This document shows positions 1 to 64,000 of a DNA stretch of 64,000 nt, one piece after another. The first letter of the stretch is position 1; every line of letters begins with the position of its first letter. The DNA is from Bolinopsis microptera (Eukaryota > Ctenophora > Tentaculata > Lobata > Bolinopsidae): NCBI RefSeq assembly GCF_026151205.1, contig NC_087077.1, forward strand, positions 9,105,983 through 9,169,982, given 5' to 3'. The position numbers were made by a program, and so were the translations under genes. Below the pieces are notes generated by a model. The model ran no database searches, had not been told where the DNA came from, and worked only from the letters and a program-made list of their open reading frames with translations.

Positions 1-2
1 GG

Positions 3-2617
3 GCTCTTATAATAGGCTGTATAATTTTCGTTCACAGAGAGAATTGAATGGATTGCTCTTGCTGTGGCAGTGAGTGTGGTAGGATCTAGAGTTTTGTTGG
101 AGAGCAAACCGACTAGGTCAGTAATGTTTAGGGGATGGAAATTGAATTTTTCCCTAACTGAGGAGTAGAGCGAACAATCAATCAATACGTGACTTTCGTC
201 CTCAATAGGCTTTAGCCCTTTGCTGAAAAAGCAGTAGGTGCACCAACGTTCTTCTCTTGGTACAAGGGGGGTTTCATATCTGCCCCTTTCGATGTAGAGG
301 TTGTGGCAGCTGATACGAAACCTTGTCAGACTTTTTCGAACATCCGGTATTTTGATAATTCGTAGGTATGCCTCTGGTTCGAAATCATGTTTAATTAAGT
401 TATAGAATTCTAGTTTTGGCGAGGAGGCCTTGGCAGCTTTCCAGGTATTCACGAATTCTTCCCTCATGTTATGACTGATTTGGGTGGAGAGCTTAGATTT
501 TGAGGAAGATGAGGGGGTGAAGTTGTATTTGGTGAGAAGCTTTGAGATGTTGGTATACCAAGGAAGTCCCAACATGATTTGTTCGTGAAATGCAGCACAG
601 AGTAGTTCGTTTTCAGTGTTTTCAAGGCGACTATAGTAATCTATTGCAAGTTTGCAGGCTTCAAAGAATAGAGGGTGGCGCCCGCTTTCGCCCCAGCAAC
701 CTATATTTGATGCTTTTGAATGTACAGACAAAGACCACTTGATAAACTTTAGGTGGAATTTTTCATAGTGGTCTTGTGCAATGTACTTCAAGGTATGCTG
801 GGGGTTGGCTTTGTCATCTATTTTTGAAAGGTATCTCATGGTTTTTGAGTGGGGGCATAAGACTTGACAGCCATAAAGCAGAATTGGTTTTATTAAGGAG
901 TCAAATAGAATATTAAGGGCACGGTGTGAGAGGGCATCCTTAACTATTTTGCCTTTGAGGCCATAGAGAGCACGGAGAGCCTTGGCCCTCAGCTCAGTAT
1001 TTGCTGCTGTAAACGATCCATTTCTGTGGAATATTATGCCAAGATAGCAGTATTTATCGGTGTGCTGGATGGGCTGACCTCCCAATGTGAATGTTTCATA
1101 GGACTGCTTTCGTTTGGGAGGGCTGAATATTACAATCTTAGTTTTCTTAATATTTACTTCAAGGCCCATGGAGTTACAGAAATCAAATAGAATGTTGATA
1201 TTGACTTGCAAGGCCTCGGGACTTAGAGCAAGAAGGACAAGATCGTCAGCCCACAGCAGATGTGATATCAGAACGTCAGCAAGAACTGGATAGTCACCAA
1301 CAGATTTCAGGAGAGAGGAAAAGTCATTAATGTAGATTTTAAAGAGGTCTGGTGATAGGGGGTGTCCTTGCTCCGTTCCTTTGCCAATATCAATTTTAGG
1401 CGACAAGAGTTTGGAAATTTTTATATGGGCAATAGAGTTTTTGTACATGTCACTTAGGCAGTTGAAGAAGTTACCGGTTATTCCAAGGCATGTTATTTTG
1501 TGCAGAAGGAGGTCCCTACATACAGTGTCAAAGGCCTTTCTTAGATCAACAAAGCATGCATAAAGACGAGCCTTTTTAGCTTTTGTGTATTTGTCAATTA
1601 CTGTCTTGAGGGTGAAAACGTGATCGTTAGTTTGGGCACCTTTCGAAAATCCAAGCTGTTCTTTTGGGTCAGGACAGTAGAGCTTTTTGAAGTGTAACAG
1701 ACGTTCAAGTAAGATGCTAGAGAACAGCTTACCCATACAACTGCCAACTGCTATTGCTCTGTAATTGTCTGGGCTGAAGGGGTTGCCTGATTTATAGATA
1801 GGAGTGATAATACTGGTATGCCATGGATAGTAGCCTGAGACCAGAGAGTGGTTGAATGTTTTGAGGATGACTTGGAAACAAAGCGGAGTTAGGCTCTGAA
1901 GCATCTCGTTTGAGATCAAGTCATTTGAGCAACTTTTACCCTTTTTGAGCTTTTTGATTGCGGAAGTAAGTTCAGAATCAGATATGGGCTTGTTTAGGAT
2001 GTCCAGATCTGGTGGTTCAGGGTAATGTCTGTGATTGTGGTGAGTGAGATCTGGTTCCTGGTCTGGTTTATTATAGAGGGAAGCAAAGAAATCATGAAAG
2101 CTAGCCAGATCGAATTTGTCTAGTAGGGGACTAGTGTCATGTTCTTGTTTTAGCCTTTTAAATTTTTTCCAGTCAAGAATATGACCCTCTTCAATAGCTT
2201 CATTTAGCTTCCTAAGAAAGGATAATTTCTTACTGTTAACAAGATTGCTGTGCTTATTGCGTTGCTTATAATATTCTCGTCTGAGAATGTTGTTGCAGTG
2301 TTTACTACCTAGCCGGTTTGCTAGCCTATTTAGGTTGCGTCTCGAGGAGTTGACTTGTGGATCAAACCATTTCTTTTGGGCGGAATTTTTAGGAGGTTTT
2401 TTTACTTTTAATGCTATATCAGCAGCACTGTGGAGACAGTTAGTAATTGCATCGTTCAGTTCATTATTGCCCTCCAAGGTGCCGCTAAATTCGTTTGCTA
2501 CAATGTTTTCCAGGTTATGGACAATTTCGGGCGAGTTGAGGGCTGCTTTAAATAGTAAGTGGGAGTTGTTGTTGTCCCACTTATAGCCACACGGTAAATT
2601 AGAAAAGTCTGGAGTTT
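3..2617 (-). CDS. LINE reverse transcriptase, partial, open at left edge
   Basis: On the complementary strand one frame reads through from about 2617 to base 3, checked for frame at three widely spaced points. It lacks its own ATG because it continues the endonuclease frame after the indel. RT landmarks in order are YRAIAVGSCMGK near 1770, CFVDLRKAFDTV near 1540, GTEQGHPLSPDLFKIYIND near 1330-1380, and the catalytic LLWADDLVLL near 1230-1260. Near 160-260 there is a C-terminal zinc-knuckle-like CTYC...H....C pattern (ESHVLIDC), common in LINE ORF2 proteins. No internal stop was seen, but I did not check every codon. Confidence 0.8.
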
Positions 2618-3405
2618 ACATGATCTCTTGCCCACGAGGTGATTACAAAATAATCGACCACACTGCTTCCATTATATTTGTGACAGGTCATTTTTCCAGT
2701 GGTGTCCCCGAGGGTACGCCCATTAAGAATTTTCAGTTGGTTATTAATAACCATGTCAAGAAAATGTTGGCAGTGGGGTTCAGATATAGTCAGGTCAGAG
2801 TTGTTTCTGGGTTCTTCAATGTCATGTTCAAGTCCAATATCATTATAGATGTCATGCATGGCAGGTGCATTACAAGAGAGGATATAGTCTGGGAGTTTTC
2901 CAGTTCTTGCATTTGCATCGCCACACATGATAACTTCTCCTTTTTGACGTAGTCTAATACAGAGGGTGTCAAGAGCAGAGAAGGTCTTAGCAGTATAGTC
3001 TGGATATTTCTTGACATAGGACGAATATGCAGGGCTAATATAATAACATACTAAAAATAGATCAAAATCAAGCTTAAAAAAGTTTTTGTCAAGTTTAACA
3101 ACAATAATATCGTCAGATTCACTACAAGGAACACAGGAAACACCTTTTCTTAAATCATTTTCAGCAAGAATGCAGACCCCTCCTGAGCGAGAATTTTTGC
3201 GGTTGCTATTAAAGGAAAGATATCCTTCGATTTTAACCTGCTTCTTAGTTTCTTGGAGACATAGAATGTTTGCTTGTTTGAGGATTGTCAGAAATTCGTT
3301 ATTTTCAAATTTGTTAGATCCGTCTCCTGTACTGTCCTGAATGTTCCAGGACATTACAGCGACTTGATCTCGTGAGGAGTGTAGATTGTCAGGTATTTCA
3401 TTCAT
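2599..3405 (-). CDS. LINE apurinic-type endonuclease domain, frameshifted at its end
   Basis: A 268-residue frame matching the exonuclease-endonuclease-phosphatase fold used by LINEs to nick target DNA. Near the N-terminus it reads MSWNIQ, then ILCLQETK (the conserved Glu of the metal site), later MCGDANAR (the GDxN motif), and near the end SSVVDYFV (the D-Y/F motif). The frame closes at a TAA at 2599-2601, but the sequence continues as a good RT protein in another frame from about 2617. The stop therefore comes from a one-base indel and is not a natural C-terminus. Confidence 0.8.
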   Translation of the reverse strand: MNEIPDNLHSSRDQVAVMSWNIQDSTGDGSNKFENNEFLTILKQANILCLQETKKQVKIEGYLSFNSNRKNSRSGGVCILAENDLRKGVSCVPCSESDDIIVVKLDKNFFKLDFDLFLVCYYISPAYSSYVKKYPDYTAKTFSALDTLCIRLRQKGEVIMCGDANARTGKLPDYILSCNAPAMHDIYNDIGLEHDIEEPRNNSDLTISEPHCQHFLDMVINNQLKILNGRTLGDTTGKMTCHKYNGSSVVDYFVITSWARDHVNSRLF

Positions 3406-4330
3406 TCATACTTAGTCGGTTTAAAGCTGTTATATTTATGTTTAGAACTCACTATTGTTTAAACTATGAAAGCAGAACGTAGGTAATGGACAATATACCG
3501 ACGACAATACCAAGGACCCGAGTGCCATAATGACTTTTCCGGATCCGTTTTTACCGAGGGCTTATCCACCAGTTACTCATGCTGCATGTATAGTCTGATA
3601 ATATTTATTTGTTTTATTCTATAACAAGCATTCTGTAAATTGGAGTGTCGTATTTATTATAAAAGAGCCAGCCAACCTCCGCATTCAATTAAACAAATAA
3701 TCGATTAAACAAATAATCAAAGTTTTAGCACATTTTACAGCATAAAATTTAAACAAATGAAAACATATAATGCTCTTAGTGGTAAATGGCCGTTTGTTCT
3801 GAGCTGTATGATTTTTTGACAATCAACTAGCGGGGCAAGGAATGTACTGGCTGGTAGCTTTTGTACACACCAGAACGCTAGTCTGGTTGATTAGTGACCA
3901 AATTAGAGGCGTTGATGGGAAGGCATTATAATTTGTGGGTGTAAGAGGGAATATTTGGCATGCATTATTCTAGCAGCTATTTTGTAACAAATGGTCTTTA
4001 CGATAATTAAGGACGGTAAGTAGTTTTGGGTGTTCAATACTAAATCATAGCTAAATGTCTAAGTGGGGGTTTAAATTTAAGGGAGAAAAAGAAATGAATA
4101 TTGGGTTATAATATTAATCATAGAAGTCAACCCTGATATAACTATTGTACTAAAAATTTGATCATAATGCTTAGGGTCTTTATTAGAATTCAAATTGGAT
4201 ACAAAAATAGGATCTCTTTACACTACACTTACTCACTCACACATAACATTTAACTTGACAGAGGAATACGCTGGCAGAGTAAGTCGATTTGGTCATGAAA
4301 TTTTGGAGGTCAGGTGGAATCCCTGCAGGA
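3406..4330. other. Gene-free stretch between two LINE copies
   Basis: AT-rich DNA between the 5' end of the left LINE and the 3' end of the next one. It may hold the 5' UTR of the left LINE (next to 3405) and the 3' UTR of the truncated copy (above about 4100). I see no supported gene, RNA or clear tandem repeat here. Confidence 0.5.
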
Positions 4331-5090
4331 GCCTACGAAAATTTAAGGTTACAAATATCAAAGTCTTTATTTGTCCAGTCATACACGGCATGACAATGCT
4401 GGTTGGAAAGTAGTGAAGATTTCAGTTTGGATTTCAGGCAAGAAATACTAACAGAACAATCAAAGATTTTAAGGTTAGGGGTTATTATATTCCATATTTT
4501 CGTTGACCTCGTGTTATGGTTGTCTGGGGGATCCGGTTTATTGATAATAAGCATTGGTTTCCTGGAAGAATGAGAATACTCTTCGTACATAGACATAGGA
4601 GTAGAAAACTTCATGATCTTGAATAATTCTATGTAGCTATGGTAAGTATAAAGATTTTGTACAGTGAGTATCTCGCTGTTTTTAAACAGAGGTTTAGTGT
4701 GCTCCTTTTTATAAAATTTACTATCAAGTTTCTGGTCAGTAAATGGTCTGGTTTGAACACACGTTTTGAATTTATCCAGGTAGGCTGCTCTATCACCAAA
4801 CAGGACCCTCAGACAGTACTTCTGTGCAGTGAATATTGAGCTTATACGATTTTTAGCTGCCCCACCCCATGCTGATATGCAGTACGACAGATGGGATTCA
4901 AAAAGAGTGTAGTATAACTGTCTGTGGAGAAATTCTGGGAGGGAGCAGCGTAGACGACACAGAGTTGAGGTGGCATGGTTAAGCTTTCGTTTTAGGGCTA
5001 TTATATGTTCTTCCCATGTTAGATTTTCGTCAATGACGACTCCTAAAAATCTAGCTGACGTTACTCTTTTGATGGGGTATTATAATCTTT
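4330..5090 (-). mobile_element. 5'-truncated CR1-like LINE (RT C-terminal part)
   Basis: A minus-strand frame stays open from about 5090 to a stop at 4333. It reads FLGVVIDENLTWEEHI, then ESHLSYCISAWGG, EHTKPLF, and STKIWNIITPNLK. These blocks match, in order, the end of the intact LINE ORF2 at 31.8-32.5 kb (FLGVIIDEQLCWEPHL, SHLSYCISCWGG, EHTKPLF, STKIWNDLIP). It is the same clade but clearly a different family. Truncation at about 5090 is the usual product of incomplete target-primed reverse transcription. Confidence 0.8.
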
Positions 5091-5927
5091 TGTGTGCCAA
5101 GTTCGTTTATAAAATCTTATCATATAATAAAATTGATCCAATAATCTTAGATGAACGGTATATATATCATAGCTCATCGTTATTAAAATCCGAATGGATG
5201 AATTAATCAAATAATGTTCCCTTTCAACACAACTAAACAACAAACAAATGCTTGCTCACCAGTGGTGACGCAATCGTAGGGGCATGCAGCTATTTCAGAT
5301 AACTCTCACCCCGACGACAGCGTCGAAAAATAATCAAATTATGCATTTGCGCCATACTGGACACATTTTATATTTAATATTCTACAGTTTGTAGAAATTA
5401 GTGTTATCTACTGCAGCAAGCATTAACTGGCGAGCAAGCATCGTCCCACTCGGCCGGGACGAAAATACCGAGTCCAATCACAGAAAGTTAACCATAAACT
5501 AATGATAAATATAATAATATGAAAAGGAAAATTGATAGGTGTGCTACGACAGGATTCCTAAACTTGACACCAAGATTTTTTAATCCTTTTTCTTCCTAAT
5601 TACTGGACGAACCTATCCAAAGATGCAAAACGTCATGTCATATCTTAATTTTCGAATCATGCTGGTATATTTAAAATGCATACAGAAGAGTCAATGGGAT
5701 CCAATTGTGATGTTATTCTAGAACCTACACCCCCTTTGTGAACAAACCATTATACTTGTGGTTAACTGACTGTCCAAGCCTATTTCTGATTTTCTCTTTA
5801 CGAAATGGTTTTAGATGGAGTAAGTTGACAACAAAAATCCTCATCTACACTCTTGACTTGATTAAGTGTTCAAGTTTTCAATGTTTTTATTATCAATTTA
5901 TGTTTTTTAAAGCCTTATATTCTCAGG
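5091..5927. other. Upstream region of the BTB-RRM cluster
   Basis: AT-rich DNA with no convincing ORF. The last 40 bases before 5928 are pyrimidine-rich and end in TATTCTCAG immediately before G-ATG, which looks like a 3' splice site. The 5' UTR of the first BTB-RRM gene may therefore begin further upstream, or be supplied by trans-splicing. Confidence 0.4.
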
Positions 5928-7643
5928 ATGGCGAAATTAACATTACTGAGAGACTTCACCAGATTTCTAGACGAGGATGAGTTTCCTCATCGAGTAGAGG
6001 TTTACCTCGGGGACAAGAAGCTTGTCTGTTCTGGTATGATTATTGCTCAACAAAGTTCTGTTTTAGAACAAAAGATAAGGGACGAGCATGGTATTCTGAT
6101 GCTTGATGAGATGGTAGAAATTGGTTCAGATGGCCATAAATATGAATGCATGAGGCTCTTGTATGGTGCAGCCATTGAATTTAACTTGGACAACATTGAG
6201 ACTGTTCTTAAATTTTCAAGCATCTATATGGTGGAGGATATGTTTGTCAAAGCCATAAAATGGATCAAGCAGACTATGACCTGTCGTAATTTTCAGCTTT
6301 ATTATATGTTGCATAAACAAATGTGTTCTCCCTTTTTCGAAAGGTTTCAAAAGATCATAACAGAGTTTATAGGGAACAATGCTAACCAATGTGGTAATGA
6401 GATGAGTGAACTTCTCGACTCTAACCAAGACATTGACCAAGACTGTTTTATTGAAGTTTTGAAAAACCAACCAATGAATGGTGGTGTGTTACTTACCAGA
6501 TGGGTACGCAAGACAGAGAATATTCCAATCTTACTGAAGACAGCTGATGATCTAGATTTCTTTAAACTCTTTCCTGACCAGTCTGGATTCACTGTCTTCT
6601 TGAATATTCTGACTCAACAAAATGAATCCATGGAAACGATGAAAGCAGCACTCACCTTGCAACAAAATTACTTCACCAACTATACTAAACATAAGCATGA
6701 GTCTCCAGAAAAGGCTTCCAACTCAAAAGATGTGCCTGACGACAAAAGTGATACTAAGTCTACAGCTAGCAAAGCAAAATCCAAGGGTAAGAAGCAAAGT
6801 TCAAAAGAGACTGGAAATCAAAACTCCAAGCAGCAAAACACAAACAGTTCAAAAAATGAGCCTGATAATAGAAGTGAAAAGTCTTCCTCAAGCAAAGCTA
6901 AACCAGGTGCTAAGAAAACAAGTCCAAAGGAGTCTGCTGATAAAAATTCCAAGCAGCAAAACACAAAAAGTTCTAAAAATGAGCCTGATAATAGAGGTGA
7001 AAAGTCTTCCTCAAGCAAAGCTAAACCAGGTGCTAAGAAAGCAAGTCCAAAGGAGTCTGCTGATAAAAATCCCAAGCAACAAAATAAGAATGAAAAGAAA
7101 GATACCAAACCTACAACTGAAGGCACTACTGATGAAAAAGTTCTAACGGAAAGAAAGATCTTTGTAGGAAACATACCTGACAATGTAACAAATGAGGAAA
7201 TGGAGAAAGTATTCTCTGATTATGGTTTTGTTGTTGGAATAGATCTAGTACCTCTCAGAAAATGTGCATTTGTAGAATTCAGAAGTGTCAAAGCTTCAAG
7301 AAAAATTCTTAATCTTGTGAACGTTGATAAAGATGCCATAAAAATTATGGATACTACTGTGTACATAAAGCCTTTTAACCCCGACATAAATGCCAATCCT
7401 GAGAAAAAGGTATTTGTAGGAAATTTACCTGAAAATGCTGCAGTCAAAGACTTAAAATTGGCGTTCGCAACCTACGGACCTCTAAAAACAGTAACATTAG
7501 TCAGTCAAAGGAAGTGTGCTTTTTTAGAATTTGAAGATGTTAAAACTGTAAGGAAAATTCTGAATATGTTTGCTAATGGCCAAACATTTTCTGTGTTGGA
7601 TACAAAAGTGTATGTGAAACCTTTTGAAGTTCAGCAGGATTGA
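5928..7643 (+). CDS. BTB/BACK-like + two RRM protein, paralogue A
   Basis: Single open coding exon, 571 residues, starting at MAKLTLLRDF. Residues about 18-115 look like a divergent BTB/POZ fold: VEVYLGDKKLVCSGMIIAQQ corresponds to the BTB strand-helix start, and CMRLLYGAAIEF with VLKFSSIYMVEDMF to its C-terminal helices. Residues about 115-250 are helical and BACK-like. Residues 255-405 are a Lys/Ser/Asn-rich linker holding two copies of a 41-residue repeat. RRM1 has RNP2 KIFVGNIP at 410-417 and RNP1 KCAFVEF near 445. RRM2 has KVFVGNLP at 494 and KCAFLEF near 530. Known RRMs bind single-stranded RNA and BTB domains dimerise or recruit cullin-3, so an RNA-binding adaptor is inferred. I do not recognise the full architecture. 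The two paralogues follow in the same orientation. Confidence 0.85.
   Translation: MAKLTLLRDFTRFLDEDEFPHRVEVYLGDKKLVCSGMIIAQQSSVLEQKIRDEHGILMLDEMVEIGSDGHKYECMRLLYGAAIEFNLDNIETVLKFSSIYMVEDMFVKAIKWIKQTMTCRNFQLYYMLHKQMCSPFFERFQKIITEFIGNNANQCGNEMSELLDSNQDIDQDCFIEVLKNQPMNGGVLLTRWVRKTENIPILLKTADDLDFFKLFPDQSGFTVFLNILTQQNESMETMKAALTLQQNYFTNYTKHKHESPEKASNSKDVPDDKSDTKSTASKAKSKGKKQSSKETGNQNSKQQNTNSSKNEPDNRSEKSSSSKAKPGAKKTSPKESADKNSKQQNTKSSKNEPDNRGEKSSSSKAKPGAKKASPKESADKNPKQQNKNEKKDTKPTTEGTTDEKVLTERKIFVGNIPDNVTNEEMEKVFSDYGFVVGIDLVPLRKCAFVEFRSVKASRKILNLVNVDKDAIKIMDTTVYIKPFNPDINANPEKKVFVGNLPENAAVKDLKLAFATYGPLKTVTLVSQRKCAFLEFEDVKTVRKILNMFANGQTFSVLDTKVYVKPFEVQQD
6828..7073 (+). repeat. Two in-frame 123-bp repeats in the linker of paralogue A
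   Basis: Copies start at 6828 and 6951, and a partial third (KQQN) starts at 7074. Each encodes 41 residues beginning KQQNT and ending in ESADKN plus S or P. The repeats differ at only a few bases, so the duplication is recent. The length keeps the reading frame. Paralogue B lacks this linker and C has an unrelated acidic/Asn-Gln-rich one. Confidence 0.9.
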
Positions 7644-8027
7644 ATGCTTTTGGAATCAGACATCAGAATACATTGTAGAATTTTACTTCTTCAATTGAAA
7701 TTGTACGATCTAAAATTTCATTTAACTTTCTAGTCTTCATTTTTAATTCATTCCAATTGGAATCCAACTTATAATTTGTATAGCTGTTTTAGGTTTAATG
7801 AAGACTTATGATATTCGTTTTTGGGGTTTATTCATATTTTCTGTTTTTTGTCTTTTTGACAAACTAATTTATATGTTATGATTTTACATGACAGTTGATT
7901 CTTATGTAGCTGTTCCAACAGCTGAATGCATGAAACATTTTTTTAACACAAACATGATCCTGTTAATCTGTTGTAGATTATTTTATATCTGATTTTACCT
8001 TGTAATTTCTTACGTAGAAATTTATCT

Positions 8028-8086
8028 AATAAATCTGTAACTATTTGTTTTTACACATTGTCTGTTACACCTATGACTCCAATAAA
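8028..8086 (+). terminator. Poly(A) signals after paralogue A
   Basis: Two AATAAA hexamers at 8028-8033 and 8081-8086 lie about 390-440 bases after the stop of paralogue A. They leave only about 235 bases to the start codon of paralogue B. This suggests separate polyadenylated messages, or polyadenylation coupled to processing of the next gene. Confidence 0.6.
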
Positions 8087-8320
8087 GTGTTATGTATCCT
8101 ACATACATAACAAATTGGTCTTCCAAGTGCTTTTTTAAGGACCAGTCAGATTGGAAATTACATCTTGTTCGGAAGTTTGTTATTAGATAATCGGCTTACT
8201 GTGATAATCATTAACACGGTTTCATTAAACCTCCCTAATCTTGTAAATTGTATTAGTTCAGGTAGCAAGTATAAGCTGATATGCTGAGAGGTGGTATATT
8301 TGGCTCTGTCATTCTTAAAG

Positions 8321-9706
8321 ATGGAGAAACTGGATCTTGAAAGAGACTTCTCAAGATTTTTCGACAAGGAAGATTTTCCTCACACAGTTTCTGTATGTTT
8401 GGGTGGACAACAATTTGCTACCTGTTCTGGTATGATTTTGGCTCAGCAAAGTGTTATCATCGAGGATATAATATGTTCTAATGAAGGAGTTCTAACTTTG
8501 AATAATCTGGAAAACTACACTATTCCTGAAATTCTAGAATGCTTCCGGTATTTGTATGGAGCAGACATTACACTGTCCTTGGAAAATATTGGGACCATTC
8601 TGACCTTTTCCAGTCTCTATGAAATTAGAGATTTGTTTTCTTTAGCTTTTGATTGGATACTGAAAAACATAACTGTGAAATATCTAATCACCCTATTTGA
8701 AATTTCTTCTAATTTGTCCTGCAAACATAAACCTCTGCTTCTTCGTGTCTTGGATAACTTTCTCGCAGACAACATATCTGATGTTATGATGGAAGTGAGA
8801 AACCGTCTCAAAGATGGTAAAAGACTTGGTTCTGAGATCCTTTCTACAATACTGCAACAATCGTTTTCTAGCTGTGGTGATATTGTACTTGCTTGGATGG
8901 CTCAAGACCCATCTAATGTCTCATTTGTTTTGAATAATATGGATTCAATAGACATGTTTAAAAACTTCCCTCAGGCTGATGAATTTTCTAAACTCATCTC
9001 GTGTCTTTCTGCAAATGCAGACTCGTTGCAAACGATGGAGAAGCTCATTGAGTTGCAACAGCATTACTTTACAAAAGTATCTAAGACTCTTCAAAATGAA
9101 CCACCTGTCGCTGCTGTGGATGGTATCAATTATTGTGAATCAATATGTAATGCTTCTCATTTTTATAATCTCGATGAAGGACTCTTACATATTTTACAAT
9201 GTCGTTCTGATTATTCTTCCACTGTCTCTGTTTCGAATGTACCTGTATATGCTTCCAATGATGATGTTGTACTGGCCCTGTCAAAAGTTGGACCTGTCAA
9301 AAGTGTTATTCTGATTAACATCGATTGCTTCAACCAATTTGGTTTTGTCTCTTTTGAAGACAAATTTTCTGCCAAGGAATCTTTATCTTGTGATATCTTT
9401 ATTCATAGAAACAAACTAGCTGTTAAATCCTTTATCAAGCCTTCTAGTTCAAAATGTTCTGATAGAAAGTTATTCATTAAGAAAGTCCCCGTTCGTGCTT
9501 CCAAGAGGGACATAGAAAGATGCTTTTCTCCTTACGGACCAATAAAAGATATTGAAATTATCAGGCATAAAAAGTGTGCTTTTATAGAGCTTTTTGATGT
9601 CAAGATTGTTGCCATGTTGATTCATCTTTCAATGAATGGTGTCACATTGAGGATTTTAGGAAAAATTGTCTCAATCGAAAATTTTAAATTTAAGGTTGAG
9701 AAATGA
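8321..9706 (+). CDS. BTB/BACK-like + two RRM protein, paralogue B
   Basis: Coding exon of 461 residues. I chose the ATG at 8321 (MEKLDLERDFSRFF), which aligns with the start of paralogue A; the frame is open a little further up but only through a GTG. The N-terminal region again reads like BTB (VSVCLGGQQFATCSGMILAQQ, FRYLYGADITLSLENIGTIL, FSSLYEIRDLF), followed by a BACK-like helical part. The linker is short, with no low-complexity repeat. RRM1 is degenerate (TVSVSNVPVYAS, FGFVSFED). RRM2 is better (KLFIKKVPVRAS, KCAFIEL). The ATG is directly preceded by a polypyrimidine stretch and AAAG, a possible splice acceptor. Same role as paralogue A is inferred. Confidence 0.83.
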   Translation: MEKLDLERDFSRFFDKEDFPHTVSVCLGGQQFATCSGMILAQQSVIIEDIICSNEGVLTLNNLENYTIPEILECFRYLYGADITLSLENIGTILTFSSLYEIRDLFSLAFDWILKNITVKYLITLFEISSNLSCKHKPLLLRVLDNFLADNISDVMMEVRNRLKDGKRLGSEILSTILQQSFSSCGDIVLAWMAQDPSNVSFVLNNMDSIDMFKNFPQADEFSKLISCLSANADSLQTMEKLIELQQHYFTKVSKTLQNEPPVAAVDGINYCESICNASHFYNLDEGLLHILQCRSDYSSTVSVSNVPVYASNDDVVLALSKVGPVKSVILINIDCFNQFGFVSFEDKFSAKESLSCDIFIHRNKLAVKSFIKPSSSKCSDRKLFIKKVPVRASKRDIERCFSPYGPIKDIEIIRHKKCAFIELFDVKIVAMLIHLSMNGVTLRILGKIVSIENFKFKVEK

Positions 9707-9865
9707 CAGTTTTAACGGAGCTAACTTACACAATATAGCATGACATTACTTATTATTTGTCTTAAAAAGTTTGAAGTTAGCACGAATAATTTCTTAAAGA
9801 ATTTCAATTTGGTGATGTATTAACATTTTCAAATTCTTTTTTAATCCTTGACTTCTGCTGTTTAA

Positions 9866-9871
9866 AATAAA
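9866..9871 (+). terminator. Poly(A) signal after paralogue B
   Basis: AATAAA about 160 bases after the stop codon of paralogue B, in an AT-rich 3' flank. No other feature is seen between 9707 and 10160. Confidence 0.5.
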
Positions 9872-10167
9872 TGTGATGTGTTTAATTTTGGTTCAGTTAT
9901 CAACATGTATTTAAGTATTAGAAAATGTTTTATAAAATTTTCATTCAATTTGTGTGATTAAAACCTATTATACCTTTTTTATACTTGTAAGATGTAGTCC
10001 CATATTACTGTGTACTGTGTAGTGTGTAGTCTTTAAACTTTTGGTCACTCTAATGACGCCTTTAATTCTTCCAATATAATGTAAACTTGATTCATAAATT
10101 TCCTCATCACATGATGTGCTTTATTAATTTTAGCTTCAAATCTGATCACAGTTTTTTTTTTCAAATT

Positions 10168-10174
10168 TATATAA
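10168..10174 (+). promoter_or_regulatory. TATA box candidate of paralogue C
   Basis: TATATAA lies 60 bases before the ATG at 10228. A start of transcription about 30 bases downstream (near 10198) would skip or barely include the earlier in-frame ATG at 10195, which supports 10228 as the working start. Confidence 0.4.
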
Positions 10175-10227
10175 CTGGATTATAATCTGATAAAATGCAG
10201 AGCACAGTTGTCAGGTGGTTTAAAGTG

Positions 10228-11661
10228 ATGGCACGGCTGAATCTTAATCGTGACTTCTCTAGATTTCTTGAAGATGAGACATTCCCCCATCGAGCTGAGG
10301 TTCATTTTGGTGATAAAGCATTGATATGTTCAGGAATGGTCCTTGCTCAGCAAAGTTCTATCATTGAGGGACTTATTCGTGAAGATTGTGGAGTTTTAAT
10401 GTTTGAGAAGATTGAAAATATTGGAGATATTGACCAGAAACTTGAGTGTATCAAATTTATGTATGGAGCTCCCTTGGCATTAACCCTCCAGAACATTGAT
10501 ACCGTCATTAAATTTGCCAGCTTGTATGAAGTTATGGATTTATTTCATAAATCAGTGCAATGGATAGAGAAGACAATATCTGCAAGAAGTTTGTTTGCAA
10601 TTAATGACATATCCAAATCATTCGAAAACGAAGATCACCAAACCAAGCTCAACAAAGTCATAAGTACATTTATCTCCAAGAACATAAACAAAGTTGGAGT
10701 AGAATTAGCTGAGAGAATTGCTCATGGTGATGAAGTTGAAATTGAGTTGTTTGTCTCTATTGTTAAACAAAACCCTTTCAATGGAGCAAACTTACTAGTA
10801 GAATGGACCAATAAATGCAACGAAAACAAACTTAGTATTCTGGAGAAAGTGGAGGAGTTTGACTTTGTTACTCTGTTTCCCGCCCAGGGAGATTTTACTG
10901 GTTTCGTTGCTCTGCTCTCGGAGGGATCAAGTTCGGTTGATGTTATGAAACAGGTTCTTGCTCTTCAACAAGACTACTTCGTAAAGAGTGCAGCCAAAGT
11001 GTTACAGCCCCCACAAGTAGCAGAAGAAAGTGCTGAAGAGGAGGTGGAAGAAGTGGAGGAAGAAGAAAACGAAGATGAAGATGAAGATGATAGTGAGGAA
11101 GAAAATGATGATGTTGCATCTATTGCATCGAGTGCTCGTACAGCCAACTCTACTGGCAAGCCTAAATCAAATCGGAGTGGAAGAAACAGACCAAAAAAAC
11201 AAAACCGTGAAGAAGGTTGGAAGTCAGTTAAAAATCCTGTGGAGAGTAGGCAGCAAAAACAGAAACACCATAATGTAAAGGATATGCAACCAAACAACAG
11301 AAATAAACCTGCGACAAACCAGCCGCAGTCAAAGGGTGCTAGCCAATTTAGGAGTTTCAATCAACAAACAAATGCAAATCCTAAGTCTGGCCTGGTGGGA
11401 AAGTGCAAAATATTTGTTGCAAATGTACCATCAAACGCTAAAGCTGTTGACATCAAGCCACCGTTCAAGTTTTGTGGTGCCATAGTGAACATAGATGTCC
11501 ATATGAACAAAAACATTGCATTTATCGAGTTTAGTAACGAAAAGGGTGCAACCACTGCACTGAGCGCTGCTAAGCGTGGGGTGAAGTTTACAGTGTTGGG
11601 TCAAACTGTAGTAGTCCGTGAGTACACTCCCGGAAAAGGAAGTAAATCATCTGTTGTTTGA
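10228..11661 (+). CDS. BTB/BACK-like + single RRM protein, paralogue C
   Basis: Coding exon of 477 residues from the ATG at 10228 (MARLNLNRDFSRFLED), which aligns with MAKL of paralogue A. An in-frame ATG at 10195 would add 11 residues. The BTB-like region reads AEVHFGDKALICSGMVLAQQ, then FMYGAPLALTLQNIDTVI and FASLYEVMDLF; a BACK-like helical part follows to about residue 255. Next comes a run of Glu/Asp (about 270-292), then a basic Asn/Gln/Lys-rich stretch. One RRM sits at the C-terminus (RNP2 KIFVANVP at 394-401, RNP1 NIAFIEF). The second RRM found in A and B is absent. The acidic and Asn/Gln-rich linker suggests a condensate-forming or G3BP-like behaviour, but that is only inference. Confidence 0.83.
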   Translation: MARLNLNRDFSRFLEDETFPHRAEVHFGDKALICSGMVLAQQSSIIEGLIREDCGVLMFEKIENIGDIDQKLECIKFMYGAPLALTLQNIDTVIKFASLYEVMDLFHKSVQWIEKTISARSLFAINDISKSFENEDHQTKLNKVISTFISKNINKVGVELAERIAHGDEVEIELFVSIVKQNPFNGANLLVEWTNKCNENKLSILEKVEEFDFVTLFPAQGDFTGFVALLSEGSSSVDVMKQVLALQQDYFVKSAAKVLQPPQVAEESAEEEVEEVEEEENEDEDEDDSEEENDDVASIASSARTANSTGKPKSNRSGRNRPKKQNREEGWKSVKNPVESRQQKQKHHNVKDMQPNNRNKPATNQPQSKGASQFRSFNQQTNANPKSGLVGKCKIFVANVPSNAKAVDIKPPFKFCGAIVNIDVHMNKNIAFIEFSNEKGATTALSAAKRGVKFTVLGQTVVVREYTPGKGSKSSVV

Positions 11662-11904
11662 AATTCGAACATGCAATACAATTCCAGTGATTCTCATTTA
11701 TGATTTATTTAATTTTTGGATATAACTAACGAACTAAGTGACATCACTTGAATGATTGATGATGTTATTTCATGATTAATCAAACGCAAGTTTTATCTTA
11801 ATGTCTTGACTAGCTCGAGCCTTTTGCTTAATTAACAAATTTGAACCAAATTTTGAGAGAGTTTCTTTGTATTATTATATGTTTGAGTGTGCTTTTTATA
11901 TTGA

Positions 11905-12000
11905 TATAGCGTTAGTGTGTTGTGTGTGATGTTATAGCGTTAGTGTGTTGTTATGATGTTATAGCGTTAGTGTGTGTGTTGTTAGTGTTGTTAGTGATGT
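11905..12000 (+). repeat. Minisatellite of GTTATAGCGTTAGTGTG units
   Basis: Three imperfect units containing GTTATAGCGTTAGTGTG followed by TG-rich spacers of variable length. It lies in the 3' flank of paralogue C. Otherwise the 11662-12331 interval shows no gene. Confidence 0.75.
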
Positions 12001-12331
12001 AAGTCAGTAAGTTATCGTTCACATGTAAGATGTAAAACTTTTACACAATAGCTAAGTGTAAAGACTAAAGTGGCTTGCGAAGGAGGGAGTGGTTCTAAAT
12101 GAATGCTTATATTAGTGGTATTACATCTAAAAAAATTACGTGCTTTTCATTTTTTGTTTCGGATCTGTCAACGTCATGGACATTTGATAATATTTCATTC
12201 ATCCTAGCAACCTTTTTGGGACATAGACATAAAATGATCGGCTACCAAACAATTTGACTGTTAGGCCGATGACATGCAAAATGTCCCTAAATTCCATCCT
12301 AATCACCATCTCCTAATCAGTGTTAAAAGTA

Positions 12332-15300
12332 ATGTCCGATAATGTATGTGAGAACGGATATGAAGATTTGGAGGAGGACTTCACAATTGGAGAGGAGTAC
12401 CAGGTAGGGGTTACAGATTTAGACATATTTTATATTCACTACAAGTGTGTATTTTTCAGCTATCGACTATTGGTGAAAGATGGGTTAAACTAACTCGAGT
12501 GGACTTAATGCCTCAAGTCTTCTCACTAGTACTGAATAATTTTCCTACCCACAAAGTTTATGTGTACAAATTTCAGAACAAGTTATATGTTATAAGTTAA
12601 AAAATTATAACTTACGCATTATATTTTAGTTAACTTACACATTATACTTCTTTGGCACTATTTAAGTATTAAGGAAGCCTTTCCTGTAAAGCCCAAGGCC
12701 GTTTAATTGAACTGTATTATCAGAAAGTGAAACGAAAGCTCTATATTATATAATATGTTGTCTTGCTCCTTTTTCTTACAAATTGGACTATTTTCAGGAA
12801 GCAGAGGGTGATTGTGTAGAAGATGAGTACTATGTAGAACAGGACGAGGAGGTGTACGAGAAAGAGGAGGAGGAGAAGGAGGAAGAAGTGAAGGAAGAGG
12901 AGGTTGCGATAAAAGAGGAGAAGGAAGATGAGACGGAGAGAGAGGGGGAGGGTGCGGTCACATTTGAGGAGAACGATGAGTTTAAACGGTTCGTTAGAGG
13001 CATTTTGATAACATTCCTGACATTAAATTAAATTAATATGTCAGATAAATATGCCTGGTTGTTTAGCTTTTACTCGATTGCTCACAACGGACGATATGCT
13101 TTCAGTGAGGAGGAAGAATTAGAAGAATCGGTAGAGTTACATGGTGAGGACGATATAGTGTTCTCGCAGGACTCAGAACACAACCTTAACGGTAAGCTAT
13201 AGTGTTCTCAGGTTCTCGCAAGACTCAGAACACAACCTTAACGGTAAGCTATAGTGTTCTCGCATGACTTAGAACACAACCTTAACGGTAAGATATAGTG
13301 TTCTCAGGTTCTCGCAAGACTCAGAACACAACCTTAACGGCCCGGTAAGCTATAGTGTTCTCGCAGGACTCAGAGCACAACCTTAACGGTAAGCTATAGT
13401 GTTCTCGCAGGACTTAGAACACAACTTTAACGGTAAGCTATAGTATTCTCGCAAGACTCAGAACACAACCTTAACGGTAAGCTATAGTGTTCTCGCAGGA
13501 CTCAGAACACAACCTTAACGGTAAGCTATAGTGTTCTCGCAGGACTCAGAGCACAACCTTAACGGTAAGCAAATTTGATATTTGCTTTTCAGAGCTCAGA
13601 GCTGCTGGGCGGTCTTACTGCTTCGATAATACCTATTAGAATACATCGTAATATTTGCATAGAGTAAACATATACTTAATGCTTCAGCTTTACTTGGGGT
13701 GTTAAAAAGGTGTTACAGAATACAGGGGTGTTAAAAAGGTAGTTTTTAACAGATTGAGTAATTGCTATAAGGAGTGGCAGCTTTGAGACAGACTGTTAGA
13801 AAACCTGGAATGTACATAGTGTTATTGAAAATCCAGTGCAAGTGTAAATCCTGAACAGTTTTCAGCGCACTGTTTTATGCTAGTTTTCTTTACTACTGTT
13901 GATGAAATAAAGTTTACGTGGTGGCAGTTTATTCGCTATGAACATATCTAATATTTGTGTACAAACAACATTACAATAATTTATTGTTTACATTTATTAA
14001 CCAATGTTACGTGTTACAGATACTGCTGAAGAAGAAAACGAAGAAGTGTCTCAAGATGGGGATCGTACTGAGGAGAAGGGGGAACAAGAAGAGACTAAGA
14101 GCGAGAAGGCAGAAGAAGAGACAGTGATTGAATGTACGCTTACTGAAGAGGAAAAGCTTGCAGAGGTTCGGTCTCAACAGTTTGACGCTTTAAATGTCTG
14201 GTGTTTTCAATAGATAAATTTGATCGCAGTATGATCACATTTTGTGAATATCGAAACTGCAAAAAGTTAAGTTTGAATTATATTGGTCATATTAAATAGC
14301 CTTGAACGATTCCCATTTTCTTTCCACAGCCACCAAATTCCTAAATGAGCACGGGTCGGCACTATCAAGTGTCAAAATGTCGATTTGGAAAAAGCTAACC
14401 TTAGAAAATAACATTTGATCGGGGCCAGGTTTAGTATCATAATATTCAAAGTGTGTCTCCTCAGTACAAGATATTGGACGGCTACCAGCGCCAGATTGAC
14501 GAGGAGCAGTACACACTCCGCAAACTACGCAGCATCGTAGGTTAGGACACATCTTTTTACAAGTCTAAATTTACATGATATCACTGAATTAATTGTTAGG
14601 TCTTAAGAAAGTCATGAGACTAGTAGTTTCTGGGAAATTTGTAACTGCTTTGCTTTAAAGCCGCAGTTAATTAAGAGCTGGTATAATTGTCAAACGATAT
14701 TTCAAGCTCATTTACTTGTATGGACCAGTTAGCAAAGGTTTTATTCTAAATTTGGCAATCATAGGACACCAAAGTGAAGATATAGAGAGGTGCAGGAAAA
14801 AGATTGCTAGTTATACTAAAGAAGCAGAGGATAGAAAAGCTATGGAAGGGATGGAGAAACTAAAACTTCTCAAGGCGTGAGTCACTCGAAAATTAGAGCT
14901 GTTTTTCTCGCTGCTTGAATCAAAAACAATTTTAGGGCAATCTTTTATAATCTTACTTTTGATTTCAAAACTGACATGAATATCATTATCATAATGACTC
15001 GACAAGTTTTTAAGGCTTAGTCCAGATCAAAAGTCTAAACCCGACCATGATCACCCAGATTCTTGTTTGACCATCTTGACTTGGGTTCTACAACACAGAC
15101 CAGAAATGAAACAGGATCAGATGACACAGAAGAGACCCCATATGAATTCCCGATATCTGAGCTTAAGACTAGCTCAGATAGGTCGGTAGAGGATTAGTAT
15201 TACCCTGATCACCTTACCTTACCCCATTGTAGGGACCGTGAGCGGGCAGTGGAAGAGCGCCGTGTATCAACCGATGCTTTGACCGAGGTGCGGGCTAAAC

Positions 15301-18300
15301 GGAACGATAAGGTACAGGAGCTCAAGGAAAAGGGGCTCAGGATAGACCACAAGGCGATCTACCTTATTGAAGATAAGGCCCTGAAAACCCTCCTGAGAAG
15401 CATCAGGACAACCCTAAAATACAACAGTTTTGCTACCCTGAAATACAGCGTTGAGGAGCTCGATGATGTCATATTCAATGTGGCTAATGTATCGGATGAG
15501 ATTGATGAATTTCTGACATCTCGTGACATCAAGCCACGTGACATCAATAAGCTGAACACAAAGGAAAGGAGGGTCAGTGTGCTGTATGACAAGCTTATCA
15601 AGTGGAGGCAGTATAAAGGTATTGTCACGTGACATCCCAGTCGGCAGGAACAAGCCGGCAACTTTCTTTTCATTATTATCTCTTTTGAAAATCAATCTAG
15701 ATTGTTCCATCAAGTATAAACCTACATAACTGGATATTAGATGGAAATGGACCTTTGCACCGGAAATTGTGTCCATATTGGATGTCAACGTTCGGAGATT
15801 TGAATCATGAACATCAACCGACCTCCTCCATAAATCTTAGCATTTCCGACATTCGTTATCTTTCGAATGGCTACTCACATTTCTTTGCAAATTTGCACAA
15901 TCATTAGATTTAATCCGGCAAATATCGTGTATATACAATATTTTTCTAAGCTTGACCGTGGTGTTACCATCTAGTGTTAAAACGTATGACTAGCTATGCG
16001 GTTTAAGTTTTCTTTGAACTGTGCCTGTATGGCGCCTGAAAATGATGCACACTTCCCACACAATAAACGTTTTAACAACAGCTCATAACACCACGGTTAG
16101 TCTGTAACGTTAACTGTGCAAACTAACAGACTTCTCCCCAATCAGTGGAGGATCCGGATATCCGGGCTACAGATTACGAGAGCTTCATGTATGATCCTGA
16201 AGACATGTTCTCCGACAGTGAAGATGACAAGTCAGAGTCTAAGGAGGACAAGGTAAATAAAGGGCATGTGTTATAGGAGTATGCGTAACCTGGTAACCTT
16301 GTTGCCTGCACAAAGCAATTATACCTGCAGCTAAGGTATTTGCAGTGCAGTTAAACTATCTGCGGTAAGGGGCCAATAAAGTTGGCCTGTCGTGTAGATT
16401 GACGTTTTAAGACCACTTAAGACTTACAATGATTTATAAATATGATCCTGTTGACTCCTGTTGCAGGATATTTATAGTTGAGAGCAGATAAAATCTGTTA
16501 TTTTGAAATTCGGGCAGTCAAAGTGGCTAATTACTATCCAGCATTTGTTTTTGTTAATAAAGGAATCTGAACGGAGAGTGACTTTTTCGGATTATCTTTT
16601 GCACCATTAGTAGGACTAGCCATGTATTGAAAAAATTCTCCGCATCTGTTCGCCTTTTTTGTGTACGTGATGCAAGGCGTGACTTTAAGGTTCTAACTCC
16701 TTCTTATTTTAGAAACGTCAAGACCGGCCACGCCGTGAAATGAGAGCAGTTCGTGGCGGATCAACTGACAAATCTCCCGAAAAATCTAGCAAATCTGAAT
16801 CTCGCGCCCGATCTCCGATCCGCCCTCCCACACCTCCTCCCGAGAAGAGGAAGAGTCCAGCTGCAGCTGCAGCGAGACCAGAGCGACGTGCTGTGCGAGG
16901 TGGTTCACCTGATGAGGATGAGCCTGTGGAGAAGAGACCTCTCGCAGAGAAGAGACCTCTCCGAGCTGAAAGGGGCGGAGAGTCCTCAAGTGTTGGGTGG
17001 GTTTTTTAGAACATTCTTTAGTCGCGAGGAACCCCTTTTTAAGTTAGCTTCTTCAAGAACAGCCTATCCTCTATTTTTAGAATTTACCGCGGACAGCGGC
17101 TTACTGGACGGTTTTATTGCCCCCCTTTTATTTCCCTTGATACTGTACATAATATACTCTTTAGACTTGTCTTCTTTATTTCAAACCCTTACTTTCGGCC
17201 CTGTTTGACTGTATTCCCAAATCAAGGTATGTACAGTGTTTAAAGCTTAGTTCCCAGGCGTGCACCCCCTCGTGATCAGCCAATAAGAAAGAGAAGAGCT
17301 GAGCCCCTCGACTCTTCAAACTTAAAAAGACGACAGATGTCCGAAACTCAAGGACGACCATTCAAAAGGTCTCCAGCTATGAGGTATTGTGAACTCTAAA
17401 TCGGCGATTGATTTTTAGAATAACTTTTGGTGTGTGGGAAACGGCTCAATTGAGTGATTTGACGCAATTGCTGAACCTTTGTCATAAAATGTCGATATAA
17501 TAGATATGCTCGCGCGCGAAAAAAACACCGCCCTCCGTTAAAGTGCACCCGGCCGGATAGAATACGTGCCACACGACATGGCCGTCCTTGGAATATTTGG
17601 AGCGCGCGGAAGCTGCATTAGTATACAAATTGTGCTTTTTCGCGCGCGAGCATGTTCTTAGCTTAGCTTTATTATTATATATTGACATTTTAGGTCTTTA
17701 TTCAGACCAGTCGACTTGTTTCTGGGGTGCATGCCAAAATAGCAAACCAATCGGTATTTTTAACTAACGTACTATCACAGAGACACACAGTCCACAAGAG
17801 ATGATAGAAGACCGTCACCTAGAGAAGTGAGTTTCTGTAGAAGATACAATTAAATCGTTTCATTATTGGTACACTAGTTTGATAAACAATAGTAATCAGA
17901 TCTAGTTTAATACTTAGAGATAAATGACTTGTTCACACTAAATGTTGAGAGTGAAATGAAAATGTTCAATGTACGTAACTCTGAAATTCATCCTATTCCA
18001 GGACCGACGCAGTTCGGGTCCCCAGAAGTTTGAAACTGGTGGATCTAGGCACGACGACAGACCTGGAAACAGGTCAAGAAACACCGCACTTTTGAGGACA
18101 CCCGCCGTGAAGTCTAGCTCAGACAGTCGCCGCTCCCCCTCTCTTCCTTTCAGAGGAAGAAAAGAAAACTTTCAGATCAGTGTCAGGAACGAGTCATTTA
18201 AACCAAGAAGTAAGTGTAAGAAAATTCCCCCAAAAAATTTGATTATGCTTGTTAGCTTTGACCACAGGAACAAAACATGAGACACGAACAGATCCTGATC

Positions 18301-18552
18301 TTGTTTTCAAAATTAATTTGATCTGTAAGAGCTATAATTTCACTATAATATCCCTCAGGCCCAGTACAAGAAAGGAACTACAGGCACGATAGATCACCGC
18401 CGCCCAGGCAGGAAAGATCACCACCACGTGCCAAGACTAGGGGCTACCGCGGCGGTTCCAACTACAGGGGCAGAGGAGGCGGCAGCAGAGGGTCGGGTCG
18501 TAGATCGGACGAGTTCGACAAAAGGCAGGGTGGGAGCGGTTACAGGCGATAG
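12332..18552 (+). CDS. 13-exon gene: acidic, coiled-coil, R/S/G-rich protein of unknown identity
   Basis: Joined exons, all with GT-AG borders and compatible phases: 12332-12403, 12798-12988, 13106-13191, 14020-14165, 14465-14540, 14765-14876, 15233-15618, 16146-16252, 16713-16996, 17258-17383, 17781-17826, 18002-18209, 18359-18552. The sum is 2034 bases, 677 residues plus TAG. The end of exon 4 is uncertain (14165 or 14195, both in phase). The first four exons are extremely Glu-rich. Exons 5-7 form a coiled coil (YQRQIDEEQYTLRKLRSI, CRKKIASYTKEAEDRKAMEG). Exon 7 ends in a helical block (KYSVEELDDVIFNV), and exon 8 is acidic with DSEDD. Exons 9-13 are basic with RSP, RRS and RGG motifs and end GYRGGSNYRGRGGG...GYRR. 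The tail is typical of RNA-binding or splicing proteins of the nucleus, but I do not recognise an orthologue. An alternative exon at 12460-12600 would end in a stop. Confidence 0.8.
13155..13570 (+). repeat. Minisatellite duplicating the exon 3 end and its splice donor
   Basis: Nine copies of a mostly 44-bp unit (two are 52 bp through an extra AGGTTCTC, one carries an extra CCC). The unit runs GTAAGC, TATAGTG, TTCTCGCAG, then GACTCAGAAC and ACAACCTTAACG. The first copy is the true end of exon 3 with its GTAAGC donor at 13192. Each later copy repeats the coding segment together with a GTAAGC (one GTAAGA) donor. The TTCTCGCAG part also resembles a weak 3' splice site, so each unit could act as a 22-base micro-exon. 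The 44-base period would break the reading frame if read through. Confidence 0.9.
17507..17653. mobile_element. Small MITE with CGCGCG terminal inverted repeats
   Basis: Inside intron 10 of the 13-exon gene. The ends are inverted copies of ATGCTCGCGCGCGAAAAA (17507 onward and up to 17653), bounding about 147 bases with no coding capacity. A target duplication was not clear. Confidence 0.65.
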
Positions 18553-18723
18553 AAAATGTCACATACAGCCATAATTAGTGCTTAATGGACTAAATTCTAA
18601 CTGTCGGGTCTTAACAATGACGTATTTAGCGACTCAATGAGATGTGGTTGCTTAAAGTGTAGACTGAGTATTTTCTATTTTAAATGTTCATTGTAATGCT
18701 ATCCACTTTTAATATTTTTTTAA

Positions 18724-18729
18724 TTTATT
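18724..18729 (-). terminator. Poly(A) signal of PA2G4
   Basis: TTTATT on the plus strand is AATAAA on the minus strand, about 95 bases after the PA2G4 stop at 18823. Confidence 0.45.
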
Positions 18730-18772
18730 ACAGTAAAGATTGTCTTCACTTCTAAATGAAACAGATTAGTAA

Positions 18773-18793
18773 AATAAATACCATTCCAATAAA
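18773..18793 (+). terminator. Poly(A) signals of the 13-exon gene
   Basis: AATAAA at 18773-18778 and 18788-18793, about 220-240 bases after the stop at 18552. They lie beyond the opposite-strand poly(A) signal of PA2G4, so the two 3' ends should overlap. Confidence 0.5.
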
Positions 18794-18822
18794 AATTCAT
18801 CATTAAAAAGAATTTGTCAACA

Positions 18823-21800
18823 CTAATTTTCGGCGGCGGCTTCAACTTTAGCTTCCTCAGCTGCAGATTTAGCCTTCTTCTTTTTCTTCTTGCCACCAGC
18901 CTTACGATTAGCAGATTGTGCTAAGAGTGCCAACACATCTTTGTCTTCAATTTTATGTTCTGATTTAAACAAACTAGAGTCGAAAAGTCCGCCATTGATT
19001 CTGATATTACCGTTTGGAACTACTAATACTGTGTATTTGAATTGAGCGACAGGCTTTCCATCTGTATCCTGCTGAACAGGATAAGGATGAACCAGCTCGT
19101 GTGTGACGCACTCCTTCAGCCCCATCTTAGCCTTCTTCTCGTCTTCAAATGCTCTCAGTGTGAAGGGCATCAGGGTGAAACGCTGGCAAACGTCGCTGAA
19201 GAACGCTCGAGAAGCTTTCATTTTGAGGAGATAGGTTTCATCAGATCGTTTGTGAACGGTGGTGCTCACGTTGGACTCCTTCATCTTGCCACTTCCTGGT
19301 GTCACGAATACGTCCATTGCGTATACCTCGTGAACTGCAAACTCCATCTGAAATGGTAGTTGTCAGCAGTTTTTATTAGATAAGTGGTAATCTATTACTC
19401 CATTTTCTAACCTACATTCAATGATTACTGATCATAGGTTAGAGTAAGACTTTCATCAGAAGGACTCTTAAACGACACGGTAAACTAATGTAATATCGGC
19501 GAAAATCTTAACAGAAATATTAACTCGACTCACACTTTTGATTTCCTTCTTCTGAGCTTCATTTGGGTTAAGAACTATCTGCTTATCAGTCGCGCCCTCT
19601 GTCTGATATCTCTTTATTTCGTATGACAACATTCCCTCCAATGGTGAGCAGTTGTACGCGGCGGTTATCTTCTGGATCACCTCTGTTATCTGAAAGTGAA
19701 CATACCATGAAGGGTGGCATTTCTAGGTCACCAAGAGTTGAGACGTAACTTAATCTAATCGGTAAGAAACGGCGTTTCGAAAATCGAGATTAGTCGTAAC
19801 TTGTGACGTAAGAACATCTATGATACGTTTCAGAGAAAGCTGGCTTTTCGAATGTTTCGGAGACTACGTTTCTTTGACTCTTTTCATATCAGGCTTTCAG
19901 TCACATTTCATTTTAACATACATGCGATGACCACATGCTTGTAAAAACAACCGCTCAAATTCACCTCCGATCACGTTCAATACAATTCCTTGCGAAATGT
20001 TTGAAGCCGCGCACTCGCGCGAAATTTATAGCAATAATAGTACTGAGGAAACTCGTTTTACCGCATAAAACGGTGGAAAACTAGCAATAGGTGGCAAAAA
20101 GCGGGGTTTCCGGAATCCTGCGTTTGGTCACGTCTAGAAAGTTCTTCAACAGTACCTGCTCGTTGGTATTTCCAGCCTTTATGAGTCTAAGTGCGGCTTC
20201 AGCACAATAGTGAGCTGCCATAACAGCATCTGCCATCTCTCCAGTGGCTGGGGATTCAGCAGTTGATCCGACTATAACTGAGTGAGCCCCCACTCCTGCA
20301 TAACTGGGAGATTAATTGAATTAATTTACATAGCATTAATTTACATGACTGTCATTTACATGACAATTAAATCTTTTAAGCGGTTAGCGTTTCAGCGATA
20401 TGAGGGGGCAACGATCATATCAAGAAATGTGAATGACGCATTACAAAAATATGGAACAGAAGATTTGAATCGACCGATATCGGAGTGATTATGTCATAAG
20501 AATTTTTTTCTCTGGAGAAAAGTAATTTATGATGAGCAGGGATTTTCAAATTAGGACTGACGTCTTGCAAAATTTAAATCAAACTTTTACTGAAAAAACA
20601 AAGTGATATAACAAGTAGAATTGAGAAAGGGATCGGCAATATAACAGATAACACAGCAGCCTCACTCACCCATCTATGTGAACTCCAAGTTCGATCTTAA
20701 CGAGATCTCCTTCCTTGATGGTAACTACTGGGTCACTTCGTAATGGCGAGAAATGGCACACAATCTGAGAAAGTGTGTAATTACTTAATTGATTAATTAT
20801 AAGCGACTCTAATAAAGTAAAAGGGATGATTCGTGTTTAGTGGCAATCTTATTCCCAGGGGATTATGGAGATAGAGGTTCACGGACAATTAATCAAGATT
20901 AATATTTAACTGCCACACTAACTACTACTGCAAATGCTGCTAAACTATTAACCCGAATTAATCTAAGTAATATTAAACTCTTATCTTTCCAACGAATAAA
21001 ATTAGAGTCTTTACCTCGTTGACGCAGATGCAAGTAGGAAAAGCGATTCCTTTCTTCAGTGACTTATCTTTCTTGTAATGTTTAGCTGTCTCATCTAAAA
21101 TCATCTTATCACCAAAAGAGCAAATATCGATAACATTCGCTCCGGGGATAACTTCATTTATAACTGCCTTCAAAACCTGAGGGAAAACAATGCGATTAAT
21201 TGACTGCAACAAGAAAATTGGTAATTTTAGATATTACCATAGTACAGTGTCTTGAATGATAAGATCATAACTTACTTTGACAGCTTGGTACATACAGAAG
21301 TTAACTACCATTAACAAGAAATGCGGCCGCTTTTTTTGTGGATGGCCGCTCAATTTCCCGATCCGTGATGGCGTATTTTATCATATTCCATACAACCTGG
21401 AGATCCCAGTTTTAACTGTTTATAAGCATGCAGATATAGCGGAGTGACAGGCCAAGCGCCACCAAGTTAATATAATTCCATATTGAATTTGAAAATCGTG
21501 TATATTTCTATGTAACCATATGCTTATTGTTTATGCAACCTGACACCCGACACGGATCTGTGCAAAATAGTAATAGTAACTCAAAATAATAATAGTATGC
21601 TATCAATTAGATTTAGTGCCTAGTGGGATATGTACATTGTGAAATTAATAATATACTTGGTCAGTTCAGCGCCGCGCGCCAACAATTATTTAATTCAGAT
21701 TTGTGCGCAAAATAACTTTGCGCAGGTAGTCACGTGGGCGATAACAGTGCGCGAGGGCACGTACGCTAACTCGCAGGCACGCAGGCACGTACGGTCGCAC

Positions 21801-22392
21801 GGTCGCAAAGCTACCTTATCAAAAAAAACCTCGATCGCTAACCCTTGTCCTTGACTCTTTTGTGCCTTCGGCACTTTGAGTCATGGATCGGGAAAAAATT
21901 CCTCTGTGATAAGGGGCCATCTACTTAGGACGTCCGGCAAATAGGGAGGGGGTGGTTTTGGAATTTTGGACAACTCCGGACAGGGGGAGGGGGGGTGGTT
22001 TCTGAAAATCCGGACGTCCGGAAATTTTGGCAGAATTAACGAAAAAGTCTCATTTATTTCAACTCTTTGAATTTTATTAACAATGAATTTGAGTTGGTTT
22101 TATTTGTACTCATAAAAGTAGCTGGAAATCCGAACGTCCGGGGGAGGGTGGTTTTGAAAATTCGGACACACTCGGATAGGGGGAGGGGGTGGTCTGAAAA
22201 TCTGCGATTTTGGCGGACGTCCTATGTATATGGCCCCTAATATAAAATGATAGTTTTGTAAATCAGGTGATAATTTAAAAAATTGTCAAAACAAACCAAG
22301 TTGCTGATTTCTCCAGCAGTTTTGTATTTGGTGAGAACGGCGTCATTCTCTATCGTCAATTCCTCTTCATCTGAGTCGTACAGGTCTGCCAT
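18823..22392 (-). CDS. PA2G4: Proliferation-associated protein 2G4 / EBP1
   Basis: Six minus-strand coding exons: 22297-22392, 21015-21176, 20670-20764, 20156-20303, 19534-19689, 18823-19347. All have GT-AG borders and compatible phases, giving 393 residues against 394 in human PA2G4. The protein starts MADLYDSDEEELTIE. It carries the aminopeptidase-like (pita-bread) fold without metal-site peptidase function: KKGIAFPTCICVNE, EGDLVKIELGVHIDG, MAAHYCAEAALRLIKAGNTN, CSPLEGMLSYEIK, SRAFFSDV and PFTLRAFEDEKKAKMG. A Lys-rich tail (KKKKKK) corresponds to the RNA- and nucleolus-binding segment. Known family members bind ribosomes near the exit tunnel, rRNA precursors and ErbB3, and act in growth control. 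Introns 1-5 carry MITE insertions. The N-terminus is a little shorter and more acidic than in vertebrates. Confidence 0.95.
21913..22237. mobile_element. MITE with 3-bp TAA target duplication (Harbinger-like)
   Basis: Lies in intron 1 of PA2G4. The left end is GGGGCCATCTACTTAGGACG and the right end is its near-inverse (GGGGCCATATACATAGGACG on the other strand). It is flanked by TAA at 21910-21912 and 22238-22240. The inside is a series of CCGGACGTCCGG palindromes and G-runs. Three-base TWA duplications suit PIF/Harbinger elements; no transposase is present. Confidence 0.8.
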
Positions 22393-22572
22393 AGCTTAAC
22401 AGATTCGGTATGGTTAGAGCGGTCATTTATTAACATGATAATGATGATAGCGATGTATGTTAGAGACAGAGCTGGAGCGTTTATTGACATAATTAATATA
22501 ATTAACATATTAGGGATATACTTGTACTTCGATGGAAGTAATTCCTCTGAAATGTTTAGATCTAAATATTGA

Positions 22573-22725
22573 TATTTAATGAAATGAAATGAGGTATTTA
22601 TATCCTGCTCATATGATTAACCAGCAACACAAGGAAGGTGGTTCACCATGTCAGAGCGGCTAGCTGTGAGTGATATGAGCAAATGAGAAATGTGAACATT
22701 TACAGTGTAACTAAAAAATTGGCAG
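22573..22725 (-). mobile_element. 3' stub of a LINE with a short GAAAT tail
   Basis: Shares the block ATTAACCA.CA.CACAAGGAAG and CCATGTCAGAGCGGCT with 44092-44170. Like that copy it is joined to GAAAT units, here only about two. It is a strongly 5'-truncated minus-strand copy of the same LINE family, lying about 200 bases upstream of the PA2G4 start codon. Confidence 0.65.
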
Positions 22726-23482
22726 AGACAAAAAAAAACAAAGTAAAAAATAAATAAATCAAATCAAATTGTACATGTGACTCATGAACTTAGAAAGACA
22801 AAAATAAATTAGTATGTAGATGATAGTATTTACTCCAGTAGCAGGGAGGAGTTGAGTGTGCACTTCGATGTATAGAGTTTTTTGTTACTGGATAAGGTTA
22901 AATAAGTCATTGGTAACTCAGATCACCGAGGGCTGCATATTGTGTCGCTAGTCCCAACCCTGTGGAGCCACGCCCATATTTCATATCAGGCGCGTATATG
23001 GGAAATTTGTATCTCAGCTTCTGAAGGTCTTAGAGTCTCAAATTTGAGTCTAAAATGACCGCAATGCACATGTTTATATTGGCACAGTGAAGGTCATGAA
23101 AGCCCAAAATTTTTGGAAAAAATTCAGAAAAGCTGATTTTCACTTGGGCGCGAGTAAAAAAATCTACTCTAGAAATTAAGTGAAATTGGGTAAGAAGTTC
23201 AGTGTCTACAACGTTTATAAACACATCCTTTGTAGGGTCATTCTGCATCAGAATTCAGAGCGTGACGTCATGGTCGATATTGCAAAATCTTCATTAGAGG
23301 CCATTCTATTTCTACTGCGTGGGCCGGGGTTGACTATTAAGTTTCTTTAAAGAAGGTGGTTGGCAGAACCACCTGTATTTAATTGCTATTGTAAGAATAG
23401 TATTCTACCAGCTACCTATTCACAAACTTTATAATGCCATTTTATTTAAATATCACTATGATTTTAGCTGATCTACAAGCAC

Positions 23483-23541
23483 TTACCTGGGGACCCCAGG
23501 CTAAGATTCGGCGGAATGGCAGGCTTAGCACGGCCCAGTGA
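23483..23541. mobile_element. Short hAT-type MITE, TTAC...GTAA family, copy 1 (59 bp)
   Basis: Begins TTACCTGGGGACCCCAGGCT and ends GGCCCAGTGA. Flanks are ACAAGCAC (23475-23482) and ACAAGCAT (23542-23549), an 8-base target duplication with one mismatch. It is an internally shortened copy of the family seen at 42009, 51604 and 51993. Confidence 0.8.
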
Positions 23542-23865
23542 ACAAGCATCTGCTCAAATTGCCTTTTAAATTCTATCATTAAATCGATTCAATGATTTCT
23601 CTCCTTACAGCAGAATAGGCATTAGTGCCATAATATAAATTTTGATTTTGTTGCCTATGCAATGGTCTATGTAGCAAATTATTTGCAGCTGACAAGCCTG
23701 GTAATGAACACACCTGACTCAGATTTGTAATCTTTGACAATAAAAAGTGTAATTTTTCTTTGCCATTATACTTAGTGTACGTGACTACATGCGGTAAGCC
23801 AGTTTCTGTACAATTCGAAATTGCATCAATTAATATTTTATTTTTGTTATTTTTTATTTATATTA

Positions 23866-24177
23866 GGGGTCGTTCACATATTATTGCGTAATCAGCGGAA
23901 GGGGGAGCAGGTTAAGTTCCCAAGTTTAGTTCTTTTGGCGGCCAAATTCTGAAAAATGCCCGGAAAATTTCAGAATTCGGCCGCCAAATTTAAAGGCCTA
24001 ACTCAAAATTCCACTCCAAAACTTAAGGTCATCAGGAAATTCTACGATGATTCTGAAAATTTCATGAAAAAAATATTGAGGGGGGGGGGGGTAGGTCTTG
24101 ATTACGTTTGATTACAGAGGGGGTGAGGGGTAAAAATTGCTAAAATATTGATTACGTAATATTATGTGAACGACCCC
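23866..24177. mobile_element. MITE with TTA target duplication, GGGGTCGTTCACAT ends
   Basis: Terminal inverted repeats GGGGTCGTTCACATA at both ends, flanked by TTA (23863-23865 and 24178-24180). It has an internal G-run near 24080 and repeated CGTAAT motifs. Three-base TWA duplications again suit Harbinger-type mobilisation. Confidence 0.85.
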
Positions 24178-24539
24178 TTAGCTCCTTAGTTAGTTTGAGC
24201 TCAAAGAGAGGCCCCTACGACGTTCAGAAGCCGAGATAGAAAAGTCATATATTTGCGCCTGGGGGTAATTTAGACGTTTTGCACCCTAGGGTTGAAACTA
24301 CTAATAGAATTTGCATACCTTATCAACTTTGAGTCTCTAAGACCTTCAGAAGCGGAGATACAAATTTCCCATATACGCACCTGATATGAAATATGGGCGT
24401 GGCTCCACAGGGTTGGGACTAGCGACACAACATGCGGCCCTCGGTGATTTGAGTTACCAATGACCTATTTAACCATATCCAGTAGCAAAAAACTCTATAC
24501 ATAGAAGTGCACACTCAACTCCTCCCTGCTACTGGAGTA

Positions 24540-25660
24540 GCAGGGAGGGCTCTATAACTTGAACAGCTTATTATAAGGGAGTATGTGCGAATATGGTTTA
24601 TAAACGAGTATATAAAGCCAATTCATAGAAGCTCTCCACTTTTTCGGTGCTTCATAATTCAAGATATATAGAACATTTTCATCAAAATAATTCAAACTAG
24701 GATCAATTTATTTTGATCAACGGCTGTGCTGAACAAACAAAATATTACATATATTTTAGAAGTTTACTCTCAATATTCAATAAATGAGAGCAGCTAAATG
24801 TAACAATAACCTATACTGTCTACAAAACCGTCAACAGTATGGTTATTTACTATTTAGGCTCAGTCGAACACTTTAAATATGTTTTAAATTGCTTTCTTTA
24901 CCATACAATTTTGTTTCTACTCTATTTTTAATCAGTATCCAAAATTCAAGTTTCACTGATAGATTTTTATTTTAACATGCAGATGTTAAATAAATAAATA
25001 AAGTCACATTTTATACAGCCCTATATCGGTAAATATTTGAGTTAGTTAAATAAATTTAAAGATAAAGCTCACGAATAAACGAAACGTGAGTTAGTGACCA
25101 TCACATTTATATTCTATTGTCACTAAGACACACACAATTTACACGACTGCTATAATTCTAGTTACACTGGAGCTACAGCTGTTGCCCGTTCCTATACATT
25201 GTTATGTAAAGTTCAAATTTTTTAAATACCAAACGTCTTGTTCTTTATATAGCTATTATAGGTAGTACCGTGCGTGTTTGTGTACATTTGTTAAATAATA
25301 TAATGCATGTTAAAAGGACATAATTACTAGACTACATTACTATAACATGGGCCACACAGTTACATTAGGTCACATCCTACGAAACATAACACCCCACATG
25401 ATTCGATGTTGTTTGTATTCATTATTCAGTGTGGGTCCCCATAGCTACATGACTGTGTCTTTCTTTGCGCGGTTTAATGCCTCTCCTATTATACAGTGCA
25501 TAAGTTTGTAGTTTGTTTGTAGTTTAGTTACTTTGTTAAATGGTTGGTTAGTTGTGACGTTTTGGTCACTATATTTGTGTAGCGCTTTGAAGCGCTTCAA
25601 TGTGGTTTTGATGAACTTTATGTTAAACTTATCTAGTTCTGACTTGCCGTCTTGGAACTG
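24540..25660. other. AT-rich gene-free region upstream of the membrane protein gene
   Basis: No ORF, RNA gene or clear repeat is supported. A short palindrome AGCGCTTTGAAGCGCTTC lies near 25580, about 80 bases before the TATA box of the next gene. Confidence 0.5.
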
Positions 25661-25662
25661 TT

Positions 25663-25670
25663 TATATAAA
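25663..25670 (+). promoter_or_regulatory. TATA box of the type II membrane protein gene
   Basis: TATATAAA, 69 bases upstream of the ATG at 25739. This predicts transcription from about 25695 and an unspliced leader of about 45 bases. Confidence 0.6.
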
Positions 25671-25738
25671 ACGTAACCAAAAATAATCGGAAATTTGTTA
25701 TTGATCTTGATAGTAATATTTGCAATCTACAGCACAAA

Positions 25739-26431
25739 ATGGAAGAACGTGTAGGTTATTACCAGACATCACCAGACTATGTCAAATTGAAACTAGCTAA
25801 AGAAGAACCTAAAAAACCAGTTGGATTGGCCAGGTCAGAGTTGATAAAAATGATTATTTTCCTATTCCTTGGTCTTGGATGTCTTGCAGTAACTGCATTT
25901 GTGTATACTCAGGCCAAAATAACGGCACGGGAGGAACATCAACTTCTCCTCTCAAACAGAACAGAGTCTAACCAACCCATGGAGGATTCTCAGACAGAAC
26001 CTCTCTTCTTCAAACCGTACCATGTGGTGGTTATAAGGATCCACTCACCTCTCAATTTCTACTTAAACGATATCCTCAAACAACTGAATGAGCAAAGCTA
26101 TGGGATCAGTGATACAGTTCCCACAGGTGCGCCAAATGATGCTGAATGGTCTTCAATTTGGACAGAAACTACAATAACTAGCTCATCAGAAAGCACTAGC
26201 TCACCAGAAAGCACTAGCTCACCAGAAAGCACTAGCTCACCAGAAAGCACTAGTAGCTCTTCTTACACATCCACATTTACATCATGGCTGTCCTACGCTC
26301 CCACCACTGCCTATCTGGGCGCTGGTGCATGGATGCAGACACAACTGGACTGGATTCAGGAACAGATAGGCTGGTTTGATCAAAACTTGGGTTTTGGAAT
26401 GTTCCCAACTAAAGATCTGCAAATATATTAA
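25739..26431 (+). CDS. Single-exon type II membrane protein with Ser/Thr-rich repeats
   Basis: 230 residues, not recognised. Residues 1-36 are polar and Lys-rich (cytoplasmic by the positive-inside rule). Residues about 37-57 (MIIFLFLGLGCLAVTAFVYT) form one membrane segment. The rest would face outside or the lumen: an Asn-rich part with one NRTE glycosylation sequon, a block RIHSPLNFYLNDILKQLNEQ, then a mucin-like Ser/Thr region with repeated SSPEST, then a Trp-rich end (WMQTQLDWIQEQIGWFDQN). A TATA box sits at the right distance upstream. The frame is uninterrupted and codon use looks like coding DNA. A secreted or surface role is inferred only. Confidence 0.7.
   Translation: MEERVGYYQTSPDYVKLKLAKEEPKKPVGLARSELIKMIIFLFLGLGCLAVTAFVYTQAKITAREEHQLLLSNRTESNQPMEDSQTEPLFFKPYHVVVIRIHSPLNFYLNDILKQLNEQSYGISDTVPTGAPNDAEWSSIWTETTITSSSESTSSPESTSSPESTSSPESTSSSSYTSTFTSWLSYAPTTAYLGAGAWMQTQLDWIQEQIGWFDQNLGFGMFPTKDLQIY
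26168..26252 (+). repeat. 18-bp in-frame tandem repeat (SSPEST)
   Basis: About four units of ACTAGCTCACCAGAAAGC, nearly identical, encoding the Ser-Pro-Glu-Ser-Thr repeats of the membrane protein. Copy number can change without losing frame. Confidence 0.85.
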
Positions 26432-26895
26432 GGTTCCAAAAATTAAAACAGTATTATTTGAGACTGAAAATTGTAATGTAGTTAAAACTGTGATAGCGTA
26501 CGAACTTTTTGCCCAATTAGTCAGCTAATTGAGGATGGTATGTGACCAAGTTGAGGTACTGGAAGTCAAAATCGGATGATTTAAAAGTTATGTACTGTAG
26601 TTAAAACTGTGATAGCATGAAAAAATTTAGCTAGGGGGAAACATCGCATTATTTAACTTGGTTGCCCAACATGGCAATAACTGCAACTGAGTCGCATGAC
26701 TTTCACCCAAATAAGCAGAAGCCAGAAACATTATGTGATGCATTCAGTAGCTTGTGAGTACAAGTACGACAAGACATTAATGATATATGTAGATGAACAA
26801 TTTGGTGTGTAATTGTGAACTTGAATAAGACTGTGAGATGCATATGATACACGGACATACTATTCTTATCCAAAAAGCATGAGCAATTCATTTGA
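26432..26895. other. Spacer and probable LINE 5' UTR
   Basis: Contains two copies of TGTAGTTAAAACTGTGATAG about 117 bases apart (26481 and 26597). The part next to 26896 is probably the 5' UTR of the intact LINE; its exact 5' end was not determined. Confidence 0.4.
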
Positions 26896-26961
26896 ATGTT
26901 AGCAATACTGTGGCACCAGATCTTAATATTAATCGCATGCTGTTTGTATTCAATTATCATC

Positions 26962-29130
26962 ATGAAAAAGACCGACAAGAAACTCGACAGGAGATCGGAC
27001 CTCTTTAATTCCACGTATCGAGGGTGCAAGTCAGCTGGATCCACCCCTATTTCAAGCCCTGTTTTAAGCCGAAAAGTCACTAGCAGAATACATAATAGGA
27101 ACACAGAGCCAGATGCAGATCTAACATCTGATGGAGACTTTGTAGATGTAGAGAGCAACGAACCAGCATCGATCCCAGGAACGCTACTCTCTAAGTGTCC
27201 CTGCTTTGTAGAGTCAAAGAACCCTGCAATCTTATGTGTTACTTGTAAGCAGACCTTCCATTCTAACTGTGTTAACCTTGCTGGCCTCACAGCAACTTCT
27301 CTAAAGAAGCTCAGCACTTCCTGGAAGTGCCCGGACTGCTTTATCTTTCCTTACACAAGAAGATTGAAGGAGGAGGAAAAATCCAAAGCGTTAACAGAAT
27401 TCTTTAGCAATATTTCTAAGATATCAAAGTGTAATGAGGAACTCAAAGAAAGTACAACAACCATAGAGTTCTTCAACGAGCATATCAAACACCTCATACT
27501 CAAGGAGGACAGTTGTTTCAAAGAACACTCCAAAAGAACAGAACGATTAGTGACTGGAATTGAAGATATCACTGAAGACATAGCTTCTATCAAGGGTGTA
27601 CTTACGAAAGTAAAGGAGAGTGGCTCAGCTCTTGAGACAACCAGCAACTCTCTCAAACAGGAGATTGATGGCCTGAAGGACTCTCTCAAAAATATACCTA
27701 TGACAGAGCAACCTCCGACTAACAGCAGTACTTTCGATCATGTTGACAACCTGATGACCCAGATCAAAGTGCAATTGGAAAAGATCAATGATCATGTATG
27801 TCCCTCAACGTCCACACAGAACTTTGATGAAGGTGAACTACGTTACAATGAATCTATCCTTATGACCCCTAACACTACTTCTCCTCACTTTGCTGCATCT
27901 CAAATTCCTGAAGGCCCTGCATGTGACCCTTATCTAACTTATCAGGAAGATATAGTGCCTGTTGAGCTTCACAGCAAACTTATAAAGCTGCTGGAGGACA
28001 ATAGTGCGGATTTTTCTTCGGTTGGTGGCAGCAGGGATGTTGTCTACTTTGGTGAACATGGATACTGGTACACAGGAGCCTATCATCAGGCAAAGGAAAC
28101 TCCACCGGAGATACAAGATCTTTTGGACTGTGTGCGTCCCTCTCTCCCCAATAGGAAGAGCTGGCTGAACTCTTGCCTTGTTACAAGATATACAGGCAAT
28201 AGTAGCCATATCCCCCAACACTGCGACAATGAGGTTCTTATTGACCCAGAATCGATAATAGTCACTGTGTCCCTTGGTGAAGAACGCACAATAAAGTTCA
28301 CACATAAGTCGACTGAAAAGTCCTTAAAGCTCAAAGATGGAAGTGTATACGTGATGTCCAGAATGTCCCAAGAAATCTGGAATCATGGTATTGAACCCCT
28401 CGCTAATGAAGAAGATGGCGAGGAATCTGAAGAGAAAACTTCTGTGAGGTACAGCTTTACCTTTAGGCATATTGCGCCTTTCTACAAAAATAGCACAGTG
28501 TTAATTGGAGACTCAAACACTAAGTACATTAAATTTGGTAAAGATGTTGGAACTCTAGGAAAATGGGTTCCCGGTAAGCGAATGTGGGCTGCTAAAATCG
28601 ACGATATTCCTGCTCCCAAAGACATAGGCCCCTTTCGGAACATTGTTATACATACGGGAATCAATGATATTCGAGATGATTCCAACAGACCATCCACTAG
28701 AACACTTATTGCTAAGCTTAAGAAGAAATGTTGTGAAATTCAGCAATTTTATCCTAATAGTAAAGTTCATATTAGTTTACTCTTGCCCACCAAATCACAG
28801 TTTGTTAACTCACGTATAGGGGAGTTAAACAGTTTAATTGTCGACATGGTTTATAATAGGAAAAACATGTTTATTATAGATAACTCTGTACTAGGTTCTG
28901 TTAACGGATGTATGCCCTCTAAGTATGGTAGATTCTCACGTGATGGCACACCATTGGTCAATGATGTTGTTCATCTCGGGAGAGAAGGCCTGAAAATATT
29001 TTGTATGAACATAAAACGGTGTATTGTACAACGTGGTGGAAGTCAGTCCACGGAAAGATTTAAAGGTGGAAATGGTGACTATAGGAGTGCCCTAAGTAGG
29101 GGTAGTACGGGTGATATCTTACCGATATGA
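26962..29130 (+). CDS. LINE ORF1: PHD finger + AlkB-like dioxygenase + SGNH hydrolase
   Basis: 722 residues from the ATG at 26962; an in-frame ATG at 26896 would add 22 hydrophobic residues. Residues 79-126 form a PHD-like Cys4-His-Cys3 finger. Residues about 135-270 are a coiled coil. Residues about 350-505 read as an AlkB-type 2OG-Fe(II) dioxygenase: VVYFGEHGYWYTG at the substrate lid, the HxD iron ligands H420 and D422 (in PQHCDNE), H475 (in WNHGIEP), and R496/R502 in RYSFTFR, matching the AlkB R-x5-R signature. Spacing H-to-H is 55 and H-to-R 21, near the E. coli values (56 and 17). Residues about 513-680 are an SGNH hydrolase/esterase with S518 in GDSN, HTGIND, and D668/H671 in DVVHLG. 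The esterase is known in CR1 ORF1; the AlkB part is unexpected. All catalytic positions are present. Confidence 0.88.
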   Translation: MKKTDKKLDRRSDLFNSTYRGCKSAGSTPISSPVLSRKVTSRIHNRNTEPDADLTSDGDFVDVESNEPASIPGTLLSKCPCFVESKNPAILCVTCKQTFHSNCVNLAGLTATSLKKLSTSWKCPDCFIFPYTRRLKEEEKSKALTEFFSNISKISKCNEELKESTTTIEFFNEHIKHLILKEDSCFKEHSKRTERLVTGIEDITEDIASIKGVLTKVKESGSALETTSNSLKQEIDGLKDSLKNIPMTEQPPTNSSTFDHVDNLMTQIKVQLEKINDHVCPSTSTQNFDEGELRYNESILMTPNTTSPHFAASQIPEGPACDPYLTYQEDIVPVELHSKLIKLLEDNSADFSSVGGSRDVVYFGEHGYWYTGAYHQAKETPPEIQDLLDCVRPSLPNRKSWLNSCLVTRYTGNSSHIPQHCDNEVLIDPESIIVTVSLGEERTIKFTHKSTEKSLKLKDGSVYVMSRMSQEIWNHGIEPLANEEDGEESEEKTSVRYSFTFRHIAPFYKNSTVLIGDSNTKYIKFGKDVGTLGKWVPGKRMWAAKIDDIPAPKDIGPFRNIVIHTGINDIRDDSNRPSTRTLIAKLKKKCCEIQQFYPNSKVHISLLLPTKSQFVNSRIGELNSLIVDMVYNRKNMFIIDNSVLGSVNGCMPSKYGRFSRDGTPLVNDVVHLGREGLKIFCMNIKRCIVQRGGSQSTERFKGGNGDYRSALSRGSTGDILPI

Positions 29131-32100
29131 CCTCAATAAACTTCAATATTACAAGAGAGAGATGTCCAGGTTGTGATAGCAATGTACTAAGCCATCATAA
29201 AATCATAATATGTGAGAGTTGCGATACATTATATCATGCCAAATGTTCTGAACAGAGTTTTAAATTTGATCATGTTAAACAAATGTGGCACTGCAGTCAG
29301 TGTTACGCCTTCAAATCCCAAAGGTACAATCCTTTTAACTCAATTATTTATGACAAATATGATCCCAACACTGTAGAAAGAGACGAGGATATGGAGACTA
29401 TTTCAAACATTCTAAAAGACTGTAGGTATTATAACATGACAAATTTCAACCGGCTGTCAAAAAACATACTTAACCATAACAAGCCGTTTATATCTATTGT
29501 GTTTAACAACATTGATGGGAACGCATCTAACTTTGACAGCTTTATTACTGATATGAGTCAATATGATGAGAAATTTGCAGTTATTGCGCTAGCTGAAACA
29601 AACATTAATGAGGAAAATAAAGATCTATACAAAATTGATGGTTACAGCAGTGAGTACAACTCTAAAACTGATGGGAAAAAGAAAGGTAGTGGCCTTGGTA
29701 TATATATTGACAATCAGTACCAATACAGCCGAATCGAAAAGTTATGTAAATGCTCTGACAATCTTGAAACACTTTTCGTTGAGATCACTAACACAGAGGT
29801 TCCACAGATTGCTGGTGTTGTTTACAGGCCCCCTAGTGGTGATATTCAAGATGCACTTGCTGAGCTTGATGTGTTGATGAAATTTCTACCGTCTAATAAT
29901 GTAGCCTTGACAGGTGACTTCAATGTTGATCTTTTGGCCCAGGGACGAAACATAGCTGAATTTGAACAAACTATCTACAGTAACAATTTAATCCCTTTGA
30001 TATCGATTGCCACCCATGCCAAGCCGGGTTGCAATGAAAGCTTAATTGATAATATTTTAGTGAACTCTACTGAGCGTGTGTTAGGATCTGGAATTCTTGA
30101 ATCCAAGATTTCCCATCATAACCCCATCTTCTGTTTCATATCGTGTAATATTAAAGAGAGTTCAAATACTGCCAAACTTAAACCTAAGTATGATTACTGT
30201 GAGTCTAATATAGAAAGTTTCCTTAATGATATTGGAAAGGATATCTACCAATCGAACTTTTCGTATGATGAGGAAGGTTTTGAAAAATTTGTCGAAACTG
30301 TCCACGAAAAAATCGAACTGAATTTCAAAGTGGACTGTACTGCTGGTTTTCAATCAAAACGCAATAGATTGATGAATCCATGGATCACTTCTGCGTTAAT
30401 TAAATCTGTGTTTACTAAAGGCTTTCACTACAAGCGATGGAAGGCTTCGTGTACCAAAATCAACCCATTAGGTGAGGAAACTTTATATCTTAAGTATAAG
30501 GAGTATCGTTCTATCTTAAACAAAGCTATAAAATCTGCGAAAAAAGCCCACTATGGGAAAAAATTTGAACTTGCTAAAGGAAATATTAAAAAAACCTGGG
30601 AATTGATCAACGAACTCAGGGGTAAATCTAAAAAAGATATAAAAGCATCATTCTTAATTGATGGTAGAATTGTAACTGAACGCCGTGAGATTGCCAACGG
30701 ATTTAACATCTACTTCTCGTCTATTGCTCGTAATCTTAATTCAAAAGTTCAATCTTCTGTACCATCTCGTACGGTAACTGATGGCAATTTCAATAAAACG
30801 AAGTTTAAACAATACCTCAAGGGCAGAGAAAGAATAGTGAACTCTTTTTTTCTCAGCCCCTGTGACGAGGAAGAGATAAGTAAAATTATTGGTAGCCTTG
30901 AAAATGGGAAGGCAAGTGATATCTCTGTTAAAGTCTTGAAAAAGAGTGTAAATTATCTGTCTGGTCATATCTCTAGATTCTTTAATTGGTTCTTGGACAA
31001 TGGGGTCTTTCCAAACAAGCTTAAAACGGGCTCTATTACACCAATTTATAAAAAAGGAGACTCACGATGCCTTGATAACTATCGACCTGTTTCTACATTA
31101 CCGATATTTGGCAAAATACTTGAAAAAATAATTTATAATAGGTTATATAATTACCTCAGTGCTATGAACGTGATTTATGATCGACAATTTGGTTTTAGAA
31201 AACAACACTCAACATCTCATGCCGTAAACTATTCTGTCAATAAAATACTTAATGAGATTGAACAGAAAAATCATGTAATTGGAATATTTATTGATCTAAG
31301 TAAAGCATTTGACACAATTGAGCACGATAAACTCCTGCATAAACTTGAACACTATGGAGTAAGAGGTATTGCACTAAAAACTCTTGCTAGCTATCTAACA
31401 AACCGTAGCCAAGTAACTTCTTTTCAAACTGAAAAATCGGACAAGTGTTCAGTTGAGTATGGTGTACCCCAGGGGTCAGTGTTAGGACCTCTACTATTTC
31501 TGATTTATATAAATGATATTGTGAGCTCCTCAAGTTTGGCTGAATTCGTCCTGTTTGCTGATGATACAAATATTTTTGTGATAGGTCGTTCAGCACAGGA
31601 AGCTTTTGAAAAAGCTAATCATGTAATGAAACAGGTCAGTAACTATATGGAGTCTAACAAGTTACATATAAATGCAGGGAAAAGTTGTTTTATGCATTTT
31701 CAGCCAGGTTTGTCAAGAGCAACACAGACCTGTGCTAGAACACGGCCCTTTAACAGGAATCTAACGATTTCAATAGATGGCAAAAAGCTAGAAAAAGTTC
31801 AATGTACAAAATTTCTTGGGGTGATAATAGACGAACAGCTATGTTGGGAACCACATCTTAATCATTTATCTTTAAAGCTGAACTCCAGTATTGTATCGAT
31901 TAAGAGAATTTGCAAATTCATTCCCAAATCTGAATATTTGAAACTATACAATGCTCTTTTTATGTCACATCTTAGCTATTGTATAAGTTGCTGGGGTGGG
32001 ATCCCTAAACATAAGCTGAATAAAATCTTTGCTATTCAAAAACGATGTATACGACTGCTATTTGGTAACATTCCCAATTTTGATCATAAAGAATACTACT

Positions 32101-32558
32101 TAACCTGTGCACGTTCAAGAACTTATAACGAACATATGGCTAAAAAGAACTACTGTCTTGAACACACTAAACCGCTATTCACTGAGCAGAAAATTATGAA
32201 CCTGGAGAATCTGCACATGTACCATACATTTATGGAGCTATTCAAAATTCTTAAATTTGATGTCCCCCAGTCGATTAAAGATCTTTTCAAGTTCTGTCCT
32301 AGAAATGAAAAACTTCGTCTGATTGTCCCATTACTGAGGTTAGATATCTCCCAACAGAACTTTTTGTACACCTCTACGAAAATATGGAATGATCTCATCC
32401 CCTATGTATTCGAAATATGTGATGCTAATGTAGATGGGATAATAATCCCGGGGTCTTCCAAAAATTCAGACTTATCAGCCTCGTCAGGTATTATTAAATC
32501 TAACCTTAAAAAGCACTTGCTATCCCTCCAAAATCGAGGTGACCCTAATATATGGTAA
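29127..32558 (+). CDS. LINE ORF2: PHD finger + endonuclease + reverse transcriptase
   Basis: 1143 residues, no interruption. Residues 13-59 form a second PHD-like finger (C13, C16, C29, C32, H37, C40, C56, C59). The endonuclease spans about 128-335: LAETN, [23 protein letters not shown]. Its last motif reads SHHNP where SDHxP is usual, so the Asp beside the catalytic His is replaced. The RT spans about 570-850: [16 protein letters not shown] (motif A), [20 protein letters not shown] (B), FADD at 810-813 (C). The C-terminal part has [12 protein letters not shown] and [11 protein letters not shown], shared with the truncated copy at 4.3-5.1 kb. It performs target-primed reverse transcription in the nucleus. 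Confidence 0.93.
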   Translation: [1143 protein letters not shown]

Positions 32559-32960
32559 CTAATCTATATTATATCTCAAATTCTACATCTGGTACGGCTC
32601 TGCACACATGATATCTCTCTCTGCCATGAAACATGGCTAACCTTTCAAACTATGATTTAAAACATAAACCTAAACTAAAACTCAACTGGGCTCTCCTATG
32701 TCACCAAACTAGACCAATAAGCAATTTTAGCTTAGATAATTATATTTTTCTATATTTGTATAATAAGTTTTATATTGACGTAGTGGATGGTTGAGGGGGT
32801 TTCAAGCACAGGTCACTCTCAAATCCTAAAGATAAGCAGTGGCCTTCGGCACTTGAAACCTCTTCAAACCTCCCCTGATTTATTTATTATTGATATTGTT
32901 TGATTGTGCCGTAAAAATAAATATTTGTTTTATTAAATAAATATTTGTTTTATTAAATAA

Positions 32961-34640
32961 TATTCAAATAAAACATGTTAACTGATTTTAACTAAGTTGA
33001 TAGTTCTGGAGTGTGTTTTACCAAAGAGTTAAAGATCTATCAACTAAAAGAGTTAAAGGTAATCTTTAAGTTTAACTCTTAATCATAGTTTTATTTAAAT
33101 TTCTAGTATTACACTCAACATCCATCATCAGAGTATTTAGTAGCACAGCACTCAATAATTTGTGGAATTAAATCGATGAACCCATATAAAACTAATTAAA
33201 TGATGTATATGAATAATTCGTCACATATAGTTCAAGGGTTTATCTCAAAATAAAAATTTCGAGTCATTGACATTTTGATAGTTTTTTGGGTTCCAATATG
33301 GTCGATCATGAAAATACTACTAGCAGATTTTCTGAAAAAGGAAAGTGAGATCTACCAAATACTTTTGACCTCATCAAAAATGATTGATTCTGGCCATAGT
33401 TATGGGTCCTTGAAGGTCAGCATTATATGTATAATTTTATTGAAAGCAGGCATAAACTAGAATGTGTTTAGAAACATGAAGCTGTTTAGAAATAGGAGTT
33501 AGGCCTTTAAAAATAAAATGCTGGAAGTTGTGTACTTCAACACATAAAAACATATAATTTGCTAGTTAAAAAGGACTTATTTGAAGTTAAGCCATTTCCA
33601 CAGATTTTCTGAATTGTATTATCTGTATGAAAATATTCCATTAAATCCTGGATTAAACACAAATGACCTCTTACTTACTCTCAACCAACTATTAGGTCAC
33701 CTCTGAGCAAACCTAAAATATTACTAGTCCAGAAAAATAATGAAGTCTTAACTTGTGAGTTGTGGGAGATTTCAGAAACGTATTAACAATTTGTTATGGG
33801 CTCTACTACAAAGGAAACAAAAAAACAAAGAAATGAATCCACACTCCATTTTCTGAAAGATGTCACAAATACTTAAACTTGTCAATTTTATTATTTAGAT
33901 TTAAGGTACAAAAATTAAAGATAGGTTTCAATTATCAAATCGAAAAGCTTAACCAAAAAACTTAGAATGAAACTGATTATGTACTTATAATGTAAATCAC
34001 TACAGGACTAGCTGTTAGAAGCCTCGACAAACGTGACCCTCAGACTGACTGCTTTGTACTTTAACTTGAAAAGGTCTGTTACTAGTCGATGGAATGGTCA
34101 AATTACAAGGAGTTGTTCAGGCATTAACAACAATTCTCAGCTCATTAGATTTAGTTCAAGAAAGGCTGGTCAGCAGGTTGTTATAATTATTGGTTTATAG
34201 GAAATACTAAGCGATATTTTAGTTTACCCAAGCTTTCTAAAACTGCCATTACTTAATTTCTGAGGATCAATTTCTGATGTATTTCAAATCATTCATAAGA
34301 AGACTGTATCAAGAAACACAAACATTGTTCAACATTTAAGGGTGGTAAAAATTATCTCTCGAATAGAGGTAATCTTTTATAATTCAGTTCAGTCTAAAAA
34401 CGAAGTTTGAAAGAAGGTTAGTTTTTTAAATAATCAGGACAAAAGAGGAAAATTTAGATTATTCAACTTGAAACCTACAGCTGCAGAAGGGGGTAAGACA
34501 GCTTAAGAAAGCTAAAGGTTGCTTAGTACAGTTGCAAAGGTTTATGAGCGACATTTTGATCGGTTTTGTGGTAATTACGTTAGGTTCAGTGCGAGATAGT
34601 TTATGATAAAGCTAGATAAAATAAAGATCAAGCGGGTAGA
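32961..34640. other. AT-rich gene-free region
   Basis: No supported gene, RNA or repeat. Short ORFs here show no recognisable domain and look random. Confidence 0.5.
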
Positions 34641-34826
34641 ATGTCTCAAGCTAGCCAAAGAGTTGTACACTTGAAAATGAAGAAGGAGCTCTCCAAGATA
34701 ATGAGTGAAGTTGATAAGACTACCAGAGAGACACTGCAGCTGGTACAAGAACATGGGTCAGGAGCTTGGCTAACAATTGACATGTTTCCCCACTCAAAAG
34801 TTACAGTATGCTTGGGTATTGATTGA
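34641..34826 (+). pseudogene. Fragment of a retroelement protein
   Basis: A 61-residue frame containing LQLVQEHGSGAWLTIDMF and ending VTVCLGID. The pattern GSGAWL followed by a Leu/Gly block resembles the GASxWL...LRYG segment I recall from RT-containing proteins common in sponge, cnidarian and other invertebrate genomes. It is too short to be a gene. The matching C-terminal piece of such a protein lies at 40806, about 6 kb away, with an RTE LINE between. Confidence 0.4.
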
Positions 34827-34852
34827 AATAAATTTTCGTGCACATACACTTT

Positions 34853-35135
34853 TCTTCCACACTTGCATTCTACCGTCCTACTGCACTCAGTCCTAGTTAG
34901 GTGTCAGCACTACACTACATATGCCGGCCTACCATCCCACATCCTCACTTCCACACTTGCATTCTACCGTCCTACTGCACTCAGTCCTAGTTAGGTGTCA
35001 GCACTACACTACATATACCGGCCTACCATCCCACATCCTCACTTCCACACTTGCATTCTACCGTCCTACTGCACTCAGTCCTAGTTAGGTGTCAGCACTA
35101 CACTACATATACCGGCCTATCATCCCACATCCTCG
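34853..35135 (+). repeat. Three 93-bp tandem repeats
   Basis: Units start near 34856, 34949 and 35042 with CTTCCACACTTGCATTCTAC and end in ATCCCACATCCTC. They are almost identical (TATGCC versus TATACC is one difference). They lie 0.6 kb before the first readable codons of the RTE-like LINE, so they could be 5' UTR monomers or unrelated satellite. Confidence 0.92.
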
Positions 35136-35499
35136 GCTTTGATCAAATAATTTGAGGCACAGTGTATAACACTATAACTATAGTTGGCATTTCTGTTGGA
35201 CAAAAACGTTTTGGCAATATATTGGCAGTTGGGATAGTGCTAAGCACTCTAAACTATAAAGGTGCATGGGAATGTTGGATTATGGTATGGTTGTCATATT
35301 GCTGGTGTGGCGTCCGCAATATTATCAGTCGCCTTTGAAAATCTACTACAGATTTTATTTCTGTATATCACTATACAGTTCCTCTTTAGAAAAAGTGCAT
35401 GTGACAAGTAACGAGATAAGGATGCTCTAGGATCAGGAGCGACAAATGATCAATTGTTTTAGACGTGAGGCGTTCTGCAGTAACGGCCCTAGCGAACAG

Positions 35500-38400
35500 G
35501 GGGATGGTTGTTCGCTTGAGTACTATGATGCGGTTATACAAGTCTGGCAAAACAATTTGTGACCTGCCTATTGGCCGGGCGCCGCCGTAGACTCAACACA
35601 TGGTGTGTGGGGTATTTACCTCGGGCACACACCTTAATCTCTCGACCGGCGGGTCACACCCAAATCTCCTGCTCCAACTCTTTCAAAGGCTGGTACCCTA
35701 CTACTATGTGGCCAGAAGGAAATTCTTGTAGGAACTCTTAATGTACGAACAATAAGAGAACAATACAAGAGGGATGAGCTGGGTGTATGCATGAGGGATA
35801 GTGGCGTACATATTTTGGGCATTCAGGAGCATCGGGTAGTACATAGCACTGAAATCGAGTATCAAGATCTTGGAAGCTCTCACCTCATAACAACTTTGGC
35901 ATGGAGAACCAGCAATGGGGCGGCTGCTGGTGGGGTTGGTATTGTCTTGGACAAAAAGACAGTATTCAACACATTGATTAGTGTATACTCACATGACAGG
36001 AGGACGATGGTAGCCAACTTTGCAGGGAACCCGGTCACAACTGTTATTGTGACTTATAGCCCGACAGAGGGGGCGACTGTCGACGAAGCAGAAAACTACT
36101 ACGACAGCCTTGGTAGTTGGTGGTGCCATTGACCAGATACCAGCCCACAACTTACTATTCGTTGTAGGAGACCTCAATGCGCATGTCTCATCATCAGGAA
36201 ACTGGACATCCTTCCACAAGGGTCCAGCAAACCGAAATGGTAGACTGCTAGAGGATATGCTGTTGGAGCGACAGCTAGAAATCACAAACACCAGATTTCA
36301 GAAGCGAAGAGGTAAACTCTGGACATATCTCTCAAATATGAGTCAAAGTAAATCTCAAATCGACTTCATCATTTGCCGGAAGAAATGGCGGAACTCCGTC
36401 AAGAACTCCGAAGCATATGGTAGTTTCCACAGTATTGGCTCGGATCACAGAGTAGTCGTAGCAAGGGTAAAGCTTAGTCTACGGATAAGCAAGACGGAGA
36501 AGAGGGCTCCGGTTCTGGACTGGTCTTAACTTAAAACTGATATCGCTCTACAAGAGAGGTACACAGTGGAAGTTAAAAACCGCTTTTCCATACTTGAAAA
36601 GGATGATCAGACGGCAACAGAAAGGTACCAATGCTTTATTGATGCGAATAGGACAACTTCTCGACTTTTACTACCTGAAAAGGAGAAAAAGAAAAGATGT
36701 AAAATCTCAGCGACTCCAAGTGTTGAGATTGCCAGGCTGAAGCTGAGGGAATGTAGCATAAAATACCACTCAGATGCTACAGAAGACAACCGAATAGCTG
36801 TTCAAGAGGGCAAACAGAAGCTAGGCGATGCTTATCAAGCAGCCAAAGAGCACCTGCTGGAGGGGCAGGTCCGGGAACTGGAGGAAGCAAGTTGGCAGGG
36901 CAGACATGCTAAAAGCTGGACCATGATCAACAAGATCACAGGTAAAGCTCCATCATATACTGGCAAAATCAAGGGAAACTCACCAACGGAAAGGGTTCAG
37001 AAATGGAAGGACTATTTTGCTACTCTTCTCGGCTCACCACCGACGGTAGAGAACGCGGAAGAGGATATTGATCCAGTCCACCCACCTCTGAATATCGGAA
37101 CAGAACCGTTTACGTTGGATGAGTACAGGAAAGCAAAGTCCAGCATAAAGGAAGGGAAAGCATGGGGTGACGACAACATAGCCCCAGAAGTCTTAAAACG
37201 ATGCGACCTTGATCAAATTGTCTTAGACTTCTGTAACAATGCTCTATTGAAAGGTGAGAAACCAGACCAATGGTCAACTGCCAACATCATACCAATTCCA
37301 AAGAAGGGCGACCTTAGCGAACCAATGAACTATCGGGGAATAAGCTTGTCATCCCTAGTTGCCAAGTCTCTAAACAAAATGGTTCTAAACCGGTTGAAGC
37401 CAGAAATCGAGACAATTCTGCGTAGAAACCAGAATGGATTCAGACCAGGAAGGTCAACAACTCAACAGATATTGGTACTGAGACGTCTTATAGAGGGTGT
37501 CAAGAGTCAGAAACTGCCAGCTGTTCTGACATTTATAGACTTTAAGAAGGCTTTCGACAGTGTACATTGTGGGAAAATGCTAAAGATTCTAGAAGCTTAC
37601 GGCATTCCAGTCAAAATCGTGAAGCTTAGACGGCTCATGTACGAGAAGACAATGGCCAAAGTCCTAACTCCAGACGGAGAAACTGAATTGTTCGAGATAC
37701 TTGCAGGTGTGTTACAGGGTGATACCTTAGCACCTTACCTCTTTGCAATAGTCATCGACTACTGTATGAGGCAAGCCATAGGCGATGATGCGGAGCGACT
37801 TGGACTCACCCTCGAACGTAGAAAAAGCAGAAGAGTGGGGCCCAAGATCATCACCGATGTGGACTTTGCAGATGATTTAGCACTTATATCTGAGGACATG
37901 GACAAGGCTAACGAGTTCCTGCTCAGAGTAGAATCGGCGGCAGCAAGCGTGGGACTACACATAAACGAAGGCAAGACCAAGGTCATGACACTGAATATGG
38001 AGGATCGATCTAGCGACCTACAAAGTCGATCCGGGGAAGCCATAGAAAATGTAGATGATTTCATCTACTTAGGCTCCTGGATTGAGAGCACAGATAGGGA
38101 GATAAGGGTAAGAAAGGGAAAAGCGTGGGGTGCCCTACATAGACTGAAGGATATCTGGAAATCCAAACTCTCAAAGAGCCTAAAGATTAGATTGTTCATA
38201 GCGGCTTGTGAATCAGTACTGCTCTACGGATCAGAAACCTGGACACTGACAAAGGCTCAAGAGAAAAGTTTGGACGGGACATACACAAAGATGTTGCGTA
38301 TGGTGCTGGGTATCTCATGGAAGGACAAGGTCAGCAATATAACTTTGTATGGTAGCCTCCCAAGGCTGTCAAACAAGTTACGAAGCGGGAGATTAAAAAT

Positions 38401-38641
38401 GGCGGGACACTGCATCCGACATCCTGAGCTACTTGCCAGTGATTTAGTCTTATGGGAACCTACGCACGGTAGAGCACAGCAAGGCCGACCAAGACAAAGC
38501 TACTTGTCTATGTTACTGAAGGAAGTTGGGACAAACTCTAAAGAGGAACTGCGAACCCTGATGCGGGACAGGGATATATGGAGGGGGTTTTCTGGCGTAG
38601 ATCGGACTTAGCTCCGACATAGTAGTAGTAGTAGTAGTAGT
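35500..38641 (+). mobile_element. RTE-like LINE with two lesions and a TAG-repeat tail
   Basis: The endonuclease becomes readable at about 35713 (EILVGTLNVRTIREQYKRDE) and is frameshifted near 36105. It continues in the frame of 36110-36529 (FVVGDLNAHVSSSGNW, SQIDFIICRK, GSDHRVV) to an in-frame TAA at 36527. The RT then follows in that same frame. The 3' end is the simple repeat TAGTAGTAG (38616-38641). RTE elements end in short tandem repeats rather than poly(A). The 5' boundary is uncertain. Confidence 0.88.
36566..38611 (+). CDS. RTE-like LINE reverse transcriptase
   Basis: 681 residues open to the stop at 38609-38611. Motifs: NGFRPGRSTTQQI, FIDFKKAFDSVHCGKM (A), AGVLQGDTLAPYLFAIVIDY (B), DVDFADDLALIS (C), then YLGSWIEST, LLYGSETWTLTKAQE, and a C-terminal block AGHCIRHPELLASDLVLWEP typical of RTE-related proteins. 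The ATG at 36566 is not a natural start; it follows the premature stop at 36527 in the same frame, and the original protein fused this to the endonuclease. Without those two lesions it would be a full ORF. Confidence 0.88.
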   Translation: MEVKNRFSILEKDDQTATERYQCFIDANRTTSRLLLPEKEKKKRCKISATPSVEIARLKLRECSIKYHSDATEDNRIAVQEGKQKLGDAYQAAKEHLLEGQVRELEEASWQGRHAKSWTMINKITGKAPSYTGKIKGNSPTERVQKWKDYFATLLGSPPTVENAEEDIDPVHPPLNIGTEPFTLDEYRKAKSSIKEGKAWGDDNIAPEVLKRCDLDQIVLDFCNNALLKGEKPDQWSTANIIPIPKKGDLSEPMNYRGISLSSLVAKSLNKMVLNRLKPEIETILRRNQNGFRPGRSTTQQILVLRRLIEGVKSQKLPAVLTFIDFKKAFDSVHCGKMLKILEAYGIPVKIVKLRRLMYEKTMAKVLTPDGETELFEILAGVLQGDTLAPYLFAIVIDYCMRQAIGDDAERLGLTLERRKSRRVGPKIITDVDFADDLALISEDMDKANEFLLRVESAAASVGLHINEGKTKVMTLNMEDRSSDLQSRSGEAIENVDDFIYLGSWIESTDREIRVRKGKAWGALHRLKDIWKSKLSKSLKIRLFIAACESVLLYGSETWTLTKAQEKSLDGTYTKMLRMVLGISWKDKVSNITLYGSLPRLSNKLRSGRLKMAGHCIRHPELLASDLVLWEPTHGRAQQGRPRQSYLSMLLKEVGTNSKEELRTLMRDRDIWRGFSGVDRT

Positions 38642-38873
38642 GCACATACAGAATGAATGGTTAATAATTTAATATATATGTAGACCAAGGTCTGTGCACG
38701 GGATGCTTCCTGGAAGCTTAAGAATCCAGTTCTTTTTGCGGGGCACCCTACCTAAAGCCAAATTGAGATATAATAATCATATTCCTAAGAAATAATCAGA
38801 AATCGAATACCAATCAAATAATATGATATATATGAGTAGTAACCATATTTACTATGCAAAACGCCCCAACCAC

Positions 38874-39305
38874 CAGGGGTGTAGGAATGATTTTCTTCAT
38901 TGGGGGGCCAAATTCTAAATATTTTTTGACGCTTCGCGCCACAGTCTAAATTTTTTGGCGCTTCGCGCCAAAGCCTGAAGTTCGCAGCATGTGCGGTATC
39001 GCGATTTTTCACGTTTGCCGCGACAAATCGCTATTTTTCAGATCCTGGCCTCAAGACAAATCGCGATTTTTTCAGTTGTCTGCGTCAAATTGCGCATTTT
39101 CCTTTAAATCTGAGGACCAAATTCGAGTATTTTCCTTCAAATCTGCTCATAATGATTAGGGTAGCATGAAACATGAAAAAAAAGTAGTTTCCAAGAAAAC
39201 TTTGAAAATTTTGGACTTAAAAAATTTCGGGAAAATTTTTTTTAGAAACCCAAATTAAAAAGTTGGCCCTTTTTGGCCCCTTGCCCAGATTTCATGGGGG
39301 GCAAT

Positions 39306-39346
<41 letters not shown>

Positions 39347-39361
39347 CTTCCTACACCCCTG
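38874..39361. mobile_element. hAT-type MITE with a 38-base C run
   Basis: Terminal inverted repeats CAGGGGTGTAGGAA at both ends. It is flanked by an exact 8-base duplication CCAACCAC (38866-38873 and 39362-39369), which is the hAT signature. The interior contains repeated CGCTTCGCGCC motifs, AT-rich DNA, and an uninterrupted run of 38 C (39308-39345), which may be an assembly-sensitive site. Confidence 0.88.
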
Positions 39362-39369
39362 CCAACCAC

Positions 39370-40090
39370 ATAGTGTAAATTTATATAGAATTCAAATTCC
39401 ATATCATCACATTAATATAATATAAATAAATTCCATATCATCATTAATATAATATAAATTAATATAATATAAACCTCAATAGTCAATATAATAGCCCAAG
39501 CAAAATTAAATAACTTCTTATAGACCTTACTGTCATACTACAAATTAATTAAACATTTGAAATCTGTTAACCAGAGAATAAATTTCTAAACCTAATGCAA
39601 GTGAAATAATTTAGATGCAATAATGAATGCCTAATGTGAGTATCATCTGTCAATGTCCTTGTAAAACAGTCTGTACAAGAGATATGAGTGACTAATATAG
39701 AAGAAAAAACAGGAAGTTGTCGTCTGTTGAAAAATAAATAAAATATCTAGAATATAAATTAGAATATAAAATAACATTCAGTCGATGTGTCGTCAATAAA
39801 CTGTACGATTATCAAATGTTAAAACTGGGTGATACAGTCACCAAAAATAAATACTAAGTATGATAAGTTAATAAATTAAATGTGGTCTATAAAACTACCA
39901 CTAGGTATAATAGGTCAATAAATTAAAAGTGGTTTATAAAACTACCACTGTGCGAACCCCTTCTCCAGTTAAAACATGTCAGTCATGTGCAAAATCAATC
40001 AGAATGGTAAGGTGGTAAAAAAGGGAATATCCTTTCGATACATCAATTATATATGCCTCAGATTTAAAAGAATTAGAAGATACTTAGTTA
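39370..40090. other. AT-rich region with small local repeats
   Basis: Contains TAATATAATATAAA repeats (39410-39475) and two copies of a roughly 48-base unit ending AAAACTACCACT (39855-39950). No gene is seen. Confidence 0.5.
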
Positions 40091-40480
40091 TCGTTGACTA
40101 TGATTGCAGTGTAAAATTTGTCATATGAATTGTCGACGGTATAATTAGGGTCTGTTGTTATAGATGAGAGTAGCTGTTTCTTATACGAATCACTAAAGCT
40201 TTTAACATCAGGCAGATTTTGTAGATCTGTTGGAACATTATTCCAACATTTTGCCCCCAAGTATTGAAAGTTTTTATGTGATGTTGATCTATTAACATGT
40301 TGCAGCTTTCGCCGCTCCTACTACCTCCTGATATGTAACTAAATTTGTTCATAAAGTTTGTAGGACAATTGTCATGAATGATTCTAAACGTGATTCTGTT
40401 CATCTCTGAAGTATGGTTGGAACAACCATAACACCCTAAGATTCTGTGACTGCGTAGCCAAATGATCACTATCATAACCT
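40090..40480 (-). pseudogene. LINE ORF2 C-terminal fragment, frameshifted
   Basis: On the minus strand the first frame reads DNCPTNFMNKFSYISGG. After a frame change near 40270 it reads YLGAKCWNNVPTDLQNLPDV and KSFSDSYKKQLLSSITTDPN. The W-N-x-(L/V)-P and FKxxLKxxL-like pattern is the usual end of CR1/Jockey-group ORF2 proteins. A dead 3' fragment. Confidence 0.7.
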
Positions 40481-40535
40481 GAACTGTAAGGGAGGGGTAT
40501 GTGAGCTACCATCATTAAAATGTGAGACTCAGAGA

Positions 40536-40776
40536 CAGTGGCATAACGGAGGGCTTTGCTGACCCTGCTGTGGGGGGGGGGGGGGGGGGCACCATCTTAG
40601 GGACCTACCGAATCGTTCTTTGTATTTTGAAAAATTGACTACAGTACTAGCAAATATGCACGTTTTGCTCTAGAAACACAATTTTTTAGAGATTTTACCA
40701 GCATATCCTACTTCAAGAGGGAGCACTTTTTCAGCAGGTGGTGGGCGCCAATGCAACGTGCAACGATACGTCACTG
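40536..40776. mobile_element. hAT-type MITE, CAGTGGC family, copy 1
   Basis: Left end CAGTGGCATAACGG, right end ACGTCACTG. Flanks CTCAGAGA (40528) and CTCAGTGG (40777) agree at 6 of 8 bases, so the insertion is old. It contains an 18-base G run (about 40571-40588). The interior matches the second copy at 41069 in inverted order (TTTTGCTCTAGA blocks). Confidence 0.75.
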
Positions 40777-40805
40777 CTCAGTGGCTGAATAACATGGGCT
40801 GGTGG

Positions 40806-41600
40806 TATGAGGATTGAACCACTGTTAACACCTATAGATTACAACCACTTCGGACAAAATTTTTGGGCTGATAAGGCAAGGCTTGATTTCTCAGCAAGGG
40901 GAGTGTGGAGCACGTTTGAGAGGACTTCCTTTAACGTGCGTACCTTCAACCCTAAATTGCCTTCATATCAGTCAAAGACCATGCTACAGCTTTACACCCA
41001 GTGCACGAGAACAAGAAAAAACTGGTGTATGAACCGAGTGCTATAACTGGAGAAAGGGTCATTCGTCCCAGTGGCGTAACGTTGCCTCCCCCCCGCCGAA
41101 AAGGCGCCCCCCTGTTGGCGCCCCCTCCCCTTTTGGTGCCCCTCCCTAAATTTGAACAAATTAGGTGATTTTAGAGGATACGCCGGTTAAATCTCTAAAA
41201 AAGTGTGTATCTAGAGCAAAACGCGCAGTTTTGCTAGTACTTTAGTTAAGTTTTCGAAATTGTCCCACATTCAAACGACGATTTGGCGCCCTCCTAAGAC
41301 AGCGCCCCCTGCACAGCAGGGTCAGCGGGGCCCTTCATTACGCCACTGATTCGTCCCCTAAGTATTTGCCACTACAACGCCAAGCGTTTCATAAGGAGAT
41401 CATAGCCACCAAGACGAAGGGAGACTACAATTAGGTGATGTGAAACATAGGGACACGCATGAGCATGGACATCACGAGGAGTGTGGTAGTTGCAGTAAGA
41501 GGTGTACGTAGGAAGGCGAAAAACGCATTGATCGCTCTTATATCTAGTGTGTCTTTCAACCTGATCACGGAGGAAGATAGTTACGAAGGATAAATGAGAT
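40806..41600 (+). pseudogene. Retroelement protein C-terminal fragment, split by a MITE
   Basis: The frame from 40807 contains ADKARLDFSARGVWSTFERT and FNVRTFNPKLPSYQSKTM. After the MITE, DITRSVVVAVRGVRRKAK is readable (about 41467-41520). These blocks resemble, in order, the C-terminal domain of the invertebrate RT-associated protein noted for 34641 (ARLDxxARGxW, FDVRVxxPxAPS, and xRSxxxxIRG). Several stops are present. Family assignment is from memory. Confidence 0.5.
41069..41348. mobile_element. hAT-type MITE, CAGTGGC family, copy 2
   Basis: Ends CAGTGGCGTAACG and its inverse. An exact 8-base duplication ATTCGTCC is present at 41061-41068 and 41349-41356. It interrupts the retroelement fragment at 40806-41600, so it is younger than that fragment. 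Confidence 0.92.
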
Positions 41601-42008
41601 GAAGAATTTTTTTCAACAGATTTATTTTTGTAAAAATTATTCAAACAATATACACATAATTGTCACAATCATTCTATATAAAAACAACCCTTCAAAAACT
41701 CAGATTTATTCCTCATGATTTATGATTGCATCGCTTCATTTATATTTATTGAATGTATATATTGTTTGACTGACCTGCTCTCTTGTACATGTATATACAT
41801 ATATTATGTACTTCTACATAGAAAAAACTTGCGTATCATTTCACATTTATATGTTTTACTTCAGGTAAAACGAGTAATAGACTAAAACATAGAACTAGCA
41901 AGGCAAACTAAAACATTAACCAGTACAGCATTGCAAGCAATCGAGAAATTTCATATATCACTATATTGGCAACTTATTTGCTGGACCAGCCAAACTTCAC
42001 AATTTAAT

Positions 42009-42089
42009 TTACTGGGCCGCGCTCAGCCTGTCATTTCGCCAAATCTTTATTAATGTTTATGAACATAATAGCCTGGGGTCCCCAGGTAA
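42009..42089. mobile_element. Short hAT-type MITE, TTAC...GTAA family, copy 2 (81 bp)
   Basis: Starts TTACTGGGCCGCGCTCAGCC and ends GGGGTCCCCAGGTAA. Flanked by exact AATTTAAT duplications (42001-42008, 42090-42097). Confidence 0.92.
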
Positions 42090-42226
42090 AATTTAATAAA
42101 TTCACTATTTTTGCGTGATATGCACTACTAGGCCGCATCTCGCTAGATCGGCGAAATGCGCTACTGAGCCTCGCCGAGCTGCGATGAATTGACATCGTCA
42201 ATTTAATTTAATTAATGACGTGCATA

Positions 42227-42262
42227 TCATATATATTATATATATATATATATATACAATAT
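42227..42262. repeat. TA dinucleotide repeat
   Basis: A run of alternating TA with few interruptions, next to a MITE end. Confidence 0.85.
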
Positions 42263-42264
42263 AT

Positions 42265-42345
42265 TTACATAGCCATGTGTATACGCGTAACCAGAGCCCT
42301 CTCTGCAAGCGAGAGGGCACTGGTTAGAGCTATACAATATACGCT
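42265..42345. mobile_element. MITE fragment, ACATAGCCATGTGTATACGCG family
   Basis: Shares ACATAGCCATGTGTATACGC and the GAGAGGGC..TGGTTAGAGCT block with 51195-51265, and inverted with 52540-52615. Three dispersed copies in this window indicate a mobile family; ends and target duplications were not fixed. Confidence 0.6.
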
Positions 42346-42394
42346 ACAACATAATAGCTTGCGTATTGTGTATGGTCCCAAGTTATAAACATAA

Positions 42395-42590
42395 GTGATA
42401 AGGTTTTTGCTCATAACTCTCGAGGGAAGCATTTTTACCGTACGTCATGGGTGGAGATTTGGAATCAGCGTCCTAAAATACACCAATATAGATTACTTTT
42501 ATACCCTCGATCATATCATGTCAGGGCCTTTTCACAAGAATTTTCTTAAAATTTGGGCGAGCGATTTAGTGGGAGCGGCATTATGCATTA
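42395..42590. mobile_element. Partial copy of the GGGCGAGCGATTTAGT element
   Basis: Shares CATAACTCTC..G.G..GCATTTT, TACGTCATGGG, GGCCTTTTCACAAGAATTTT and GGGCGAGCGATTTAGT with the full copies near 50739 and 51441, diverged and lacking the TTAGGG-like part. Confidence 0.65.
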
Positions 42591-42814
42591 GTTATTGTCT
42601 ATTGTTAATGGACTAACCCTGCGCGCGCTACTTCGCGTAGCACTTACCTAGTCTCGGGCTAGTAACATTTCGAGAAGAAAGCGGCGCGCGATACTTCGAA
42701 GAAATAATTAGACGAGTAATAAGTAATAAGTAAATATTATTTGTCAAATTAGTTATAGCAAACGGTCATTTCATTAATTGTAACGCAATGCACTATTGAG
42801 CCGCACTTTCACCG

Positions 42815-43008
42815 AACCATGTGCTTTCGCACCGCTGCGGGCTTACCTGGGGAGGTTAATTGATTTGTTCAACGAGGTGTCGTACGTCACCTCAAGATCG
42901 GGTGACAGGGGGCTAACCAGGCCAGAACCCAATTAATTGGGTCTGAGGTCACGTGATTTCTTGACTTGTGAAACAAGCGCGCCCGCAGCGGCGCGAAAGC
43001 ACATGGTT
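42815..43008. mobile_element. MITE with CATGTGCTTTCGC inverted ends
   Basis: AACCATGTGCTTTCGC and CCGCTGCGGGC at 42815-42842 recur inverted at 42981-43008 (one base differs). The inner 140 bases look like another small insertion beginning TTACCTGGGG. A related right end lies at 47860-47905. Confidence 0.75.
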
Positions 43009-43301
43009 AGATGAAGTCGTTTCACTATGGGGAGTTTCTACGATACAGGAGGAGCCGCGCACTCGTGTGCCGCGCGGCGGGTCATACAACGTATACCAAA
43101 TTACATTTACAGTAGACAATAATTTGACAATAATTTGATTCCGGTCGGAAGAACTTTATATATTTCTATTACAGAAATGAGAAAGCTTTACAAAACTATA
43201 AACGAAAATTTTGATTTTCCAAATTCTGTCCCATTTTTTATTTTTAAACTTGAAAATTTCTAAACAAGATTTGGACAGATTTGAAGAGCTTTTCGCCCAG
43301 T

Positions 43302-44091
43302 AAATGAAATGAAATGAAATGAAATGAAATGAAATGAAATGAAATGAAATGAAATGAAATGAAATGAAATGAAATGAAATGAAATGAAATGAAATGAAAT
43401 GAAATGAAATGAAATGAAATGAAATGAAATGAAATGAAATGAAATGAAATGAAATGAAATGAAATGAAATGAAATGAAATGAAATGAAATGAAATGAAAT
43501 GAAATGAAATGAAATGAAATGAAATGAAATGAAATGAAATGAAATGAAATGAAATGAAATGAAATGAAATGAAATGAAATGAAATGAAATGAAATGAAAT
43601 GAAATGAAATGAAATGAAATGAAATGAAATGAAATGAAATGAAATGAAATGAAATGAAATGAAATGAAATGAAATGAAATGAAATGAAATGAAATGAAAT
43701 GAAATGAAATGAAATGAAATGAAATGAAATGAAATGAAATGAAATGAAATGAAATGAAATGAAATGAAATGAAATGAAATGAAATGAAATGAAATGAAAT
43801 GAAATGAAATGAAATGAAATGAAATGAAATGAAATGAAATGAAATGAAATGAAATGAAATGAAATGAAATGAAATGAAATGAAATGAAATGAAATGAAAT
43901 GAAATGAAATGAAATGAAATGAAATGAAATGAAATGAAATGAAATGAAATGAAATGAAATGAAATGAAATGAAATGAAATGAAATGAAATGAAATGAAAT
44001 GAAATGAAATGAAATGAAATGAAATGAAATGAAATGAAATGAAATGAAATGAAATGAAATGAAATGAAATGAAATGAAATGAAATGAAATG
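43302..44091. repeat. Perfect GAAAT (TTTCA) pentanucleotide array, about 158 copies
   Basis: 790 bases of uninterrupted GAAAT, with no variant unit seen. On the minus strand it directly follows the 3' end of the LINE fragment at 44092-44700, so it is the expanded simple-repeat tail of that insertion. A second copy of the same LINE end (22573) has only two units. The ORFs encoding repeated FHFIS are an artefact of the array. Confidence 0.97.
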
Positions 44092-44700
44092 ATTAACCAA
44101 CAGCACAAGGAAGCTGGTTACTAGTTAACCATGTCAGAGCGGCTGACTGTGCGGGTGATGTAAGCAAATGTGTAAAATTGAACAAAATTATAACTCATTA
44201 TCAACTATAAGGCAAAGACTAAATTAAAACATCTTTTATTGTGAACCAATATTGTACATCAATTGAAGCAAAAACAATACAATACATGCAGGTATAATAA
44301 AGGTTAGTACAGTGACATAATCATTCAAGAAAGAAACAGATCCTAGAAAGGTAGAGATCAAGACATAAAATGGAGTGCGGCAAAAAAGAAAAGCCAAGGT
44401 GTCTTGCAAATGCAAAGTGAAGACAATAGAAAGAAACGACATCAAAACTGATTATATAAATGGTTCTTTAACATTCGTTTGAAACAGTTAGTATCAGTAA
44501 TACATCTCAACATCAGCGGAAGAGAGTTCCATGCAACCGCGGTGCATGGCTTGAGAAACGTCATCAACTTTGGACTTTTTAGTCTTTGGTATCTTGAGCA
44601 TGAGATGGTCATCCGGTCTCTTCGACCTGTTCACGGTGTTTGAAAGTTCATAACACACAACCAGGGAAATGTTAGATCTGAGGGAAAAGTAAAATTACAT
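44092..44700 (-). mobile_element. 5'-truncated LINE 3' end, tail of TTTCA repeats
   Basis: The minus-strand frame near 44460-44570 reads TFLKPCTAVAWNSLPLMLRC followed by TDTNCFKRMLKNHL, the standard C-terminal ending of CR1/L2-group ORF2 (AWNSLP, FKxxLKxHL). After the stop, a 3' UTR of about 360 bases leads into the TTTCA tail. CR1/L2-type LINEs end in short tandem repeats. Confidence 0.75.
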
Positions 44701-45465
44701 TGCCATACAGTTAGGATTCGAACTAGCTAAACCAAATTAAAATATTTGCATCATTTACTTACTTTTAAAATTCGATTTTTACGGGCGACGCCCAATCAAA
44801 AATTTAATTGCTTATACTCGTGTTTGCGAACATGCTAGAAAATTCATTGTAACATATTGAAATAAGTAATTAAATCCGGAATTTGATATGAAAAGATGGC
44901 ACCAAACGGATTTAAAATGACGAAGTTATCAAGCAATTTGTTTATCTCGTTAGCAAAATTTATTGAGCAATCATGTGATTGCGTACTACGACACCGTAAT
45001 TGGGCTCCCTGTCGATTTCCATAGTGCCAACCTAATCATCTGATCACACGTGATGAATAACCTCGTTATGCTTCATATCTCGGTCATCCGACTCCGAGAA
45101 GCTAGAATTTGAATCGCCAAACACAATTCTATACAATTTGGCTCAATCCGATTATTCAAACTATCAAATCAATGCATATTCTTTGATTTGAAATATTCCT
45201 CGAATAAGTGGTGATAGTAAGTCATACCAGAAAGAATTATTTCAATCGTGGACTCAGTGACTGAGTTATAAAAGCTAACGTTTGTGTACCCCCCCCCCCC
45301 CCCTGTATATACATTAGTTAGCCATGACAAATGTCAGTAAAACACATACGGGATCTCAACAGTCAACTGTCGGTCATATTAACCTTTACAATCATGATAT
45401 CCTAAGAATGACATTAAATAAGTAAATTTCAAAAACTCTATTGAATCTGAAATAAGAAACGTAAA
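44701..45465. other. Gene-free region
   Basis: AT-rich DNA with a C-run (about 45289-45303). No supported feature. Confidence 0.5.
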
Positions 45466-45526
45466 AAATGTCCCGATGAAGATGCCAACAGGGAAGGCAG
45501 CACAGTACAGGGAAACCAAAAAGTTA
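45466..45526 (-). pseudogene. Fragment copied from the neighbouring MFS transporter gene
   Basis: About 58 bases are identical to 46377-46434 inside the MFS gene, same orientation. On the minus strand they encode NFLVSLYCAAFPVGIFIGT. The copy joins a G-run and then the 5' end of the left 470-bp direct repeat. No larger part of the gene is present. Confidence 0.9.
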
Positions 45527-45540
45527 GGGGGGGGGGGGGG

Positions 45541-46010
45541 GGGCGGTCCTGGAAGTCGGCCTCCCATTTAACTTGTATGTGTTCTTAGATCACTGATCTT
45601 GGACTGTATAATCCCGTATAAGAACACGAACAGGAAATTATACCGTATTGAAAGTTATCCCGTATGTGGGCAGGAATAAATCACATACTGGATATCAGGA
45701 TTTTAACTTCTTGTACGTGTTCTTACTCTTAGATTACTGATCTATTGGGTCCGAAAATTCGAAGCAAATGTAGGATAGGAAGTCAATTATGCTCACAACT
45801 TTCCTGTACAGAAAACCATACCCACGTACTCGTAGTGAAAATCGGGTCTAAAAATAATTTTCCTCCGAACGTTCAGGATACGTTCTAGAGATCATTTAAA
45901 ATAGATTGTCCGAACAGAAAAATAGGCCTTTAAAATATTTGTATACGATTTTGAAAATCTTGGACCTCGGCCATAAATAATGTCGATAGCAGTCTACAAC
46001 AATTAATGAC
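45541..46010 (+). repeat. 470-bp direct repeat, left copy
   Basis: Begins near GTCCTGGAAGTCGGCCTCCC and ends at GTCTACAACAATT. Aligns along its whole length with 47932-48395, with about 5 per cent differences by eye. It flanks the MFS gene on its 3' side. No coding capacity or LTR-type TG...CA ends were found. Confidence 0.9.
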
Positions 46011-46180
46011 ATGTGCTTAAGGGGACAATCATACACCAAAAGCTAAGAAAGTATACAATAAAAACAATAAGATTTGATACATTAAAAATTATTTTTGAGA
46101 GCACTCACTTTCGAAAAAATATTAAAGTTATAAAATAATATTTTGATATTAAAACTTAATGTTCATTCTTACCGATTTTC

Positions 46181-47539
46181 TTACACATCACCGTTTTCTC
46201 TGGAAAAAACAGTTGCTCCTTTTTCAGTTTTCTCTGTTATCTTGTCCATCATGTGCATATGCATAACCTTGAAGCAGTAGATGGTACAAATAAGGGACTC
46301 CACAATAAATATCAAGCCTAGTATCCCAGTCGACCAGCCAAATGAAGCGTATGGAACAACGAATCCTGACACAGTTGTCCCGATGAAGATGCCAACAGGG
46401 AAGGCAGCACAGTACAGGGAAACCAAAAAGTTAGCAACCCAAGTGGGGAGATTACCATGGTTTTTAGCGCGGTACACGTCAAACATGACCGGGAGTGCAG
46501 AGATACAGGCCATGGGAACAGCAAGTCCGAGGAAAGCGAGGGAGGTGATGAGTTGTGTTCTGGAAGGAGAGATGAAGGAGAGGAGTGGGAGGGGACCCAC
46601 ACAGACATACACAACTGGCAGGCTCACACATGAGGCTAGCATCATTTTACAGGGCCCGAACTTGTCAATGAGCATGCCTAACAGTGGGGATGAAATGCAG
46701 ACAACAGCTGTGCTGACAAGTTGTACTGTTCCCGACCAGACCACGTCAGCCCCGAACATGTGCTCTGCGTACACTGAGAGCAGGGGCATGTGGTAGGTCA
46801 TGAGAATCTGGCCAAATGTCAAATGCCAAAGAGGGAACAATAGCCAAGGATCTAGAAATGAGGACCAGTTTTTAGTAGCAAGGTTCGCTTCTTCATTTTC
46901 TTGTTCATTTTCGTGATCCTTGTTGCTGATATTAGGGAAAAATAATGCAGGAACTGCGCTTACCAACACTAGAGCTCCAGGAACAATAAAGGCTAATTTC
47001 AATCCGCTAGATGAATAGAGCACAGCCCCGATGAAAGGAGCAAAAGCCACCGCGCCATTCAGCACTGCCTCCCCAATAGCTGTAACAAGACCAACTTTAT
47101 TAGGGTAGATGGCCAGTAGAGCTGCAAATATGATGGTGTTGATACAGCCGCCTAACATTCCAATCAGGAAGCGATCCAGCACCGCTAGAAACTTGAAAAC
47201 ATTCAAGTCATGAACAAAATCCAGAAGGGAGAAAAGCATGGTGAGGACACCAAGACAGGCGGCAGAGACAGACATCACCACAGGTGTAGTAAACTTGGTC
47301 AAGAGGAAGGTGGCGAGGAATATGGGGCCAAATATCAAGCCAATGGGGGAACCACCCAGAATAACGCCAGTCCATGCAGTGGTTATGTTCCGCTCTTCGT
47401 TGTATAGCGGCAGGAAGCTGTAAGGAAGGTTGAAGTTGAGGAATGTCACCGTTTGAAAAGCGCAAATGCAGACGAATGTTATTAGCTTTCTTCGAGTTGT
47501 ATCCAAGGTAGATGTAGGCTCAGAAGATGGGTCTGCCAT
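46181..47539 (-). CDS. Intronless MFS transporter, SLC18B1-like
   Basis: 452 residues from MADPSSEPTS, no intron. About twelve hydrophobic segments: the first begins near LITFVCICAFQTVTFLNFNL and the last near LIFIVESLICTIYCF. A long polar loop (NISNKDHENEQENEEAN) lies between the sixth and seventh helices, as in most MFS proteins. YRAKNHGNLPT and LLGMLIDKFGPCK fit the conserved cytoplasmic loops of the SLC18/DHA1 group, in which SLC18B1 is a vesicular polyamine transporter; substrate is inferred. The lack of introns contrasts with the multi-exon neighbours and could mean a retrocopy, although the frame is intact. The gene sits between two 470-bp direct repeats, and a fragment of it is duplicated at 45466. 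Confidence 0.88.
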   Translation of the reverse strand: MADPSSEPTSTLDTTRRKLITFVCICAFQTVTFLNFNLPYSFLPLYNEERNITTAWTGVILGGSPIGLIFGPIFLATFLLTKFTTPVVMSVSAACLGVLTMLFSLLDFVHDLNVFKFLAVLDRFLIGMLGGCINTIIFAALLAIYPNKVGLVTAIGEAVLNGAVAFAPFIGAVLYSSSGLKLAFIVPGALVLVSAVPALFFPNISNKDHENEQENEEANLATKNWSSFLDPWLLFPLWHLTFGQILMTYHMPLLSVYAEHMFGADVVWSGTVQLVSTAVVCISSPLLGMLIDKFGPCKMMLASCVSLPVVYVCVGPLPLLSFISPSRTQLITSLAFLGLAVPMACISALPVMFDVYRAKNHGNLPTWVANFLVSLYCAAFPVGIFIGTTVSGFVVPYASFGWSTGILGLIFIVESLICTIYCFKVMHMHMMDKITEKTEKGATVFSRENGDV

Positions 47540-47920
47540 ATTTTAGGTCGTCCCTAATTGTGAAAAGTCCATAATTTTAAGTTACAAACAAAGTAGGTTA
47601 TTATAACCCGTGCAAATCATAAAAAGTAAGAACAGTGAGGCCGAGGATCACAGTGGCGAAACGACCGCCCCGCTACCCTCGCACGTACGTTTAGCCACCG
47701 AAAAGTTTGGGAAAAATAAGGTTCTTAGAAAATAAGGAGGGATTGTAATTATGTTACAGGTCTATGCTATAGTGCAAAAATAAAGTTAAGAGACTCGCTG
47801 TTCAGAGCCCTTGCGCTTGCAGTGGCGCGCGCCCGCCTCACAGCGGTAAAACTTGTGAAACAAGCGCGCCCGCAGAGGCGCGAAAGCACATGGTTAGGTC
47901 ATAGGTGAATGTTGTAGGTG
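47540..47920. other. 5' flank of the MFS gene
   Basis: Probable promoter region. At 47860-47905 it contains a MITE end (GTGAAACAAGCGCGCCCGCA then GCGAAAGCACATGG) shared with 42962-43008. Confidence 0.45.
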
Positions 47921-47931
47921 GGGGGGGTTGG

Positions 47932-48395
47932 GGGGGGCCTGGAAATCGGCCTCCCATTTAACTTGTATGTGTTCTTAGATCACTGATCTGGGACTGTATA
48001 ATCCCGTATAAGAACACGAACAGGAAATTATACCGTACTGAAAGTTATCCCGTATGTGGGAAGGAATAAATCACATACTGGATATCAGGATATTGACTTC
48101 GTTTACGTGTTCTTACTCTTAGATTACTGATCTATTGGGTCCTAAAATTCGAAGAAAATAGAGGATAGGAAGTCAATTATGCTCACAACTTTCCTGCACA
48201 GAAAACCATACCCACGTACTCGTAGTGAAAATCGGGTCTAAAAATAATTTTCCTCCGAACGTTCAGGATACGTTCTAGAAATCATTTAAAATAGATTGTC
48301 CGAACAGAAAAATAGGCTTTTAAAACATTTGTATACGATTTTGAAAATCTTGGACCTCGGCCATAAATAATGTCGATAGCAGTCTACAACAATTT
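47932..48395 (+). repeat. 470-bp direct repeat, right copy
   Basis: Same family and orientation as 45541-46010, lying 5' of the MFS gene. It ends exactly where an unrelated element with AACCTACCAGGACG ends begins (48398). Confidence 0.9.
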
Positions 48396-48845
48396 ATAAC
48401 CTACCAGGACGTGCGCCGAGTTTGACTCGTCGACGGTCCTGTTTAATATTTGGAACAAATATTTTACGAGTATCACCTGTTAAGTATGAAAGTCAGCCGA
48501 ATCGGTTTATTTTTGGACGCTAATTCCGAATCACCCGCCATGACGTAGGGTAAAAATGCTTCTCTGTACTGGAGAGTTATGGGTAAAAAACCGTTTTGGT
48601 CACGTGACATGCTAGTAAAACACGAATTCTATTGTTTAGGGCTCAGGTTAGGGTTGTGGTTAGGCCTATACTTATAGAGCTAGGGTTATGAATAGCTTTG
48701 GGGTTATGGTTAGGGTTATAAGGGTTGGGATTAGGGTTTACGTTAACGGGTGATACTCGTAAAATATTTGTTCCATATATTACCGTTCCATATATATATA
48801 CCGTCGACGAGTTCAACTCAGCGCGCGTCCTGGTAGGTTGTAAAC
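48395..48845. mobile_element. MITE with about 85-bp inverted ends (GTAGGTT...GTGATACTCG)
   Basis: The left end AACCTACCAGGACG...GAGTATCACC (48398-48477) is repeated inverted at 48751-48840. Between them is a partial copy of the GGGCGAGCGATTTAGT element with TTAGGG-like repeats. Solo ends of this family occur at 49153-49225, 50438-50527, 52435-52513 and, diverged, at 60255-60335. Confidence 0.75.
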
Positions 48846-49539
48846 CTACCAAATTTACGTAAAACCATTTTGTTCGGCTGCAAAATCATAAAAACCAAAT
48901 TTTTCGCTTACATTTTTTTCGCCAAAAGTGATCATGCGAAATACCTCAAATCACCATTCACCCCTGTAAGTCAGGGTCGGCTAAAAGTAAAATCAAAAAG
49001 GGTAAGCATAGTACGGGCAAGGGCAAAGTGTAAGACTAAGATTTAGACTTTTTTTATAAAGGGGTAGTACTAGTAAAGAAACAGTAATAATTAATTCAGT
49101 TAAATGAGTTCCAGCTAGGAGAGTCAGGATTTCTTGGAAATTGCTTTGTGCTTTAACGGGTGATACTCGTAAAATATCTGTCCAACTCGGCGCGCGTCCT
49201 GGTAGGTTAATTGTTGTAAACCTACAATTTGTGCTTATAAAAAGCAAATAAGAGATCAGTATATTAACAGATCAGTATTGCGACAGAAAATCAAAATGTA
49301 ATTACTAATTCAGTTCATAACTAGGATCGAGAGTCAGGATTTCCTGATTCAATTGAAAATCGCGACGGGACTAGACGACGGGACAGATCAGGAAGAATGT
49401 TGATTTGGAATGTTTTGAAGCAAAAAGACAGATTTAGATAGGTTCTTGCCACACGCTATTTTGTGGGTATAGGAAACTTAATGGGATCAAATTGGCGCAA
49501 CTCGTTACTGTTAGTCCATATAATAGTCGATCTGCCTTA

Positions 49540-49800
49540 TAGTTATAGTTATACTCGTGAAATGCTGCTCAATCACGAGGTTGCGGGTTCGATTCCCGCC
49601 TGTGCCACTAGCCATGGGGTGGGCGGCGTTGCCGTTCTGCTAAGGCATAAGGGTTCCGATGGACCTATGCAGCCCCCCGGTCTACTCAGCCGAATGCTCG
49701 AAAAATCGTGTGTGAGGGTTAAATGAGGAGCTGTACATGATCTATACAGCGGAATCACGGGCGAAGAAAGTGTGGTATAATACCTTAACCGTCGCTGGCC
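49540..49800 (+). mobile_element. tRNA-like sequence, possible SINE head
   Basis: GCGGGTTCGATTCCCGC at 49583-49599 is a perfect T-arm with a B box, followed by CTGTGCCA like a tRNA acceptor 3' strand. The D-arm half and the partner 5' acceptor strand are not convincing, so it is not an intact tRNA gene. The body downstream is GC-richer than its surroundings. A tRNA-derived SINE is the likeliest reading; no second copy was found here. Confidence 0.4.
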
Positions 49801-50437
49801 TTAGTTATCAAGGACAAAAGAAACTAGCGACAAGTCGAACTAGGAAAAATCGCGGTGAATTTGCGGCGAAAGATAATGTATTTGCAGAGCTAAGTTAGAT
49901 GTTTTTCGTTAACTAGCTTGTTAGTATAGTTAGATTAGGGAGCGACAGGCTCGTCAGGCAAAATAATATTAATAGCATCTATATTAATAATCGTTAGTGT
50001 GTACTGAGTAGTATTAAAATCTAAACTAAAACAGACTCTTTTTCATGATGCCTACGATTGAAACATTGTCAAGTTAGAAAACGGTAAAAGGTACGTGGCT
50101 GCTTTTTTCGGTATAGTACCCACAAAACTCTGACGAAGCCCAAGAGCCTAAGTTTTTTAATCGGGATCAGTTTAATCCCAGCAGGGACCGGGATTTTCAC
50201 GATATTTCTATGTTGAAATTGGAACATTTTAAGTAAACTTCGTATAAATAGGGGGTGCACGATATAAATGATAAATAAACTTGCTCGGATTTTCAAAATT
50301 TTTGTTTCATTGTTTTTTAGAGACTGTGAGAATTTTTACAGTACCAAATTTGTTACACCTTTTTGGAATGATCAGTGAGTTTCGCCTAGGTGCCATATTT
50401 GATGGTGCGCGGCTTTTGGAACAAAATTAGGTGTAAA
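49801..50437. other. Gene-free region
   Basis: No feature supported beyond the tRNA-like element before it and a solo MITE end after it. Confidence 0.4.
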
Positions 50438-50738
50438 AGTTAACGGGGGATATATCTGTTCCATATATTAGACCGTCGACGAGTCCAACTCGGCTCGCGT
50501 CCTGGTAGGTTGTATTGTGAACCTACAAGTGTAAAAGTCGCGTAATCAGTAATTTGACGAAATTCGTTGATTTTTGTCGTATTGTTTTATAATATCTTCG
50601 GTTCCTGAACATTGAACATGAATCATGCTGGAAACTTGTCAGAACCTTCCAATCATACTTAACTACCGAACCTAATTTAGTTGGGAGAGATTGGCCTTGA
50701 TTAAGAGGTCTAAAAATGACAGAATAGGTATAAATCCG

Positions 50739-51112
50739 CGCTCCTACTAAATCGCTCGCCCAAACTTTAAGAAAATTTGTGTGAAAAGGCCCTTTAGGCA
50801 TGAAAGTGATCCAGATCGATGTATTTTTAGACGCTGATTCCGAATCACCCCCATGACGTAGGGTTAAAATGCTGCTCTGGAGAGTTATGGGCAAAAAACC
50901 GTTTTGGTCACGTGACAGGCTAGTAAAACGTGAATTCGATTATTTAGGGCTCGGGTTAGGGTTAGGGTTGTGGTTAAGATTATGGATAGCTTCGGGGTTA
51001 TGGTTAGGGTTAGGGTTGGGATTAGGGTTTATGTAAAACCGTTTTGTACGGCTGCAAAACCAAAAAAACCAAAGTCACGTGAAATTTTTGGGCGAGCGAT
51101 TTAGTAAGAGCC
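50739..51112 (+). mobile_element. GGGCGAGCGATTTAGT MITE with TTAGGG-like core, copy 1
   Basis: Inverted ends CTACTAAATCGCTCGCCCAA (50743) and GGGCGAGCGATTTAGTAAGAG (up to 51110). Its middle (50947-51028) is a degenerate TTAGGG tract. The element recurs inverted at 51441-51923 and partly at 42395 and 48520. Confidence 0.8.
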
Positions 51113-51440
51113 ATAAATCCGTTGATAACTCAAATTCTGACCATCGAAATTAAATTGCTCAAAACTATTACTAATTTAGGTTCAGTAAAACATTTCACAT
51201 AGCCATGTGTATACGCGTACTGCGTGACGCGCTACTGCAAGTGAGAGGGCTCTGGTTAGAGCTTAAGTAAAACATAATATAAGTGTTTAACTTTACGTAC
51301 GCTGATCAAATTTCAACAAAATTGTTACATGGGAAGTATTATAACTTTTTGATTGTTTCCGAAATAATGTGCTGGCCGAAATAAAAGCTAAAAACCATTC
51401 AATGGTCAGCGCGCGATGGCGCACTGCCTAGTATAAAGTT

Positions 51441-51923
51441 GGGCTCTTACTAAATCGCTCGCCCAAAAATTTCACGTGACTTTGGTTTTTTTGGTTTTGC
51501 AGCCGTACAAAACGGTTTAACATAAACCCTAATCCCAACCCTAACCCTAACCATAACCCCGAAGCTATCCATATTCTTAACCACAACCCTAACTAATTAA
51601 ACCTTACCTGAGGACCCCAGGCTTTAATGTTGGTAAACGAATAGAGATTAGGCGGAATGACAGGCTGAGCGCGGCCCAGTAAATTAAACCCTAACCCGAA
51701 CCCTAAATAATCGAATTCACGTTTTACTAGCCTGTCACGTGACCAAAACGGTTTTTTGCCCATAACTCTCCAGAGAGGCATTTTAACCCTACGTCATGGG
51801 GGGTGATTCGGAATCAGCGTCCAAAAATCAAAAATACACCGATCTAGATCACTTTCATGCCTAAAGGGCCTTTTCACAAGAATTTTCTTAAAATTTGGGC
51901 GAGCGATTTAGTAGGACTAGGAG
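51441..51923 (-). mobile_element. GGGCGAGCGATTTAGT MITE with TTAGGG-like core, copy 2
   Basis: Same element as 50739-51112 in the opposite orientation, with the telomere-like tract reading CCCTAA (51523-51595 and 51691-51710). A short hAT-type MITE (51604-51682) is inserted in that tract. Confidence 0.8.
51604..51682. mobile_element. Short hAT-type MITE, TTAC...GTAA family, copy 3 (79 bp)
   Basis: Starts TTACCTGAGGACCCCAGGCT and ends GGCCCAGTAA. Exact 8-base duplication ATTAAACC at 51596-51603 and 51683-51690. Nested in the MITE at 51441-51923. Confidence 0.93.
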
Positions 51924-51930
51924 CGATAAA

Positions 51931-52120
51931 GTTGTCATACTATATACGTTTGACGTTGTATGACCCGCCGCGCACTTAGTGCGCGGCGGGTCTTACTGGG
52001 CCGCGCTCAGCCTGTCATTCCGCCTAATCTCTATTGTTCTCTATGTTGTTTACCAACATTAAAGCCTGGGGTCCTCAGGTAAGGCGGGTCATACAACGTA
52101 TGTGGTATGACAATGGATTA
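51931..52120. mobile_element. Palindromic MITE (ATACGTTGTATGACCCGCC ends) carrying an insertion
   Basis: The arms GTTGTATGACCCGCCGCGCA and TGCGCGGCGGGTC...GTCATACAACGTATG are inverted copies. The right arm is split by the 90-bp hAT-type MITE at 51993. A related right arm lies at 43065-43095. Confidence 0.75.
51993..52082. mobile_element. Short hAT-type MITE, TTAC...GTAA family, copy 4 (90 bp)
   Basis: Starts TTACTGGGCCGCGCTCAGCC and ends GGGGTCCTCAGGTAA. Exact 8-base duplication GGCGGGTC at 51985-51992 and 52083-52090. The longest copy, so probably closest to full length. Confidence 0.93.
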
Positions 52121-52382
52121 TGATGTATCGTTCTCTGCGTCTCTGTAAGTGCAACGAGAGAAGATTCAGGTTTTGCAGGCGTTCCCAGTAATCAAGGTTC
52201 TGGCAGCCACTGATTCGACGAGTGTAGTGTCGTTGGATGCTTTCAATAGCTTCTATATCGCTGATTTTGTCGGGGTTCCACACCGGGCAGCAGTATTCGA
52301 TTTTGCTTCTCACCATGGTTTTGTAAAGGGTGAGCATGAGGAAGCGTGACCTATCTCTGAATTCTGTATATAATGTATACAT
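52095..52382 (-). pseudogene. LINE ORF2 C-terminal fragment
   Basis: The minus-strand frame reads LYKTMVRSKIEYCCPVWNPD, then AIESIQRHYTRRI, and LDYWERLQNLNLLSL. These are the usual post-RT blocks of CR1/Jockey-group ORF2 proteins (RSxLEYxxxVWNP, LExVQRxFTRxI, YxERLxxLxLxSL). Both ends are cut by other elements. Confidence 0.8.
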
Positions 52383-52619
52383 TATACATCTTCAGTTTTA
52401 ATGACTGAAAATATATTTAATGTAGTACTACTATTAACGGGTGATACTCGTAAAATATCTGTTCCATATATTGAGTCCAACTCGACGCGCGTCCTGGTAG
52501 GTTGTAAACCTACAACTACTACTAGTACTACTAGTATTGCTCTAACCAGAGCCCTCTCGCTTGCAGTGAAACAAGCGCGTCACGCAGTACGCGTATACAC
52601 ATAGCTATGTGAACTACTA

Positions 52620-53644
52620 ACTAGTAGAATCACCTCATATCGATTAATATGCAGGATGTATTTGTAATTGATTGGAAGGCGCGCTCGTGACGCAGTAATT
52701 CCTATACCGCTGATAAGTAGAAAACTCACGGACCATTGAAATTCACTCTGATAATTTATGATATGAAATGGATGTGAACAGTTGACTTTTGATATAATAG
52801 ATGGCTCTCAAATATTTTGTACAAGAGAAAACGTCGGCAAATAATTATAATTTGGTTGCTTAAGCTTATAATGATTTAAAATGGTTTACATTCAACCAAA
52901 ATTAAAGATTTAAAACGGCCAACGGGTTTATATCTGAAATAATTTGAACACTTTAAGAGATGATATAATTCGGTTCGATAATCATTAAATTTTAAGGATA
53001 AACTCATTCATCATTCAAACTCAATAATCAAACCGTATTATCGTAAAGAGTAATCATTAATCAATCACTCATCTTTAATACATGCGAGCAAAAAATACTG
53101 AAGAATCTAATGAATGTAAAAACATCATATAAAATTACGAAAATTGAATGGAAGGCACAATCATAACCTTCAGATCAATCCAATTCACTTCTTTTTAAAA
53201 TTGTAATTCGATAATATGATTATCAATATCTGTTAATCAAAATGCAATCGCAAACTAAAACAAACCGTCAGTCATATCCTACTTCTCAAACTTCATATGT
53301 GAAAATCATAGAGGGAAATCAATGTCAGAACTTTCGAATACTTATACGGTTTATCATCGATCACGCCCAGTATTTACAAATTTCTGTGATATTTACTGCG
53401 TGTCAATAACTTTAAGTTTAAGAGTTTGCAAATATGTTCTACCCTCTGAAAATCACTTGGATTAGAGGATGTCTCTCGATTATAAGCATCACGGAAAGAT
53501 TTTAGATTGTTAGAAATTGGCGAAAAAAACATTTTCTGGACTAGCAGTTCAGGTAGTTATTGTAAAAATTCACAAATCGTTATTTCGCAAATTTGTCTAC
53601 ATTTTCCATCATGCTTTGCTAGCCAAAGGCTAGCCAAAAGCTAA
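52620..53644. other. AT-rich gene-free region downstream of the phosphatase gene
   Basis: Nothing supported apart from the 3' UTR expected next to 53645. Confidence 0.5.
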
Positions 53645-53773
53645 TTAAATGAGTCTGGATTGGTCTAGATGGGCGATTAGGGCGGTGTAGATAAAGAGAT
53701 ATTGTTCCTCAGTCTGGACTATGTGCGACCTTTTGGTTCGAAGTTTTCTCAGTGTTCCCGGAATGTCCACGTG
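53645..53773 (-). CDS. Alternative last exon of the phosphatase gene
   Basis: 42 codons plus TAA, preceded by a good acceptor (CTTTCAG), in the same phase as the last exon at 54022-54153. It reads HVDIPGTLRKLRTKRSHIVQ then TEEQYLFIYTALIAHLD, parallel to [20 protein letters not shown] then [16 protein letters not shown] in the other exon. Both supply the VQT(D/E)xQY Q-loop, so splicing from 54337 to either one would complete a PTP domain. This one is closer to the usual EEQY form. Confidence 0.8.
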   Translation of the reverse strand, partial: HVDIPGTLRKLRTKRSHIVQTEEQYLFIYTALIAHLDQSRLI

Positions 53774-54021
53774 CTGAAAGAAGAATTTTGTTACCAGGGC
53801 ATACAGGAATGTTGTTATCAAGAGCTATAAGAAGCGTACGAATTTATAGTCGCGGTTGAGCGAAAACTTTCTAGTCTGGTAAAATGTAAGGATATTCACG
53901 GTTATCACTAGTAAGTAAACTGTTATGTGTAAGATCGGAGGCTTATGCAGGTCTGTCACATTAATTATTATTAACCGTCATTTAGTCAGTCAGTTGGTCG
54001 GTAAATTTGTCGGTCGGTCAG

Positions 54022-57000
54022 TCACACGACAAGGCTATCAGTGTTGATAAAGTGGAGAAGGGCCATGTAACAGAACATGTATTGTTGGTCAGTTTGGACT
54101 GTGTAAGCTCTGCAGGCCCTGATTTCCTTCAGTAATCCCGGTATATCCACGACCTATGGTTGTGAAGTCAGTTTGAAGTCAGTAAATCGCAAGAAAATCG
54201 GTTTAAGTTAGTCGATAAAAACAAGGTACGCCTAGAATTTTATTGGCATCTGAGTTTGGTCATTGTCAATTTTATTGTGATGAACATAGTCAGATTGTCA
54301 AGAAAGTATGTGAAGAATGCTGAACTAATTCCCCACCTCATTATTATCAACAGCACGTGTGAGTATGTCCATCATGAGTAAAACCCCGCTCCGTCCCACT
54401 CCCGCGCTACAGTGTATCAAGATCGGACAATCCTCCCCCATGTTCGGCTTTTTCATTTCTTTCGTCAACGATTGCACTTCCGATAAATAGTCTGTGGAAA
54501 GTTAAATTGTTATAAACTTTTGGTCCGAAAGTTTTATTACAATTGGACGTTTCTTAGAAACTTGCTCATTGGAAACAGGAAAAGCCAACATTTTACATGA
54601 CTGAACTAGTCATAAAAGTAAGTTTACCAAGCTGATTTAACAAACTTTTAACTCGTTTACTTATCCTCTAAGGAGTATTTTATATCCCGTACCAGTGAAA
54701 AAGAAACCAAGATTAGAACGAAAAGTGCTTAAATCATCAGAGGCACCAACCTAACAAGTCTTTTGGGGTCTTGGGCACGCCGTGATCAGGCCAACTAGTG
54801 AACTGTAAGTGTATCACGTCCAGCTGAAATAAAGATACATTTTAGAAACAGAGCGAAAAACTTTGTTTGTCGGGCATGGAGCGGTAATTGGTTTTTTTGC
54901 ATGGGCTGCAGCTAAATTTAGCTTTACGATAGTTGACGTAAACTGTTGTCATCCCGATTTACTAGTTACTATAAAAAGAACTACCAGTATTGTTACCACA
55001 AAAGAAGCGCAATCAACATAATGCTCTTATAACAATAGATCCCATCATCACTTCGAATCGCAACACTGCCATTTTCTGAGTAAAGTGGAGGTCACTCAAA
55101 AATCAGAGGTTTTCAAGCTGAAGCACTTTTAACACATTAATGACAAATTGTGGCATTTCAAGCGGTTTCAAATGGTGGTGTCTGTGGGCCAGCGATTGGT
55201 TCTAATGGTTTTCGGGGAGAGTCCTTGACTCAAAAAAGAAATTTGGGTCAAAGAATTCAAAATTTCAAAAATGGTCTTTAAGCACATTTGTCAGAAAATG
55301 GCAGAACAGTATACAACAAAAACAACAACAGAATCCTCCATTCAATGATACAGATATTGAAAGATAAATCTCTTTAATGGGAAAGACTGGAGCTAGCATA
55401 TACATATAATATAGCATGTATATATATATGCTAGCTCCGGTTTTTCCCATTAAAGCATTAAGGAGATCTGTATATATACAGATTTTTTAAACACAGATTT
55501 ATAGATACCACAGTGCTAAACTCACAGATTGTTCCGTTTCCTTGTCCATTACAAGGAAACTGCGAGTAACATACAGAACATCGTCCCGCACAAACTTCAT
55601 TGTCACTTTCAGTTCTTCCGTTTCGAGCTCCTCACCCACTTCGTCGGGCCAGTACTGACTACACTTCGCTTTGTAACCCTCTCTGAAAAACATCAGTTAT
55701 TAGCATAGTAATACTAATTAGTTAAATTGTTAATCAACTAATTAATTACTTTGCTTATCTCCCGGTGCGGTGTAACGGAGGTGCTTTTTTTCAATCGCTT
55801 GTTTGTTGAGACACAAAACATTGATTGTAGAGATAAAACTACCTTAATTGCGTCACCATAGCGATAACTGAGATTCCCTGGTCCCACACCATTTTCCAAA
55901 AGTCACTAACAGTGTTATCTTTTGGTCCTTGTGATAAGATGTACTTGTGTTTTGAATTATCGATCTGAAGATAAGGATAGAATTAGTCTTGCGAAACAGA
56001 AAAGAATAATAACTTAATCGTGTAACGTGTTAGAGATGATACACAATTTTGTATTGAGTGATAAAGTAAGCTAGAAACTTCCCCGATAAATGATAGAAGT
56101 CTTAGTAATAAACATAGTAGGACTCACAAGTGACGAGCTGTTATTTATGTGACTTATTGGTTTAATCAGGCGCAAACTGAGCAAGTTTACTATATATAAG
56201 ACTTACATTAACATGGCTGGCGTTGATATAGTCTCCTCTTTTGCTGTGTAGATGGACCCTAGTGTCATCATACGGGATAATATCTCTAAACCTGGAAATA
56301 TTGGACATTTAGTAGGCTTTCAACTTCAAGTAGCTATATCATAACATTCAATGATGGTAAAGTATACATCGCATGTCTGCTTCATATATAATAAAATTGT
56401 GTCCACATTTTTTATAAAAACTGGCCCAAAATCATGAAATTGAAAACAACCGTTTACACACCTATTAGTAGGTTTATTTTCTGGTAAGTTAGCTACAATG
56501 TGGGTACCATCTGGTTTAGTCTTGTCAATACCAAGATATTCCATTCTGATCTCTTCTGGTTGTGTCAACATCTTAAGCAGGTGGTTCCTCTGAAATATAA
56601 GTTATTATTAACAGTCTGTATTGACACTTCATAATGTTAGTCATGGAAGTTGGGACGTTTAGTTTTGACGTTGAATTTGTAATAGAGCAACAGCAATTTA
56701 TTGATAGATCCAATGTTGACTTCTCCTATAACGGTTTTAACCTTAAGAATTCAGGCCCTTGTAGTTTTCAAGTCAATGGAAATTCATTTTTCCAGAAATT
56801 AAGAACCTGACAGGCTTATGTGATCATGGGACTAGCATAACCATCAATTGTTTGAGTCTCACAACCCTGACCCCTTGGCCCTTAATCATTGGTGCTCTTG
56901 TGAGATCCCTATTTATGAGCAGTGTTTATCGTGACCTCTCTACAGGGGGCTCTTTACATAATTTCCTTTAATTTTATTGACCTATTGTGGTGGGACTGAT

Positions 57001-58308
57001 ATCTAGCTGCTTTACGAGAAGTGACACGAAGACTCTAACCACATATACATATGGTAGAACATCAAAATTAGAATAATATAATGATAATGGTGATTTAAGT
57101 TATGATAATTACTGTTGCGATGATTGTGTTTTGTTAGTCAAAACGCGCGCGAGCCTGGTGCCAATAACCAACAAATGTAATGTGAGAACTTACAAGGTCT
57201 GTTTTAGATGGAGATCCATTAGCTGTTAGGAGGGTTCGTTTACTGGGAGGGGTTGCTGAGATACTGCTCGCACCTGGGGTTTAGAGTGAGTAAGTTGTTG
57301 GGTTCAATAAGTAGATATTATCACGAACTAGATACAAATAGTATGATGTAAAACTAAATAAAATGTATATTACTACACTAGAAATATATGAGAAATGCAA
57401 GTTCTGCATCTGAGACGAAATTTATTTTTAAAATTTACCTATGGCACATCCGGCTCAATTTTTGTTAAAATTAAGTCTATAGGCTATACCATTAACATCC
57501 CTTCCGAAAATGATAAACACGATTCTCCAGTGGATATTGGTAAAAAGGAGAGAGGCACCTTGACCTAGCTCCCAAAAATGGTTTCAAAAATTATTCAGTC
57601 TACAGAAAAGTTTCTGGTTATTCTCTCCACTAGGCTCAGAAGTCAGAAAGTTGCAGTAATGAGACTTTGCAGAAACGCATATTTTATTTCCAAGAAAATC
57701 CGTTACATGCCAGAAATTAGAATGTGATCGCGCACAATTACGCTATGAATGTGAATTATGAAATACTATACTCTAGAAACTAGAAAGAGTTAGAACGTAT
57801 CAGCGAATAGGAGGAGGCATACTTAAGTAGTCTAAGTAGTCCAAATAAGTAGATTAGTATTTACTGTGATATCAAGGGCGTGGGGGATTAACTTTGAGGA
57901 TTAACTGCTGGTTAGTTGTTGTAAAAAGAACGAAGTGCAAATATTTCTAACTTACATAGCTTTTCACTAAAGATTGGAATTATAATATAGTGACTGAAAA
58001 ATTGTCTCTAAAAGTAGTCGTATAAAATTTTGACTGAAACTGAAAGTCGAACAAAGTTTTTGTTATTTTGCGACTAAGTACTAAATCTTTAGTACAATAA
58101 TTTGGCCTGCTATGATTGAAGGAGTAATAGCACATGAATTATATATATTATGCCTGCAGATATTATATTATGCTCCATAGCAAATAAAGCGTAATCTCCA
58201 CTTACGTGACTTATTCTGAGGGTCGTATGGCTGAGTGTAAAAATATTTGAGATGTTTGTGATGGTTGTGGAATCTGGAGTGCGTTACTTCCCAGCATCTG
58301 TAGTCCAT
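54022..58308 (-). CDS. Protein tyrosine phosphatase, classical non-receptor type
   Basis: Nine minus-strand coding exons with GT-AG borders and compatible phases: 58206-58308, 57194-57273, 56462-56589, 56207-56291, 55843-55964, 55526-55682, 54751-54823, 54337-54491, 54022-54153. They give 344 residues from [10 protein letters not shown]; an in-frame TGA directly precedes the ATG. The protein is essentially one PTP domain: [16 protein letters not shown] (substrate-recognition loop), [41 protein letters not shown] (acid loop), the signature [10 protein letters not shown] with catalytic Cys, and VQTDQQYMF (Q-loop). It removes phosphate from phosphotyrosine. VWDQ and the overall motifs are nearest the PTPN3/PTPN4/PTPN13 group, but no FERM, PDZ or membrane segment is seen. 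A second possible last exon lies at 53645-53773. Confidence 0.9.
55368..55460 (-). other. Long intronic hairpin
   Basis: In the intron between phosphatase exons 6 and 7. CTTTAATGGGAAAGACTGGA and GCTAGCATATA on the left pair with TATATATGCTAGCTCC and TTTTTCCCATTAAAG on the right, around a short AT-rich loop. The stem is about 35-38 pairs with few mismatches. It could be a pre-miRNA, a small palindromic MITE, or neither. Confidence 0.6.
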
Positions 58309-60080
58309 TCAAACCCTTCTCTCAAGAAAACAACAAATAAGTAAAATAAAGTATAAAGTTAAGAAATTATTATAAAGAAAGTAAAGATGATCCTGTTAAA
58401 ATCTTTATAAATGATAGATATTACAGAAAATAAACGACTTGATAATGATAAAACGTTGAATTACGACTGCTTACGAAAATGCGCGCATCGACAAAGGCAA
58501 AGACCGTCGTTATGAAAAATAGCACTATTTCTGACCAAGAAAGAAGCAAACGGTCTTTGATTCCTAGGTGTGCTTCCCAAAGAATGCTTTATGATCTATT
58601 CTAAACAGTGAACAGGACAAAACTACTAAAGAGTTTAATTTAAAAAGCTCAAAATCGTTTTATTCTACTTCTAGAATATATATGATATAGCGGTACGTAA
58701 TTGTGGTAACATATTAAATAAACATCATCACTCTGTAGTCTGGAAACGTTAAAGGATTAAAGCAACAAAAAGGCGATAAATTAACTCTCACAAATTGATT
58801 TGTTTAGGCGGTGAAATCCCTGTAATGGACCGATTAAGGAATTCATTAGCGGTGTGTAGCCGCCCTGGCAAATGTAGATAAATAAACGGGGTTAACATTA
58901 ATCATAAGTAAATAATTCAATCAACAACAAAAAAAAGAATATACATAATTGGCTCTCAGAGAATCAGGGCGCCAAACATAGAGATTGGTAATAAACGTGA
59001 ATTTACTCCGCTTGCAAAGGGCACTAAAGAAAAGCAAAGTTATTGACATGATGTAAGATTGTAACAAATTATCGGCGGCAATATAAACGAAAATTGTTTA
59101 ATATAAGCGATTACAACACGTACCGTAGTGGCTTTATTGCGGAAATTTGTATATATGACGATTATGTGTTGAGTATCTACCACCGGATTCGAAACTAGCA
59201 AAGAATGTTAGATTTACATTTTCTCGTGTTTTGTGCAATTTCAATTAAAGAAGGACACGGTTACGCCCGGGTAACCAGACATAATTAAAGCAAGCACTAA
59301 ACTGTACAATATACATTTAACAGCTGCAATATGTTTCATTAAAACTCATAAACGCATACAACAAATAAGGAAATAGACTATAGAGGCCATGTTCATACGG
59401 AAACAACAGTTCACTGTCTCCAGAATCCGACCTTGGAGCTCATTAATTAAACTGAAACAACGACTTGTTTGATGTACAGAGCAGCGCTCAGAATACTGGC
59501 TGCAGTTAACAGTAGCTCCAGATCGGATCTAATGGGTGGAAGAGCGAACTGGACAGAATTACGGGCAATTTTGTCTGAAACATTTAGGTGTATCTATTTC
59601 CTAGTTCATTAGAAAGCGATTTAATATGTAATAAGTATGAGTAATACATGATACCGAGTAGTGGGTAGATAGTACTGCCATGCAGTGCAGCCCGTGCAGC
59701 ATATGACTGGGTAGTGGGTATGGAGACCGAATGTAAAACGATTTGGAAGCAATCACGACCCTTGCTTTTATGCAAAGTTCTGAGCGCACGATGCACTAGC
59801 CATATATTATTGCAATATATTATATATTATTCAAAACGTTCATGAATTGTGCAAGTTAAATGACTGAAAAGACAGTTTTAGAGATGAGTCAACTCTTCCA
59901 TAACCACAGAGTAGCGCACGCTTTGGGAGACAGAGTGACAGCTATCAAGTTTAACCCTCGTGTCTGTTGTCCAGAATTGGCACCAGGCCAGCAGTAACCC
60001 TCGTGTCTGTTATCTAGAATTGACACCGGGCCAGATGTCATATTTTCTCTTCTGCCTTCATTTCCATTTTGATTCAGAAT
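58309..60080. other. 5' flank of the phosphatase gene, no further exons seen
   Basis: AT-rich. A short tandem duplication containing CCCTCGTGTCTGTT lies at about 59957-60030. No further PTP, FERM or PDZ-like exon could be recognised, though short exons could be missed. Confidence 0.4.
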
Positions 60081-60227
60081 ATGTCTAGTTCAAAACGACC
60101 AGAACTAACAACCACGACCACGACTGTACAAGTACAACCACAAAGAACTACATATCGTGCACGATACGCACAGTTCAAACGACATTTTGAACACCTAAAA
60201 GAATCGCAATTGATAGTTCATCAGTGA
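60081..60227 (+). CDS. Doubtful small ORF (48 residues)
   Basis: Reads MSSSKRPELTTTTTTVQVQP and continues with basic residues (RARYAQFKRHFEHLKE) to a TGA. The Thr/Arg-rich composition and length allow either a short peptide gene, a first exon or chance. No homologue recognised. Confidence 0.2.
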   Translation: MSSSKRPELTTTTTTVQVQPQRTTYRARYAQFKRHFEHLKESQLIVHQ

Positions 60228-60489
60228 CAAGCTAACTAACATGATAATGAACTAAACCTTTACGGATGATATCCGTAAATATTGGGTTCACGGGAACGAG
60301 ACGCAGCTCGGCAGTTTGTAAACCTACAAACTATACCTGAACAACCTTCATTAAGCTCGCTTTCATAAGTTAGAGCACTCTGCAAAACAGAATAAACTAC
60401 CTGCATATCTTAATAATATAGAATATATAATATATAGATATAATGGTATTTCTGACGAATGAAGTCCTACCTATCGTGCAAATGTGGTA

Positions 60490-60685
60490 TTCCTTACATA
60501 TTCAGTCCTTATAACTGTAGAAGTAGATGAGATGCTGGTTCCTTACATATTCAGTCCTTATAACTGTAGAAGTAGATGAGATGCTGGTTCCTTACATATT
60601 CAGTCCTTATAACTGTAGAAGTAGATGAGATGCTGGTTCCTTACATATTCAGTCCTTATAACTGAAGAAGTAGATGAGATGCTGG
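60490..60685 (+). repeat. Four 49-bp tandem repeats
   Basis: Units start at 60490, 60539, 60588 and 60637 with TTCCTTACATATTCAGTCCT and end GATGAGATGCTGG. Only one difference was noticed (CTGTAG to CTGAAG in the last unit). Confidence 0.95.
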
Positions 60686-60689
60686 TTCG

Positions 60690-63480
60690 CAATCTGTTGT
60701 CATGGAAATGACTCGCAAGAGCGCATTGGTCATTAACTCATTACGGTCGATTTTTAGAAAATTTGAACGCCTAGCGTTTATTGTCGCTTTGAGAAGCACA
60801 ATTTAATGATATGTACGAATTCTTTGCGATGATTAATTTTCTGAAATTGACCACCTCAAAGATTTCTTTACTTTTAGCCGAATGGAGCAGCAAACAGCAC
60901 AAAACTTCACATAAATCAGTAGATATTTCTTTAGTCTCAATCATGCACGGACCTAAGTCCTCGAAGATGTGATCTATTTCGTCAGAAAGGTTTGTCTAAT
61001 ATATCAGGTCAAATTAGCCAGGAGGTAATCTACAACACAAGATAGACAATGTAATTAGCATTATAATATACGACTACGAGGACCACAAGATTGCACTGTG
61101 ATGCTTTGCTGTTAGACAAATTGTCAACACCGACGAATATTTTGTGCGAATACCAACAAATTTTTGTGCGAATTCCAACCTAAACTTTCGGCTAAATATA
61201 ATACAGGTTACTAATAAGAGTCGAAATATTGCATTATCTGAACGAAAAATAACTAACGATATTCTATCACGTATCATATGTAATATGTATCAATACTGCG
61301 ACAATCGCAAAACGTTGCACCAATACCAGTGAATAATAAACATCATCAGCCAGGACAAGCTGTAAACTTATGAGCAGTCAGCAGAATAGTCAGAGCTGCA
61401 TGAAAAGAATTTGTGATCGTGTAAATCTGCTCGTCATATCGGATCCACGAGACCATCCTTTTCTTCGGACAATTAGCTAATTATTTAATGGGTTAAAATA
61501 CCCGATGTTGGTGGTAATTTGTGTAATTATTGCCGTGAGGAGAGATTCGTCGCACATCATCCCGTACAATAATTATGTGTTAAATAAAATGATTTATCAG
61601 CATAATAAGTCTAAAGCGGGGCTAGTTTGAGTGTTTGTAACTAATGATATGACTACTACTGATATGACTACTACTGATATGAGCCCTAACCTATAAAGAG
61701 CACCGCCAGGACCCTGGACAGCAGCCGAGAGAGCTGAGCAAGGGATACAGCGCCTACATCTCATGGGTATTCTGATTTAGTGGCAACAATTGTGCGAGTT
61801 GAACTATTGTGCGAGACGGAGTGGCACTCATAAAACAGATTATGTCTGGCTAGTTATTATGGATTATGTATAACTAATTTTGGTAATTATGCGATTAAAT
61901 GATTAAACAGAACGAAGCTTCCTGATTTGTTACGCAGATTATACGGATCAAGATGGTCGCAGATACGCAGCGAGCAGCAGCATGAAATTATGGTGACGGT
62001 CGATCTGCTCCAGTAACTTCTGTTAGATATGGGCTTAGTCATAGTGCAAGTGCAAGTGGTTGATTAATGATTTAGGTTACGGTCGAAGAGGGGTTATACA
62101 ATATTACCGGGTAAGGATTAAGGTCAGTGCTCTAGCTCTAGTACAGTATACAAGTTCACAAATATGGGGCACAACTTAACCTATTGGTACAGGACAACCG
62201 GGGACAACGTGACCCAAAACTACAAACCATCAGATAAAAATGAGAATAATTGCCCCGGGAAGAGGGACAACATTTTCGCAATAATAAGGACGCTCCACGA
62301 TTCTTCTAGACTGCGTTGACGCAATAAAATGATGGCGACAAGGGGACGTCATCAACATTTTCGACTAGTAAAAAAACCTGGTCCATTTTCTAGCACAATA
62401 ACGTCTAAAATACTAAACAACAGTAAATTTATGTATATTAGAAAATTTATTGTGCATCCGGGACGTAATGTGTCAACGCACGGATAGCCCAGCTCCAAAG
62501 TAAAAAATAACGGGGAAAATAGCGATGTTGAGGAAGCAGTACATATCCGTATTCAAATTGATGCGAGCAGAGGAAATGTCCACTGCATTTCACCCCCTCT
62601 TTAGCGGAACATTATATCCCACTTTGGGTGCGAAACTTATGTGCGAATATGGGTGTGAAAGACGATAGTGTATGTCAACCGTAAACAAGATGCGCTTGCC
62701 AGTTGTTTCTGTTTCTGTATATCTGTACATTGGGAAAAGTAGGTTTCTATAATTTGATTTTCCCTCCTAGTTCGCTTCGCACCCTCAGGAAAGTCGAGTA
62801 TACACCAGCTTTTCCAGACTTTATACAGAAACAGGTAATGGTACATAATGTTTACGGCTATCTGGTCGTGGTTTGTTGATTTCAGTTTACTTAAAACCTC
62901 ATTCTCAACAGATTGACCTTGTCATATTTCTCAAGTACCATCCAAAATCCGTCAAAATCTAGGACGCCATCAACATAAATAAATGATAAAAATAAAAGTC
63001 AAACTACGACTAGTACACTACATTATAAAATGATAGGTCAGTTGGATGCCTGGTCTATTAAGATTCCAAAAATAATGCTCGATATGAGTGCAGGGAAATT
63101 TCTAGTTTGATAGGTCCGATCATACATAGCTGGACAAGCCTGTGCTCCACGTGCAGTCAGGATCCTCATTAAAACCTACCAATCACGAGACGATGTCGAC
63201 AGAGCCAGCCAATCAAAACGTTTGAAAATCACGTGGGCTAACATAACTCCAGCCTGATTAATTAGCAAGTGACTTCTCAGAATACGCTTAGAGGCTTACG
63301 ACATAAAGAATTGAGGGAGCACCCAGTCCTGTTAGTCAGTGAAATGATTTCAAAGACAAAAGCTTCACATTATCAACTACAAGACTCATTGTTCAGTGAT
63401 CAATCCTTTGAGCTTTGAGCTTATTAGTATTAAAAGTTGTTATGGTTCAATAACCAATCATACTGAGTCTAACAGAGAGA
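60690..63480. other. Gene-free region
   Basis: AT-rich DNA. A small tandem repeat of GATATGACTACTACT lies at 61648-61682. Two CCAAT boxes lie near 63178 and 63209 upstream of the small ORF below. No supported gene. Confidence 0.4.
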
Positions 63481-63523
63481 GCTGGAAGAGCAGGCGTCGG
63501 AAGGGCGTCGGAAGGGAACGAAG

Positions 63524-63740
63524 ATGGGAAATATCAGCCCTTTCATGATAATTGCAACAATAATGCTAGTACTAAAAACGGACGAAAGCCGTGAAGCAAT
63601 TAAAATGTGGATGGATGTCAAGGAGATGATTTGAATAATGATCAGTTAGCGGAGTTTTACTCCCAAGCTGAACAGTGGGATGGTTTTCTAGTTAAAACAC
63701 ACATCCCATTCATACTGGAGAACTTGGACCACAAGGATTA
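63524..63740 (+). pseudogene. Possible small secreted-protein gene with a frame break
   Basis: The ATG at 63524 begins MGNISPFMIIATIMLVLKTD, which resembles a signal peptide, and closes at TGA after 36 codons (63634). The overlapping +2 frame continues with a protein-like sequence GDDLNNDQLAEFYSQAEQWD and FLVKTHIPFILENLDHKD to a TAA near 63740. The two frames could be one gene broken by an indel, or two exons I cannot resolve. Product unknown. Confidence 0.35.
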
Positions 63741-64000
63741 AACACTTTTAAGTAAATTTTATAAACATCCGATTCATGCAGATCAAAACAAAACGTGAAT
63801 AATTGACAAGCATGATTTTATATGTAACCAATGTTTCATCAAACAACGTGGCACTTTGGAGCTTTCAGCGATCGATGCTCGCACTTTCTGAATCATTACT
63901 GAGTGCAAATAATATGTTGAAAGCATTCCACGTTCTACATTTATTCCCGATCATTTGTAATTCGTAAAACAGCTCACGAGACCTGCATTGACGTGCTAAA

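Follow-up and report, generated by a model that had tools for sequence, protein, structure and literature searches.

What is an AlkB-type 2OG-Fe(II) dioxygenase domain doing inside ORF1, the least understood part of LINE retrotransposons? The question is raised by a stretch of 64,000 nucleotides from the ctenophore Bolinopsis microptera (the window), in which the original prediction, made from the sequence alone, had placed such a domain at 27930-28475, between a PHD/coiled-coil part and an SGNH hydrolase, and had remarked that it was not known as a standard LINE feature. The domain as modelled here lies within a few bases of those limits (Table 1), and the Pfam matches, the AlphaFold model and the catalytic motifs all agree with the order of domains first proposed. 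The remark on novelty accords with the open-licence literature: no report of an AlkB domain in a LINE was found in open-licence PMC articles, and the table of ORF1 domains in PMC4120745 names PHD, RRM, CCHC, transposase 22, coiled coil, zinc finger/leucine zipper and esterase but not AlkB.

The element and the layout of its ORF1

We delimited the LINE copy by BLASTN comparison with 20 other genomic copies, in which the match begins at 26950-26953 where a copy reaches the 5' end of the element and, in most of the 20, stops at about 32957. The window copy is truncated 9 bases upstream of the ORF1 start, with both ORFs intact, and is without the 5' UTR of about 100 bases to about 1.2 kb that is common to longer copies. 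Its 3' end is a short AT-rich repeat consisting of two units of AAATAAATATTTGTTTTATT, and the pair of TATTCA hexamers that flanks it is a possible target-site duplication, of 6 bases only. ORF1 is unbroken from its ATG to the TGA, and this stop codon (29128-29130) is overlapped by the ATG of ORF2 (29127-29129) in the form ATGA, an arrangement which suggests that translation of ORF2 might be coupled to that of ORF1 by termination and reinitiation. ORF2 combines an endonuclease and a reverse transcriptase, as detected with Pfam, in keeping with the two-ORF plan of LINEs, and from this domain content the element would belong to a CR1/L2-like class.

Table 1. Coordinates of the LINE copy and its features in the window
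Feature	Position	Strand	Basis
LINE copy	26953..32960	+	BLASTN against 20 other genomic copies
Possible target-site duplication TATTCA, 6 bases	left 26947..26952, right 32961-32966	+	sequence reading
ORF1, 722 aa: PHD, coiled coil, AlkB, SGNH esterase	26962..29130	+	
PHD-type zinc finger, ORF1 residues 79-126	27196..27339	+	PF00628 E=1.2e-4
Coiled coil, ORF1 residues 137-279	27370..27798	+	AlphaFold helices
AlkB-type 2OG-Fe(II) dioxygenase domain, ORF1 residues 322-506	27925..28479	+	PF13532, AlphaFold, PDB fold match
HCDNE, residues 420-424: Fe ligands H420 and D422, invariant E424	28219..28233	+	106/106 rows each
Third Fe ligand H475 (in NHG)	28384..28386	+	106/106 rows
RYSFTFR, residues 496-502: R-x5-R formed by R496 and R502	28447..28467	+	105/106 and 106/106 rows
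SGNH/GDSL-type esterase, about residues 512-690 (S518, G566/N568, D668/H671)	28495..29031	+	
ORF2, 1143 aa	29127..32558	+	sequence and ORF list
Second PHD-type finger, ORF2 N-terminus	29163..29303	+	PF00628 E=0.0011, below cut-off
Endonuclease domain (Exo_endo_phos type)	29541..30101	+	PF03372 E=2.3e-4, PF14529 E=1.6e-3, both below cut-off
Reverse transcriptase domain	31050..31829	+	PF00078 E=3.7e-39, far above cut-off

The PHD finger of ORF1 scores 22.5 bits with PF00628, slightly under the cut-off of 24, and displays the C4HC3 pattern C79, C81, C92, C95, H100, C103, C123, C126, of which C79 and C103 are unchanged in all 91 rows covering them in the alignment described below. It is followed by coiled-coil helices predicted with low to moderate confidence at 137-180, 184-243 and 256-279. 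The Pfam GDSL match to the C-terminal esterase is weak (E=0.28), with the catalytic residues present: GDSN at 516-519, GIN at 566-568 and a DxxH motif formed by D668 and H671. S518 is conserved in 106/106 rows, D668 in 103/104 and H671 in 104/104, and the esterase of one relative (P0105) passes the PF00657 cut-off. An SGNH hydrolase with its catalytic residues C-terminal to a coiled coil defines the esterase-type (type IV) ORF1 of CR1/L2 elements such as ZfL2-1, where the esterase residues are likewise conserved (PMC3905857, PMC4120745); what sets the ORF1 of the window apart from these is the AlkB domain inserted after the coil and ahead of the esterase, together with the PHD finger that precedes the coil. 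Esterase ORF1s were confined to two vertebrate groups in the study of PMC4120745, and PMC3905857 records esterases in many animal phyla, from CR1, RTEX and Penelope elements.

Fold, active site and affinity of the AlkB domain

The AlkB-type identity of the domain lies far beyond chance: PF13532 (2OG-FeII_Oxy_2), with a curated cut-off of 31.2 bits, matches it at 68.8 (E=9.4e-19). The AlphaFold model has pLDDT values of 86-96 per ten-residue block over 321-480, and of 50 and 79 in 481-500, where a loop at 484-492 is of low confidence. The double-stranded beta-helix expected of such an enzyme is borne out by this predicted model, as ALKBH2, ALKBH3 and AlkB structures head the PDB fold lists.

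For conservation we built an alignment of 109 rows, made up of the window ORF1 and those 108 of 133 retrieved proteins that reach 500 aa; in the per-position counts the distant match P0133 was left out, so that 106 or 107 of the remaining 108 rows cover a given core position. As these rows are ORF1-similar open frames of at least 500 aa, decayed copies are under-represented among them. The alignment revealed that: 1) Of the 185 domain positions 20 are invariant at 99% or more, and these include H420, D422, H475, R496 and R502, all found where the original prediction had put them. 2) The neighbours of the Fe ligands, C421 and N423, are variable, and T500 is identical in 106/106 rows. 3) With P0133 counted, the H-D-H-R-R set is complete in 105/109 rows; P0028 and P0035 have no core in the alignment, P0065 has Q in place of R496, and P0124 is without R502. 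4) The stretch VVYFGEHGYWYTG at 360-372, earlier described as lid-like, does precede the core as claimed and is better described as a strand region in the AlphaFold model, with G364, Y368, Y370 and G372 invariant in 106/106 rows. 5) At position 408, 73 of 106 rows have N, 31 have T and 2 have S; at position 410, 96 rows have Y and the other 10 have F. We take these two positions to be the Asn and Tyr before HxD that contact 2OG, the former as the contacting Asn of AlkB structures. The LINE family of the window has T408, a replacement that could weaken its AlkB activity. The two outcomes that the original prediction had set as refuting it, absence of a double-stranded beta-helix match and loss of conservation at HxD and R-x5-R beside conserved flanks, were both looked for and did not arise.

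Within the AlkB/ALKBH family, the domain is closer to ALKBH2/3 than to other homologues with solved structures, both in bit scores (77.9 and 72.8 for ALKBH2/3 vs 23.4 for ALKBH5) and in structural Z, where ALKBH2 and ALKBH3 tie at the top of the comparison between predicted model and PDB and FTO, ALKBH5 and ALKBH6 follow within about 4 Z units. These two best PDB matches share with the LINE domain the fold, the HxD...H iron site, the R-x5-R motif and the HxDxE signature, the E of which (E424) is presumably a substrate-pocket residue of ALKBH2, ALKBH3 and AlkB. Unlike them, the LINE domain is set in a retrotransposon ORF1 between coiled coil and esterase, has the low-confidence loop and carries Thr at the usual 2OG Asn position. 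It scores 23.5 bits against the bacterial AlkB equivalog TIGR00568, whose cut-off is 231.05. The substrate of the domain does not follow from this affinity.

Selection and spread among families and genomes

The window copy was set against six members of a subfamily with which it shares about 96% DNA identity. The AlkB domain gave dN/dS values of 0.116, 0.116, 0.116, 0.116, 0.143 and 0.139 (Fisher p 2.6e-9 to 2.1e-7); because these six are close relatives of each other, the figures do not amount to six independent tests. The dN/dS of the domain, a check proposed in the original prediction, indicates purifying selection. Constraint is unequal among the parts of ORF1: the ratio is 0.057 to 0.098 in the esterase and 0.31 to 0.53 in the coiled coil, and it is 0.089 to 0.134 in the reverse transcriptase of ORF2. 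For the N-terminal/PHD part, the three comparisons in which changes occurred gave 0.69, 0.24 and 0.50, with purifying selection not clear in two of them, and a fourth showed no change; the estimate of dN/dS over the first 135 codons is not reliable, as this part is mosaic among copies and lies outside what two of the six cover. HCDNE, H475 and RYSFTFR are kept in all 21 compared copies (the window copy and 20 of the highest-ranking AlkB matches), four of which have a stop in ORF1 or ORF2. One copy, L036, matches that of the window at 99.8% identity in its first 550 bases and at 96.4% beyond them, and between subfamilies the AlkB and SGNH parts of ORF1 have dS of about 0.16-0.21 and parts of ORF2 about 0.04-0.11. 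Both observations, made on L036 and L021-L040, give the copies a mosaic look and suggest recombination or template switching between subfamilies.

An AlkB query recovered at least 150 matches in the window genome (150 of 759 candidates scored; some copies count as two match rows), and a further count of genome matches is likewise a lower bound, of at least 144 (144 of 5885 candidates scored). Twenty further copies with the same motif are spread over several contigs. Other ORF1 proteins of this composition, whose existence the original prediction had left to be sought, do occur: six of seven other families sampled as short stretches from the same genome, all diverged, yielded AlkB-bearing ORF1 frames, and PF13532 is above the Pfam cut-off in 6/6 of their AlkB domains. 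The seventh, L041, has an open frame with a RYSITLR-like tail followed by the esterase, and likely contains the domain too. L041 and L042 had been picked by their reverse transcriptase, not by AlkB, and L042 has a full AlkB domain.

Among the matches listed (about 7,990 candidates scored per search), all organism-named homologues are from Mnemiopsis leidyi. In a midpoint-rooted tree of the AlkB and esterase domains, the topology of which is read without support values, the Mnemiopsis sequences are scattered among the families of the window genome. This placement suggests that the domain predates the split of the Bolinopsis and Mnemiopsis lineages; horizontal transfer is another possible explanation of it. 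AlkB and esterase distances are correlated with r=0.942 over 98 proteins, a value reached in none of 999 permutations, which indicates that the two domains travelled together. In two Mnemiopsis predicted proteins, P0088 and P0123, reverse transcriptase and AlkB are joined in one gene model; these are probably LINE copies annotated as genes. Viral contigs scanned with alignment A1 gave 28 pattern matches, none confirmed as an ORF1 relative, and a search of phage DNA found no relative.

Candidate roles of the domain

With confidence a little above even, we favour the reading that a LINE lineage, probably of ctenophores, has fixed in its ORF1 protein an ALKBH2/3-like AlkB domain with intact catalytic residues, which would demethylate the element's own nucleic acid. 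The fold, the conserved Fe/2OG residues, the purifying selection, the presence across diverged families and the co-inheritance with the esterase are its computed foundation, and the role proposed at the outset, in which the element would free its own RNA or cDNA of alkylation or host methylation, fits the ALKBH2/3-like affinity. In such a scheme, the ORF1 protein would multimerise via its coiled coil on the element RNA and coat it, and the AlkB domain could read along single-stranded nucleic acid, oxidatively removing methyl lesions of the Watson-Crick face such as m1A and m3C, which would otherwise obstruct reverse transcription or leave the first cDNA strand faulty. The same domain would give the esterase-type ORF1 protein a structured grip on single-stranded nucleic acid, and the SGNH domain might mediate association with membranes or lipids, by analogy with the proposal for ZfL2-1. 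More tentatively, and at somewhat less than even confidence, we extend this to a LINE lineage of old standing in which the packaging protein would itself be an oxidative demethylase of nucleic acid, combining built-in template repair with nucleic-acid binding and so placing alkylation repair within the retrotransposition cycle.

Rather unlikely, in our estimate, is that the domain erases host marks (m6A in RNA, 6mA in DNA), letting transcripts of the element escape epitranscriptomic control as proposed for an AlkB domain of an orchid Gypsy element. In its favour, the orchid elements do encode an AlkB that demethylates m6A in vitro (PMC9289625), and the PHD fingers in both ORFs of the LINE would suit this role in that they suggest contact with chromatin; however, the profile scores lie much nearer ALKBH2/3 than ALKBH5, favouring m1A/m3C repair over an ALKBH5-type m6A eraser, and E424, invariant in the LINE rows, is a residue that ALKBH5 is not known to have. 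The orchid domain itself nests among ALKBH5 homologues (PMC9289625), so that the two domains look like independent captures.

The domain might also serve for nucleic-acid binding alone, its chemistry having fallen out of use, a reading to which we give still less credence. ORF1 proteins are generally RNA binders and chaperones, and the T408 of the window family would be compatible with disuse; yet the three Fe ligands and both arginines persist in 105/109 rows and match the SGNH triad in their invariance. A dead domain is disfavoured by these invariant catalytic residues and the low dN/dS. In favour of a binding role, esterase-type ORF1 proteins are described in PMC3905857 as having coiled coils and no RRM or other known structured RNA-binding domain, and their mode of RNA binding is posed there as a question.

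We regard it as improbable that the domain acts on DNA, either the genomic DNA of the target site or methylated DNA of the element, for instance by repairing at integration sites the 3mC that DNA methyltransferases make as an off-target product. LINE ORF1p is mainly a protein of the RNA particle and nothing found here places it at the target site, which speaks against such an action; PDB titles include structures of ALKBH2 in complex with duplex DNA, which speaks for it. A review further describes ALKB2 as repairing 3mC and co-evolving with DNMT1/3, and CG methylation within genes in Mnemiopsis (PMC9246332). LINEs do take up accessory domains, such as viral helicases in insect LINEs (PMC6338049), but that a host ALKBH gene was captured just once, in the window copy, or that this copy is an assembly or annotation artefact, has next to no probability: chimera, artefact and single-copy capture are rejected in the window genome by the unbroken frame, the 20 further copies and the six diverged families, and the scatter of Mnemiopsis sequences in the tree also counts against a one-off event.

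The AlkB-bearing ORF1 has partial parallels. The Phalaenopsis Ty3/Gypsy elements are likewise retrotransposons with their own AlkB-family domain, described as recently acquired, plant ALKBH5-like and encoded in a separate extra ORF of an LTR element (PMC9289625), whereas that of the window is ALKBH2/3-like, lies inside the ORF1 of a LINE and is common to many diverged families. Plant RNA viruses (Alphaflexi-, Betaflexi- and Closteroviridae; PMC9289625) are also selfish RNA-based elements with a fused AlkB, and their predicted structures match the ORF1 model; there the domain sits in replicase proteins and not in a retrotransposon ORF1. Against the open-licence literature, we thus rate as new the LINE ORF1 type with a repair-enzyme domain, AlkB-bearing retrotransposons being already known from the orchid. 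A conserved repair-type enzyme in ORF1 would imply that damage or methylation of template or cDNA limits LINEs enough for selection to act, and its apparently independent capture beside those of the orchid element and the plant viruses would point to a convergent pressure on RNA-based parasites. It also offers a testable answer to how esterase-type ORF1 proteins hold RNA, as asked in PMC3905857.

Elsewhere, the window contains pieces of other LINEs, on the minus strand (endonuclease at 2599-3402; ORF2-like at 1032-1988 and 4477-5073) and on the plus strand (a reverse transcriptase piece at 36530-38608). Three adjoining ORFs at 5862-7640, 8288-9703 and 10186-11658 encode an RRM near the C-terminus, two of them with BTB matches below the cut-off, and look like a duplicated host gene cluster.
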